45,625 bases of DNA from Tidjanibacter sp. Lineage in GTDB: Bacteria > Bacteroidota > Bacteroidia > Bacteroidales > Rikenellaceae. Below the pieces are notes generated by a model. The model was not told the DNA's origin and made no database searches. It saw nothing but the letters and a program-made list of their open reading frames with translations. A program made the position numbers and the translations under genes. Within the stretch, counting starts at the first letter, position 1, and every line of letters starts with the position of its first letter. Below, in pieces: positions 1 to 45,625 of this stretch. The DNA lies in contig JAFPBB010000072.1 in the NCBI GenBank assembly GCA_017390585.1, positions 1-45,625 of the forward strand, in the 5' to 3' direction.

Positions 1-660
1 CTAATACTACAAGCCCTCAAAGCCTTCATCGGGGGTGTGATACTCATAGGTCTACTCATATTCCTACCCGCCGGAACATTGCACTTCCCCGGAGGATGGC
101 GACTTATGGGAGCACTCTTCGGACCCATCCTCATCCTCGGAGTAGTACTCCTTCTCCGCAATCCAGAGCTGCTGCAAAAGAGATTGTCGGCCAAGGAGAA
201 GGAGGGCGAGCAGAGAGTTGTGGTTGCGCTCTCGGGGGTGATGTTTCTGGTCGCATTTATCGTCGCAGGACTGGATTATCGCTATGGTTGGAGCGCGCTG
301 CCCGAATGGTTGTCGTGGCTGGGAGTGGGTCTGTTCCTGCTCTCCTATCTGCTCTACGCCGAGGTGATGAGGGAGAACGCCTATCTCTCGCGCACGATTG
401 AGGTGCAGGAGGGGCAACGGGTTGTGGATAGCGGACTCTATGGCATTGTTCGTCACCCGATGTATGGGGCCACGTTGCTGATGTTTCTCTCAATGCCGCT
501 CATTCTTGGGTCGCTCTACTCATTGATTGTTATGCTTGCCTACATTCCCATCATTGGGGCTCGAATGCGAAATGAGGAGAGGGTTCTTGAGGCGGGCTTG
601 GAGGGCTACAAGGAGTATAAGCAGAAAGTGCGCTATAAGGTCATTCCGCTGATTTGGTAG
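1..660 (+). CDS. ICMT/PEMT-family membrane methyltransferase, 5' end outside window
   Basis: This is an integral-membrane protein of the isoprenylcysteine carboxyl methyltransferase / phospholipid N-methyltransferase type. The visible reading frame is open from base 1 (LILQALKAFIGG precedes the GTG at 37), so the true start lies upstream and the gene is truncated by the window edge. Several hydrophobic segments are followed by the family signature GLYGIVRHPMYGATLL, where the RHP and Tyr belong to the SAM-binding part, and by a C-terminal NEERVLE...YKEYKQKVRYKVIP tail. The substrate cannot be told from sequence; bacterial members act on lipids or small isoprenoid-like molecules. No obvious terminator follows, and the next gene has its own promoter. 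Confidence 0.85.
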   Translation, partial: LILQALKAFIGGVILIGLLIFLPAGTLHFPGGWRLMGALFGPILILGVVLLLRNPELLQKRLSAKEKEGEQRVVVALSGVMFLVAFIVAGLDYRYGWSALPEWLSWLGVGLFLLSYLLYAEVMRENAYLSRTIEVQEGQRVVDSGLYGIVRHPMYGATLLMFLSMPLILGSLYSLIVMLAYIPIIGARMRNEERVLEAGLEGYKEYKQKVRYKVIPLIW

Positions 661-845
661 CGGGAGGATTGCTGTTTTCTCTATTTTGGGAGCATCACAC
701 ATCCCACACACGGTCGTCGCCCCACTCTATCTACTGCCACCTAAGCAGACCCAACATTGCTTCACCATTGGGGGAGAGTTCTTCTCCGCCCTGACATCCG
801 TATGTCAAAATGGGCGTGATTGGCGCCGAAATTGTGGCGTGCGTC

Positions 846-876
846 TTGCAAATCCGGATTAAAAAACGTACATTTG
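846..876 (+). promoter_or_regulatory. Bacteroidota-type promoter of the nfeD-SPFH operon
   Basis: TTG at 846-848 and TACATTTG at 869-876 are separated by 20 bp. This fits the Bacteroidota sigma-ABfr consensus of a -33 TTTG and a -7 TAnnTTTG. Transcription would start near 882, about 25 nt before the nfeD ATG. The position shows that the in-frame ATG at 810 lies upstream of the promoter and is not the start. The rest of 661-905 shows no gene. Confidence 0.8.
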
Positions 877-905
877 TAGAAACCTTAAATAAATACCGAA
901 ACACT

Positions 906-1331
906 ATGGATAGTTGGCACATTTGGGCTATTATAGCCATTGTACTTGTTGTTGGCGAGATTCTCACCTCGGGCTTTGCACTCATCTGTTTTGCTGTGGG
1001 TGCCATTGGCGGAGCCATTGGCGCAGCTGCCGGCGCATCGCTTGAGTGGCAGCTCGGCATCTTTGCCATTGCCACATTTGTGGCCTTCTTGGCCGTGAGG
1101 CCCTTGCTCAAGAAGCTCTCTTCGAAGGACCAGATTCAGACCAATGCCGACGCCCTGATTGGCCGCACAGGCAGGGTTGTGGAGAGAATTGAGGTGGGCG
1201 GCACGGGTCGCGTGGCTGTTGATGGCGACATCTGGCAGGCCGAGACCACCGAGCAGACCGACGTGGTTGTGGGTGAGAAGGTGGAGATTGTCTCCCGCGA
1301 GAGCATCATCCTCACCGTTAAGCGCAAATAG
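906..1331 (+). CDS. NfeD-like membrane protein
   Basis: This 141-residue protein has an N-terminal hydrophobic part (about residues 5-65, two to three helices rich in Gly/Ala) and a soluble C-terminal OB-fold-like beta domain (about residues 78-141, beginning ALIGRTGRV and ending SIILTVKRK). That is the layout of short NfeD proteins, which partner stomatin-type SPFH proteins in membrane microdomains. The ATG at 906 is chosen because it sits just downstream of a good promoter; a longer in-frame start at 810 would precede that promoter. The next gene, 31 nt downstream, is an SPFH protein, the usual partner, so the pair is very likely one operon. Confidence 0.9.
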   Translation: MDSWHIWAIIAIVLVVGEILTSGFALICFAVGAIGGAIGAAAGASLEWQLGIFAIATFVAFLAVRPLLKKLSSKDQIQTNADALIGRTGRVVERIEVGGTGRVAVDGDIWQAETTEQTDVVVGEKVEIVSRESIILTVKRK

Positions 1332-1362
1332 TCATTTTAACCTTTAACAAAAAAATAGAATT

Positions 1363-2352
1363 ATGGAAATCGGAACACTGACTGTCATCATCGCCTTGGT
1401 CGGCATCGTTGTAGTCTATGTACTCTCGGGCCTGACCATTGTGCAGCAGAGCGAGACCTGCATTGTCGAGCGACTCGGCAAGTACAACAAGACGCTCAAC
1501 TCGGGTATCAACATCATCTGGCCCATCCTCGAGAAGCCACGACGCATCTACACCCGCCACTCCCAGCAGGATTGGAACGGCAACGTTGTTGTCACCTTCC
1601 GCTACACCCCTCGTATCGACCTCCGCGAGCAGGTCTACGACTTCCCCGAGCAGAATGTTATCACGAAGGATAATGTGACCACCCGCATCAATGCACTGCT
1701 CTACTTCCAGATTGTCGACCCCGTGAAGGCTGTGTATGAGATCAACAACCTCCCCAACGCAATCGAGAAGCTGACCCAGACCACCCTGCGTAACGTCATC
1801 GGCGAGTTGGAACTCGACGAGACCCTCACCTCGCGCGACACCATCAACGCCAAGTTGCGTAACGTGCTCGACGAGGCCACCAACAAGTGGGGCGTGAAGG
1901 TCAACCGCGTGGAGCTTCAGGACATCACTCCTCCCTCCACCGTGCGCGACGCAATGGAGCAGCAGATGCAGGCCGAGCGTGAGAGGCGTGCGAAGATTCT
2001 CCGCGCCGAGGGTGAGAAACAGTCGGCCATTCTCTCTTCGGAGGGCGAGAAGCAGTCGCAGATCAACTACGCAGCCGCCGAGAAGGAGGCACAGGTGCTG
2101 AAGGCTCAGGGTGAGGCCGAGGCCAAAGTGCTTCAGGCCAACGCCGAGGCAGAGGCTATCCGTCTGGTGAGCAACGCCATTGCCAACACCAAGACCGACC
2201 CCGCCACCTACCTCCTTGCAGTGAAATATATCGAGACCCTGCGCGAGATGGCCAGCGGTCAGGATAGCAAAACCGTCTATATGCCCTACGAGGCCAGCTC
2301 GGTGCTTGGCTCCTTGGGAGGCATCAAGGATCTCTTCCCCGGCACCAAGTAG
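1363..2352 (+). CDS. SPFH/stomatin-like protein (paraslipin, QmcA type)
   Basis: This 329-residue membrane-anchored protein has an N-terminal transmembrane segment (about residues 6-26), then an SPFH/Band-7 domain beginning at the typical IVQQSETCIVERLGKY stretch. The conserved VTTRINALLYFQIVDP and GVKVNRVELQDITPP segments are present, followed by a long Ala/Glu-rich coiled coil (about residues 200-265). The length and order match bacterial paraslipins such as QmcA, which form oligomeric scaffolds at the membrane and help membrane protein quality control. It lies directly after an nfeD-like gene, the standard pairing. A strong hairpin follows at 2382-2415. Confidence 0.93.
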   Translation: MEIGTLTVIIALVGIVVVYVLSGLTIVQQSETCIVERLGKYNKTLNSGINIIWPILEKPRRIYTRHSQQDWNGNVVVTFRYTPRIDLREQVYDFPEQNVITKDNVTTRINALLYFQIVDPVKAVYEINNLPNAIEKLTQTTLRNVIGELELDETLTSRDTINAKLRNVLDEATNKWGVKVNRVELQDITPPSTVRDAMEQQMQAERERRAKILRAEGEKQSAILSSEGEKQSQINYAAAEKEAQVLKAQGEAEAKVLQANAEAEAIRLVSNAIANTKTDPATYLLAVKYIETLREMASGQDSKTVYMPYEASSVLGSLGGIKDLFPGTK

Positions 2353-2381
2353 CCCCAAAAAGAGACTCCATATCACAGAAA

Positions 2382-2415
2382 ACGGAGCCGCCGAAATGTA
2401 TTTCGGCGGCTCCGT
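2382..2415 (+). terminator. Perfect 15-bp hairpin after SPFH gene
   Basis: ACGGAGCCGCCGAAA (2382-2396) and TTTCGGCGGCTCCGT (2401-2415) pair perfectly around a 4-nt loop (TGTA). There is no clean T-run on either side, but the stem is strong and sits 30 nt after the stop codon. The next gene has its own promoter, so this is best read as the end of the nfeD-SPFH operon. Confidence 0.75.
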
Positions 2416-2461
2416 TGCATTACCCCACCATCAAATGGGAGAAAAAAATGTTGCGAAGGTA

Positions 2462-2491
2462 TTGGAATTTCAAAAAAAGGGAGTACCTTTG
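2462..2491 (+). promoter_or_regulatory. Bacteroidota-type promoter of the second SPFH operon
   Basis: TTG at 2462-2464 and TACCTTTG at 2484-2491 are separated by 19 bp, matching the -33/-7 consensus of the phylum. It would give a leader of roughly 75 nt before the ATG at 2572. Just after it lies the direct repeat TGATATCAT TGTGATATCAT (about 2492-2512), which could be an operator. Confidence 0.8.
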
Positions 2492-2571
2492 TGATATCAT
2501 TGTGATATCATTTTGCAAAACACAACAACAATTAACTTATATTTACTTTAACCCCTAACACAAAAACAACT

Positions 2572-3531
2572 ATGGAGAACAAAGAGTACAAATTCAATGG
2601 TTTTAGGATGAGTGGTTTCCTGGGCCTTCTGATGATTTTCGCCCTCATCGGCGTTTCGATTTGGGATTTTGCCACCCTTGTGGGCGATGAGGCCCCCATC
2701 ATCGGCATTGTGGGCATCTGCCTTGCCAGCATCTTCAGCGCCGGCTTCCGCACCCTGGAGCCCAATCAGGCTCGCGCTATGGTCTTCTTCGGTAAGTACA
2801 AAGGCACCTTCACCGACGAGGGTTTCTGGTGGACCAACCCCTTCTACAACGCCAAGGCCGTGTCGTTCCGCGCACGCAACCTCAATGCCGACGCCATCAA
2901 GGTGAACGACAAGACCGGCAACCCCATTATGATTGGTCTGGTGGTGGTGTGGAAGGTGAAAGATACCTACAAGGCACTCTTTGAGATCGACTCGCAGACA
3001 ATGACTTCGAGCGTGAAAATCGACAAGAAAGGTGAGGTTGAGAGCGTGGGCGCTCTGGCCGGTCGTATGATGGCCTTCGAGAGCTTCGTGAGGGTTCAGT
3101 CCGATGCTGCACTGCGCCAGGTGGCAGGTATGTATGCCTACGACAACAACGCTGCGGGCGACAAGAATGAGCTCACCCTGCGTAGCGGCGCCGACGAGAT
3201 CAACGAGTTCCTTCGCAAGACCCTCAATGAGAGGTTGGAGATTGCGGGTATCGAGGCTGTGGAGGCACGCATCAACTACCTCGCCTATGCTCCCGAGATT
3301 GCAGCCGTGATGTTGCGCCGCCAGCAGGCCGACGCCATCATCAGCGCAAGGGAGAAGATTGTGGAGGGTGCAGTTTCTATGGTCCATATGGCCCTCGACA
3401 AGCTCAAATCGGAGGGCGTTGTGGAGCTCGACGAGGAGCGCAAGGCCGCAATGGTCAGCAACCTCCTGGTGGTGCTGTGCGCCGACGAGAGTGCCCAGCC
3501 CGTGGTGAACACCGGCAGTCTCTACAATTAG
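2572..3531 (+). CDS. SPFH domain membrane protein
   Basis: This 319-residue protein has two N-terminal hydrophobic segments (about residues 15-35 and 39-58) and then an SPFH/Band-7 domain starting at [19 protein letters not shown]. The region [22 protein letters not shown] is the typical core of the domain, and the C-terminal half is helical ([20 protein letters not shown]). It differs from the paraslipin upstream in having a double membrane anchor and a Trp/Asn-rich [17 protein letters not shown] segment. It heads a short operon with a ribbon-helix-helix protein and a CPBP protease. SPFH proteins scaffold membrane proteases and other partners; its own partner is not shown by sequence. Confidence 0.9.
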
Positions 3532-3579
3532 TCACGGCGACACCTATAAACTAAAGAATCCCAACAAAAGGCAAAATTT

Positions 3580-3768
3580 ATGGCGAAGGATAACACTACA
3601 AAGAGTTTTGTGCTCCGCGTGGATGAGGCGACTATGGATGCTCTGGAGAAGTGGGCAGCCGACGAGTTTCGCAGCATCAACGGCCAGTTGCAGTGGATAA
3701 TCGCCGAGGCGCTCCGCAAGAGTGGCCGCAAACCCAAGACTCCCAAATCCCCCGACTCGAAAGAATAG
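3580..3768 (+). CDS. Small Arc-like ribbon-helix-helix protein
   Basis: This 62-residue protein reads like an Arc/MetJ ribbon-helix-helix DNA-binding domain. A short beta strand (KSFVLRVDE) is followed by helix 1 (ATMDALEKWAADEF) and a turn with helix 2 (SINGQLQWIIAEALRK), then a basic Pro/Lys tail. Such proteins bind DNA as dimers through the N-terminal strands. It lies 48 nt after the SPFH gene and 58 nt before the CPBP gene, and a hairpin at 3774-3799 follows. The family is clear in outline; the regulated target is unknown, though autoregulation of this operon is the simplest guess. Confidence 0.85.
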   Translation: MAKDNTTKSFVLRVDEATMDALEKWAADEFRSINGQLQWIIAEALRKSGRKPKTPKSPDSKE

Positions 3769-3773
3769 CAAAT

Positions 3774-3799
3774 GGTGGGTGCCCCACAAGGCACCCACC
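3774..3799 (+). terminator. GC-rich hairpin between the RHH and CPBP genes
   Basis: GGTGGGTGCC (3774-3783) pairs perfectly with GGCACCCACC (3790-3799) around a 6-nt loop. No T-run follows and the next start is only 28 nt away, so it may be an attenuator or an mRNA-processing/stability element rather than a full terminator. Confidence 0.55.
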
Positions 3800-3826
3800 T
3801 CCTAACACCCCAAAAAACGAAAACCA

Positions 3827-4804
3827 ATGAAAAAGGCGCTTATTTACGCTGCAGCACTCTGCGGCATTAGTTGGATTGCGGCACTTGTCTTCCACCTCAC
3901 CACTGGCTTCACCGGCTCGGAGGGAGGTTTGGATGCCATTGGCCAATATCGCAAATTTGCAATGTTTTATATGTTCCTGCCCGCCATCGTGGCTCTCATC
4001 TTCAGGGCCTTGGAGGGTAGGGGTACAGTTAGTCGCCCCCACGCCCTGCGCGTGAAGCTGAGCTTCGGCAACGACCCTATGCTCAAGTTCCGCCCCCGCT
4101 GGAGCTGGCTGGTGGGCATCCTGATAGTTCCTGCTTGGGTAGCTCTCTCGATTGCCATCTCCTCGCTCTTTGCGGAGGTGGTGGGTATGAAGGAGGGCAC
4201 GCTGGCCTTGGCGGCAGCAAGCGGCGCAGCCAACCTCACCGAGGAGGCTATGGCCGGATATGATATGCTCACCGACGGAATGATGCTTGCCATCACCCTC
4301 CTCTCGGGCCTCTTTGCGGGAGTGACCATCAATGCACTCTTCACCTTTGGCGAGGAGTATGGCTGGAGGGCCTATATGGTCGATGCGCTGCGTGGCAAGA
4401 AGTTCCTCCCCTCGGCACTTCTGATTGGCTTGGTGTGGGGTTTGTGGCACTTCCCCCTGATTCTTATGGGCCACAACAACTACCCCAACCGCCCCGTGGG
4501 CGTGGCTGCGATGGTGCTCTTCTGCGTGCTGGCAGGCATTGTGGAGCTCTACTTCGTCTGCAAGAGCGGCACTATGTGGCCTGCGGTCTTCATCCACGGA
4601 GTCATCAACGCCATTGCGGGCATAGGAGTGATAATGATTCCTGCGGGCAATGCGCTTCTCACGGGAATGACGGGCCTTGCGGGTGCAGGGGCCACGTTGG
4701 TAGTGATTGCTCTGTTGTGGCTCTACGACCGCCACATCAGCCGCGACAACATCTTTGGCTCCACTCTGGGCCACTCGCTCAACCGCGCCAACCCCGAAGA
4801 ATAG
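3827..4804 (+). CDS. CPBP-family intramembrane metalloprotease
   Basis: This 325-residue polytopic membrane protein is of the CPBP (CAAX protease and bacteriocin-processing, Abi) family. All three catalytic motifs are visible: FGEEYGWR (E176, E177, R181), LVWGLWHFP (H208) and FIHGVINA (H257, N261). Seven to eight hydrophobic segments surround them. Bacterial members cleave or protect against small peptides, or act in membrane protein processing; the substrate here is not known. It is third in the operon after an SPFH protein and a ribbon-helix-helix protein, which suggests a membrane protease held by an SPFH scaffold. A UUCG-loop terminator follows immediately. Confidence 0.93.
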   Translation: MKKALIYAAALCGISWIAALVFHLTTGFTGSEGGLDAIGQYRKFAMFYMFLPAIVALIFRALEGRGTVSRPHALRVKLSFGNDPMLKFRPRWSWLVGILIVPAWVALSIAISSLFAEVVGMKEGTLALAAASGAANLTEEAMAGYDMLTDGMMLAITLLSGLFAGVTINALFTFGEEYGWRAYMVDALRGKKFLPSALLIGLVWGLWHFPLILMGHNNYPNRPVGVAAMVLFCVLAGIVELYFVCKSGTMWPAVFIHGVINAIAGIGVIMIPAGNALLTGMTGLAGAGATLVVIALLWLYDRHISRDNIFGSTLGHSLNRANPEE

Positions 4805-4805
4805 G

Positions 4806-4830
4806 AAAAGTGCCCTTCGGGGCACTTTTT
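4806..4830 (+). terminator. Rho-independent terminator with UUCG tetraloop
   Basis: AAAAGTGCCC (4806-4815) and GGGCACTTTT (4820-4829) pair perfectly around TTCG, the very stable C(UUCG)G tetraloop, and the right arm runs into T residues to 4830. It begins two bases after the CPBP stop codon. Confidence 0.92.
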
Positions 4831-4852
4831 CGTAAAAAATATTAGGAAAAAG

Positions 4853-4881
4853 TTGCAATTATATATATATATATATATTAG
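4853..4881 (+). promoter_or_regulatory. Putative promoter whose spacer is a (TA)n tract
   Basis: A -33-like TTG at 4853-4855 is followed after 18 bp by TATATTAG (4874-4881), one mismatch from the -7 consensus TAnnTTTG. The spacer is almost wholly an uninterrupted AT dinucleotide run (4860-4879). Gain or loss of units would change the spacer by 2 bp steps. The site is 30 nt upstream of the barrel gene, and a strong terminator lies just before it, so this gap must hold the promoter. Confidence 0.5.
4860..4879 (+). repeat. AT dinucleotide microsatellite, about 10 units
   Basis: Nine uninterrupted AT units fill 4861-4878, with a T on each side. It is the longest simple dinucleotide tract noticed in the window, and it sits in the short gap between a terminator and an outer-membrane protein gene. 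Confidence 0.9.
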
Positions 4882-4910
4882 CGGCGATTTTCACAAACAA
4901 CACAACGATT

Positions 4911-7340
4911 ATGAAAAAATTACTCACCTCAATCTTCGCCCTGCTCGTGGTGCTCACCGCCACTGCGCAGCAACCCCAATCCACCCTCTCGGGTCAAATT
5001 GTCGACTCCCAGAGTAACCCCATCCCCTACGCATCGCTCCTGCTCACCCCCGAGGGAGAGAGTTTCACCCCCGGGAGCCCCAACCACCAAGGTGGCGTGA
5101 GCGACACCGATGGCCGTTTCACCTTCACCGCCCCCGATGGCAACTATCAGCTCGAGATAAGCTGCGTGGGCTACGAAACCTCCACCCACACCTTCGCCAT
5201 CGCCGGCACCACCAACCTCGGCCCCATCCCCCTCACCGAATCACCCGAGATCATCGAAGCCATCGTCACCACAGCCTCCTACATTCGTCGTGAGGCCGAC
5301 CGTTTCGTGATGACCAACCTCTCCGAGAGCGCCCTCGCCAAGGGACGCGACAGCTACGAGCTGCTCAAGCTCGCCCCCGGTGTGTGGGCCGACGACAACG
5401 GCTCCATCTCCATCAATGGCAAGAGCGGTGCAAAGGTGCTCATCAATGAGCGCGAGGTGCGTATGACCAACGAGCAACTGATGTCCTACCTCCGTTCGCT
5501 CCCCGCAGAGAACCTCCAGAGGATTGAGATCATCCCCCAGAGCGGCGCCGACTTCGACGCCGACAGCTCGGCGGGCGTCATCAAAATCACCCTGCGTCGT
5601 CAGCGCGACGGGGGCACCACGGGTAGCGTGTCGCTCGCTTGGCTCGGCTCCACCACCACCCCCAGCTACAACCTCTCCCCCAGCGCCAACATCAACCACA
5701 AGAGCGGCCCCCTGAACCTCTACGGCAACATCAACCTCGCCGACTACAACGTGGGCTACACCGACGATGTGATCACCAGGGAGAGCACCCACTACGACAA
5801 CGGTGCCGAGCTCAACTCCACCACCTCAATAGAGAGCGCCAAGAGGTCGGGAGGCGGCATGTTGGGAGCCATCTGGGACCTCTCGGAGCGCAGCAGCCTC
5901 GGTGTGGAGTACAATATGTGGCACAACCCCGCAACGCCCGACATCACCCACAGCACCCTCGACTACACCCTCGGCACCCTCGCCGAGCACCACGAGAGCC
6001 GCTATGAGCAGTTGCGTAGGGCCACACACCAATCCGTAACGGCCAACTACATCCTCTCGCTCGACGACCAGGGCTCCACCTTCAAGCTCATTGCCGACTG
6101 GGCCAACAACAACACTCGAGCCCAAAACAACAACTCGGATCGCGCCGTAGTGACCCACGCAGCTGTGGCGGGCAATCCCATCGACTCCCTCTATCGCAAC
6201 AGCTCCGTGGCCGACTACTCCTACTACACCCTCACAGCCGCCGTGGAGAAGAGGCTCGATGAGGCCTCCACCCTCTCCTTTGGTGCGAAATACACCCTCA
6301 CCGACAACTTCAGCACCACCGACTACGACTACAAACGCGGCGACGAATGGGTGGAGCTCGACGACTACAACACCACCACCGACTACCGCGAGCACATCGC
6401 CGCCCTCTATGGCATCTACTCCACGCGCCTCACCTCCGGACTCTCCCTCTCGGCGGGTCTGCGTGGCGAGTACACAGCCCTCCCCGCACTCAATCAGAAG
6501 TATGTGAGTCTCTTCCCCCATCTGAACGCCTCGATGCCCCTGAATCCCACCCAGACAGTCATTCTCGCAGGCTCCTACAAGAGGAGCATCCGTCGTCCCT
6601 CGTTCTGGAATATGAACCCCGTACGCACCCAGCTCTCGGAGTACTCATACCAAGTGGGCAACCCCAATCTGCTGCCCGTCTACGGCCACGAGCTCACCCT
6701 CTCGAGCGTTCTCTTCTACCGCTACACCCTCACCCTCGGTGCCTACCTGCAGGATGGCATCATCTCCCAGCTCTCGATGGTGGACGAAGCCGACCCCTCG
6801 GGCCGCACCCTCAAGTATATCCACGAGAATCTCAACAACGTCTATCAATACTACGTTCAACTCTCCGTGCCCGCGCAGCTCACCTCCTGGTGGAACCTCA
6901 ACGGCAACCTGCTCGGCGTGATGCTCGACCAGCGCATCAAGGCCTCCGACGCACTCGACCGCACCTTCACCATCCAGGCCTATGCTGTGAACACCTTCAT
7001 TCTGCCCCGTAGTTGGTATGTCGACGTCACGGCCAACTATATGAGCGACGCCAAGGTGGGCAACCTCAAGCAACTCGCCAGCGGCAACGTGAGCCTCGCA
7101 GTCAAGAAGATGTGTCTCGACAACCGACTCACACTCTCCCTCTCACTCAACAACCTGCTCGACACCTCCCACCAGAACGTCATCTCCGAAGGTGTCGGCT
7201 TCAGCAAAACCCTCTACTCGCCCAGCATCTGGGTGCGTAGTATCAACATCGGCATCCGCTACAATTTCCAGAGTGGCAAGGCCTTCAAAGCCCGCACTCT
7301 CGAGAGTGGCGCCGCCGATGAGAAGAGCAGGATGAACTAA
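4911..7340 (+). CDS. TonB-dependent-receptor-like outer membrane barrel with carboxypeptidase-like N-domain
   Basis: This 809-residue outer-membrane protein has a signal peptide (residues 1-19, cleavage after TATA). A carboxypeptidase-regulatory-like domain (about 24-112, STLSGQIVDSQSNPIPYASL to IPLTE) leads into a plug-like region (about 118-228, with KVLINEREVRMT and LQRIEIIPQSGADFDAD) and a long beta-barrel of the OMP_b-brl_3 type (about 235-790, with many alternating aromatic strands). The family resembles SusC/TonB receptors but is shorter and lacks a SusD partner nearby. The ligand is unknown. Its upstream region contains a (TA)n tract within the presumed promoter, so expression may vary between cells. 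Confidence 0.88.
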   Translation: MKKLLTSIFALLVVLTATAQQPQSTLSGQIVDSQSNPIPYASLLLTPEGESFTPGSPNHQGGVSDTDGRFTFTAPDGNYQLEISCVGYETSTHTFAIAGTTNLGPIPLTESPEIIEAIVTTASYIRREADRFVMTNLSESALAKGRDSYELLKLAPGVWADDNGSISINGKSGAKVLINEREVRMTNEQLMSYLRSLPAENLQRIEIIPQSGADFDADSSAGVIKITLRRQRDGGTTGSVSLAWLGSTTTPSYNLSPSANINHKSGPLNLYGNINLADYNVGYTDDVITRESTHYDNGAELNSTTSIESAKRSGGGMLGAIWDLSERSSLGVEYNMWHNPATPDITHSTLDYTLGTLAEHHESRYEQLRRATHQSVTANYILSLDDQGSTFKLIADWANNNTRAQNNNSDRAVVTHAAVAGNPIDSLYRNSSVADYSYYTLTAAVEKRLDEASTLSFGAKYTLTDNFSTTDYDYKRGDEWVELDDYNTTTDYREHIAALYGIYSTRLTSGLSLSAGLRGEYTALPALNQKYVSLFPHLNASMPLNPTQTVILAGSYKRSIRRPSFWNMNPVRTQLSEYSYQVGNPNLLPVYGHELTLSSVLFYRYTLTLGAYLQDGIISQLSMVDEADPSGRTLKYIHENLNNVYQYYVQLSVPAQLTSWWNLNGNLLGVMLDQRIKASDALDRTFTIQAYAVNTFILPRSWYVDVTANYMSDAKVGNLKQLASGNVSLAVKKMCLDNRLTLSLSLNNLLDTSHQNVISEGVGFSKTLYSPSIWVRSINIGIRYNFQSGKAFKARTLESGAADEKSRMN

Positions 7341-7469
7341 ACGGCAACGATGGGGTGAGATAATGGGCGATGCTATGTAGCCTTCAACTCACAGCAGAGT
7401 GTGGGCCCAAAAATAAGCATATTAGGCGGCCCAATATCCCTCCCAGAAACCTCCGCCCCAAGCACAAAA

Positions 7470-7502
7470 AAAAGACTCGCAGACGCTGTCTGCGAGTCTT
7501 TT
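7470..7502. terminator. Bidirectional terminator between convergent genes
   Basis: AAAAGACTCGCAGAC (7470-7484) and GTCTGCGAGTCTTTT (7488-7502) form a perfect 15-bp stem with a 3-nt loop. The stem is flanked by A-rich sequence on the left and T-rich sequence on the right, so it works in both directions. It lies between the convergent barrel and antiporter genes; nothing else is visible in 7341-7469. Confidence 0.93.
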
Positions 7503-7528
7503 CTGTTATTCCTCTTTAGCCTCCCTCT

Positions 7529-8518
7529 CTATGCGTTGGAGCCGGCAAGCAGATAGAGAGTGTAGCAAACGTAGATGGCAAAGAAGATGGCACCCTCCAC
7601 ACGGGTGATTTTGCGACGTCCAATGATGTAGGAGCTGAGCAAAACAGCCACCACAGCCGACAACACCACGCCCAAATCGAGCGGAGTGATGCCACCCATA
7701 CGCAAGGGAGTGATGGTGGAGCTTGTGCCCAAAATCAGGAGGATGTTGGCGATGTTGGAGCCGAGGATATTGCCGAGCGCAATCTGGCTCTTGCCCTTGA
7801 TGGCAGGGACAATCGAGGCGAACAACTCGGGCAACGATGTTCCGGCAGCCACCAACACAATGCCGATGACAGCGTCGCTCAGACCCACCAAATGGGCCAA
7901 CTCAATGGAGCCATCCAAAAACATATCGGCACCAAAAACAAGGCCGCCAAGTCCGGCACATACCATCAGGGCAGCCAACCACATACTAATGGGTTTCTCG
8001 GTGGTTGCGGTCTGAGATTCGGATGCAGGCTGCGCAATCGCAGCAGCAGCCTCCTTGCGTCCGCTGCGGATGACATACCACAAAAACAGACCATAGCCTG
8101 CCAAAAGAACAAAGCCGTCGATGCGAGAGATGATATTCTCGCCACGCTGCCAGAGAAATCCGTCGAGCGCCAAAATACACAGCAAAAGGGTCACGGCAAG
8201 GCAGATGGGAATATCCTTACGCTCGTTCTGCCTCGATAGGGGCAGGGGCGCAATCATACAAGTGAGACCCAAAATGGCGTAGACATTGAAGATATTGGAG
8301 CCCACGACATTACCAATCGAGACCTCGGCCTGGCCGGCCAAAGCACTCTGGAGGCTCACCACCAACTCGGGCATAGAGGTGCCAATGGCAACAATCGTCA
8401 CGCCAATCAGGAACTCCGAGACCTTCAATCTCTTGGCAATGGCCGAAGCTCCATCCGTGAGCCACGAAGCACCCACACTGAGCAGCACAATTCCTATAAG
8501 AATCTTAATTACAAACAT
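7529..8518 (-). CDS. Calcium/sodium antiporter (CaCA family, YrbG-like)
   Basis: This 329-residue polytopic inner-membrane protein has the internal two-fold repeat of cation/Ca2+ exchangers. The first alpha repeat shows AIGTSMPELVVS (about residues 45-55) with GNVVGSNIFNV. The second shows AAGTSLPELFAS with GNILGSNIANI. The acidic residues of the PEL motifs bind the cation. About ten hydrophobic helices are visible, with a charged loop between the halves (about 155-180). Family members exchange Na+ or H+ for Ca2+ at the inner membrane. The upstream gene ends 21 nt before this start, so the two are probably cotranscribed. Confidence 0.94.
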   Translation of the reverse strand: MFVIKILIGIVLLSVGASWLTDGASAIAKRLKVSEFLIGVTIVAIGTSMPELVVSLQSALAGQAEVSIGNVVGSNIFNVYAILGLTCMIAPLPLSRQNERKDIPICLAVTLLLCILALDGFLWQRGENIISRIDGFVLLAGYGLFLWYVIRSGRKEAAAAIAQPASESQTATTEKPISMWLAALMVCAGLGGLVFGADMFLDGSIELAHLVGLSDAVIGIVLVAAGTSLPELFASIVPAIKGKSQIALGNILGSNIANILLILGTSSTITPLRMGGITPLDLGVVLSAVVAVLLSSYIIGRRKITRVEGAIFFAIYVCYTLYLLAGSNA

Positions 8519-8539
8519 TTGGAACTAAATTTATTTCAA

Positions 8540-9037
8540 CTATTTCTCTCTGTGTTTCTTCGTCACAATCACCACGGGCTCCATCAGTGGCTCGTACTCA
8601 TAGGGGACATAGTGGTACATCTGTCCTGCCACAAACGAGCCCGACGAGGTCTTGTAGACCACCGACATCAGCGGCGCATTCTGATTGGCATCGAGAGCCG
8701 CAACGAGGTCGGTTTTTCCCTCGCGGATGGCATTTTCCACCCTCTCGCGTCGCTCGGTAGGATGCGCATAGTGGTGTCTACCAACAGGCTCCGCGGTGGG
8801 CGTATAGACCAACACTGCACGGGGCTTCACAAGTCGGAACAAGCCCAAACCCATCACCACAACACCCACCGTCAAGAGGGCCGTGGAGAGGTTCTCCACA
8901 TTTTTAATCACCAATGCTGCCACCACGAAGGCCACACCAAGGAGGGTAATCACTGCAGGTAAAAGGCGGCTACTACGCCTCATCTCAACCTCAGCACAGC
9001 AGGTGCAGAGGTCGCTCTTTGTCATAATATTTTTCAT
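8540..9037 (-). CDS. Small protein with two membrane helices, unknown function
   Basis: No family is recognised. From the ATG at 9037 the protein is about 165 residues. It has a Cys-containing N-terminus (DLCTCCAEVEMRR), two hydrophobic helices (LLPAVITLLGVAFVVAALVI and STALLTVGVVVMGLGLF), then a soluble C-terminal domain of about 95 residues with YVPYEYEPLMEPVVIV near the end. The ATG at 9061 in the same frame is an alternative start, and 9025 a third; A-rich sequence before 9037 favours that one slightly. The cysteines could bind a metal, but this is a guess. It lies 21 nt upstream of the antiporter gene on the same strand. Confidence 0.7.
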   Translation of the reverse strand: MKNIMTKSDLCTCCAEVEMRRSSRLLPAVITLLGVAFVVAALVIKNVENLSTALLTVGVVVMGLGLFRLVKPRAVLVYTPTAEPVGRHHYAHPTERRERVENAIREGKTDLVAALDANQNAPLMSVVYKTSSGSFVAGQMYHYVPYEYEPLMEPVVIVTKKHREK

Positions 9038-9157
9038 CTTAATTTTGCTTTTGGTAATCATCAGTTAAACATTGTGGACATTGCGACCCACACGGACACC
9101 TATGTCCGCAGGTCTGCACGGGATTCGCAAGCATCGTGCCTGCTCGCTTCCACAAGG

Positions 9158-9565
9158 TTAAATGATGATATGCCGCAAGGCAAAGATGAAATAGTCCGCA
9201 GCACGAGTAATGCCCACGATTTTCCCATCGCTACAAAGGCCATACTCGTCACCACGTCGGTTGTGCCAATAGGTCGCACAACACTCCATCTGCCAACTAC
9301 CTGCGTGCCAACGTTGGCGCAACGAGGTGGTCTTGACAGAAAGGGATGGCAAGGAGAGGGAGAGGTGATTGTGGGGCAGAACAGCAGAGCGCGTATGGCT
9401 CTCGAAGGTGTAGTTCCGAGCGGCATTGTCGGCGCTAAGGGTGCTATAAGTGGCGGTCGTATCACACGAGCCCACCTTGTTCCCCCCATCGCCCCAACCG
9501 ACGACGGCGGCAACACCCAAGATGAGCATCGCAACCACAACCGATATTTTCACCAATCGCTTCAT
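9158..9565 (-). CDS. Small secreted or anchored hypothetical protein
   Basis: This 135-residue protein starts at the ATG complementary to 9563-9565. It begins with a basic-hydrophobic signal-like segment (MKRLVKISVVVAMLILGVAA), then a soluble part with no motif recognised and four cysteines (C34, C95, C96 and C111). A longer in-frame reading exists upstream, but it runs antisense through the thioesterase gene and past the promoter. The signal peptide and the -7 element at 9615-9622 support the short form. It is probably a periplasmic or membrane-anchored protein; function unknown. Composition does not differ visibly from the neighbours. Confidence 0.65.
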   Translation of the reverse strand: MKRLVKISVVVAMLILGVAAVVGWGDGGNKVGSCDTTATYSTLSADNAARNYTFESHTRSAVLPHNHLSLSLPSLSVKTTSLRQRWHAGSWQMECCATYWHNRRGDEYGLCSDGKIVGITRAADYFIFALRHIII

Positions 9566-9614
9566 TCTATTCCATCTATCTCCCACACCATTCCATTTGG
9601 CGTGATACGAACAA

Positions 9615-9622
9615 CAAATGTA
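9615..9622 (-). promoter_or_regulatory. -7 element for the 9158-9565 gene
   Basis: CAAATGTA on the plus strand reads TACATTTG on the minus strand, a perfect TAnnTTTG. It lies about 50 nt upstream of the start at 9565. No -33 TTG is found at the ideal spacing. Confidence 0.6.
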
Positions 9623-9729
9623 GCAATTATTTTCTAACAACACACTTCCAATTGTAGGAATATCTATCCAAAAGGTTGAATAGCGGAGAAGAGCGGAAAA
9701 ACATTGAGCCATATTCCAAAAAAAATTTC

Positions 9730-9737
9730 TACATTTG
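9730..9737 (+). promoter_or_regulatory. -7 element for the acyl-ACP thioesterase gene
   Basis: TACATTTG at 9730-9737 is a perfect -7 match; TTG at 9704-9706 is 23 bp upstream, slightly far. The leader would be about 38 nt. This rules out the in-frame TTG at 9704 as a start and supports the ATG at 9782. Confidence 0.65.
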
Positions 9738-9781
9738 AGCGTCGAAACATTGTTACTATCCAAATAAAACAAGATGACCAA

Positions 9782-10528
9782 ATGGTAGAAAAATTCAACG
9801 CCGACTACATCATCCCCTGCTACGACACCGACCTCAATATGGTGCTCAAGCCCGCAGCCTTCCTCAATATGGCACAAGAGGCTGCCAACCACCACGCCGA
9901 CTACCTCGGAGTGGGCTACGACACCCTCGAGGAGACCAAACAGGCGTGGGTAATGTCGCGTATGCGCGTTATTTTCGAGCGCCTGCCCCGATGGAGGGAG
10001 AGGGTCAACCTGAAGAGTTGGCACAAGGGTGCCGCAGGTTTTATGTTCCTGCGCGACTTCATCCTCACCGACGCCGAGGGCAACAACCTCATCAGGGCCA
10101 CCACATCGTGGTTGGTGATTGATATGACCACGCGACGCCTCGCCCGCCGAGGTGCTTTTGCGGAGTTTGCCGCCGACAGCCAGAAGGTCATCCCCGAGAG
10201 CAGCATTGAGGAGCCCGCAGGCAAAGTTGTGCTGCCCGAGGGTGCCGAGGTTGTGCGCCGCGAGAGCCACACCGCCTCCTACTCCGACCTCGATATGAAC
10301 CGCCACGTCAACAACGTGCAGTATGTGGTGTGGGCAATGGACCTCGTAGGTCTGGCTACCACCTCGGAGCGCCCGCTGAGGGAGTTGGAGATCAATTTCA
10401 ACACAGAGGTGAGGCCCGAGGATGTCGTGGAGCTCACTCTCTACTCCACCCCCGAGGCTCCAGGCACCTACTATGTCGATGGCAAGGTGGAGGGCAAGAA
10501 CTCCTTCATCATCCGCTTGGAGTTCTAA
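9782..10528 (+). CDS. Acyl-ACP thioesterase
   Basis: This 248-residue protein is of the FatA/FatB-like acyl-ACP thioesterase family with two hotdog domains. The N-terminal hotdog shows YIIPCYDTDLNMVLKPAAF and a central KSWHKGAAGFMFLRDF region. The second hotdog begins RRESHTASYSDLDMNRHVNN, where the conserved Asn and His of MNRHVNN are the usual catalytic residues. The enzyme releases free fatty acids from acyl carrier protein in the cytoplasm. The start at 9782 follows a perfect -7 element and gives a normal family length. It stands alone, with a strong terminator downstream. Confidence 0.93.
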   Translation: MVEKFNADYIIPCYDTDLNMVLKPAAFLNMAQEAANHHADYLGVGYDTLEETKQAWVMSRMRVIFERLPRWRERVNLKSWHKGAAGFMFLRDFILTDAEGNNLIRATTSWLVIDMTTRRLARRGAFAEFAADSQKVIPESSIEEPAGKVVLPEGAEVVRRESHTASYSDLDMNRHVNNVQYVVWAMDLVGLATTSERPLRELEINFNTEVRPEDVVELTLYSTPEAPGTYYVDGKVEGKNSFIIRLEF

Positions 10529-10549
10529 TTGCTCGGCACGCTAATAACA

Positions 10550-10591
10550 ATGCCCCATTCCGACGATTCGGGATGGGGCATTTCTTTTTTT
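10550..10591 (+). terminator. Rho-independent terminator after thioesterase
   Basis: ATGCCCCATTCCG (10550-10562) pairs with CGGGATGGGGCAT (10569-10581), with one G-U pair, around a 6-nt loop. A T-rich run (TTTCTTTTTTTT) extends to about 10591. The opposite-strand WG gene ends nearby at 10617 and may use the same stem. Confidence 0.93.
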
Positions 10592-10616
10592 TCAGTCACA
10601 CCGCAGCGCGGGGGCA

Positions 10617-12059
10617 CTAATCGCGTCGTTCACGGGCACGATGGAAGGTGGTGTCGATATAGTAGCGATGGCCATTGATGCCCACCAGCGCCACTCCGCC
10701 GTGGAATCCGTAGGCCTCCTCATAGATAAAATCCGACATTCGGGCTCCACCCACCGAGAAGTAGCCATACTTCACTCCTCTCCTTGCCACAACAAAGCCC
10801 TCCGAAGCGTCGCCCATCCAATCGCACGCCACCGACGAGAGTTGGTGTCCCACGCGGTCGTAGATGTGCCAATGGCCACACTCGTTCTCTGCCACGACCA
10901 CGCCCTCCTCGGCATACCACTCGAGGTGGGACCACACGTCATTCATAACCACCCCACCATTCTCATCAATCAGTCCATAACCCGAGGCTGTGCGAATCAC
11001 GGCGCGCCCGAGCTCGAAATCATAGGCGGCAAGCAGACGTCGTTCCACCCTCAAGGGCCTTCCTTCGAGGTCGGCATAACCCCAATAGGCACCCTGACGA
11101 TAGCGCACAAAGTGGTCACCTGCGGGTACCACCTCGTCGCAGTGGGCAAACGACACCCTCATAGAGTCCTCGGGTTCCTGTCGACAGCCCAAATCGATGT
11201 CGTTCCACTCGTCACTCTTGCGTAGCAGCACCTCGAGTTGGGGCAACGGACGGAAAGGTGCCATCCACACTCCGCGTATGCAGTGAACAAGTCGCTCCTC
11301 GGAGGCACCCATAAGGAGCGCATAGGCAAGCGAAGCCAACGCAGCGCAACCGTGGTGTTCGGCGGCAGTGTGGATGGCCCTCAGGCGCTCGGCACGCTCC
11401 TCGTCGCTGCTGCTCGAGACCGAGAGGAGTCGGCTTGCGGGGATGTCACACCCTCCCACATAGAGCAGCAGGGCCGCCATTGCGAGTTGGCGCACATCGC
11501 TCTTCGGATTGGAGGGCAGGGAGATGGGATAGTCGAGAATCCTCAAGTCGCCGCTGGAGTCGAAACATATCGAATGGCGCCCCAAGGCACCGTGGTGGAT
11601 ACGACGCTGGCAAAAGAGCTCCAGACTCTCCTCAATGCTCCCGATGGCACGACGCAGTTTGCCTCGCTCGGCGATGGAGCAGTGGCGACGGACGAACTCA
11701 TCTAAAGGGGTGTGGCATCTTTGGAGCAACGCATCGTGGGGAAAGAGAGTGCCGTGGCTGTTGCGGACATTGAGCAGGTTGGTCATAAACTTGGCCTCGG
11801 CGAGCTGTGCCACACTCTCCGACTCAAAGATTCTCATCCGTATCAGATTGGTGGGAAGAGCGAAGTGAGCCGAGGAGGGGATGGAGAGAATCCACTCATC
11901 CTTGCCGTCGGAGAGCCTCACCCTGACACACTCACCCGCAACCCGAAGCGACTCGCGGGGTCCGTCGCCCACCCTCACCAAGGGGCCGAGTTCGCCACTC
12001 GGGTGGCACACCTCCTCAACAGCATCGAGGTAGGCATAGGTTGGAATCAAAATGCTCAT
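10617..12059 (-). CDS. Degenerate kinase domain fused to WG repeats
   Basis: This 480-residue protein is the last gene of a kinase/vWA/WG set. The C-terminal part (about residues 314-470) is a run of WG-type beta repeats (AYWGYADLEGRPL, GYGLIDENGGVV, KYGYFSVGGARM). The middle (about 60-270) reads like a protein kinase lobe that has lost its catalytic residues: HHGALGRHSICFDSSG (155-170) stands where HRDLKPxN is expected, and ILDYP replaces the DFG motif, followed by KSDVRQLAMAALLLYVGG like a kinase C-lobe helix. It is therefore probably a pseudokinase. The ATG at 12059 lies two bases past the vWA stop codon; a TTG at 12065 is less likely. Role inferred: scaffold or sensor in the same pathway. 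Confidence 0.8.
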   Translation of the reverse strand: MSILIPTYAYLDAVEEVCHPSGELGPLVRVGDGPRESLRVAGECVRVRLSDGKDEWILSIPSSAHFALPTNLIRMRIFESESVAQLAEAKFMTNLLNVRNSHGTLFPHDALLQRCHTPLDEFVRRHCSIAERGKLRRAIGSIEESLELFCQRRIHHGALGRHSICFDSSGDLRILDYPISLPSNPKSDVRQLAMAALLLYVGGCDIPASRLLSVSSSSDEERAERLRAIHTAAEHHGCAALASLAYALLMGASEERLVHCIRGVWMAPFRPLPQLEVLLRKSDEWNDIDLGCRQEPEDSMRVSFAHCDEVVPAGDHFVRYRQGAYWGYADLEGRPLRVERRLLAAYDFELGRAVIRTASGYGLIDENGGVVMNDVWSHLEWYAEEGVVVAENECGHWHIYDRVGHQLSSVACDWMGDASEGFVVARRGVKYGYFSVGGARMSDFIYEEAYGFHGGVALVGINGHRYYIDTTFHRARERRD

Positions 12060-12061
12060 CG

Positions 12062-12907
12062 TCAAATAATCCTATCGGTGGTGAGTGAGCCAATGGCCAG
12101 CAACGACACCACCTCGTCGATGGGAGCATTGTAGCAAATGGCCCTATATGGTGGCTGCCCACCCGCAAACTCCCCTATCTCACGATTGTAGACCTCGGGC
12201 AGAGTGCTGGAGATGTCGTAGAGGAGTCGGGCATAGCGACTTGCGGGCACAGCTGCGGACTCCGAGGGGAAACACATCACACTCTCGGCAGAGTCGTGAC
12301 CGGTGGCAATGTGGATATTCATCAGTAGCACATTGCCATCGGAGGTGCCCACCTCGCAGAGCGACTTGGCAAGCTGACGGATTTTGTCGTGGGAGGCATC
12401 GGAGGCCTCACCATCGGAGATATTTATCACAATGGGCGGGAAGCTCTCGGGGTGTTTACTGCACCACCACGAGGTGAGTCGTTTTGCCATCTTGAGGGCC
12501 TTGCCCATTGGGGTGCGTCCGTTGGATTGGGGCGCAATCCACTCGCGCGATTCGACTATGGTGGAGAGTTTGCGGCCATCGGGGAGGGTGCGAGTTATGA
12601 ATCGTCGGCGAGTGCTGCGATACATTTGGTCCACCTCTGCAATGCTTTTCCAACTCCTGCCGAGCATAGAGACCGCCTCGGTGCCACTATAACCAACAAT
12701 GGCAATGTCGAAATAGTCGCCCACAAAGTGTTCCTTTTGGCAACGGCTGATAATCTCCTCCACGAGGCTATTGACCACATTGGCCAGGGCCTGAGCCTTG
12801 CTCTCCTCGCGTCCCTCGAAGATGATGGTCTCGGCCATCGAGCCGGAGAGGTCGAGGAGCAGAAGTATGGCACCTTTACGGGAGCGTGTAATCTGCGAAG
12901 TATACAT
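12062..12907 (-). CDS. von Willebrand factor A domain protein
   Basis: This 281-residue cytoplasmic protein has no signal peptide and carries a vWA domain with an intact metal-ion-dependent adhesion site: DLSGS (D19, S21, S23), T132 in GRTPMGKAL, and D165 in INISDGEASD. Such domains bind partner proteins through a Mg2+ ion. The start overlaps the upstream kinase gene by about 32 bp, and the stop lies two bases before the WG gene, so translation of the three is probably coupled. TerY-type vWA proteins work with a kinase and a PP2C phosphatase; the kinase is here, but no phosphatase gene is. Function in this organism is unknown. Confidence 0.88.
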   Translation of the reverse strand: MYTSQITRSRKGAILLLLDLSGSMAETIIFEGREESKAQALANVVNSLVEEIISRCQKEHFVGDYFDIAIVGYSGTEAVSMLGRSWKSIAEVDQMYRSTRRRFITRTLPDGRKLSTIVESREWIAPQSNGRTPMGKALKMAKRLTSWWCSKHPESFPPIVINISDGEASDASHDKIRQLAKSLCEVGTSDGNVLLMNIHIATGHDSAESVMCFPSESAAVPASRYARLLYDISSTLPEVYNREIGEFAGGQPPYRAICYNAPIDEVVSLLAIGSLTTDRII

Positions 12908-13754
12908 TCAGATGGGCTATATGATTGTGCAGTTCGGGTATTCGGTAGTCGTTGCCATTGAGTGCCAACAGGAGGGCGGTGAGATCCGCATTCTCTGCAA
13001 AGAGCTCCGCCAGCAACTCTCCGTAGCCCTCCGAGGGGTGGGCAACAAGCACCCTCTCCTCTGGGAGATTGGCACACAGAATGTGGGCCGCCAAGGAGGT
13101 GGCAATCAGCGCAATGGCATAGTCGTCGATGTGGGAATCGTAGGCATCGCCACGTGAGGGATGGTTGTAGATGGGCGTGCCTGCGTGGCCCCGGTGGGGA
13201 AGAGAGGGATGGTAGAGCGAATCGCAATCGATGAGTCGTTGCGAACCGTCGGGAAGGCAGAGTATGTTTTCGGGCTTGAGGTCGCCGTGGCGCCACTCGG
13301 CCTCGAGAATGGAGAGCGCCAGCGAAAGAAATCCTCTGAGATAGGCAAGCAGGCTGCCTCGACGGCCGTTGTGGATGGCCCTGCGGCACTCCCAATCGAG
13401 TTGCCCTCCCTCAATCCAGGGATAGAGAGCCACATCAATGTAGCACTTACCCACATAGAGTTCTTGGGGCAGAAAGCGTGGTTTGACCCACACCTCGTCG
13501 GGAAACGAGGCAAGCAGATTGTGGATAGTCTCGCCAAAAGGCTGGGGCGAAGAGTAGCACTTCATAGCCGTCTCGGGATCGTTGTAGCTGCGCGTACCAC
13601 CAATGCGTACGGGCACAACCACACCCTCGCGTCCGGCAACAAAACAGATTCTCGAACCTCTTTTGCGGCTCGGCTCCCACCCACTCAACGTGCGGAAGAG
13701 GCCTTCGCCAAAAAAGAAAGAGTCTATGATATCTCCAATCAACACTTTAGCCAT
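12876..13754 (-). CDS. Serine/threonine protein kinase-like protein
   Basis: This 292-residue cytoplasmic protein has the core of a eukaryotic-like protein kinase. AMKCY (K65) matches the ATP-anchoring lysine strand. HGDLKPEN (156-163) gives the catalytic Asp158, Lys160 and Asn163. LIDCD (174-178) stands in place of DFG and keeps the metal-binding Asp176, and GTPIYNHPS resembles the APE region. A glycine-rich loop is not obvious and the C-lobe is short. It looks catalytically competent, unlike the WG protein downstream. It overlaps the vWA gene by about 32 bp and lies 29 nt after the DUF4293 gene, so it may be read from the same transcript. Confidence 0.82.
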   Translation of the reverse strand: MAKVLIGDIIDSFFFGEGLFRTLSGWEPSRKRGSRICFVAGREGVVVPVRIGGTRSYNDPETAMKCYSSPQPFGETIHNLLASFPDEVWVKPRFLPQELYVGKCYIDVALYPWIEGGQLDWECRRAIHNGRRGSLLAYLRGFLSLALSILEAEWRHGDLKPENILCLPDGSQRLIDCDSLYHPSLPHRGHAGTPIYNHPSRGDAYDSHIDDYAIALIATSLAAHILCANLPEERVLVAHPSEGYGELLAELFAENADLTALLLALNGNDYRIPELHNHIAHLNVYFADYTLP

Positions 13755-13783
13755 AACGCAAAAGTGGACTATATGTTTCTCTC

Positions 13784-14218
13784 CTATCGGATGCGATCAA
13801 GCGAACGTACCAGGTGCTCGTCCTTGACGATGGCCCTGATTGCAAGCAGGGTCAGAATGATGGCCACAATGGGGAAGAAAGTGGGAGTCTCAATGGAGGT
13901 GGCAACAATGGTACCCGCAGCCTCCACCTGCTTGGTAAAACCAACGGCATACCAAGCCGCGAATGCCTGTGTGCCCACAAGCACCACCAACTCCGCACAC
14001 AGCAGCCTCACCTGCAACATTCGGTTCCTAAAGAGCCAAATAACCACGAAGGGAAGCAGGGCTGAGAGAGCAAAGAGAGAGCCCACCCACCAGAAGTCGA
14101 AGGCCACAAGCCTACCCTCCACACCGTCGGCCATATAGGAGGCCATAGGCACGAAGCACAAAGCGGTCATAAAGCCCACCACGGCGAGCAGATAGAGTGT
14201 CTGTATACGTTGTAACAT
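13784..14218 (-). CDS. DUF4293-family membrane protein
   Basis: This 144-residue protein has four hydrophobic helices and the characteristic start MLQRIQTLYLLAVV of the Bacteroidota-specific DUF4293 family. Its function is unknown. It lies on the same strand as the GT2 gene upstream (54 nt gap) and the kinase gene downstream (29 nt gap), so it is likely part of the long co-directional run. No promoter match is visible in either gap. Confidence 0.88.
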   Translation of the reverse strand: MLQRIQTLYLLAVVGFMTALCFVPMASYMADGVEGRLVAFDFWWVGSLFALSALLPFVVIWLFRNRMLQVRLLCAELVVLVGTQAFAAWYAVGFTKQVEAAGTIVATSIETPTFFPIVAIILTLLAIRAIVKDEHLVRSLDRIR

Positions 14219-14272
14219 AGTCTTATTCAGTTTCTTTGGTTAACAGATTCATATTATCTTTTTCACCCTCAC

Positions 14273-15202
14273 CTACTTCTCCTCGTCGATGAAGTAGTGG
14301 TTGCGCTCGGGAGCGTTGCGATTGATGAGTTCGCCGAGGAAGCCCGCCAGAAACAGCATCACACCGAGCACGATAGCCACAAGGCCGAGGTAGAAGAGAG
14401 GTTGGTTGGTCAGGGGGCGGCCAATGGTGAACTTCTCCACCACAATCCACAGGGTGGAGATGAAGCCCACAAGAAACATCAACGTGCCCGCACCACCGAA
14501 GAAATACATAGGTGAGCGGCCATATTTCGACACAAACATCACCGTCACGAGGTCCAGATACCCCCTCAAAAGCCTCTCCCAGCCATATTTGGAGACTCCA
14601 TAGCGGCGGGCATAGTGGGTCACCTCCTTCTCACCAATGCGCCCAAAACCGGCTTTCTTGGCGAGAATGGGGATGTAGCGGTGCATCTCACCGTAGACCT
14701 CAATGCTCTTGACCACCTTCTTGCGGTAGGCCTTCAGGCCACAGTTGAAGTCGTGGAGCTTGATGCCCGAGACCCTGCGGCAGGTGGCATTGAAGAGTTT
14801 GCTGGGGAGAGTCTTGGCCTTGGGATCGTGGCGACGTCGCTTCCATCCCGAGACCATATCGTAGCCCTCCTCTGTAATCATCCTATAGAGGGCAGGGATC
14901 TCGTCGGGCGAGTCCTGAAGGTCGGCATCCATAGTGATGACCACATCGCCCTCGGCCCTCTCAAAGCCACAGTAGAGCGCAGCACTCTTGCCATAGTTGG
15001 AGCGGAAGCGCACACCGCGCACCCTCGCGTCCTGCGCCGCAAGAGATTCCACAATGCTCCACGAGCCGTCTGTGCTGCCGTCATCAATGAAGATGACCTC
15101 ATACGACAAGCCCTCGGCACCAACCACACGCTCGATCCAAGCGTAGAGTTCACCAAGCGACTCCTCCTCGTTGAGCAGAGGTATGACAATACTCAGGTCC
15201 AT
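14273..15202 (-). CDS. Family 2 glycosyltransferase, polyprenyl-phosphate type
   Basis: This 309-residue glycosyltransferase has a GT-A domain (about residues 1-225): LSIVIPLLNEEESLGEL at the start, IDDGSTDGSW for nucleotide binding, and MDADLQDSPDE as the DxD-type metal site. Two C-terminal transmembrane helices (about 230-256 and 270-293) follow. This layout matches DpmA/GtrB/ArnC-like enzymes that move a sugar onto polyprenyl phosphate at the inner membrane. The sugar cannot be told. The DUF4199 gene lies 8 nt upstream, so the two are cotranscribed, as is common in this phylum. Confidence 0.92.
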   Translation of the reverse strand: MDLSIVIPLLNEEESLGELYAWIERVVGAEGLSYEVIFIDDGSTDGSWSIVESLAAQDARVRGVRFRSNYGKSAALYCGFERAEGDVVITMDADLQDSPDEIPALYRMITEEGYDMVSGWKRRRHDPKAKTLPSKLFNATCRRVSGIKLHDFNCGLKAYRKKVVKSIEVYGEMHRYIPILAKKAGFGRIGEKEVTHYARRYGVSKYGWERLLRGYLDLVTVMFVSKYGRSPMYFFGGAGTLMFLVGFISTLWIVVEKFTIGRPLTNQPLFYLGLVAIVLGVMLFLAGFLGELINRNAPERNHYFIDEEK

Positions 15203-15210
15203 AGTTGGGT

Positions 15211-15792
15211 CTACTCAGTGGGTTGACCATTGTTGGTGTTGGCAAAGATGTCGGGGCGGCGACGCACCAAAAGGCCCACGCAGAGGCCCACAATAACACC
15301 AAAGAAAGAGTGGCTAATAACCGACGAACCGGTGTGAATAAAGGGGTTGGTCACAGACGACCTCATCATCTGATAGGTCTTTTCGAAGCTCTCGGCGGGC
15401 ACCACATCCTGCATCTGGGCCATCACTTCATCGACACCCTGAAGCAACTCGGCTTTCATAAAGAAGTTGGCATTCACAGCCGAGTAGACACCACTCAGCA
15501 CTCCCACAAAGATCATCATCGCCACAACGAAGCCCACAGCCCTACCCACGGAGAAACCCTCCTCGGCGCTGTGCATAGCGGCAAAGCGACGGGTGTAGCC
15601 AAAGAGCAACAGGATGGTCACCACTGTCGATGCAATGCTGAGAAGATTAACCAGCGTGGTCGAATCGCCACAAACCACTGTAACAATCGAGAAAGCCACA
15701 CTCACCAGACCCACAACGGTACCACCCTTGAGGGCCTCAAGCCAAAAGTTCCTTTTCATATCTTCAATTCTTTTTTTTAATTTGTTGTCCAT
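15211..15792 (-). CDS. DUF4199-family membrane protein
   Basis: This 193-residue protein has four hydrophobic helices: two near the N-terminus, one in the middle (VGFVVAMMIFVGVLSGV) and one at the C-terminus (FFGVIVGLCVGLLV). A soluble segment of about 60 residues lies between the last two. It matches the DUF4199 family, often found beside a GT2 gene in Bacteroidota. No function is known. It lies 8 nt before the GT2 start and 39 nt after the YciO-like gene. Confidence 0.88.
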   Translation of the reverse strand: MDNKLKKRIEDMKRNFWLEALKGGTVVGLVSVAFSIVTVVCGDSTTLVNLLSIASTVVTILLLFGYTRRFAAMHSAEEGFSVGRAVGFVVAMMIFVGVLSGVYSAVNANFFMKAELLQGVDEVMAQMQDVVPAESFEKTYQMMRSSVTNPFIHTGSSVISHSFFGVIVGLCVGLLVRRRPDIFANTNNGQPTE

Positions 15793-15831
15793 TTGATTGA
15801 TTTGTCATCCCTTTTCGCACATTGCGGCTCG

Positions 15832-16440
15832 CTACTTAAGTTCACCGCCGCCCTCACGCAAAATTTCCGGCTCGTCGCCAGTGAGGTCCACCAACGTTGT
15901 GGGCACCAGCGAACCATAGCCGCCATCGATGACCACATCGACCAGCGAGTCATAGCGTTCGGCAATGAGTTCGGGATCGGTGGTGTACTCCACCACCTCG
16001 TCGTCGTCCTTAACCGAGGTCGTAGCCAGGGGAAAATCGAGCATCGCCACCAGTGCGAGGGGAATATTGTTGTCGGGAATCCTCACGCCCACACTCCTGC
16101 GACCCGAGAGAGCCTTGTCGGGCACCTTACTCGAAGCCTCCAATATGAACGTAAAGGGGCCTGGGGTATTGCGTTTGAGAATCTTGAATTGCTGATTGTC
16201 GATGCGGGCGAATTTGTCGACCATAGAGATGTCGGAGCAGACGATGGAGAGGAGTTTTTCCTGCTTACCCGAGATTGCGCGCAACTTTTCCACGCCCTTT
16301 GCGCTGCGCAACGAACACCCAAAAGCATAGACACCATCGGTGGGATAAATAATTACACCATCGTTCTTGAGTAGCTTCACCACCCTCTCCAGCTCTCGCT
16401 CCGAGGGATTCTGCTCGTAGAGTTTAACTGTCTTTGCCAT
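15832..16440 (-). CDS. Sua5/YciO/YrdC-family protein
   Basis: This 202-residue cytoplasmic protein is of the YrdC fold. Visible family segments are IIYPTDGVYAFGCSL, a KRNTPGPFTFIL stretch, SVGVRIPDN and PLATTSV. TsaC/Sua5 members make threonylcarbamoyl-adenylate from Thr, bicarbonate and ATP for the tRNA t6A modification. The KRNTPGPFT form is closer to YciO-type paralogues, so the exact activity is uncertain. The C-terminus ends in LVDLTGDEPEILREGGG, typical of the family. It is the first gene of the minus-strand run, and no clear promoter was found between it and the SRP RNA. Confidence 0.88.
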   Translation of the reverse strand: MAKTVKLYEQNPSERELERVVKLLKNDGVIIYPTDGVYAFGCSLRSAKGVEKLRAISGKQEKLLSIVCSDISMVDKFARIDNQQFKILKRNTPGPFTFILEASSKVPDKALSGRRSVGVRIPDNNIPLALVAMLDFPLATTSVKDDDEVVEYTTDPELIAERYDSLVDVVIDGGYGSLVPTTLVDLTGDEPEILREGGGELK

Positions 16441-16533
16441 AGGTATTTATGTTATATAGAGCTCCTGATACAATCTCTTCTCTATCCACTTTTTATACAT
16501 ACGCGGCTCCACGACCTGCATATATAAAAAAAA

Positions 16534-16629
16534 GGGTAAGCTACTTATATCGCACCGCTACAACCACCTACCCTTGCTCTCTTCCAAGCCTGGGGGATTC
16601 AGCAGGAGCTGGTCGTATAAGACTTACCC
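16534..16629 (-). ncRNA. ffs: Signal recognition particle RNA (small, 4.5S-like)
   Basis: On the minus strand this about 96-nt RNA starts GGGTAAG and ends CTTACCC, which pair as a terminal stem. The apical domain reads CCCAGGCTTGGAAGAGAGCA followed by AGGGTA, matching the SRP consensus: a GGAA tetraloop flanked by the CAGG/AGCA symmetric loop. The tail GGTGCGATATAAG is typical of Bacteroidota SRP RNAs. A run of T's (A's at 16526-16533 on plus) directly follows as terminator, and a perfect promoter sits just upstream. It binds Ffh to target nascent membrane and secreted proteins. Confidence 0.88.
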
Positions 16630-16635
16630 GAGGTG

Positions 16636-16665
16636 CAAATGTACGATTATTTCTTATATTTGCAA
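16636..16665 (-). promoter_or_regulatory. Promoter of the SRP RNA
   Basis: On the minus strand TACATTTG (16643-16636) is a perfect -7 element, with TTG (16665-16663) 19 bp upstream as the -33. The predicted start falls at or within a few bases of the first G of the SRP RNA (16629). The -33 overlaps the plus-strand -7 element of mltG. Confidence 0.85.
16655..16662 (+). promoter_or_regulatory. -7 element for mltG, interleaved with the SRP promoter
   Basis: TATATTTG on the plus strand is a perfect TAnnTTTG located 18 nt before the mltG ATG. No -33 TTG is seen at the proper spacing. The element lies within the spacer and next to the -33 of the divergent SRP RNA promoter, so RNA polymerase could probably occupy only one at a time. 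Confidence 0.6.
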
Positions 16666-16680
16666 AAAATTTCAGAAATT

Positions 16681-17700
16681 ATGCGAAAGAAAGCTCGTCG
16701 TCTTCGTCGGTTTGTTGGGTTTATGGTTGTGGTAGCCGCCGTCCTCGGTGGCGTTCTATGGTGTGCCACCAAGCCCTGCACATCCGCCCCCACGGAGTTT
16801 GTAATCCCCACAGGCTCCAACTATTCCGCACTGTTGGACACCATCTCCTCGGCAGGAGTCGAGAGGTTGGGCATCATTGATATTGTGGGCAGGCTCAAAA
16901 AACTCGACCGCAACCCCAAGGCGGGACACTATGTGTTGCCCGAGGGTGCCACACCCGTGGCCGTGGTGAATATGTTGCGAAGTGGCGCACAGAAGCCCGT
17001 GCGAGTGACCTTCAACAACACACGCACTCTCCCTCAGCTCGCAGGTCGCATAGCCTCGCAGCTCGAGGTGGATAGTGCCAATCTCCTGCTCCACCTCGAG
17101 TCCCCGGCAACGGCAGAGCGCTACTCCATCCGCAAGGAGGAGGTCATTGGACTCTTCATACCCAACACCTACGACATCTGGTGGAACGCCTCCCCCGAGG
17201 CCATCACCGAGCGTATGCATCGTGAGTGGAAGCGCTTCTGGAACGAGGAGCGTAGCGCCGCCCTTGCGCGCACGAAGCTCTCCAAGATGGAGGTCATCAC
17301 CCTCGCTTCCATCGTCTACGAGGAGACCAAGAATGTGGGAGAGATGGCCAAGATAGCGGGTGTCTACATCAACCGTCTGCGTCGCGGTATGCCACTTCAG
17401 GCCTGCCCTACGGCGAAGTATGCGGTGGGCGACTTCACCATCAAGCGCGTGCTCCACAAGCACACCCAGACACCCTCACCCTACAACACCTATCTCCACC
17501 GAGGACTCCCCCCGGGCCCCATCTGCACCCCCTCCATTGCAGCCATCGACGCCGTGCTTGGCTACACCAACCACAACTATCTCTACTTCTGCGCCAAGGA
17601 GGATTTCTCGGGCACACACCACTTCTCGACCAATCTCTCGCAACACAATCGCTACGCCAAGCTCTATGCCGACGCGCTGCGTAGGAGCGGAATCAGATAA
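16681..17700 (+). CDS. mltG: Endolytic transglycosylase MltG
   Basis: This 339-residue protein is anchored by one N-terminal transmembrane helix (about residues 12-30) after a very basic start (MRKKARRLRR). It carries a LysM-like region and then the YceG/MltG catalytic domain. ITLASIVYEETKN contains the catalytic Glu of the family; PLQACPTAKYAVGD and YNTYLHRGLPPGPICTPS are conserved active-site segments. MltG cuts nascent peptidoglycan strands at the inner membrane and is thought to set glycan length. The ATG at 16681 is chosen because an upstream in-frame ATG at 16633 would lie before the -7 element. It is followed after 15 nt by shikimate genes, probably one operon. Confidence 0.94.
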   Translation: MRKKARRLRRFVGFMVVVAAVLGGVLWCATKPCTSAPTEFVIPTGSNYSALLDTISSAGVERLGIIDIVGRLKKLDRNPKAGHYVLPEGATPVAVVNMLRSGAQKPVRVTFNNTRTLPQLAGRIASQLEVDSANLLLHLESPATAERYSIRKEEVIGLFIPNTYDIWWNASPEAITERMHREWKRFWNEERSAALARTKLSKMEVITLASIVYEETKNVGEMAKIAGVYINRLRRGMPLQACPTAKYAVGDFTIKRVLHKHTQTPSPYNTYLHRGLPPGPICTPSIAAIDAVLGYTNHNYLYFCAKEDFSGTHHFSTNLSQHNRYAKLYADALRRSGIR

Positions 17701-17715
17701 TCCATTTTGAGGCAA

Positions 17716-18780
17716 ATGAAACAGGACAACAACTCCCTAATCCACCGCAAACGGCTCACCATAGCCGGTGCGTGCAGTGCCGAGAGCAGAGCTCAACTTC
17801 TCGAAGTGGCCCGAGGTGTGGCCGCCACAGGGCGGGTGGACATACTCCGAGCAGGTGTGTGGAAACCTCGCACCAAACCAGGCTCCTTCGAGGGTGCGGG
17901 CGACGTGGCCCTCGAGTGGCTCGCCGAGGCCAAAGAGCTCACAGGACTGCCCACAGCCACGGAGGTGGCCACAGCGGCCCACGTCGAAAAGGCACTCAAG
18001 AGTGGCGTAGACCTGCTGTGGATTGGTGCCCGCACCACATCCAACCCATTCAGTGTGCAGGAGATAGCCGAAGCTCTCAGGGGTACGGAGGTGCCCATAT
18101 TGGTGAAGAATCCCACCACTGCCGACGCCGAGTTGTGGATTGGAGCCGTGGAGCGACTTGCCAAGTGTGGTGTCCGCAACATCGGTCTCATCCATCGCGG
18201 CTTTGCGGGCATAAACCTCTCGGGCTACCGCAATGCCCCCCTCTGGCAGATTGCCCTCGATGTGCGACGCCGCCTCCCCGAACTGCCTATGCTCTGCGAC
18301 CCCTCGCACATCTGCGGCAACCGCACAGCTCTGCTCGATGTGGCACAGAAGGCTGCCGACCTCGACTACTCGGGCCTCATCATCGAGAGTCATCCCCACC
18401 CAGATGAGGCACTCAGCGACGCCGAGCAGCAGATTACACCCGCCGAGCTCGGGCGCCTGCTGGAGAGCATCGTGTGGCGCAGGACGGCCACCGACTCCAT
18501 TGTCTGCAACGACGAGTTGGAGCGTCTGCGTGGCACCATCGACCGACTCGACGAGGAGATATTCTCGCTCCTGGCGCGCCGTATGGAGGTGAGCGACGAG
18601 ATCGGACGACTCAAGCTCCGCAACAACCTCACCATCCTCCAATCGGGTCGCTGGCAGGAGGTCGTCACCAAGGTGCTGACAACCACGGACCGACTCGGAC
18701 TCGGCCGCAACTGCGTGGAGTCCATCCTCGAAGCCATTCACCTCGAAAGCATTGAGCGTCAGAACAAAATAATGCACTAA
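17716..18780 (+). CDS. Bifunctional DAHP synthase / chorismate mutase
   Basis: This 354-residue fusion has an N-terminal type I-beta DAHP synthase (about residues 12-255) and a C-terminal AroQ-type chorismate mutase (about 265-354). DAHP synthase segments include IAGACSAES, RAGVWKPRTKPGSFEG, WIGARTTSNPFSVQ, LVKNPTT and LCDPSHICGN. The mutase part begins ELERLRGTIDRLDEEIFSLL. The first domain joins phosphoenolpyruvate and erythrose 4-phosphate to enter the shikimate pathway; the second makes prephenate from chorismate and in related enzymes acts as a feedback sensor. The ATG at 17716 is preferred over a TTG at 17707. It lies 15 nt after mltG and 21 nt before the aroD-aroA fusion. Confidence 0.93.
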   Translation: MKQDNNSLIHRKRLTIAGACSAESRAQLLEVARGVAATGRVDILRAGVWKPRTKPGSFEGAGDVALEWLAEAKELTGLPTATEVATAAHVEKALKSGVDLLWIGARTTSNPFSVQEIAEALRGTEVPILVKNPTTADAELWIGAVERLAKCGVRNIGLIHRGFAGINLSGYRNAPLWQIALDVRRRLPELPMLCDPSHICGNRTALLDVAQKAADLDYSGLIIESHPHPDEALSDAEQQITPAELGRLLESIVWRRTATDSIVCNDELERLRGTIDRLDEEIFSLLARRMEVSDEIGRLKLRNNLTILQSGRWQEVVTKVLTTTDRLGLGRNCVESILEAIHLESIERQNKIMH

Positions 18781-18801
18781 ACCATTCCAACCTCACCCCC
18801 T

Positions 18802-20721
18802 ATGTACCACTACTGCGAGAGCATATCATCCCCCGACGCCACCCTCTACCGCCCCCAGATCCACAGGGCGAAGATGGTGGAGTTGCGTTGCGACCTTATG
18901 AGTCTCTCCGCCTCGGAGGTGGAGGAGTTGGTGGGCAATGCAGAGCGCACAATAGCCACCTGTCGCACCTCCGACCCTGCCCACGCCGAGGAGATCTACA
19001 GTGCCGCCATCAGGGGCGGTGCGTGGGCCATAGACATCGACATCTCGATGGGGGCGGAACTCATAGGCCGTCTGGGCCCTCTTGCCCACGAGGCCGAGAG
19101 CCTGCTGATAATCTCCCACCACTACCCCGCTACCCCCTCCTTGGAGGAGCTCCGCGGTGAGGTGGAGCGAATCTACTCTCTGGGGGCCGACATAGCCAAG
19201 GTGGTCACCACAGCCAGCTCGGTGGAGGAGTCGCTGGTGGTCCACAACCTCTACCGCCACTTCGCCGCAGAGCGTCTGGTGGCCTTCGCAATGGGCAACG
19301 AGGGGGCATTCACACGCCGTCTGTCGCTCCTCGCAGGGGCGCCCTACACCTACACCGTTCCTGCCGATGGCACCCCCACAGCCCTCGGACAATCCACCAC
19401 CCCGCAGATGAAGGCCTCTCTCGAGGGGTGTCGTTCGTTGGAGAGGATTGCCATCCCCTCCGTTGTCACTCCACCCTGCTCCAAGAGCGCCGCACAGAGG
19501 GCCATCCTCTCCGCACTACTCGCCGAAGGCACCACAATAATCAATGGCTACACCCGCTCGAACGATAGTGAGGCTGCGCTCGAAGTGGCCCGCACACTCG
19601 GTGCCGAGGTTGCTCTGTCGGGCCGCAAGCTCACCATCCGCAGCAAGGGATACAGAGCCATATCGCAACAACTAAACAGCACCACGACAACACTTTGCGT
19701 GGGCGAATCGGCCCTACTCACAAGGCTTCTTATACCAATCGTAGCCACCCTCTTGGAGGAGGGCGAGGTGGTGATTGAGGGATGTGGCTCGCTCCTCGGC
19801 CGAAGTGTGGCCGAGACCATCGGACTCATTGTGGCCAATGGGGCAGAGTGTGAATCCAACGGGGGCCATCTCCCACTTCGCATCACTCGAGGTGCTCGTT
19901 TCGGCACCCACATCGTCACCGATGGCAGCCACTCCTCGCAGCACATATCGGGCCTGATGATGGCCCTCGCGCTCATCGACCGCGACGAGATGAGCCACAT
20001 CGAGGTACGCAATGCCGTGAGCACCCCCTACATAACCCTCACGGCCTCCATAATGGAGCAATTTGAGGGCATTGTGACCCTCGGTGGCGGCAATGGCACT
20101 CTCACCATCGACATCGAGCCGGAGCCTCCCGTGGCAAGCAGACTCACCCTCGAGCCCGACTTCTCCTCGGCTGCCTACTTTGCCGCAGCCTACGCCATAG
20201 CCCAGAGCGGCTACGCAGTGGCAGAGAGCTACACCCTGCGCTGCAACATAGGCACCCACCAGCCCGATGAGGTGGCTCTAATGCTCCTCGACATTGCGGG
20301 TGCACACATCCGCATCCGCAAGGGAGCCATCGACCTGCTCCCCTCCTCGGCGCTCCGACCCATAGCCTACGACGCCACCAACACTCCCGACCTCATCCCC
20401 ACCCTCGCCGTGGTGGCTCTCTTTGCCGAGGGAGAGTCGGTGATAGGTGGTCTCGATCGCTTGGCGGGCAAGGAGAGCAACCGCGTGGTTTCGCTGGTGG
20501 AGAACCTCGTGGCCATAGGTGCCGACCTCCGCATAGAGGGCAGCAGGCTCCACATTCGCGGTGGCGCACCTCTCCACAGCGCCCCCATCCACACCTATGG
20601 CGACCATCGCATTGCAATGGCCTTTGCGGTAGCTTCGCTCTTCATCACGCCGCGCCTATCGCTCGACAACTGCGAGTGTGTGGCCAAGTCGTTCCCCAAG
20701 TTTTTCGACGCACTGAAATAA
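18802..20721 (+). CDS. Fused type I 3-dehydroquinate dehydratase / EPSP synthase
   Basis: This 639-residue protein joins two shikimate enzymes. Residues about 20-212 form a type I dehydroquinate dehydratase: VELRCD, IISHH (H107 as the catalytic His), ADIAKVV (K133 as the Schiff-base Lys), MGNEGAFTRR and ALGQST. Residues about 216-639 form EPSP synthase: PPCSKSAAQRA (K228, S229, R233), DGSHSSQH, LEPDFSSAAYF, NTPDLIP, AGKESNR, TYGDHRIAM and CVAKSFPKFF. Every catalytic residue I looked for is present in both halves, so both activities look intact. EPSP synthase is usually a separate protein in bacteria, so the fusion is uncommon. The gene lies 21 nt after aroF-Q and 14 nt before aroC. Confidence 0.92.
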   Translation: MYHYCESISSPDATLYRPQIHRAKMVELRCDLMSLSASEVEELVGNAERTIATCRTSDPAHAEEIYSAAIRGGAWAIDIDISMGAELIGRLGPLAHEAESLLIISHHYPATPSLEELRGEVERIYSLGADIAKVVTTASSVEESLVVHNLYRHFAAERLVAFAMGNEGAFTRRLSLLAGAPYTYTVPADGTPTALGQSTTPQMKASLEGCRSLERIAIPSVVTPPCSKSAAQRAILSALLAEGTTIINGYTRSNDSEAALEVARTLGAEVALSGRKLTIRSKGYRAISQQLNSTTTTLCVGESALLTRLLIPIVATLLEEGEVVIEGCGSLLGRSVAETIGLIVANGAECESNGGHLPLRITRGARFGTHIVTDGSHSSQHISGLMMALALIDRDEMSHIEVRNAVSTPYITLTASIMEQFEGIVTLGGGNGTLTIDIEPEPPVASRLTLEPDFSSAAYFAAAYAIAQSGYAVAESYTLRCNIGTHQPDEVALMLLDIAGAHIRIRKGAIDLLPSSALRPIAYDATNTPDLIPTLAVVALFAEGESVIGGLDRLAGKESNRVVSLVENLVAIGADLRIEGSRLHIRGGAPLHSAPIHTYGDHRIAMAFAVASLFITPRLSLDNCECVAKSFPKFFDALK

Positions 20722-20735
20722 GCATAATAAGGTAT

Positions 20736-21704
20736 ATGAACACTTTTGGACAGCAGTTTCGCATCTCGCTCTTCGGCGAGTCCCACGGCCCCGCAGTGGG
20801 GGTGGTAATAGATGGCATTCCCGCAGGAATACCCCTCTCGGTGGAGGATTTCGAGGCCGACCTTGCCCGACGCAAAGGGGGCTCCGTGGGGACCACTCCG
20901 CGCCGCGAGGAGGACACCCCCGAGATTCTCTCGGGACTCTACAAAGGTTTCACTACGGGAGCCCCGATGGCCATCCTCTTCCGCAACTGCGACACCCGCT
21001 CCGAGGACTACACACCCCTCGCCAACACCCCTCGTCCCGGTCACGCCGACTGGGTTGCGGCACACAAATTTGGTGGCTTCAACGACCCTCGTGGCGCTGG
21101 CCACTTCTCGGGTAGGCTCACCCTTCCACTCGTAGCTGCTGGTGTGGTGGCAAAAAAGCTCCTCCCCGAAGTGTGCATCAAGGCCCATATAGCCGAAATC
21201 GGGGGCGAGAGTGAGAGTCACAAATGGAAGGATATGGTGGCCTCCGTTGCTGCCGAGGGCGACTCGCTGGGAGGCGTTGTGGAGTGCCGAGTTGTGGGAC
21301 TCCCCGCAGGATGTGGCGCCCCCTTCTTCGACTCGCTCGAGAGTGTCATCGCCCACCTCCTATTTGCCATCCCCGGCGTGAGAGGCGTGGAGTTTGGCGA
21401 CGGCTTCCGTGCGGCCCGTATGCGCGGCTCGGAGCACAACGACCCCATTGTGGCCCCCGATGGCACCACATCACGCAATGGCGCAGGCGGCATCAATGGC
21501 GGCATCTCCAACGGCAATCCCCTTGTGGTGCGCGTGGCTGTGAAACCAACGTCGAGCATAGCGCTCACTCAGCACACCCTCAATGTGGCAACAGGCACGG
21601 TGGAACCGCTCTCCATTGGCGGACGCCACGACAGTTGCATAGCCCTGCGTGCGGCTGTGGTGGTCGAAGCAGCCGTTGCAATAGCCCTGGCAGACCAGAG
21701 GTAG
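20736..21704 (+). CDS. aroC: Chorismate synthase
   Basis: This 322-residue enzyme makes chorismate from EPSP, using reduced FMN. Family signatures are clear: GQQFRISLFGESHGPAVG near the start, RPGHADW, MRGSEHNDPI, GGINGGISNGNPL, VKPTSS and GGRHDSCIALRA. It is shorter than the roughly 360 residues of E. coli AroC because a central insertion and the C-terminal tail are missing, but no catalytic segment is lost. An upstream in-frame ATG at 20676 overlaps the aroD-aroA gene and is not needed; 20736 gives the family start MNTFGQQFR. It is the last gene of the operon, with a terminator at 21727-21755. Confidence 0.95.
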   Translation: MNTFGQQFRISLFGESHGPAVGVVIDGIPAGIPLSVEDFEADLARRKGGSVGTTPRREEDTPEILSGLYKGFTTGAPMAILFRNCDTRSEDYTPLANTPRPGHADWVAAHKFGGFNDPRGAGHFSGRLTLPLVAAGVVAKKLLPEVCIKAHIAEIGGESESHKWKDMVASVAAEGDSLGGVVECRVVGLPAGCGAPFFDSLESVIAHLLFAIPGVRGVEFGDGFRAARMRGSEHNDPIVAPDGTTSRNGAGGINGGISNGNPLVVRVAVKPTSSIALTQHTLNVATGTVEPLSIGGRHDSCIALRAAVVVEAAVAIALADQR

Positions 21705-21726
21705 CCTCCAACCCCTTCACACAGTA

Positions 21727-21755
21727 AAGCGAGCACCCCAAAAAGGTGCTCGCTT
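21727..21755 (+). terminator. Terminator after aroC
   Basis: AAGCGAGCACC (21727-21737) pairs perfectly with GGTGCTCGCTT (21745-21755) around a 7-nt loop, followed by CATTTTG. It closes the mltG-aro operon. Confidence 0.88.
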
Positions 21756-21817
21756 CATTTTGTGTCCAATCCAACACTCCACAGCCGACAAAACAATCCA
21801 ACTGCCACAAACAAAAA

Positions 21818-21845
21818 GAGAGGTGTCCACAAAGGGACACCTCTC
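21818..21845 (-). terminator. Terminator of the 21868-24741 lipoprotein gene
   Basis: GAGAGGTGTCC (21818-21828) pairs with GGACACCTCTC (21835-21845) around a 6-nt loop. Read on the minus strand, TTTTTGTTTG follows the stem, giving a standard intrinsic terminator about 22 nt after the stop codon. Confidence 0.9.
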
Positions 21846-21867
21846 AATATCGGTCAAAAAGTATTGA

Positions 21868-24741
21868 CTACATAAGGGGACCAACGCTGGGCTCGCCACC
21901 CTCTTCGCCACCCTCCTCGGGAGCGGTCTCAACGCCGGTTACACCGGGGATCTCAACCTTCATAGTCTCATAGTACTTGTCACCCTCGGGGTTGGTCCAA
22001 GTTACATAGAGGTAGGAGGTTGCGTAAGCATAGCTCTCGAATACATAGGTGGTCTGCTCGGTGCAAGCCTGCGAGTAGTAGTAGCTGGTACCGGTATCGG
22101 TTGCGAGATACTGCATCAGGGTGAAAGGAGTATTGTAGGTCAACTCATACTCGTTGTCCATAATGCGGCTGTAAGCGGTGGTACCGGGTGCAGGAGTGAT
22201 GGTGTAGGTGATCTTCTTGTCCTCATCGGTCCAATCGTAGTCACCCTCCTCAACGGAGTCGATGGTTACAGTGGGTTTGAACTCATCGTAGCCAGCCTCG
22301 TCAGCGTAAACCAAGGTTACAGCCATCTCGGTTGCATAGGTCCTACCAGCACCGGGAGTAGCCTCACCGTTCTCGAGAATTGCGAGAACTACGAAGTTGT
22401 ACTCCGAACCTACCGAAAGGTTCTTAATGGTGAAGTAACCCTCCTCGTCAAGCTCCGAAGGTTTAACGAACTTAGGACCATAGTATGCGTTGGGAACAGT
22501 TGCGATGTAAGCAGCTGCGGAGTCGTAGTTACCACCGTAGGTGTTGGTCCAAGTGAACTCGTTGTTGGTGTTACCATAGCGGTACTCCTTAACGGGCGAC
22601 TCATTGCCGGCAACAGTAACCTTAACCCTCAACTCGCTACCCATAGCATTGAGCTGGAAGTCGTCGATGGTGATGGTAGCAGTTTTGCTGAACTCAAATA
22701 CCTTGCTCGAGTAGGTGTTCTTAACAACAGCACCATACTTACCATTCTTGTCTACCGAGAATGCTGCGAAGTGTCGAACTGCACCCTGGCTCAAACCGCT
22801 GGTCTGAGCAGTGAAGCTCTCCTCTGCCCTAACAGCACCGTTCTCAAGGAGGTACTCGCGGATCTCGTCGTCGTTCAAGAACTGGCTGTAGACACTCTCG
22901 TTCATAAAGCTGTAGTAGGTAAGTTTAGCACCGGGAGCCGATACGTTAACCTTGATGTTGTCGTAGCCCGACTCACCCTCCTCGAAGGTAGGAGCAACGG
23001 TACCACCAGCCTCGATACCCTTGGTCGAGAAGCGGTAAACCTTAGCGTCCTCTTTTGCGTAAGCGCCGTCTTTAACGGGGATAAGAACGAGCTGATAGGT
23101 CTTGTTGGGCAGACCGGTCTCTTTCTCCGACCAGCCGTTGTCAATGAAGGTGAAGTCGAAGAGCGAACCCTCGAATTTCTCAACATTCATGAAGCTACCG
23201 AAATCGTCGCCCCACTCCTGGCACATATTCCACTCGTCCTCCCAGTTGTACTGAGCATCGCCGAAGTACATACGGTAACCCTCGGGGTAACCAGCGATGG
23301 TAACTTTGATCTGGATGTCGAATGCAGATGCGGAAACCTCCTCAACCGAGAAAGTGCTGTTGATATACTCGTAGATAACGATATCGTCGGGGTTGATGGT
23401 AGCACCCATACCCGAAGAAACATAAGGAGTTGCGAAGATAGTGTAAGCACCACCTACCTCAAAAGGAATAGGCTCGCCAGTGAAGCTGTCCACAAAGAAG
23501 TTCTTAAGAGCAACAGCGGTCTCGCCAGCTTCGTAGATGTTCTCGTAGCCGTAGGGGTAGTTACCCATATAGCCTTTGCCAAGCTCCTCTGCAAGCTGCT
23601 CCAAGGTGAACTCACCTTTGGGGAAGATACCTGCAATCAGAGGACGGGGATTCTCATAGATCTCGCCATCCCACTCCATAACCTCAATCATCTGGTTGTC
23701 GAAGATAACAGCGTCGGTGAACTCGTAAACGGGCTCCCAATTCTCATCGAAGCCGGTCATAACCTCACGCTGACCAAGGCTGATGTAAACACCTTTCTCC
23801 AACGAAACGGTGAGCTTACCAAGCATAACCTTACCCTCAGCGGTGATGGCAAGAATCTTGATGCCACCTGCCTGGGGAGCTACAGCGTCAGCTGCGGGAG
23901 CGGTTACAACAACTTTGTTCTTCAGAAGCTCAACGCCCCAACCCTCGGGCTGGTTGAGAAGCAACATATCCTTAACGCCGGTAGCCTTGATAGCAACAGC
24001 AACGGTCTCGCCTGCGTTCATAAAGATCTTGTTACCCTCTACGCTGAAAGCAACCTCCTCGGGAAGAGTTACGGTGAACACCTCGCCGCTGTTAAGGGTC
24101 ATAATAAGGCTGCCGTTCTCAACAACAACGCTCTGGAACAAACCAGCGTCGCCGCCACCAAGCGAAATCCAAGTCTGACCACCGTCGAACGATACCTCGT
24201 TCACACCGCTATCGCCTACGCGAACCTGGGGAGCATCGTGACCCTCGGGAATCTCGGGCATAACAGCCTCGTGGTGGATAGCATAGCCATTCTCGTTTGC
24301 GTCGGTGAGTTTAACAACTACGCCGTCAACAATCTGAGCCCAGTAGTAAACGCCGTTCTCTTTAACAACGGTGAGAAGGCCCTCGTTGGTCTCTTTGTAC
24401 TCGGGATAAACGGTAACAGTGTCACCATTTGCAAGGGTAAGAATCCACTCGCCGTCGGCATTTTTCTCTGCGTCTGCGATGACAATCTTATCCTCAACAG
24501 CCTCGATAGCATCGTTCACCTTTGCAATCTCGTCTGCGATAAGAGCTTTCAGAGCGTTCACCTCGTTGCCGAGTTTGATCTCCAAAGCCTCAACGCGAGC
24601 GGTAAGGTCGGCAATGCTCTCCTGGTTCTGCTGGATACCTTCGCGGAGCTCGGTATCGTCGTAGCACGACACACTCAGGGTGGCAAGACCTACAACGGCT
24701 GCCATTGCAAGAGCTTTCAGATTACGGAAAATTTTTTTCAT
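21868..24741 (-). CDS. Large lipoprotein with N-terminal coiled coil (DUF4988-like)
   Basis: This 957-residue lipoprotein has a signal peptide ending LSVSC (Cys26). A short coiled coil follows (about residues 28-75, with IADLTARVEALEIKLGNEV), then a beta-rich region beginning DGEWILTLANGDTVTVYPEY. That N-terminal layout resembles DUF4988-type lipoproteins of gut Bacteroidota. The rest appears to be repeated beta domains (for example ITIDDFQLNAMGSELRVKV and PTVTIDSVEEGDYDW), ending in an acidic Glu/Gly-rich tail (EEGGEEGGEPSV). It is likely on the cell surface or outer membrane. No catalytic motif is recognised. It has its own promoter at 24857-24864 and a structured leader. Confidence 0.8.
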   Translation of the reverse strand: MKKIFRNLKALAMAAVVGLATLSVSCYDDTELREGIQQNQESIADLTARVEALEIKLGNEVNALKALIADEIAKVNDAIEAVEDKIVIADAEKNADGEWILTLANGDTVTVYPEYKETNEGLLTVVKENGVYYWAQIVDGVVVKLTDANENGYAIHHEAVMPEIPEGHDAPQVRVGDSGVNEVSFDGGQTWISLGGGDAGLFQSVVVENGSLIMTLNSGEVFTVTLPEEVAFSVEGNKIFMNAGETVAVAIKATGVKDMLLLNQPEGWGVELLKNKVVVTAPAADAVAPQAGGIKILAITAEGKVMLGKLTVSLEKGVYISLGQREVMTGFDENWEPVYEFTDAVIFDNQMIEVMEWDGEIYENPRPLIAGIFPKGEFTLEQLAEELGKGYMGNYPYGYENIYEAGETAVALKNFFVDSFTGEPIPFEVGGAYTIFATPYVSSGMGATINPDDIVIYEYINSTFSVEEVSASAFDIQIKVTIAGYPEGYRMYFGDAQYNWEDEWNMCQEWGDDFGSFMNVEKFEGSLFDFTFIDNGWSEKETGLPNKTYQLVLIPVKDGAYAKEDAKVYRFSTKGIEAGGTVAPTFEEGESGYDNIKVNVSAPGAKLTYYSFMNESVYSQFLNDDEIREYLLENGAVRAEESFTAQTSGLSQGAVRHFAAFSVDKNGKYGAVVKNTYSSKVFEFSKTATITIDDFQLNAMGSELRVKVTVAGNESPVKEYRYGNTNNEFTWTNTYGGNYDSAAAYIATVPNAYYGPKFVKPSELDEEGYFTIKNLSVGSEYNFVVLAILENGEATPGAGRTYATEMAVTLVYADEAGYDEFKPTVTIDSVEEGDYDWTDEDKKITYTITPAPGTTAYSRIMDNEYELTYNTPFTLMQYLATDTGTSYYYSQACTEQTTYVFESYAYATSYLYVTWTNPEGDKYYETMKVEIPGVTGVETAPEEGGEEGGEPSVGPLM

Positions 24742-24794
24742 AAAAAAAGTTTTTGGTTAATAAAAATAGGTAATTAATTGGTTTCCAATTATCT

Positions 24795-24848
24795 AAACCG
24801 CCTCCCACAGCCACACCCTACATAGGGCTGGCTGCGGGAATTCGGTTT
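24795..24848 (-). promoter_or_regulatory. Long hairpin in the 5' leader of the 957-residue lipoprotein gene
   Basis: AAACCG (24795-24800) pairs with CGGTTT (24843-24848). Inside, CCCACAGCC pairs with GGCTGCGGG with one mismatch, and CCCTA/TAGGG closes the apex. The stem begins within a few bases of the predicted transcription start, so the mRNA would open with it. A second small inverted repeat (ATTGGTTTCCAAT) lies between it and the ATG. It could stabilise the message or regulate translation. No T-run follows, so it is not a plain terminator. Confidence 0.6.
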
Positions 24849-24856
24849 ATATCGCA

Positions 24857-24864
24857 CAAATATA
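24857..24864 (-). promoter_or_regulatory. -7 element of the 957-residue lipoprotein gene
   Basis: CAAATATA on the plus strand reads TATATTTG on the minus strand, a perfect TAnnTTTG. The start would lie near 24850, giving a leader of about 110 nt. No -33 TTG is visible at the usual spacing. Confidence 0.65.
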
Positions 24865-24966
24865 GAAATAAATACCGTATGATGTTACCTCGCAGAACAA
24901 AAATTCTTAACAAAAAGATAACATTGGCTTCTTTTCTTTCTATAATGTTCTACTATTCTGCTCTAA

Positions 24967-27300
24967 TTATTTGCCCGAAGCTTTGGGGTGAGCGGAGAAC
25001 TTGGCGTAGTCGAGAACTACCTCAACGCCCTCGCCACAAACCTCACCGAAGCGTACCGAACGACGGCCGGTCTCAACCTCGGGAAGCTCGCTTGCGCGAA
25101 CCACATTGGTGCTACGCATAACGCTATTCAGAACCCTCTGGCGTGCCATAGGAGCCACCGATGCAGCGTTGTGCTCGTTGGGATAGTAGTAGCCCAGGTC
25201 GCGGAACTCGCCATCGGCGTAGATGAGGTGCTCGAGGTCACCGAATACGGGAGCGTCGGCGCTACCACCTACGGGGATACACAGAGCGATGTCACCGTGG
25301 TTTGCTGCAATCTCGGTCTGCAGACCATAGGTCTTGAGCGAGTACTCCATACAGAAGTTCTCCCAAGCGGGAAGCACATCTTTGTAGCGGAGTTTGTTCT
25401 TGTTGCCAAGATCCTTGAAGTTCAGTGCGGGATCGTTGCTTGCAAGATAGTAGAGCTGCATTGCATCCTCACCCATAGTGAACTGGAAGTAGGGAGTGCC
25501 GTCGTTTGCAACGCCACCTGCGATGCTTGCCTGGGGATTGTCGCCACCCTGGAGAGCCTCGGTCTTGGTGGATGCAAACTTAACCTCGCCGAGATAACCA
25601 TTCCAGTCCTCTGCTACATAAGCGATGGTGTAGGTGGTATTAGGATCGAGAATGTCGGTCCACTTATCCCTACCGGTAGGCTCGGTGTACCAGTGGTTAG
25701 CCGAGTAGCCACCCATTTCAATCTCGCCATCAGCATAGAGGAACGAGAGGAACTCCTCGCGGCTCGAAGTGCCCTGAACGGGGATGTTCATACCCTCGCC
25801 GCCACCGAAGCCTTCGATGTACTGGAAGTGAATCTTCGAGGTCTTCTCGAAGTCGTAGGTAAACTCGATGTGTACCTGCTGAACGCCGGTGTGGGTGAGA
25901 GTCAGCTCTACGTTCTCGCTACTCTTCTCGGGCTGATCCTTGGTGATAGGTTTGGTCCTGATAACCTCGGTGAACTGGAGGGGCGAGAGCTCTTTGTACT
26001 GGTTCATTGCGGTCCAAACGATCACATACTCGGTGTCGGGCTCGCAAGTTACCCAAGGCTCGCTGATTTCGATGCTGCTACCGAGCAGCTCGTCGGTCTC
26101 ACGGTTGTAGAGGTAGTTGGAGTTACCGAAGCCCCAACCATCCTGGTAGAGGAACTGTGCATACTCTGCAGCGGCGGCCTCGTCGTAGTTCTTGATATTC
26201 TCAGCCTCCTCGGGGCTCATAACCTTCATCACTGCAGCCGAGCAGTTCTTACCGAGCTCAACATTGAGCCAGAACAAACCGGCAGCAACGTGGTCGGTGT
26301 CCACGGTGATCTTCGAATAGGCATCCTCACTCTCTGCGGGGCGCTCCATAAGGTTGAACACCTTGCTCTGGAACTCGGGCGAGGGGGTGAAGTTCTTGTC
26401 CAGACCAACAGCGGTAGCCATCAGAGCAACCTCCGACGAAGCGGTGAGGCCAAAGTTGAGGTAGTAGGTCTGACCCTCCAAATCCTCGCGCGAGGTGGGA
26501 TCATAGACAGCGTTACGCATAAAGTCGATGTACATCTTGTCGCCATAGGCATCGATGTAGGGCTTGAGGTCCTCCTCATTCGACACCCACTGGTAGAAGT
26601 ACTTGCAATCGTCGTTGGGGATGTAGGTCACCTGTGCAGCGGTGTAGCTGGTGACAACATCAATGCCAACTGCGGGGCTACCGATAGGATCCTTGAAGGG
26701 GGTGCGAACGTAGCACAAGGTGAGGTCACCCTGGTCGCTACCCTCCGAGTCGAAGCAACCTACAGCTGCAATCACATACTCGCAATCGGGCACAACCTTA
26801 GCCTGTGAATAGGGGGTGTTCATCCAGTCGAACTCGTGGTTCATATAGTCCTCCATATTGTTCACCGAGAAGGTGTAGGCACCTGCACCCGATGCATCGA
26901 AGATGAAGCCGCGAATCATCGACTCAACAGTCTCTTTGCTGAGCTGTTTGCTCAAATCAACACCGCTCTGACGAGCATTCTCATAGAGCGAGTTGTAGAG
27001 GCGGCAGAGGGGGTAAACATCCAGACGGTAGGACTGAACGTTGGCACCGGGACGAACCTGGAACTTGAAGTTGTTGGTCTCTTTGCCGGTAATCTCGATG
27101 GTCACGCCATCCATACCACCCTCAACAAAGTCGGCAACATAGTCAACGGGGGTAACAACATCGGGGCGATAGATAGCCTCGGGACCGGTCACTTCGGGTT
27201 TGTTGGGGATTACGGGCTCATCGGTCTGGTTGTTGGGACCGCACGAAACGATGGTCAGAGCGGCAGCAACCGCCAGAAATGAAAGAAATTTTCTTGCCAT
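24967..27300 (-). CDS. Large lipoprotein of unknown function
   Basis: This 777-residue lipoprotein has a signal peptide ending TIVSC (Cys20) followed by a polar linker (GPNNQTDEPVIPNKP). The mature part appears to be a chain of beta-sandwich-like domains with repeated phrases such as DCEYVIAAVG, DTEYVIVWTAM and NTTYTIAYVAE, like the endings of fibronectin-type repeats. A basic Ser/Arg-rich tail follows (MARQRVLNSVMRSTNVVRAS). No enzyme motif is seen. It is the last gene of the minus-strand run that starts with the TlpA-like gene, lying 61 nt after an Omp28-like gene. No terminator is obvious. Confidence 0.75.
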   Translation of the reverse strand: MARKFLSFLAVAAALTIVSCGPNNQTDEPVIPNKPEVTGPEAIYRPDVVTPVDYVADFVEGGMDGVTIEITGKETNNFKFQVRPGANVQSYRLDVYPLCRLYNSLYENARQSGVDLSKQLSKETVESMIRGFIFDASGAGAYTFSVNNMEDYMNHEFDWMNTPYSQAKVVPDCEYVIAAVGCFDSEGSDQGDLTLCYVRTPFKDPIGSPAVGIDVVTSYTAAQVTYIPNDDCKYFYQWVSNEEDLKPYIDAYGDKMYIDFMRNAVYDPTSREDLEGQTYYLNFGLTASSEVALMATAVGLDKNFTPSPEFQSKVFNLMERPAESEDAYSKITVDTDHVAAGLFWLNVELGKNCSAAVMKVMSPEEAENIKNYDEAAAAEYAQFLYQDGWGFGNSNYLYNRETDELLGSSIEISEPWVTCEPDTEYVIVWTAMNQYKELSPLQFTEVIRTKPITKDQPEKSSENVELTLTHTGVQQVHIEFTYDFEKTSKIHFQYIEGFGGGEGMNIPVQGTSSREEFLSFLYADGEIEMGGYSANHWYTEPTGRDKWTDILDPNTTYTIAYVAEDWNGYLGEVKFASTKTEALQGGDNPQASIAGGVANDGTPYFQFTMGEDAMQLYYLASNDPALNFKDLGNKNKLRYKDVLPAWENFCMEYSLKTYGLQTEIAANHGDIALCIPVGGSADAPVFGDLEHLIYADGEFRDLGYYYPNEHNAASVAPMARQRVLNSVMRSTNVVRASELPEVETGRRSVRFGEVCGEGVEVVLDYAKFSAHPKASGK

Positions 27301-27361
27301 TTTTTGTTTAGTTTTTTTTGGAATTGGGTTTTGTATTGATTCTTTTTAGTGGTTTTATCTT

Positions 27362-28414
27362 CTATTGGGCCAGATATTTGTAGTCCACAGATTCTCCGAG
27401 CTCACACGCTGCCACATTGTTGACATAGCCGTTCTCGGTGATTGCCAGAGCCACAATGGTCATATCCTCCACCTTCCACTCGTCGGGCAGGGTGTAGGTG
27501 TAGCTCTTCACGCCCTCCTGCTCGGCAGCCAAGCTACCCAGCGACTCGCCCTTGTAGTTGGAGTTGACAAGTGCGCGGACAACGTGCTGATGGTTGAACT
27601 CGGCGTGGGTAATGGAGCCATCCTTCTGGGGTGCGATAATGTCATCCTCAACGAGGTAGACGCTCACCGAATATTTGCCTGCAAGCTCTGCAAAAAGGCT
27701 CACATCCATCTTCAACTCCCTGCCACTCAATGTGCTCTCGATCTTCACGTCGCACTGTGCGGGGAAATCATCAATCGAACGGTTGAACGAGGGGACAATG
27801 TCGCCCACGTTATCCGAGAGGCTGCCTGCATCCCTCAGATCGGTGACGAACGAGGGGAAGCCTACCAAGCGGAAGTCGTTGAGAATCTGCGAGGTCAAGG
27901 CCAGACCCATAGGGTCCTCACCCTGAGTATTGTCGTGCAAAGCAAGCATATGCACAATATCCCTCCACTCCTTCTTGTCCACAAAGTATTTGAGTTTGGT
28001 CATTCCATCGGGGCAGAAGGTACACCAAGCGCCGGTGAGGTCCATCACGCAGATGTGGCGTTCGAAGCGACTCTCGTGGCCTCCCACAGGCTCGGTGGCG
28101 GTGATCTTCACCTCCTCCGAAGCTTGGTCTTTGTAGATGGCCTGGAAAACATACTCACCCACCTCGGTGGTGGTAAAAGGGTTGCCGCTCCAGCTCAGCT
28201 CGGGGTGGCTGATAATGTAGATCTGTGCCTCGTGGGTCACATTGGAGGCACCATAGAGCACCTCGAACCTGACGCTCTGCTCGCCATCGGCAACGATGGT
28301 TGTGGCGCTGGGAACGAGGCTCACCTTCACCTCGCCATCGTCGCTCTGACCGTGGCAGCCCGCAAAGCCGAAGGTAAGGGCAGCCAAAAGAGCAATTTTC
28401 TGAATAAGTTTCAT
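27362..28414 (-). CDS. Omp28-like lipoprotein with thioredoxin-type CxxC (copy A)
   Basis: This 350-residue lipoprotein (signal ending FGFAGC, Cys20) has an N-terminal Ig-like beta domain (about 30-108) and a thioredoxin-like domain with the CxxC pair in LTGAWCTFCPDG (C131, C134). A C-terminal beta region (about 225-345) ends in ACELGESVDYKYLAQ. This order matches the Omp28-related family of Bacteroidota, named after a Porphyromonas outer-membrane protein. The CxxC suggests thiol-disulfide activity in the periplasm or at the cell surface, which has not been shown for the family as far as I know. Two related copies lie directly upstream in the same operon. Confidence 0.85.
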   Translation of the reverse strand: MKLIQKIALLAALTFGFAGCHGQSDDGEVKVSLVPSATTIVADGEQSVRFEVLYGASNVTHEAQIYIISHPELSWSGNPFTTTEVGEYVFQAIYKDQASEEVKITATEPVGGHESRFERHICVMDLTGAWCTFCPDGMTKLKYFVDKKEWRDIVHMLALHDNTQGEDPMGLALTSQILNDFRLVGFPSFVTDLRDAGSLSDNVGDIVPSFNRSIDDFPAQCDVKIESTLSGRELKMDVSLFAELAGKYSVSVYLVEDDIIAPQKDGSITHAEFNHQHVVRALVNSNYKGESLGSLAAEQEGVKSYTYTLPDEWKVEDMTIVALAITENGYVNNVAACELGESVDYKYLAQ

Positions 28415-28448
28415 AAGTATTTATCTATGCTATTATCTACAAATTTCA

Positions 28449-29582
28449 CTAAACATCCAGATGCTCATAGTCAGCCGACTCGCCAATCTTACACTCGGCG
28501 CAGTTGTTGACAACATAGGTGTTGCCACCGTCGTAGCTCACAAAGGCTGCAACGATAACCCTCATATTCTCAGCCACGCACTCATAGGGAATCTCCATCT
28601 CGCGTGTGGCAATAGTCTCAACACCCACCTGCACGGGTACGCCGTCGTTCATAACAGCGCCATAGACATTCTCCGACGAGGTAGCCCTCAGCACATTGTT
28701 GTGCTCATAGAGGCCGCTATAACCCTCCTGCACATCCATCACCTTATCCTCTACGAGGAAGATCTGGTAGCGATAGGTTGCGGGGATATTGGAGGTCACC
28801 TTTGCAGTGATGGTGGTCTTACCACCCTCCACGGGGCTACTCTCCACAGCCACACCGCAAGTGGCGGGATACTCCTGCTGCACCAACTCGAGAATCTCCA
28901 CGATTTCACCAAGACCGGAAACGGTGATGTAGTCGTCGTCGATGATGAGGTTGGCGTTGAATTGGGGCAGACCCTGACGTTTAATCTGCTTGTAGTAGGC
29001 AGCGGTCATAGGGTGGGTCATATCGTCTACGTTGTTGAAGTTCTGGTGGAACGACACAACCGACAGAGCGATGGGACCGGGCAACTGATCCTTCACCACC
29101 TTGAGGTTGGTGCTCAACGTGGGGCAGTTCACACAGCCGGTGGAGGTGAACTGGAGGCCGAGGATGCGCTGCACATAGAGAGCCTGTGTGCCACCGCTCT
29201 GTGCGGGCACAACAGTCACGGTCACATAGTTGTCCGATTTATGCTTCACGCCGTCGCGGAAGAACTCTGCGCGGAAGGTGTAGGTCGCCGCCACAACGCT
29301 CGAGAAGGTCGAGATACCATACTGCATATAGGTCTCCTTACCCTCGTAGGCGCGCACGAGCTGGAGGGTCTTAGCGGTGCTAACATCCTCCTGACCGAAC
29401 ATAATGCGGAAGTTCACGACATCGCTACCATTGGCAACAATTTCGCTCTTGTCGGCAAAGATGCGGAGCACGCCATCGGGCACCACATCGTCGCCCTCGT
29501 CGCTCTGACCGTGGCACGAACCGAGCATCAACGATGCTGCAACCACGGCCGCCAAAGCGAGATACTTGAAGATTTTTTTCAT
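28449..29582 (-). CDS. Omp28-like lipoprotein with CxxC (copy B)
   Basis: This 377-residue lipoprotein (signal ending MLGSC, Cys23) has the same layout as its neighbours: an Ig-like N-domain (about 36-126), a thioredoxin-like domain with FTSTGCVNCPT (C150, C153), and a C-terminal beta domain ending CAECKIGESADYEHLDV. Unlike copies A and C it lacks the usual Trp before the first Cys, so its redox behaviour may differ. The shared beginning after the lipid Cys (CHGQSD) and the shared ending with copy A point to tandem duplication. Gap to copy A is 34 nt. Confidence 0.83.
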   Translation of the reverse strand: MKKIFKYLALAAVVAASLMLGSCHGQSDEGDDVVPDGVLRIFADKSEIVANGSDVVNFRIMFGQEDVSTAKTLQLVRAYEGKETYMQYGISTFSSVVAATYTFRAEFFRDGVKHKSDNYVTVTVVPAQSGGTQALYVQRILGLQFTSTGCVNCPTLSTNLKVVKDQLPGPIALSVVSFHQNFNNVDDMTHPMTAAYYKQIKRQGLPQFNANLIIDDDYITVSGLGEIVEILELVQQEYPATCGVAVESSPVEGGKTTITAKVTSNIPATYRYQIFLVEDKVMDVQEGYSGLYEHNNVLRATSSENVYGAVMNDGVPVQVGVETIATREMEIPYECVAENMRVIVAAFVSYDGGNTYVVNNCAECKIGESADYEHLDV

Positions 29583-29632
29583 CTCTTACTATCTACAAAT
29601 CAACTATTTATTCTTTTCTCAAAGAGTTTCGA

Positions 29633-30745
29633 TTAGTTGTACTGATAGTCGGCAGTTTTGCCAATAGCGCAAGTGTTTGCGTTGTCTACCATACTAACGC
29701 CGGCAGCGTTGCTATGTGCAAACACTACGACCTTGTAGTTGGAGGGGTTGAAAGATACGCTCACGCCCTTGAAAGGATCCACCTTGAACTCAAAAGTCTT
29801 GGTGAACTCCTCGCCTGCCTTGAGCTCCACTGCGGTAGCCTCGTCGAGGGTGATGTAGTTGCTCGAAACGGCAGCCACAACATCGTTGTAGATGCTCTCG
29901 GTACCGTTCTGGCTGGGCTGATTGTCGGCCAAAACTGCATAGCCGAGGTCGAATTTGCCATCCTTCGAAGCTGCAACCGAAGCGGTGATAACGGTGTTAC
30001 CCTGACCATCCATAGTTGCCTCGGAGATCTTCACGCCACAAGTTGCGGGATAGTTCAACATCTGACCCTCGATGGTGCTGTTGAGAATCGACTCACTGCG
30101 CTGACCGCTACCGAATGCCATATCATACACAGCATAGGGATAGCCGGCACCGCCAAAGTTAACGCACATATACGAACCCAAGTCATAGTTCTGCCTATTG
30201 GGCCAAGGAAGTGCATAATCGTCATCTGCGTGAACAGCCATAACAATAACATTGTTGCCGTTGACGCCTTCGCGGAGCAGTTTGAGGCCCTTGGTCATAT
30301 CGGGGCAGTAGCCACACCAAGTTGCGGTGAGCTGGTAGACGCACACCTTGTGGACATATTTCTCATACTTGGCACGGTTCTGCGAGGTGAAGGTTACCTG
30401 ATTCTGGGTCTTCTTACCGCGAACGGTAGCATAGAAGGTGTACTCACTGTCGCGGATGGCTGCGAAGGTTTTGGTGCCCTTCTCCAAACGTTTGTCGGAC
30501 TTGGCATCAACAAAGTATACATACTTGAAGGTGCTTGCATCGAGGGTAACATCGTTACCGTTCTCATCAAGCACGCTGAAGGTCACGCAATCAACGCCGT
30601 CTGCCTCAATGGTCTGTTTGTCGGCTACGATAGTGTAGGAAGCACCGCTGGGCTCGGGCTCAGGATCATCGGTGGAATTAGAGCTACCACAAGCCACAAG
30701 GGCGAGAGTAGCAAAAGTTGCGAAAAGGAATTTGTTGAATTTCAT
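29633..30745 (-). CDS. Omp28-like lipoprotein with CxxC (copy C)
   Basis: This 370-residue lipoprotein (signal ending LALVAC, Cys19) has an acidic linker (DDPEPEPS), an Ig-like domain (about 37-122) and a thioredoxin-like domain with the motif LTATWCGYCPDM (C144, C147). A C-terminal beta region ends NTCAIGKTADYQYN, matching the ends of copies A and B. The WCGYC motif is the most classical of the three. It lies 47 nt downstream of the DUF6029-like barrel gene on the same strand. It probably exchanges thiols or disulfides in the envelope; partner unknown. Confidence 0.85.
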   Translation of the reverse strand: MKFNKFLFATFATLALVACGSSNSTDDPEPEPSGASYTIVADKQTIEADGVDCVTFSVLDENGNDVTLDASTFKYVYFVDAKSDKRLEKGTKTFAAIRDSEYTFYATVRGKKTQNQVTFTSQNRAKYEKYVHKVCVYQLTATWCGYCPDMTKGLKLLREGVNGNNVIVMAVHADDDYALPWPNRQNYDLGSYMCVNFGGAGYPYAVYDMAFGSGQRSESILNSTIEGQMLNYPATCGVKISEATMDGQGNTVITASVAASKDGKFDLGYAVLADNQPSQNGTESIYNDVVAAVSSNYITLDEATAVELKAGEEFTKTFEFKVDPFKGVSVSFNPSNYKVVVFAHSNAAGVSMVDNANTCAIGKTADYQYN

Positions 30746-30792
30746 AATTAATAATATTAAATATAGGTATTGTTAATTCTGTTTTGTATCGC

Positions 30793-32406
30793 TTAGAACG
30801 AGGTCGAAACAACGAGGTTACCACCTGTGTAGGCGGGCATCAAGCGGCATACGCCACCCGAGCACACCATACCTGCACGGTTGCGGCCATAGCTGAGTGC
30901 CACGCGGGTGCGACCTGCGGTGTAGCTGAAGCCAGCGTTGTAGTAGTGGATTTTGGTGTCGCCGTGGTTGAACATATCGCTCACAAAGAGGCTCCACGAG
31001 GGGGCAAAGTTCACCTCCACGAGGCCCGACATCCAATCCTTCTGATCCTCGAAGGTCGTCAGGTAGGCCAACTCCATACGGGTGGAGAAGGAGGGAGTGA
31101 ACTTATAGAGCAGGTCGGCCACAACCATATTGGAGAGCCAAGTACCCTTGCCCACGCCGTGGGAGTGGTTGTACTCCTGCATTGCATAGAGGAGCTGCAT
31201 CTTGAACTTCTTGGAGATCTGTTTCTCCACACCCACATTGACATTGCGCCACAAGAGGGTCTTGGGCATAAAGGAGCCCTCCTCCTTAAGGTTGTAGTAG
31301 GTCGAGAAGTTGAAGTTGACCTTCATACCCCTCCTACCGCCAAGGGCAGTGCCACGACGGAAGTTGTAGTAGACATCGAGCTGACCACCAATCTCACCAC
31401 TATTGATGTGACCGGCTGTGGTACCGGGCTGGGGAATGTAGGGGTTGAGGTTGGTGATGGCATAGGAGTACTGCGCGCACAAAGCAGGGAGGTAGTTGAG
31501 CGCATTGTTGGTCTCGGTGGAGCCGTAGGATACTTTCGACTCCATCCACTCCATACGACGGGCCGAGAGGTTCACACCCAAGCCGCCACCGCTGTAGGAC
31601 ATCTCCAGAAGCTGTGCATTGCCATTTTTGATGAGGTTGGATTTGCCGTCGATGAGGATGTTGGGGTTGGAGTAGATTTTCTTGCCGCCATCGATATACT
31701 CGGCCTTCACAAGGAAGCCGTTGTGCTCAAAATTCACACGCGCCGAGTAGCCCAGAGTGGAAGCCTCGGCACCTGCCTCCTCCTGGATGGGGTTGACAGG
31801 CTCATAGCGATTGAGCAGCGAACCCTCGAGCGAGAGGCTTGTAGCCCCCATACCGAGCAGATTGGAGAGCGAGAGCGAGCCATCCACACCCCTCACCTGG
31901 GTCTCCTTGGCGGGTTCCATACCCAAGCGGGGAGCACCCCAGAGGGCTTTGATGGAGGCGATGTCCTTGTAGTGGTAGGAGACACGCGCACCCATAAGTG
32001 CGGTGTTCATACCGAGGGTGCGGTCCTCGTAGGTGCGGAAGAGGATGCCGCTACCGAATTGGTCGTAGAAGGTACCTGCCGTCACGGCAAAGTCGCCATC
32101 GGTCCACTGCATATAGTAGTTGGTGAGCTTTGCGCCCTCGAGGTTACCGGGGTAGCCAACCAGCGCGGGCTGGTAGGTCTCGAGCTGCAAGCCGGCCGAG
32201 AAGCCTCCTGCATAGTAGTCGGCCTTGAGGTAGTTGTTCGATGCGAAGTTACCATCAGGACGCTGTGCATTGGTCACCGCATCCTCCGAGTAGAGGATGG
32301 TGTTGCTCTCAAAGGAGCCAACAAGATAGCCCTTGCCGTCACCCTGCGCCCAAGCGGAGATGAGCGAGAGGGAAGAGAGCAAGATTGCCGTCAGAATTCG
32401 TTTCAT
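30793..32406 (-). CDS. DUF6029-like outer membrane beta-barrel (copy 1)
   Basis: This 537-residue protein has a Sec signal peptide (residues 1-20, cleavage after AWA) and is otherwise made of alternating beta strands ending in Phe (NLVVSTSF), as expected of an outer-membrane barrel. FYDQFGSGILFRTYEDRTLGMN (about residues 116-137, given here in part as QFGSGILFRTYEDR) is a conserved signature. The last strands carry GMVCSGGVCR (C515, C520). A close paralogue at 36490-38094 keeps the same signature and the same Cys pair. It sits between a TlpA-like thioredoxin gene and three CxxC lipoprotein genes. Family assignment is from memory of DUF6029; transport role is not known. Confidence 0.8.
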   Translation of the reverse strand: MKRILTAILLSSLSLISAWAQGDGKGYLVGSFESNTILYSEDAVTNAQRPDGNFASNNYLKADYYAGGFSAGLQLETYQPALVGYPGNLEGAKLTNYYMQWTDGDFAVTAGTFYDQFGSGILFRTYEDRTLGMNTALMGARVSYHYKDIASIKALWGAPRLGMEPAKETQVRGVDGSLSLSNLLGMGATSLSLEGSLLNRYEPVNPIQEEAGAEASTLGYSARVNFEHNGFLVKAEYIDGGKKIYSNPNILIDGKSNLIKNGNAQLLEMSYSGGGLGVNLSARRMEWMESKVSYGSTETNNALNYLPALCAQYSYAITNLNPYIPQPGTTAGHINSGEIGGQLDVYYNFRRGTALGGRRGMKVNFNFSTYYNLKEEGSFMPKTLLWRNVNVGVEKQISKKFKMQLLYAMQEYNHSHGVGKGTWLSNMVVADLLYKFTPSFSTRMELAYLTTFEDQKDWMSGLVEVNFAPSWSLFVSDMFNHGDTKIHYYNAGFSYTAGRTRVALSYGRNRAGMVCSGGVCRLMPAYTGGNLVVSTSF

Positions 32407-32471
32407 TTGTCGAGTCGAGTCGTAGTTTATTCTGTTTTGTGCGTGTAATTCTCGTTGGGGTCGTCGAGCGC

Positions 32472-32954
32472 CTACTGAAGTTTCTTGATTACCTCGAAGA
32501 GCTCATACTCACCGCCGGGGGTGTAGCCGGTGTGGGAGTAGACGATCTTACCGTCTTTGTCGACAACATATACCTGGGGGGTGAACTGCACATTCATTGC
32601 GCGTTTGAAGTCGCCATTTTTGTCGTAAACCAGGGTGTAGTCACTCCAACCGTGGCCCTCTGCAAGCGAACGAGCCTGTGCGGTGAAACGTGCGTCGTCG
32701 GTGGAAACAGCCACAATGCGGAAGTTTGCCTCCTCGATCCAATCGGGATAGAGTTCGTTGATGGCGTCGAGCTCGCGGATGCAAGGTTTGCAGGTCACAG
32801 CCCAGAAGGAGATGATCATAGGGGTCTTGCCGTCGACAAGCTCGGAGGTGTTGAATACTTTGCCTTTGCCATCCTCAACTTTTACGGAAGGAATCTGAGC
32901 CATTGCGACCGAGCTAATGAGCAGCATCAGGGCTGCGAAAATCATTTTTTTCAT
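32472..32954 (-). CDS. TlpA-like thioredoxin, periplasmic
   Basis: This 160-residue protein has a Sec signal peptide (residues 1-19, cleavage after AMA) and a thioredoxin/AhpC-TSA fold. The active site is SFWAVTCKPCIREL (C55, C58), the central cis-Pro region is VQFTPQVYVVDKDGKIVY, and the length is normal for TlpA/ResA-type thiol-disulfide oxidoreductases. It is probably soluble in the periplasm and reducing. It is the first gene of an operon with a DUF6029-like barrel and three Omp28-like CxxC lipoproteins, so these are its likely partners. Its promoter is at 33077-33107. Confidence 0.92.
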   Translation of the reverse strand: MKKMIFAALMLLISSVAMAQIPSVKVEDGKGKVFNTSELVDGKTPMIISFWAVTCKPCIRELDAINELYPDWIEEANFRIVAVSTDDARFTAQARSLAEGHGWSDYTLVYDKNGDFKRAMNVQFTPQVYVVDKDGKIVYSHTGYTPGGEYELFEVIKKLQ

Positions 32955-33374
32955 AGTTGAAAAGTGTTTTAAGAATTATACTAATTTTATGTTCATTTTT
33001 TCCATCTTCAATTACCCATTCCGCCGCCATTTGAGGTACCTCCCACCTCCCCGACAACAGTTAAGCAATTTGGGGACAAAGATAGAAATTTCTATTGCTC
33101 CTGCAAACAATTCCACTTGTTTTTATAAATTTATTTATAACACCCCCCGACGGCCGTTTCGCGTCATCTTCGGCGCCACATTCCACCCCAAACCCTCCAC
33201 ACCTCCACACAAAGCACTACAAAAATAGAGGGGACCGATGTCAAAAAACGGACAAAAAGTTAGGTAAAACGAGGGAAAATCCATATATTGCCGCCGCAAA
33301 ATTGCCTCAAAAGGGCAAAGTGTCAATGTAACCGCAATAACAAACATAACTAACCAATTATTTTACAACATTTT
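32955..33374. other. Divergent intergenic region between two envelope operons
   Basis: This 420-nt gap separates the minus-strand TlpA operon from the plus-strand 995-residue lipoprotein gene. It holds a clear minus-strand promoter (33077-33107) and a long leader for tlpA. No perfect TAnnTTTG was found for the plus strand; the nearest is TAAATTTA at 33126-33133, with no -33 at the right distance. The stretch 33140-33320 is C-rich then A-rich with no gene or strong hairpin seen. Confidence 0.6.
33077..33107 (-). promoter_or_regulatory. Promoter of the TlpA / DUF6029 / Omp28 operon
   Basis: On the minus strand, TTTG (33107-33104) and TATCTTTG (33084-33077) are separated by 19 bp, a full match to the -33/-7 consensus. 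The leader to the tlpA ATG is about 115 nt. It is the only full promoter match found for the six co-directional genes down to 24967. Confidence 0.85.
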
Positions 33375-36362
33375 ATGAAAAAATTTTTCCGTTTTGCGAC
33401 GCTCCTCACCAGCGTTGTCGCAATGGTAATCGCGGGCTGTACCCCCACTCCCCCCGAACCCCCCGTACCCACCGACCCCTTTGAGGGAGCATCGCTCTCC
33501 ATCAAACTCGTGGGCGCCGACATCAACACAGCAACCGTGGCTGTGAATGCAGAGGTTATCAAAATTGCCGGCTACATCATCGCCCCCGCAAGCGAGGAGA
33601 CCACAGCACCCACTCCCGCAGAGATTTTCGAGAAAGGTACCCTCGTTGCTCTCGAGGCGGAGGCCGACACACAGGTGACTTTCCGCAACCTTGAGGCCGA
33701 CACCAGGTATGACGTATATTTTGCAGGCCGAATCACCGCCGACAAGGTGTGGAGCGAGGTTAAGAGCTTCTCGTTCAAGACCGCCGCAGAGCCTGTCATT
33801 CCCGTTCTGACCGCCAAACTCATCGGCACCGATGCCACCTCCGCAGAGATTCAGCTCTACGCCGAGAACATCTCGCGCATCGCCTATGTTGCCACCGCAG
33901 TTGAGGATTCGTCGGTTGCTCCCGAGGCTCCCAAGTTGCAGGTGATCTTCGCAACCGGTAAGACCGCAGAGCTCGTTCAGGGTGACAACACTCTTATCGT
34001 GAAGAACCTTCTTCCCAAGACCGACTACGTAGTATTCATCGCAGCCGAAATCGCCGGCATCGAGGAGTATATGGAGGAGGTTGTGGTTGTTAAGCACATC
34101 CGCACCACCGACTTCGCCGACGACATCAACGTGCGCGACATCAACTACCGCGGTTTCACCGTTGACGTGAGGGTTGATCCCCGAGTTAAGGAGCAGAACC
34201 ATATGATCAAATGGGCCACCGCCGACCTCTTTATGTACAATATGAACTCTGTGAGCGATTTTGACTACGCAATGATGAACCTCCACGACAATGCTTGGGG
34301 CGGTATGAACCTCTTCAACGAGAGCCGCTCGCTCATCATCGACGAGGAGCACAGCTACCTCTACGGTCCCGATGGTCAGATCGAGAACTGGTACTATGAG
34401 TCGATCGTTCCCGGTCAGCCCCAGGTAGTCATCTTCGGCGAGTTTGCCCGTGGCGAGAGCCAGTGGGGCTGGGGCTACGGCTACTACAAGCCTATGTTCG
34501 ACGCTCAGCAGTATATGATCGACCAGAGCGAGAACCCCAACGAGAGGCTCGACGAGGCTCCCTATTGGAGCGGCTTCTACCAGCACCTCGACGTTCAGGT
34601 TCAGAAACCCGAGCCCATCTCGGAGGACCTCATCAACGTGGAGATTGAGAAATTCCCCGACGATGCTCTGATCAAAATCTCGGCCGACAAGTCGATTGAC
34701 CTCGTTTCTGTGATGGTTATGAGTGAACTCGAGTACAACTCGGCTATGCAGTATATCAAACCCGAGCACCTCCAGTGGTTCAGCACCTCGCTGATGGGTG
34801 CATACCAGGGTGTTTCGATGCAGGTTGACCCCTGGGGTGAGGGTATGCAGGGTTCGCTGATGACCGCCATCAGCCAGTTCCTGCTCGACATCCCCCGCGA
34901 GTCGAAATTCTGGGTGTACGTTGTAGGTATGCGTGGCGACTTCAACGGCGACGGCTACCTCGATGGCAACGAGCAGGTATGCGAGGCCTATGAGTTCTAC
35001 CTGCCCCAGCCCACCAAACCCGCTCCCGAGATTGTGGTTACCGCACTGGAGTCCACCTCGCCCTTCGAGGTTAGCTTCAATGTGAAGTGCCCCACCAAGG
35101 ACGCCTACCGCGGCTGCTCGATTTCCAACTACGAGAAAGAGTGGTTGATGACCGGTATGAGCGGCGCAGAACTTCTGGAGGCCTACGGCGAATACTTCGC
35201 ATTCAGCTCCGTGGAGCTCGCACGCATCAACTCCGACGAGGGTCTGACCGTTACCTACCCCTCGCGTCCCAATGAGAACAACTACTTCGCAGCTATGGTT
35301 GCCAACGACGAGGGTACCGAGACCTACTCGGAGACCGTCATCGCAAGGTCGCTCAGCGAGCCCGCTAAACCCGCAGTTGACAGCGCACTCTTCGAGAGCC
35401 TCCAGGGTGAGTGGACCGCAAGCGCCAGAGTTACCTACTCGCTCTACAACGAGGAGACCGAGCAGTACGACGTCTTCAACGAGACCCAGAGCTGCCCCGT
35501 AACCATCGGCAACTTCGAGTATCCCGAGCAGCTCACCGAGGAGGATTATGCAACCTTCCAGCGCCACGGTGTGAGCCGCGAAACGGCCGACGTATACTAC
35601 GCCGAGTTCAAGGCTGCTGCCAAGACCTTCATCGACAACACCCGCGCACAGAACCGCATCCTGATGAATGGTTTCAACTTCAGCGGCGAGCTTGAGCCCT
35701 ACTATGCATACGCAGATCCCTACAGCCTCTTCACTTCCGACACCTACAACGGCTACACCAGCGAGATGCCCATCTACGACTTCGGTCCCAAGTGGTATCT
35801 TGAGGTTGCTGCCGACGGCACCGTTACCGCTCCCTTCAACGTGAACTACTTCACTCCTATGTCGAGCTGGTACACCACCTCGCAGGCAATCTATGAGTCG
35901 CACTTCATCGCCTACGAGCCCACCACCGGCACCACCGCTGGTTATATGGGCGATGCTGAGGGTAACGCAGTGAACGGTCAGTTCCCCGTGGAGGTTTCCG
36001 AGGATGGCAACACCATCACCGTTAAACCCTTCGAGTACAGCGGCCTCAACTTCTATCCCAACTCGGCTATCTACTTCGGTAGCGGTCAGTATCAGCTGGG
36101 CGTGAAGGTTGTATCGGAGATCACCCTCACCCGCAACACCGCAGCCACCGAAACTCCTGCCAAGGCTATCCGCAAGAGCGGCAAGCTCGAGCGCGAGCGC
36201 ATCCAGTCCGCTCAGGAGATCAAGACTCCCGCACGTCCCGCAAGCCGCGCCGCATTCGGCCCCGTGAAGGAGTACAAGAAGGTGGAGAGCACTATGAACC
36301 TCACCAAAGAGCAGAGGGGCAAAGAGTGGTTTGAGACTCGTCGCAACGCCGGCCGTCGCTAA
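33375..36362 (+). CDS. Very large lipoprotein with beta repeats and an EF-hand-like loop
   Basis: This 995-residue lipoprotein has a signal ending VIAGC (Cys22) and a Pro-rich linker (TPTPPEPPVPTDP). Two fibronectin-like segments follow (about 38-137 and 143-245, ending in DTRYDVYFAGRI and KTDYVVFIAAEI). Further on, GDFNGDGYLDGNE (about residue 520) has the spacing of an EF-hand/dockerin calcium-binding loop. The C-terminal 70 residues are strongly basic (KAIRKSGKLERERIQSA, then RRNAGRR). No enzyme motif is recognised. It heads a plus-strand group with a DUF6029-like barrel and an Omp28-like lipoprotein. Probably surface-exposed; function unknown. Confidence 0.78.
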   Translation: MKKFFRFATLLTSVVAMVIAGCTPTPPEPPVPTDPFEGASLSIKLVGADINTATVAVNAEVIKIAGYIIAPASEETTAPTPAEIFEKGTLVALEAEADTQVTFRNLEADTRYDVYFAGRITADKVWSEVKSFSFKTAAEPVIPVLTAKLIGTDATSAEIQLYAENISRIAYVATAVEDSSVAPEAPKLQVIFATGKTAELVQGDNTLIVKNLLPKTDYVVFIAAEIAGIEEYMEEVVVVKHIRTTDFADDINVRDINYRGFTVDVRVDPRVKEQNHMIKWATADLFMYNMNSVSDFDYAMMNLHDNAWGGMNLFNESRSLIIDEEHSYLYGPDGQIENWYYESIVPGQPQVVIFGEFARGESQWGWGYGYYKPMFDAQQYMIDQSENPNERLDEAPYWSGFYQHLDVQVQKPEPISEDLINVEIEKFPDDALIKISADKSIDLVSVMVMSELEYNSAMQYIKPEHLQWFSTSLMGAYQGVSMQVDPWGEGMQGSLMTAISQFLLDIPRESKFWVYVVGMRGDFNGDGYLDGNEQVCEAYEFYLPQPTKPAPEIVVTALESTSPFEVSFNVKCPTKDAYRGCSISNYEKEWLMTGMSGAELLEAYGEYFAFSSVELARINSDEGLTVTYPSRPNENNYFAAMVANDEGTETYSETVIARSLSEPAKPAVDSALFESLQGEWTASARVTYSLYNEETEQYDVFNETQSCPVTIGNFEYPEQLTEEDYATFQRHGVSRETADVYYAEFKAAAKTFIDNTRAQNRILMNGFNFSGELEPYYAYADPYSLFTSDTYNGYTSEMPIYDFGPKWYLEVAADGTVTAPFNVNYFTPMSSWYTTSQAIYESHFIAYEPTTGTTAGYMGDAEGNAVNGQFPVEVSEDGNTITVKPFEYSGLNFYPNSAIYFGSGQYQLGVKVVSEITLTRNTAATETPAKAIRKSGKLERERIQSAQEIKTPARPASRAAFGPVKEYKKVESTMNLTKEQRGKEWFETRRNAGRR

Positions 36363-36390
36363 ACCGCTATAGCTCAACGACTAACAACCC

Positions 36391-36424
36391 AATCAGTAAC
36401 CTCTCTCCGGAGGGGTTACTGATT
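36391..36424 (+). terminator. Hairpin between the 995-residue lipoprotein and the barrel gene
   Basis: AATCAGTAACC (36391-36401) pairs perfectly with GGTTACTGATT (36414-36424); the loop TCTCTCCGGAGG can add a few inner pairs. No T-run follows and no promoter is seen before the barrel gene at 36490, so it may act as a partial terminator or mRNA-stability element setting lower expression of downstream genes. Confidence 0.6.
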
Positions 36425-36489
36425 GCCAATTTACGGAGGAGAACTATTCCTCTCCCCGAACCACAACAAGACATTAAACTACAAAAAAG

Positions 36490-38094
36490 ATGAAGCGACT
36501 TATTTGTTCCCTGCTTGCAATGTGCTCCATAGCAGTTGCAGGCGCACAGATTCCACTCGCAGGCGGCTCCCTCACAGGTAGTCTGGAGTCGAACTCCATC
36601 TACTACCTCGACGACAGCGTTCTGGGCGATAGAATGATGCCCTTCGGTAGCAACGACTACATCAAACTCGCCTACTACAATGGCCGCTGGAGCGCAGGCC
36701 TGCAGGGCGATGCCTACCTGCCCGCACTGACCGGCTACGACGACATCCGCAACGCCGGTGCCATCGACCCCAGATTTGTACTCTCGCAGATTTTTGTGAG
36801 CTACCGCGGCAATTGGTTTGAGGCCACCGCCGGCGACTTCTTTGAGCAGTTTGGCAGCGGTCTTGCATTCCGCAGCTTCGAGGATAGGCAGCTCGGTATG
36901 AACAGCGCCACCCAAGGCTTGAGGTTCACCGCCACCCCCATTGAGAACCTCTCGATCAAGGCCTTCGCAGGCCGTCCCCGCCTGGCCGTGTTGAACCACG
37001 CAGGCTCGATGGTGATGGGCCTTGACGCCAGCTACAACCTCTCCTCCGCCCTGGGTTGGCAGGAGACAATGCTGGCCGTGGAGGGTAGCTATGTCAATCG
37101 CTACGAAAGCCTCTCGAAGGAGGGTAGCGAGGATTTCTTCGGCGACAACATCTTCGAGAACGCAGGTCTCACTTCGCCTATGACCCACCTCTTCTCGGCA
37201 AGAACAGCATTCGACTGGAACAGCCTCAGCCTCAAAGGTGAGTTTGTGGGTAAGACCACCGACCTCTCGGAGGCAATGGATATGGAGGCACACGGAGGTA
37301 TGGCACTGCTCGGCGAGGCCTCCTACAGCGTGGGCAAATTCAACGTGATGGCTCAGGGTCGCTACCTGAAAAATATGGGCACCCGCCTGACCCTCTACGA
37401 CACCTCGCTCGGCAATGCTCTCAACTACATCCCCGCACTCACCCGCCAGCACACCTATCTGCTCGCAAACCTCGAGCCCCATCAGGTGAACACCCACAGC
37501 GAGGTGGCTGCACAAGCCGATTTCTACTACTCCATCCGCAATAAAAAAGATCGCAGGAACTTCTGGCGCTTCCACGCAAATATGTCGTGGGCACACAACT
37601 ACGAGTTCGACAACCTCACTTGGATGGATGTGAACGTGGACATTGAGCGCCAGTGGAACAAAGATTGGAAGGGAACGTTTATGTACTCTATGCAGAAACG
37701 CAACCCTATGAAGGGCTTCACCGACCTCATCTACACCTCCCACATCTTTGTGGCCGACGTGACACACAAGATCGACCGCCGCAATTCGGTGCGTGCCGAG
37801 CTTCAGTACCTCTTCTCCAACGACTACGAAGGTGACTGGATGGCAGCCCTCGTGGAGTACAACCTCTCGCCCTCGTGGAGTTTCTTCGTGAGCGATATGT
37901 ACAACCACCAGCGCATCGAGACCTTCAACGACAAGGTGAACTACTACAGCGTGGGCGCAAGCTACACCCACGGTCGCTCGAGGTTCCAGCTCAGCTATGG
38001 TCGCAACCGTGCAGGTATGGTATGCTCGGGTGGCGTGTGCCGCTACACCCCCGCCTACACAGGCTTCAACCTGCTGGTTAGCTCTTCGTTCTAA
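36490..38094 (+). CDS. DUF6029-like outer membrane beta-barrel (copy 2)
   Basis: This 534-residue protein has a signal peptide (cleavage after AGA, near residue 19) and barrel strands to the C-terminal Phe (NLLVSSSF). It is a clear paralogue of the protein at 30793-32406. It shares QFGSGLAFRSFEDRQLGMN, the phrase SPSWSFFVSDMYNH, and the end SYGRNRAGMVCSGGVCR with C512 and C517. The similarity is strongest in the last 60 residues. It is followed 16 nt later by an Omp28-like CxxC lipoprotein gene, repeating the left-hand arrangement. Function unknown. Confidence 0.82.
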   Translation: MKRLICSLLAMCSIAVAGAQIPLAGGSLTGSLESNSIYYLDDSVLGDRMMPFGSNDYIKLAYYNGRWSAGLQGDAYLPALTGYDDIRNAGAIDPRFVLSQIFVSYRGNWFEATAGDFFEQFGSGLAFRSFEDRQLGMNSATQGLRFTATPIENLSIKAFAGRPRLAVLNHAGSMVMGLDASYNLSSALGWQETMLAVEGSYVNRYESLSKEGSEDFFGDNIFENAGLTSPMTHLFSARTAFDWNSLSLKGEFVGKTTDLSEAMDMEAHGGMALLGEASYSVGKFNVMAQGRYLKNMGTRLTLYDTSLGNALNYIPALTRQHTYLLANLEPHQVNTHSEVAAQADFYYSIRNKKDRRNFWRFHANMSWAHNYEFDNLTWMDVNVDIERQWNKDWKGTFMYSMQKRNPMKGFTDLIYTSHIFVADVTHKIDRRNSVRAELQYLFSNDYEGDWMAALVEYNLSPSWSFFVSDMYNHQRIETFNDKVNYYSVGASYTHGRSRFQLSYGRNRAGMVCSGGVCRYTPAYTGFNLLVSSSF

Positions 38095-38125
38095 TGAAAC
38101 ATAACCAATAATGATAGAAAAAGTG

Positions 38126-39601
38126 ATGAAACTTATCAAATTAATCGCACCACTCGCGGCTTTGGCAATGGTAGCTTGCGGTCCTACCCCCAGCAACACC
38201 CCGAATGACCCCGAGGGCAATGGCTTCAAAGTGAAGGCTTCGACCCTCGTAATTGCTGCCGACGGCCAGGACGCTGTGCAGTTCACCGCAACCTTCGATG
38301 GCGTAGCACTGCTCGCCTCGGATGTCACCGCAACCGTCAATGGCGAGGCAGCCGAGTTGCCCGAGTTGAAATTCTCCACCACAACTGCCGGCAAGTATGC
38401 CATCGAATTTGGCTACAAGGAGCACAAATCGGAGATCTTCAACATCGAGGCTGTCAAGGCCGGCGGTCTGGACCTCTCGCCCAACGACGAGCAGGGACTC
38501 ACCCTCCGCGCAACCACCACCGTATTCCAGAAAAATGTGGATGAGTGCCTCATCATTGTGCGCTACAAAGGCGAGGTAATCGACCCCTCGAAGGTGACCT
38601 TCTACGACCTCGACAGCAACGAGGAGGTTGTCCTCGAGTCGAAAGATGTCACCGACGTGAATGGCGACACCTACAAACTCGCCATCTACGCACCCACCGA
38701 GATTGGTACTCGCAGCATCTGGGCTGGTCGCAACAGTGGCCCCGGTGACAGCCGCGACAAACCCCTCACACTCACCGCTGTGGACTTCGCTATTCCCTCG
38801 AGGGCCATCGACCCCGATCCCGCAAACACCTCCTTCAAGAAGAGGATGTTCATCACCCAGTTCACCGGCACCGAGTGTGGCTACTGCCCCTTCTTCATCG
38901 CAGCACTCCACACCCTCTCGGAGGAAGAGGATTACAACGACAACTACGTTCTGGCAGCCGTGCACACCTACTCGAGCAACGATCCTATGTATCCCGTTGA
39001 CTACAGCGACGTGGACAAGACTTTTGGCGTGAGCCAATACCCCACCGTGATTTGCGATATGAAGGTTTCGCTCAGCAACGCCGGCTACGAGAGGAATCTC
39101 AGCCAGCTCCACAACCAGATCAACAACTCGGTTGCGGAGCCCGCCAAGGCAGGCATCTCGGCCAAGATCGACTACGCCGACGGCTTCATCGTTGCACGCG
39201 CCACAGTCAAGGCAGCCGAGGAGGGCAACTACCGCATCGGTGCTTGGCTCGTGGAGGACGACATCCACGGTATGCAGTACAACAATGGTTGCAAGGTGGA
39301 GGGTGTGGACTTCAACACCCACGAGGCAGCATTGCGTATCCCCGACAGCAAACCCGACGGCTCGAGCCACTATGCCGGCCACTTGCTCGGCACCCTGGCC
39401 GCAGGTGAACTTAGCGACTACGTTTTCGTGATGGAGATGAAGGAGGACGCAAACAACATCGACAACCCCAAGAAACATTGGAAGTCGGAGAATTGCCGCC
39501 TTATTTTCTTCGTAACTGTCGAGACCGCATCGGGTACCTATGTAACCAACGTTGTGGAGAACGACAACCTCACTCAGACTATCACATTTGAGTACAAATA
39601 G
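38126..39601 (+). CDS. Omp28-like lipoprotein with CxxC (copy D)
   Basis: From the ATG at 38126 this is a 491-residue lipoprotein with signal MKLIKLIAPLAALAMVAC (Cys18). The in-frame ATG at 38111 would add five residues (MIEKV) before the basic start and is less likely. Two Ig-like beta regions (about 33-110 and 112-220) precede a thioredoxin-like domain with QFTGTECGYCPFF (C251, C254) and a C-terminal beta domain. It is longer than copies A-C because of the second Ig-like region. It follows the DUF6029-like barrel by a short gap and ends at a strong terminator. Likely role: envelope thiol exchange together with the barrel; not proven. Confidence 0.83.
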   Translation: MKLIKLIAPLAALAMVACGPTPSNTPNDPEGNGFKVKASTLVIAADGQDAVQFTATFDGVALLASDVTATVNGEAAELPELKFSTTTAGKYAIEFGYKEHKSEIFNIEAVKAGGLDLSPNDEQGLTLRATTTVFQKNVDECLIIVRYKGEVIDPSKVTFYDLDSNEEVVLESKDVTDVNGDTYKLAIYAPTEIGTRSIWAGRNSGPGDSRDKPLTLTAVDFAIPSRAIDPDPANTSFKKRMFITQFTGTECGYCPFFIAALHTLSEEEDYNDNYVLAAVHTYSSNDPMYPVDYSDVDKTFGVSQYPTVICDMKVSLSNAGYERNLSQLHNQINNSVAEPAKAGISAKIDYADGFIVARATVKAAEEGNYRIGAWLVEDDIHGMQYNNGCKVEGVDFNTHEAALRIPDSKPDGSSHYAGHLLGTLAAGELSDYVFVMEMKEDANNIDNPKKHWKSENCRLIFFVTVETASGTYVTNVVENDNLTQTITFEYK

Positions 39602-39625
39602 TCTGCTACGCATAGCAATTAGCAG

Positions 39626-39656
39626 AAGGGCAGCCCGCAAATTGGGCTGCCCTTTT
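39626..39656 (+). terminator. Terminator after Omp28-like copy D
   Basis: AAGGGCAGCCC (39626-39636) pairs with GGGCTGCCCTT (39644-39654) around a 7-nt loop, followed by TT. It lies 25 nt after the stop codon and ends the right-hand envelope module. Confidence 0.9.
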
Positions 39657-39734
39657 ACTTTGAGATGGAAGGCTTCTTCGACCCCGAGAGGATTTACCCT
39701 TTTTGGGCATCGTAGAAAAATGAGGATATAAAAG

Positions 39735-39765
39735 TTGGAAATTCATATAAAAAACCATACATTTG
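39735..39765 (+). promoter_or_regulatory. Promoter of the nitroreductase gene
   Basis: TTG at 39735-39737 and TACATTTG at 39758-39765 are separated by 20 bp, a full consensus match. The leader would be about 20 nt. Confidence 0.82.
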
Positions 39766-39791
39766 TGTGATTTACCTGATGGACTTGGCGT

Positions 39792-40433
39792 ATGGCAGAC
39801 AACTATCTGGAGAAAAAGATGGAGGAATTCAGAGCAGGTAGTGGGGTCAAAAACCCGAAAACACACACCTCTTTGGGCCGACTGATGGAGAAAAATCGTA
39901 GCTACCGCGGCTACGACAACACCTTCGTCGTACGTCCCGACCAACTGCGTCGCATCATTGAGGTGAACACCAAAATCCCCTCCGCACGCAACTCCCAAGC
40001 CCTGCGCTTCCGCCCCGTGACCCACGAGGAAGCCCACAAAGTGCTCCCCCACATCCGTCTGGGAGGCGCCCTGAAGGAGCTGAAACTCCCCTTCCCCGGC
40101 ACCGAACCTCGCGCCTTTGTCGTCATCTGCTCCGCCACCCCCACTCCCGACCACTACACCTACATCGACCTCGGCATCTCGGCACAGAGTATGCTGCTGC
40201 AGGCCGTGGAAATTGGTCTGGGCGGCATCTGCATCGGCGCATTCGACAAGGGAGCCGTGCGCGAAGCCCTCGGATTGGAGCTGGAGCCGCTGTTGGTGGT
40301 TGCCATAGGCAAACCCGCCGAAACCATCAAGTTGGTGGAGATAGGTGCCCAGGAGAACAAAAACTATTGGCGCGATGAGCAGGGAGTACACTATGTGCCC
40401 AAAATTGCCATCGACGAACTCATCATCAAATAG
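39792..40433 (+). CDS. Nitroreductase-family flavoprotein
   Basis: This 213-residue cytoplasmic protein belongs to the FMN-dependent nitroreductase family. MEKNRSYRGYD is the usual RRSxRxF-like FMN phosphate site. Other family segments are IPSARNSQALRFRP, YIDLGISAQSMLLQAVEIGLGGICIGAF and LLVVAIGKPAE. Substrates of such enzymes include quinones, nitroaromatics and other NAD(P)H-linked acceptors; the physiological one is not shown. It has its own promoter and lies 55 nt before the acyl-CoA synthetase gene. Confidence 0.9.
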   Translation: MADNYLEKKMEEFRAGSGVKNPKTHTSLGRLMEKNRSYRGYDNTFVVRPDQLRRIIEVNTKIPSARNSQALRFRPVTHEEAHKVLPHIRLGGALKELKLPFPGTEPRAFVVICSATPTPDHYTYIDLGISAQSMLLQAVEIGLGGICIGAFDKGAVREALGLELEPLLVVAIGKPAETIKLVEIGAQENKNYWRDEQGVHYVPKIAIDELIIK

Positions 40434-40488
40434 GGAAAAAGAGAATAGGAACAATAATATTGAATAACACTTAATTTAGAAACTTACT

Positions 40489-42378
40489 ATGAAGAAAACT
40501 TTGGTCGACCTTTTCGAAGAGTCTGTTGCCAATTATGGCAATAATGTTTTCCTGAAAGAGAAAATCGGTAAAACTTGGACCGATACCACCTACTCGCAGA
40601 CCCGCGATATGGTCTACGAGATCGGTGCAGGTTTCGTGAAATTGGGCGTAGCACCCAAAGACAATATGTCGCTCCTCTCGGAGGGTAGGAATATGTGGAT
40701 CATCACCGAGCTGGCAATGTTCTACGCAGGTGCAGCCAACGTGCCCCTCTCCATCAAACTCGAGGAGAGCAACGACCTCACCTTCCGCCTGAAACACTCC
40801 GACACCAAGTGGATTGTGGTTTCGCAGGGTCAGCTCCCCAAAATCCGCCGCATCATTGGCGAGCTTCCTCTGGTGGAGAAGGTTATCGTCATCGACCCCA
40901 TTGAGGACTTGCAGGAGAAGGAGATGACTATGGACCAAGTGAGGGCTCTGGGTCGCGAGCTTCTGGCCACCGACAAGGAGAACTTCCTGAAGATCGGTCA
41001 GGCCATCCAGAACGACGACCTTGCCACCATCACCTACACCAGCGGTACTACCGCCGACCCCAAAGGCGTTTGCCTCTCGCACCGCAACTACACCGCCAAC
41101 GTGGAGCAGGCACTCACCCTGATGGATATCGGCAGCGATTGGCGCACCCTGATTATCCTCCCCTTGGACCATTGCTTTGCACACGTTGTGGGCTTCTACA
41201 TCTTTATGCACAAGGGCGCACAGGTTGCCACCGTGCAGGCTGGTAAGACCGGTGCAGCAACGCTGAAAAACATCCCCATCAACATCAAGGAGATCAAACC
41301 CCACATCATCCTCTCGGTGCCCACTCTGGCCAAGAACTTCAAGAAGAACATCGAGACCAACATCAAAGCCAAAGGTAAAACCGTTGAGAAACTCTACAAT
41401 TGGGGCCTCAAGAACGCCATCATCTACAACGGCAACAGCGACAAAGAGCGCGGCAAAGGCTTGCGCGCATTGCGCAAACCCCTGGTGTGGCTCTTCGACA
41501 AGATCATCTTCTCGAAAGTACGCGATGGCTTCGGTGGTGAGTTGAAATTCTTTGTGGGCGGTGGCGCACTGCTCGACAAGGAGTTGCAGGTCTTCTTTAT
41601 GGCTGTGGGTATGCCTATGTTCCAGGGCTACGGTTTGAGCGAGGCAACCCCCGTGATCTCCTCCAACGGTCCCCGCAGGTATCAGTTTGGCTCGAGCGGC
41701 GTGATGGTCAAACCCTTCGAGATGAAGATTTGCGACCCCGATGGCAACGAGCTTCCCGAGGGCGAGAAGGGCGAGATGGTCTGCAAAGGCGAGAACGTGA
41801 TGATGGGCTACTGGAAAAATGCCAGCGCCACTGCCGAGACCGTCAAGGATGGTTGGTTGTACACCGGCGATATGGGTGCCGTGAAGGGCGACCTGCTTTA
41901 TGTATATGGTAGGTTCAAGAGCCTTCTGATTGCCGCCGACGGCGAGAAATATTGCCCCGAGGGCATCGAGGAGGCCTACGTTTCGACCTCGAAGTTCATC
42001 GACCACGCCATTCTCCACAACAATCAGGACCCCTACACCACCCTGCTGATTTCGCCCAATAAGGATGCAATGAAGGCTGCTCTCGAGCCCCTGAAACTCT
42101 CACTTGATAGCGAGGAGGGCCAGAGGAAGATTGTTGAGATGGTGCAGGCCGACCTGAACGAGTACAAGAAGGGCGGCAAGTATGAGGGTCAGTTCCCCGA
42201 GCGTTGGTTGCCCGCAACCTTTGCTCTGCTCGACGAGCCCTTCACTGAGCAGAACCACCTGATCAACTCCACTATGAAGGTCGTTCGCGGTAAGGTGGAG
42301 GAGCACTTCGCAGACCGCTTGGAGGCAATGTACACCCCCGAGGGCAAGGACATCTACTACAACGTGGGTCGCTTCTAA
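40489..42378 (+). CDS. Long-chain fatty acid CoA ligase (AMP-binding family)
   Basis: This 629-residue enzyme belongs to the adenylate-forming family that activates fatty acids to acyl-CoA through an acyl-AMP intermediate. The P-loop motif ITYTSGTTADPKG (about residues 181-193) is clear. GYGLSEATP (about 380-390), WLYTGDMG (about 455) and GRFKSLLIAADGEKYCPEGIEEA (split: hinge and C-terminal motif) follow in the usual order, with the terminal Lys in NSTMKVVRGK. It has no signal peptide and no membrane helix. A separate promoter is not clear (TAATTTAG at 40472-40479 is one mismatch away), so it may share the nitroreductase transcript. Confidence 0.93.
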   Translation: MKKTLVDLFEESVANYGNNVFLKEKIGKTWTDTTYSQTRDMVYEIGAGFVKLGVAPKDNMSLLSEGRNMWIITELAMFYAGAANVPLSIKLEESNDLTFRLKHSDTKWIVVSQGQLPKIRRIIGELPLVEKVIVIDPIEDLQEKEMTMDQVRALGRELLATDKENFLKIGQAIQNDDLATITYTSGTTADPKGVCLSHRNYTANVEQALTLMDIGSDWRTLIILPLDHCFAHVVGFYIFMHKGAQVATVQAGKTGAATLKNIPINIKEIKPHIILSVPTLAKNFKKNIETNIKAKGKTVEKLYNWGLKNAIIYNGNSDKERGKGLRALRKPLVWLFDKIIFSKVRDGFGGELKFFVGGGALLDKELQVFFMAVGMPMFQGYGLSEATPVISSNGPRRYQFGSSGVMVKPFEMKICDPDGNELPEGEKGEMVCKGENVMMGYWKNASATAETVKDGWLYTGDMGAVKGDLLYVYGRFKSLLIAADGEKYCPEGIEEAYVSTSKFIDHAILHNNQDPYTTLLISPNKDAMKAALEPLKLSLDSEEGQRKIVEMVQADLNEYKKGGKYEGQFPERWLPATFALLDEPFTEQNHLINSTMKVVRGKVEEHFADRLEAMYTPEGKDIYYNVGRF

Positions 42379-42401
42379 ACCCTCTCTGAAGCATAAAAAT
42401 G

Positions 42402-42431
42402 AGCAGGAGCCGCAAGGTTCCTGCTTTTTTT
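42402..42431 (+). terminator. Terminator with GCAA tetraloop after the acyl-CoA ligase gene
   Basis: AGCAGGAGCC (42402-42411) pairs with GGTTCCTGCT (42416-42425), including one G-U pair, around GCAA, a GNRA tetraloop. A T-run follows to 42431. Confidence 0.93.
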
Positions 42432-42466
42432 GGACAAAAATGTCATATATTTCAAAAAATATTTTA

Positions 42467-42474
42467 TAACTTTG
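42467..42474 (+). promoter_or_regulatory. -7 element of the 744-residue lipoprotein gene
   Basis: TAACTTTG at 42467-42474 is a perfect TAnnTTTG, giving a leader of about 70 nt. No -33 TTG is present at the usual spacing. Confidence 0.65.
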
Positions 42475-42549
42475 TAAAAGTAGAGATTTTTGTAATAGCT
42501 ACAAATAGGACACGAAAAACATTTATCCATTCACTAAAACCTAATTCTT

Positions 42550-44784
42550 ATGAAAAAACTCCGTTTATTCTCCACATTGATGCTCGCTGCGGCGGCACTA
42601 TTCGCAGTTAGTTGCGGCGACAAACCCGAACCAGATCCCGAGCCCAAACCCGAGCCCCCTACCCCCGAGCCCGTGGAGCTTACCTTTGAGGTGAGCATCG
42701 GCGAGGTGACCAAATCGTCGGTTGTCTACTCGGTTGTTCCCAGCGACAAAGAGGCTACCTACTTGTCGATCGTGGTGCCCGAGAGTATGCTCGACGAGTC
42801 GGGCGTGGGCGAGAAACTCGCAACCGACATTCTTGCCGAGCTGAAGAATATGGCAGCAGGCAGCGGTAAGACTATGGATGAGTATATGCCCACCATCACC
42901 GCCAAAGGCGACCTCAACAACATCACCACCGACGGCCTCGCCGCAGCTTCCGACTACTCGCTCGTAATATTCGGTCTGGACGAGAAGTGGGAGGCAACCA
43001 CCCTTCCCAACTGCACCCCCTTCACCACCGAGGAGGTTGAGGTTGTTGCTTGCACCTTCGAGGTGATCCCCACCGTTGAGGGCACCACCGCAACCATCCA
43101 GGTTACCCCCTCCGACAAGAGTGTGAAATACCACCTCTTCATCGTGGAGTATGCTATGTTCGACGCCTACACCAACCCCGAGGGTCAGTACAAAATGAGC
43201 GTTGGCGATTTCTATGCAGCATACCTCGACAGCGAGCTCCAGAACTACCTCGCACAGGGCTATCCTATGGATATGCTTTGGGATGGTCTCTTCTACAGTG
43301 GCGACGTTAAGCTCCAAGCCAAGAACCTCAATGCCAACACCGACTATGTTTATATGGTTGCTACCGGCGCTTATGAGGATGGTCAGATCTATGTGACCTC
43401 GGAGCCCACCTACGACACCTTCACCAGCGGCGATGTTGCCACCTCGGACCTCACCTTCGAGATTCAGCTCTCCAACCCCGAGACCAACCGTTTCGACCTG
43501 AAGATTATCCCCAGCAACCTCGACGAGCCCTTCACCTGGATTCAGGGTCCCTACGATGGCGTTTCGACCGACCAGGAGCTTGCCGACGCATTCATTGCAC
43601 AGAACAAGAGCTGGCTCGATATGGGCTTTATGACCTACAAAGGTGTGCAGGACTACACCGAGGCAGGCCCCAACTACAAATACAAAGTTGATTCGCCCGA
43701 CACCGAGTACTATGTGATGGCTATCGGCTACGCCGGCGGCCCCACCACCGCTCCCACCGTGGCTAAAATCCGCACCCTCCCCGCTCCCAAGCCCGAGGAC
43801 GCCACCTTCCAGCTCACCGCACACTCGGCTACTGCCTATGGCTTCCAGGTGGATGTTGATTCGTCGGACCAGAGCACTGCATACGTCTTTGGTACCTGCG
43901 AGGACGGCACTTTCAACGAGGCTGAGATTTGCGAGACTATGGTTGCAGAGTTCCAGTATCTCTACGAGATGATGGTAGCTTGGGATCCCACCTACACTAT
44001 GGCACAGGTGCTCGGCACCTACGCTTGGAAGGGTGACTACACCATCGACTCCTCTGCCACCGAGCCCGGCAAGACCTACACCGCATTCATCCTCGCCTTC
44101 AATCAGGATGGCACCGTGGCTAAGGTTCACACCTATCCTTCGATCGTGACCACTCCCGAGGTTGGTTCGGTAACCCCCACCCTCGAGCTCGTGGGCTACT
44201 ACTCCGGCGATGAGGAGAATGGCGCACTCTTCGGTCAGCCCGACGCTACCGCAGGTATGGCTATCACCGTTGTTAAGTTCGGCAACCTCGATGCAGCTTC
44301 CTACCTCTACCACAGCACCAGCTACGACACCACCATCCCCACTCTCTCCGACGCTGAGATCTACAACGGCCTCTATTGGAGCCAGCAGAGCATCTCCACT
44401 CCCTACGGATTCTACGTGATGGATTGGACCTACACCCAGTATGTTGTCTCCTATGCTCTCGACGCATCGAGCCAGCCCGGTGGCGTTGCACGCTTGGAGG
44501 TGACCCCCACCGCAGAGAACAAGAGCCCCTACAGCGAGCTCGAGGCTCTCGTGAAAGAGCTCAACTCGAAGTCTGAGGTATTCTCGCCCAGCAAAGAGAA
44601 CATCCGCGTAGAGCGCGCCGGCACCATCCTCAACAAGAAGACCACCAACAGCGTCTTCAACGGCACTCTCGAGAACGCAGAGGTTGAGCTTCCCGCAACC
44701 ATCTCGCGTCCCGCAGAGGCTAAGGCTATGGATCTGACAAGCCTCCGTGCCCTCAAGGCTATGAGCGCTGTTCGCACCCGCTAA
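42550..44784 (+). CDS. Large lipoprotein of unknown function
   Basis: This 744-residue lipoprotein has a signal ending FAVSC (Cys22) and a linker of repeated Pro-acidic pairs (DKPEPDPEPKPEPPTPEP). The mature part looks like three or four beta domains of about 120-130 residues that each end in a phrase such as ASDYSLVIFG, NTDYVYMVATG, DTEYYVMAIG or GKTYTAFILAF, like fibronectin-type repeats. The last 70 residues are Ser/Lys/Arg-rich (SPSKENIRVERAG, SAVRTR). It resembles the lipoproteins at 24967 and 33375 in layout and tail. Likely surface-exposed. It has its own -7 element and terminator. Confidence 0.78.
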   Translation: MKKLRLFSTLMLAAAALFAVSCGDKPEPDPEPKPEPPTPEPVELTFEVSIGEVTKSSVVYSVVPSDKEATYLSIVVPESMLDESGVGEKLATDILAELKNMAAGSGKTMDEYMPTITAKGDLNNITTDGLAAASDYSLVIFGLDEKWEATTLPNCTPFTTEEVEVVACTFEVIPTVEGTTATIQVTPSDKSVKYHLFIVEYAMFDAYTNPEGQYKMSVGDFYAAYLDSELQNYLAQGYPMDMLWDGLFYSGDVKLQAKNLNANTDYVYMVATGAYEDGQIYVTSEPTYDTFTSGDVATSDLTFEIQLSNPETNRFDLKIIPSNLDEPFTWIQGPYDGVSTDQELADAFIAQNKSWLDMGFMTYKGVQDYTEAGPNYKYKVDSPDTEYYVMAIGYAGGPTTAPTVAKIRTLPAPKPEDATFQLTAHSATAYGFQVDVDSSDQSTAYVFGTCEDGTFNEAEICETMVAEFQYLYEMMVAWDPTYTMAQVLGTYAWKGDYTIDSSATEPGKTYTAFILAFNQDGTVAKVHTYPSIVTTPEVGSVTPTLELVGYYSGDEENGALFGQPDATAGMAITVVKFGNLDAASYLYHSTSYDTTIPTLSDAEIYNGLYWSQQSISTPYGFYVMDWTYTQYVVSYALDASSQPGGVARLEVTPTAENKSPYSELEALVKELNSKSEVFSPSKENIRVERAGTILNKKTTNSVFNGTLENAEVELPATISRPAEAKAMDLTSLRALKAMSAVRTR

Positions 44785-44803
44785 GCGATCTCCCGCAATA
44801 ATC

Positions 44804-44842
44804 AACCCCACGCTCTTCCCCCGAGAGGAGCGTGGGGTTTTT
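44804..44842 (+). terminator. Terminator after the 744-residue lipoprotein gene
   Basis: AACCCCACGCTC (44804-44815) pairs perfectly with GAGCGTGGGGTT (44828-44839) around a 12-nt loop; T's run to 44842. Confidence 0.92.
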
Positions 44843-44983
44843 GTGTGCAGATGGCTCTTCCCCGAGTGACGCACCAATGGCAGCCATAATCGTCACCAAA
44901 AACGGACGGCACAATTGTTGCTAAAAATGATCTATCTGCCCAATAATATTGGACGGAATGCAGCAATATCAAAAAAAATAGGC

Positions 44984-44991
44984 TACATTTG
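44984..44991 (+). promoter_or_regulatory. -7 element of the FNRE-repeat gene
   Basis: TACATTTG at 44984-44991 is a perfect -7 match, 41 nt before the ATG at 45033. No -33 TTG at the usual spacing was found. Nothing else is seen in 44843-44983. Confidence 0.7.
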
Positions 44992-45032
44992 TGCCAAATT
45001 TCATTCAACATTTTTAACTGACATACGAAGCA

Positions 45033-45625
45033 ATGATCAAGACAGATTCACCCGTGAGGGCACACTCTGAAGAGAACGAAGGCTACAAGACCTTCGCAAA
45101 GGACAAAAGGACACGAACTCCCAGGAGCAACACACCCGAATACTCCTCCACACACCACAACGCCTCGGGCGAGAGGGAGGAGAAACGACGCTCCTACAAC
45201 CCCAACTTCACACGCGACAATCAACTCACCGACCGCAATAAACGTCAAGCCGAATACCGCAGCGAGCGCGGCGAGCGTTCGTTCAACCGCGAGGGCGGCT
45301 TCAACCGTGAGCGCAACTTCAACCGCGAGGAGCGCGGCGAGAGGTCGTTCAACCGCGAGGGTGGATTCAACCGCGAGGGTGGCTCGTTCAACCGAGAGCG
45401 CAACTTCAATCGTGAGGAGCGCGGCGAGAGGTCGTTCAACCGCGAGGGTGGATTCAACCGTGAGGGTGGATTCAACCGCGAGCGCAACTTCAATCGTGAG
45501 GAGCGTGGTGAGCGTTCGTTCAACCGCGAGGGTGGATTCAACCGCGAGCGCAACTTCAACCGCGAGGAGCGTGGTGAGCGTTCGTTCAACCGCGAGGGTG
45601 GATTCAACCGCGAGGGCGGATTCAA
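45033..45625 (+). CDS. Arg/Asn-rich FNRE-repeat protein, 3' end outside window
   Basis: The frame opens at the ATG at 45033 (MIKTDSPVRAHSEENEGYK) and stays open to the window edge, about 197 codons. After some 75 polar residues, five rounds of a repeat begin: units ERGERSFNRE, GGFNRE and RNFNRE alternate with lengths of about 22, 29, 28, 22 residues. The sequence is rich in Arg, Gly, Asn, Glu and Phe, has no hydrophobic helix, and should be disordered. In Bacteroidota such N-terminal extensions often precede S4-domain rRNA pseudouridine synthases, so that is the best guess (inference), with an RNA helicase or other RNA-binding protein as alternatives. Confidence 0.75.
   Translation, partial: MIKTDSPVRAHSEENEGYKTFAKDKRTRTPRSNTPEYSSTHHNASGEREEKRRSYNPNFTRDNQLTDRNKRQAEYRSERGERSFNREGGFNRERNFNREERGERSFNREGGFNREGGSFNRERNFNREERGERSFNREGGFNREGGFNRERNFNREERGERSFNREGGFNRERNFNREERGERSFNREGGFNREGGF
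45265..45625 (+). repeat. In-frame tandem repeats coding for FNRE units
   Basis: Eighteen-base sub-units such as GGTGGATTCAACCGCGAG recur many times with near-identical sequence, arranged in longer blocks of 66-87 bp. The similarity at DNA level is high enough for copy number to change by slippage or recombination. The repeats keep the reading frame throughout. Confidence 0.9.

Follow-up and report, generated by a model that had tools for sequence, protein, structure and literature searches.

A near-universal Rikenellaceae gene set in which a WG-repeat pseudokinase appears to stand at the phosphatase position of the TerY-P triad

What stands in for the phosphatase when a kinase and a TerY-type vWA protein are encoded side by side without one? 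The TerY-P triad is said to go back to Anantharaman in 2012. As described in parts of PMC11090510 and PMC4978471, it consists of a TerY vWA protein, a PP2C phosphatase and a Ser/Thr kinase. We analysed a window of 45,625 nucleotides (the whole stretch of DNA under study) from Tidjanibacter sp., a gut bacterium of the Rikenellaceae in the genus of the Tidjanibacter MAGs. Its minus strand carries K1 (12876..13754; 292 aa), an apparently active kinase of the TerY-P kind, the TerY-type vWA (12062..12907; 281 aa) and K2 (10617..12059), a kinase homologue with WG repeats at about residues 320-478. ORF coordinates agreed with the compact layout first proposed from the letters alone: K1 and vWA share 32 bp (12876..12907, minus strand), and the vWA stop codon (12062-12064) is separated by a 2-nt gap from the K2 ATG at 12059, with an alternative TTG start at 12065 that would give a 4-nt overlap with vWA. 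The K1/vWA overlap is likely to couple translation of the two genes; among 77 loci measured, 11 have such an overlap, of 8-46 bp, and every one of them belongs to Tidjanibacter sp.'s own genus. A terminator-like hairpin (10549..10582, plus strand) lies behind a convergent acyl-ACP thioesterase gene and adjoins the K2 3′ end. A promoter and terminator scan returned nothing above shuffled sequences, and hairpin-type sites were no commoner than in the shuffles.

We then examined how widely the arrangement is shared. The vWA gene was found in 242 of 268 Rikenellaceae genomes (104/110 good ones; 22/22 genera), with two copies in only four, and in 4 of 196 genomes from other families of the order (raw count 6/198, two of these being Rikenellaceae). 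Removal of identical vWA sequences reduced 136 family loci to 105. These were not drawn at random: of 309 matches found, the 80 best named ones were taken, and the rest were picked to cover genera. Orthologues scattered and never adjacent would have spoken against the sequence-only reading, and this is not what is seen: K1, vWA and K2 lie side by side in 87 of the 105 distinct family loci, so the arrangement is not due to chance, and the remaining 18 are cut or of changed order. Pairwise distances for the three genes correlated at r 0.92-0.93 (83 loci), a value reached in 0 of 500 permutations. In a small test on 12 genomes picked for departing from the pattern (5 with vWA, and 7 of the 26 without), K1 and vWA were retained and lost together: where vWA was present without an adjacent K1, K1 was found elsewhere in the genome (5/5), and where vWA was absent no intact K1 was found (0/7).

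The motifs named in the sequence-only reading, including the degenerate K2 kinase lobe and its WG repeats, were all present in the sequence. Window K1 carries HGDLKPEN and LIDCD in its ORF translation, matches the PADLOC STK_OB model (5e-6, spanning positions 139-227 of the 562-position profile) and the K1 profile has PKA as its top match in the PDB (9.7e-8), which upholds its assignment as a kinase on sequence grounds; STK_OB was matched by 29/29 K1 members of alignment A3 (window K1 plus 28 of 67 K1; best 2.2e-46). In the family alignment, restricted to sequences longer than 200 aa (K1 89 to 87; K2 99 to 97), the catalytic Asp is present in 83/87 K1 and the DFG Asp in 86/87, so that K1 looks like an active enzyme. 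Four sequences lack the catalytic Asp: two (L091 and L186) are K1 from which it has been lost, and the others (L121 and L195) are probably K2 in loci of changed order. The beta-3 Lys position is Arg in 33/87 K1, which would weaken a standard kinase. Window K1 stops after the kinase domain and is free of WG repeats, unlike many of its relatives. Residues 2-274 of the 281-residue vWA protein match PADLOC TerY (6.7e-48), and its metal site is intact as claimed (DLSGS at residues 19-23, T132, D165). The MIDAS is complete in 102 of 105 family vWA proteins; two of the remainder are cut at the start and one has D changed to N. At L186, loss of the K1 catalytic Asp is accompanied by loss of one MIDAS Asp from the vWA of the same locus.

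K2 is, as judged by kinase homology, lost catalytic residues and a single origin, a pseudokinase. The window protein has HGALGRHS at the position of HGDLKPEN, and the catalytic Asp is found in 0/97 K2 sequences, 4 of which are gapped at that position. The DFG Asp is kept in 15/97 and replaced by Arg in 50/97; the activation segment is gapped in 95/97, the same gap appearing in the K2/K1 profile-profile alignment (E 1.1e-65, reached partly via WG repeats common to most K1 relatives). The catalytic-loop His is kept in 87/97 and the Asn in 69/97. Against the PDB, the K2 profile has GCN2 as its top match (5.8e-6), with KSR1 and RNase L also among the matches. A simple pattern count gave about four WG-type motifs in window K2; Pfam PF14903 matched it slightly below the cut-off of 25.6 (E 6.5e-5, 23.3 bits), and WG was matched in 25/25 long K2 relatives (alignment A2, from 76 locatable in named loci), bearing out the earlier description of a degenerate kinase lobe joined to WG repeats. 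The kinase-like N-terminal part is kept family-wide; the stretch that follows is shortened in 55/97, where fewer than 90 residues separate the WG repeats from the DFG position. In a tree of 39 chosen loci (a partial outside kinase, L109a, was left out), K2 sequences form one clade (support 100/99); being unrooted, the tree gives no order of origin, whether K2 came from K1 or arose earlier. A chance ORF was ruled out by conservation, and a decaying gene by retention together with purifying selection (dN/dS 0.12-0.26 in 14/14 close pairs, these being closest by vWA with each locus used once, and the window set having no sufficiently close relative).

To ask what has become of the phosphatase, we searched 1523 kb at the 105 family loci (82 of which extend 4 kb or more to each side) with a profile built from nine PP2C proteins of loci outside the family. 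The profile recovered all nine building proteins when each was left out, and it found PP2C at 0/105 family loci. Among 18 loci from other families, 15 have PP2C as the gene immediately after vWA (L230, L233 and L238 had none by profile); these loci come from 14 of 18 genomes, several of them close kin, so the 15 are not independent. A single annotated plasmid PP2C used as query found 13/18 outside loci and no family locus, and the PP2C of L111 likewise found none in the 105. A PP2C phosphatase hidden near the family operons was thus ruled out by the profile and both single-protein queries. In the family, the gene behind vWA is K2 at 101 of the 105 loci. Because PP2C is found there in outside loci and at no family locus, the proposal that K2 occupies the phosphatase position in a variant of the TerY triad is supported; K2 may also do the phosphatase's job.

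A doubtful but serious alternative is that K2 is a WG-carrying adaptor or a substrate of K1 and no substitute for a phosphatase, the lack of PP2C being unrelated and some other, unlinked phosphatase resetting the switch. WG repeats occur in 18/29 K1 of A3 as well, which would make them a general feature of the module, and a PP2C_2 match exists somewhere in 42 of 268 family genomes, where it could serve the module in trans. At eight such places that we read, seven PP2C genes (L239-L244 and L246) have as their neighbour a different vWA, one about 235 aa long, and the eighth (L245) is about 20 kb from its genome's vWA. Against this alternative, 226/268 genomes have no PP2C_2 match, the genome of Tidjanibacter sp. 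(84.7% complete) has neither PP2C_2 nor SpoIIE (PF13672, PF07228), and the kinase-like part of K2 has been kept throughout the family even where its later part is shortened.

TerY-P is reported to have been presented by Gao et al. in 2020 as an anti-phage defence system. A stress or defence signalling set had been suggested for this locus too, with phage-defence or tellurite-type genes as possible neighbours of orthologous sets, and this suggestion was not supported. Neighbours scanned with Pfam were instead housekeeping- or envelope-like genes, and those repeated across the 105 family loci were trxB (52 loci), rnz (48) and gcvP (39); these counts come from searches with single genes, since clustering neighbours by BLAST was muddied by opposite-strand ORFs in DNA so rich in G+C. 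Ten neighbouring window proteins gave no match in a PADLOC scan, 50,697 phage records gave none, and 72,556 plasmids gave two only, both cyanobacterial. The operon shows neither the patchy distribution nor the mobile or defence-island context that mark defence systems. A genuine anti-phage TerY-P-like system would fit the matches of vWA and kinase to PADLOC TerY-P models, the activity of TerY-P against T7-like phages reported in a passage of PMC7699616, and the inversion of the window operon relative to its usual neighbours, but it is improbable: near-universality in one family with few second copies, housekeeping neighbours and no PADLOC or phage match rule out a defence island and, with the co-evolution of the three genes, leave a defence role unsupported. 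The module's role is probably cell-physiological and not anti-phage. Some "dead" kinases transfer AMP, and that K2 is an enzyme of such a different activity would agree with its purifying selection and retained catalytic-loop His and Asn but is very improbable, the DFG Asp being mostly lost, the activation segment gapped and little room left for a full C-lobe.

We therefore prefer, at a probability of roughly one half, a near-universal Rikenellaceae phosphorylation module that is built from TerY-P triad parts, lacks PP2C and in its place carries a dead homologue of the module's kinase. In such a module, the vWA metal site would hold K1 and K2 together; K1 would phosphorylate vWA, K2 or a cell target; and K2 would restrain or activate K1 by binding, without phosphate hydrolysis, as pseudokinases elsewhere do to partner kinases. 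The WG repeats of K2, and in many genera of K1 too, would read a ligand or partner, and reset would come from release or from an unlinked phosphatase. More tentatively, and with the odds somewhat against it, a core physiology module may have been made in a Rikenellaceae ancestor from a defence-type TerY-P switch, through exchange of the phosphatase for a dead kinase copy; a writer-eraser pair would thus have become a kinase-pseudokinase switch scaffolded by the vWA metal site, with WG as sensor and K2 binding in place of PP2C hydrolysis.

To our knowledge, pseudokinases are well studied in animals and little in bacteria, and no paper on this arrangement was among the matches listed in open-licence literature. 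Here, a kinase and its dead homologue have been kept together across a family whose members, among them Alistipes, Rikenella and Tidjanibacter, are common commensals of the gut, and related triads with a phosphatase in the same position offer a natural control, making it possible to test directly whether a pseudokinase can replace a phosphatase. Our results suggest that an anti-phage-defence switch has been rebuilt into an ordinary inherited cell component, and that defence-type signalling modules can enter core physiology.

Compared with the TerY-P triad, the Rikenellaceae set shares a TerY-type vWA with MIDAS, a compact gene set and a homologous kinase whose N-terminal motif is similar by eye; it differs in having a pseudokinase instead of PP2C, in being near-universal in one family where the triad is scattered, and in the kinase C-terminus, which is a zinc ribbon or OB fold in the triad and WG or nothing in the scanned K1. 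Likewise, vWA and K1 match the PADLOC TerY and STK_OB models of TerY-P with kinase-OB, whereas window K1 ends after its kinase domain, the phosphatase is missing and a mobility or defence context is not seen. Locus L225 (G710, of the same class) may show what an intermediate layout looks like. A kinase with nine WG stretches and a vWA of the family's type lie close together there; unlike the family loci, it has a PP2C-like protein as the next gene after vWA (2.2e-15 with the left-out profile, no Pfam match), no pseudokinase was seen, and the kinase is encoded on the other strand. Further afield, KSR-MEK is a kinase-pseudokinase pair that likewise joins an active kinase to a degenerate kinase homologue as partner (here at the level of genes only), whereas the bacterial set is tied to a vWA protein and WG repeats.

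We confirmed, from the reading frames and motifs of the window, the three-gene set claimed by the sequence-only reading. All three genes lie on the minus strand: an apparently active Ser/Thr kinase (K1; 12876-13754; HGDLKPEN and LIDCD), a TerY-type vWA protein (vWA; 12062-12907; DLSGS, T132 and D165), and a WG-repeat pseudokinase homologous to K1 (K2; 10617-12065, or starting at the ATG at 12059), which has HGALGRHS and ILDYP at the positions of the K1 motifs and whose WG-type repeats begin near residue 320. There is a 32-bp overlap between K1 and vWA, and the K2 ATG lies 2 nt past the vWA stop. Pfam recognized K1 weakly (Pkinase, 0.0032, below cut-off) and gave K2 a WG match slightly below cut-off, while PADLOC assigned vWA to TerY (6.7e-48) and K1 to STK_OB (5e-6).

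The same order recurs in relatives. After 136 Rikenellaceae loci were reduced to 105 with distinct vWA, K1, vWA and K2 occurred together in 87 and K2 lay behind vWA in 101. Among K2-bearing loci, 11 had no kinase within 3.5 kb upstream despite at least 3 kb of sequence there, and in three the contig ended. The last four were two loci with two kinases upstream (L121, L195), one with none (L120), and one with no upstream kinase and a truncated downstream side (L188). The vWA-K2 gap was at most 60 nt in 75/76 loci (median 4), and K1-vWA overlaps (8 to 46 nt) were found in 11/77 loci, every one from the genus of the window. Just upstream of vWA, 43/105 loci (Alistipes and kin) carried a DUF4954-DUF6819 gene encoding a left-handed beta-helix (for example L122:6270-8000 and L092:6082-7803), and wherever K1 was present in these loci the gene sat between vWA and K1; in the genome of the window the gene is unlinked, on another contig (G000:C40:7297-8502). 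Its product may interact with the module, either as a target or as a partner.

A single alignment of 87 K1 and 97 K2 sequences separated the two kinases at their catalytic residues. The catalytic Asp was present in 83/87 K1 versus 0/97 K2 (Asn in 58, a gap in 4), and the DFG Asp in 86/87 K1 versus 15/97 K2 (Arg in 50). The segment after DFG containing GTP..HP.R was gapped in 95/97 K2, a gap also seen in a profile-profile alignment of K1 with K2, and fewer than 90 residues separated the DFG position from the WG repeats in 55/97 K2, many from Alistipes (144 in the window). Counting against this reading, two K1 sequences (L091 and L186) have lost the catalytic Asp, the vWA of L186 also lacks a MIDAS Asp, and 33/87 K1 have Arg aligned at the beta-3 Lys position, an odd residue there for an active kinase. 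Among close relatives, from which the window genes are too distant to be included, dN/dS was 0.12 to 0.26 for K2 in 14/14 pairs and 0.16 to 0.34 for K1; K2 is therefore under selection despite its lost catalytic residues.

A PP2C profile built from nine proteins found no phosphatase in the 105 family loci (1523 kb), whereas it matched 15 of the 18 vWA loci beyond Rikenellaceae, several of which are close kin and so not independent. In all 15, PP2C immediately followed vWA and shared its strand, and a kinase came further on in most outside loci read. A leave-one-out control recovered all nine profile proteins (worst 2.2e-15). When one annotated PP2C from a plasmid served as the query, 13/18 outside loci and 0 family loci matched. 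The profile did not find PP2C in outside loci L230, L233 and L238. At L225, from another Bacteroidota genome, a kinase with 9 WG stretches is accompanied on the opposite strand by vWA and, behind it, a PP2C-like protein with no Pfam match and a weak PDB match to the phosphatase PppA (0.16). Thus, K2 occupies the place directly behind vWA that PP2C holds elsewhere. The proposal that the WG pseudokinase replaces the phosphatase agrees with this position and with the distribution but found no support as to function, though K2 might perform the role of PP2C. PP2C_2 was present in 42/268 Rikenellaceae genomes, and in 7 of 8 places read (L239-L244, L246) it adjoined a different short vWA of ~235 aa; some Rikenellaceae thus carry this separate TerY-like set as well. 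Other Bacteroidales have a TerY-type vWA that is either fused to a DarT ADP-ribosyltransferase or lies near one, and PP2C follows (L109:7394-8857, L109:6710-7372, L110:2614-4131); L109 further holds a kinase bearing leucine-rich repeats and a DUF6939 protein that matches NADAR weakly.

In a kinase-domain tree (n = 91: 39 K1, 39 K2 and 13 from outside loci), K2 formed one clade (100/99), the outside kinases another (99/90), and K1 one group except for the weakly placed L108. The tree, which is unrooted, shows a single origin of K2, which may have arisen from K1 or earlier. Across 83 loci, the distances of K1, K2 and vWA correlated with r between 0.92 and 0.93 (0/500 permutations as high). Co-occurrence was assayed in 12 genomes picked for departing from the pattern. 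All five with vWA but no adjoining K1 carried K1 elsewhere, ~8 kb from vWA in G457 and with a stop within the match in G332. Intact K1 was not found in the seven without vWA: G335 gave a 113-residue match to the K1 N-terminal part, G206, G209 and G338 gave WG matches only, and G220, G371 and G443 gave nothing.

The assembly that holds the window, as contig C61, spans 1.75 Mb and is 84.7% complete. Named relatives place it in Rikenellaceae: among them, the closest vWA proteins (54 to 62% identity) belong to Tidjanibacter MAGs from the gut of sheep, yak and water deer, and others to Alistipes, Rikenella microfusus and Millionella. vWA was present in 242/268 Rikenellaceae genomes (104/110 good ones; 22/22 genera), with two matches in four genomes and one in each of the others. 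It was found in 6/198 genomes of an order sample, two of them Rikenellaceae, and in 19/392 of a phylum sample of mostly ≥85% complete genomes that counts the window's own. Among the matches listed for the K1 profile, kinase-domain matches in other families of the order came from G067, G189, G077, G047 and G139, and the remaining non-family matches were to WG repeats or nearly so. Two vWA matches occurred in 72,556 plasmids, both cyanobacterial, and the one locus inspected had an annotated PP2C behind vWA.

A suggested defence role was not supported: vWA had no match in 50,697 phage records, a PADLOC scan of ten neighbouring window proteins gave none, and nothing in the surroundings looks like a defence island. 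The neighbours include a membrane protein resembling a cation exchanger (by eye), acyl-ACP thioesterase, DUF4293, glycosyltransferase, DUF4199, Sua5, chorismate synthase, SPFH proteins, an AMP-binding enzyme, nitroreductase, and outer-membrane Omp28 and DUF6029 genes; trxB (52/105), rnz (48/105) and gcvP (39/105) recur at similar distances in family loci. At 9700-16440 the operon is reversed relative to the DUF4293-glycosyltransferase-DUF4199-Sua5 block, which lies upstream on the same strand in the window and downstream on the opposite strand in all 9 other DUF4293-bearing loci. Two Omp28 and DUF6029 sets lie in opposite orientation ~4 kb apart (27362-32406, minus; 36490-39601, plus), and at 33363-36377 a 1004-aa and a 995-aa ORF occupy opposite strands; Pfam matched neither of them at 0.001.

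Searches of an open-licence library listed no account of the K1-vWA-K2 arrangement. In passages of PMC11090510, PMC4978471 and PMC7699616, TerY-P comprises a TerY vWA, a PP2C phosphatase and a kinase with a zinc ribbon or OB fold; a metal-sensing phosphorylation switch is hypothesised and anti-phage action reported. The window set shares the vWA and the kinase with TerY-P but differs in the phosphatase and the kinase C-terminus, and because of these two differences it is a variant built of TerY-P parts that stands outside TerY-P itself.
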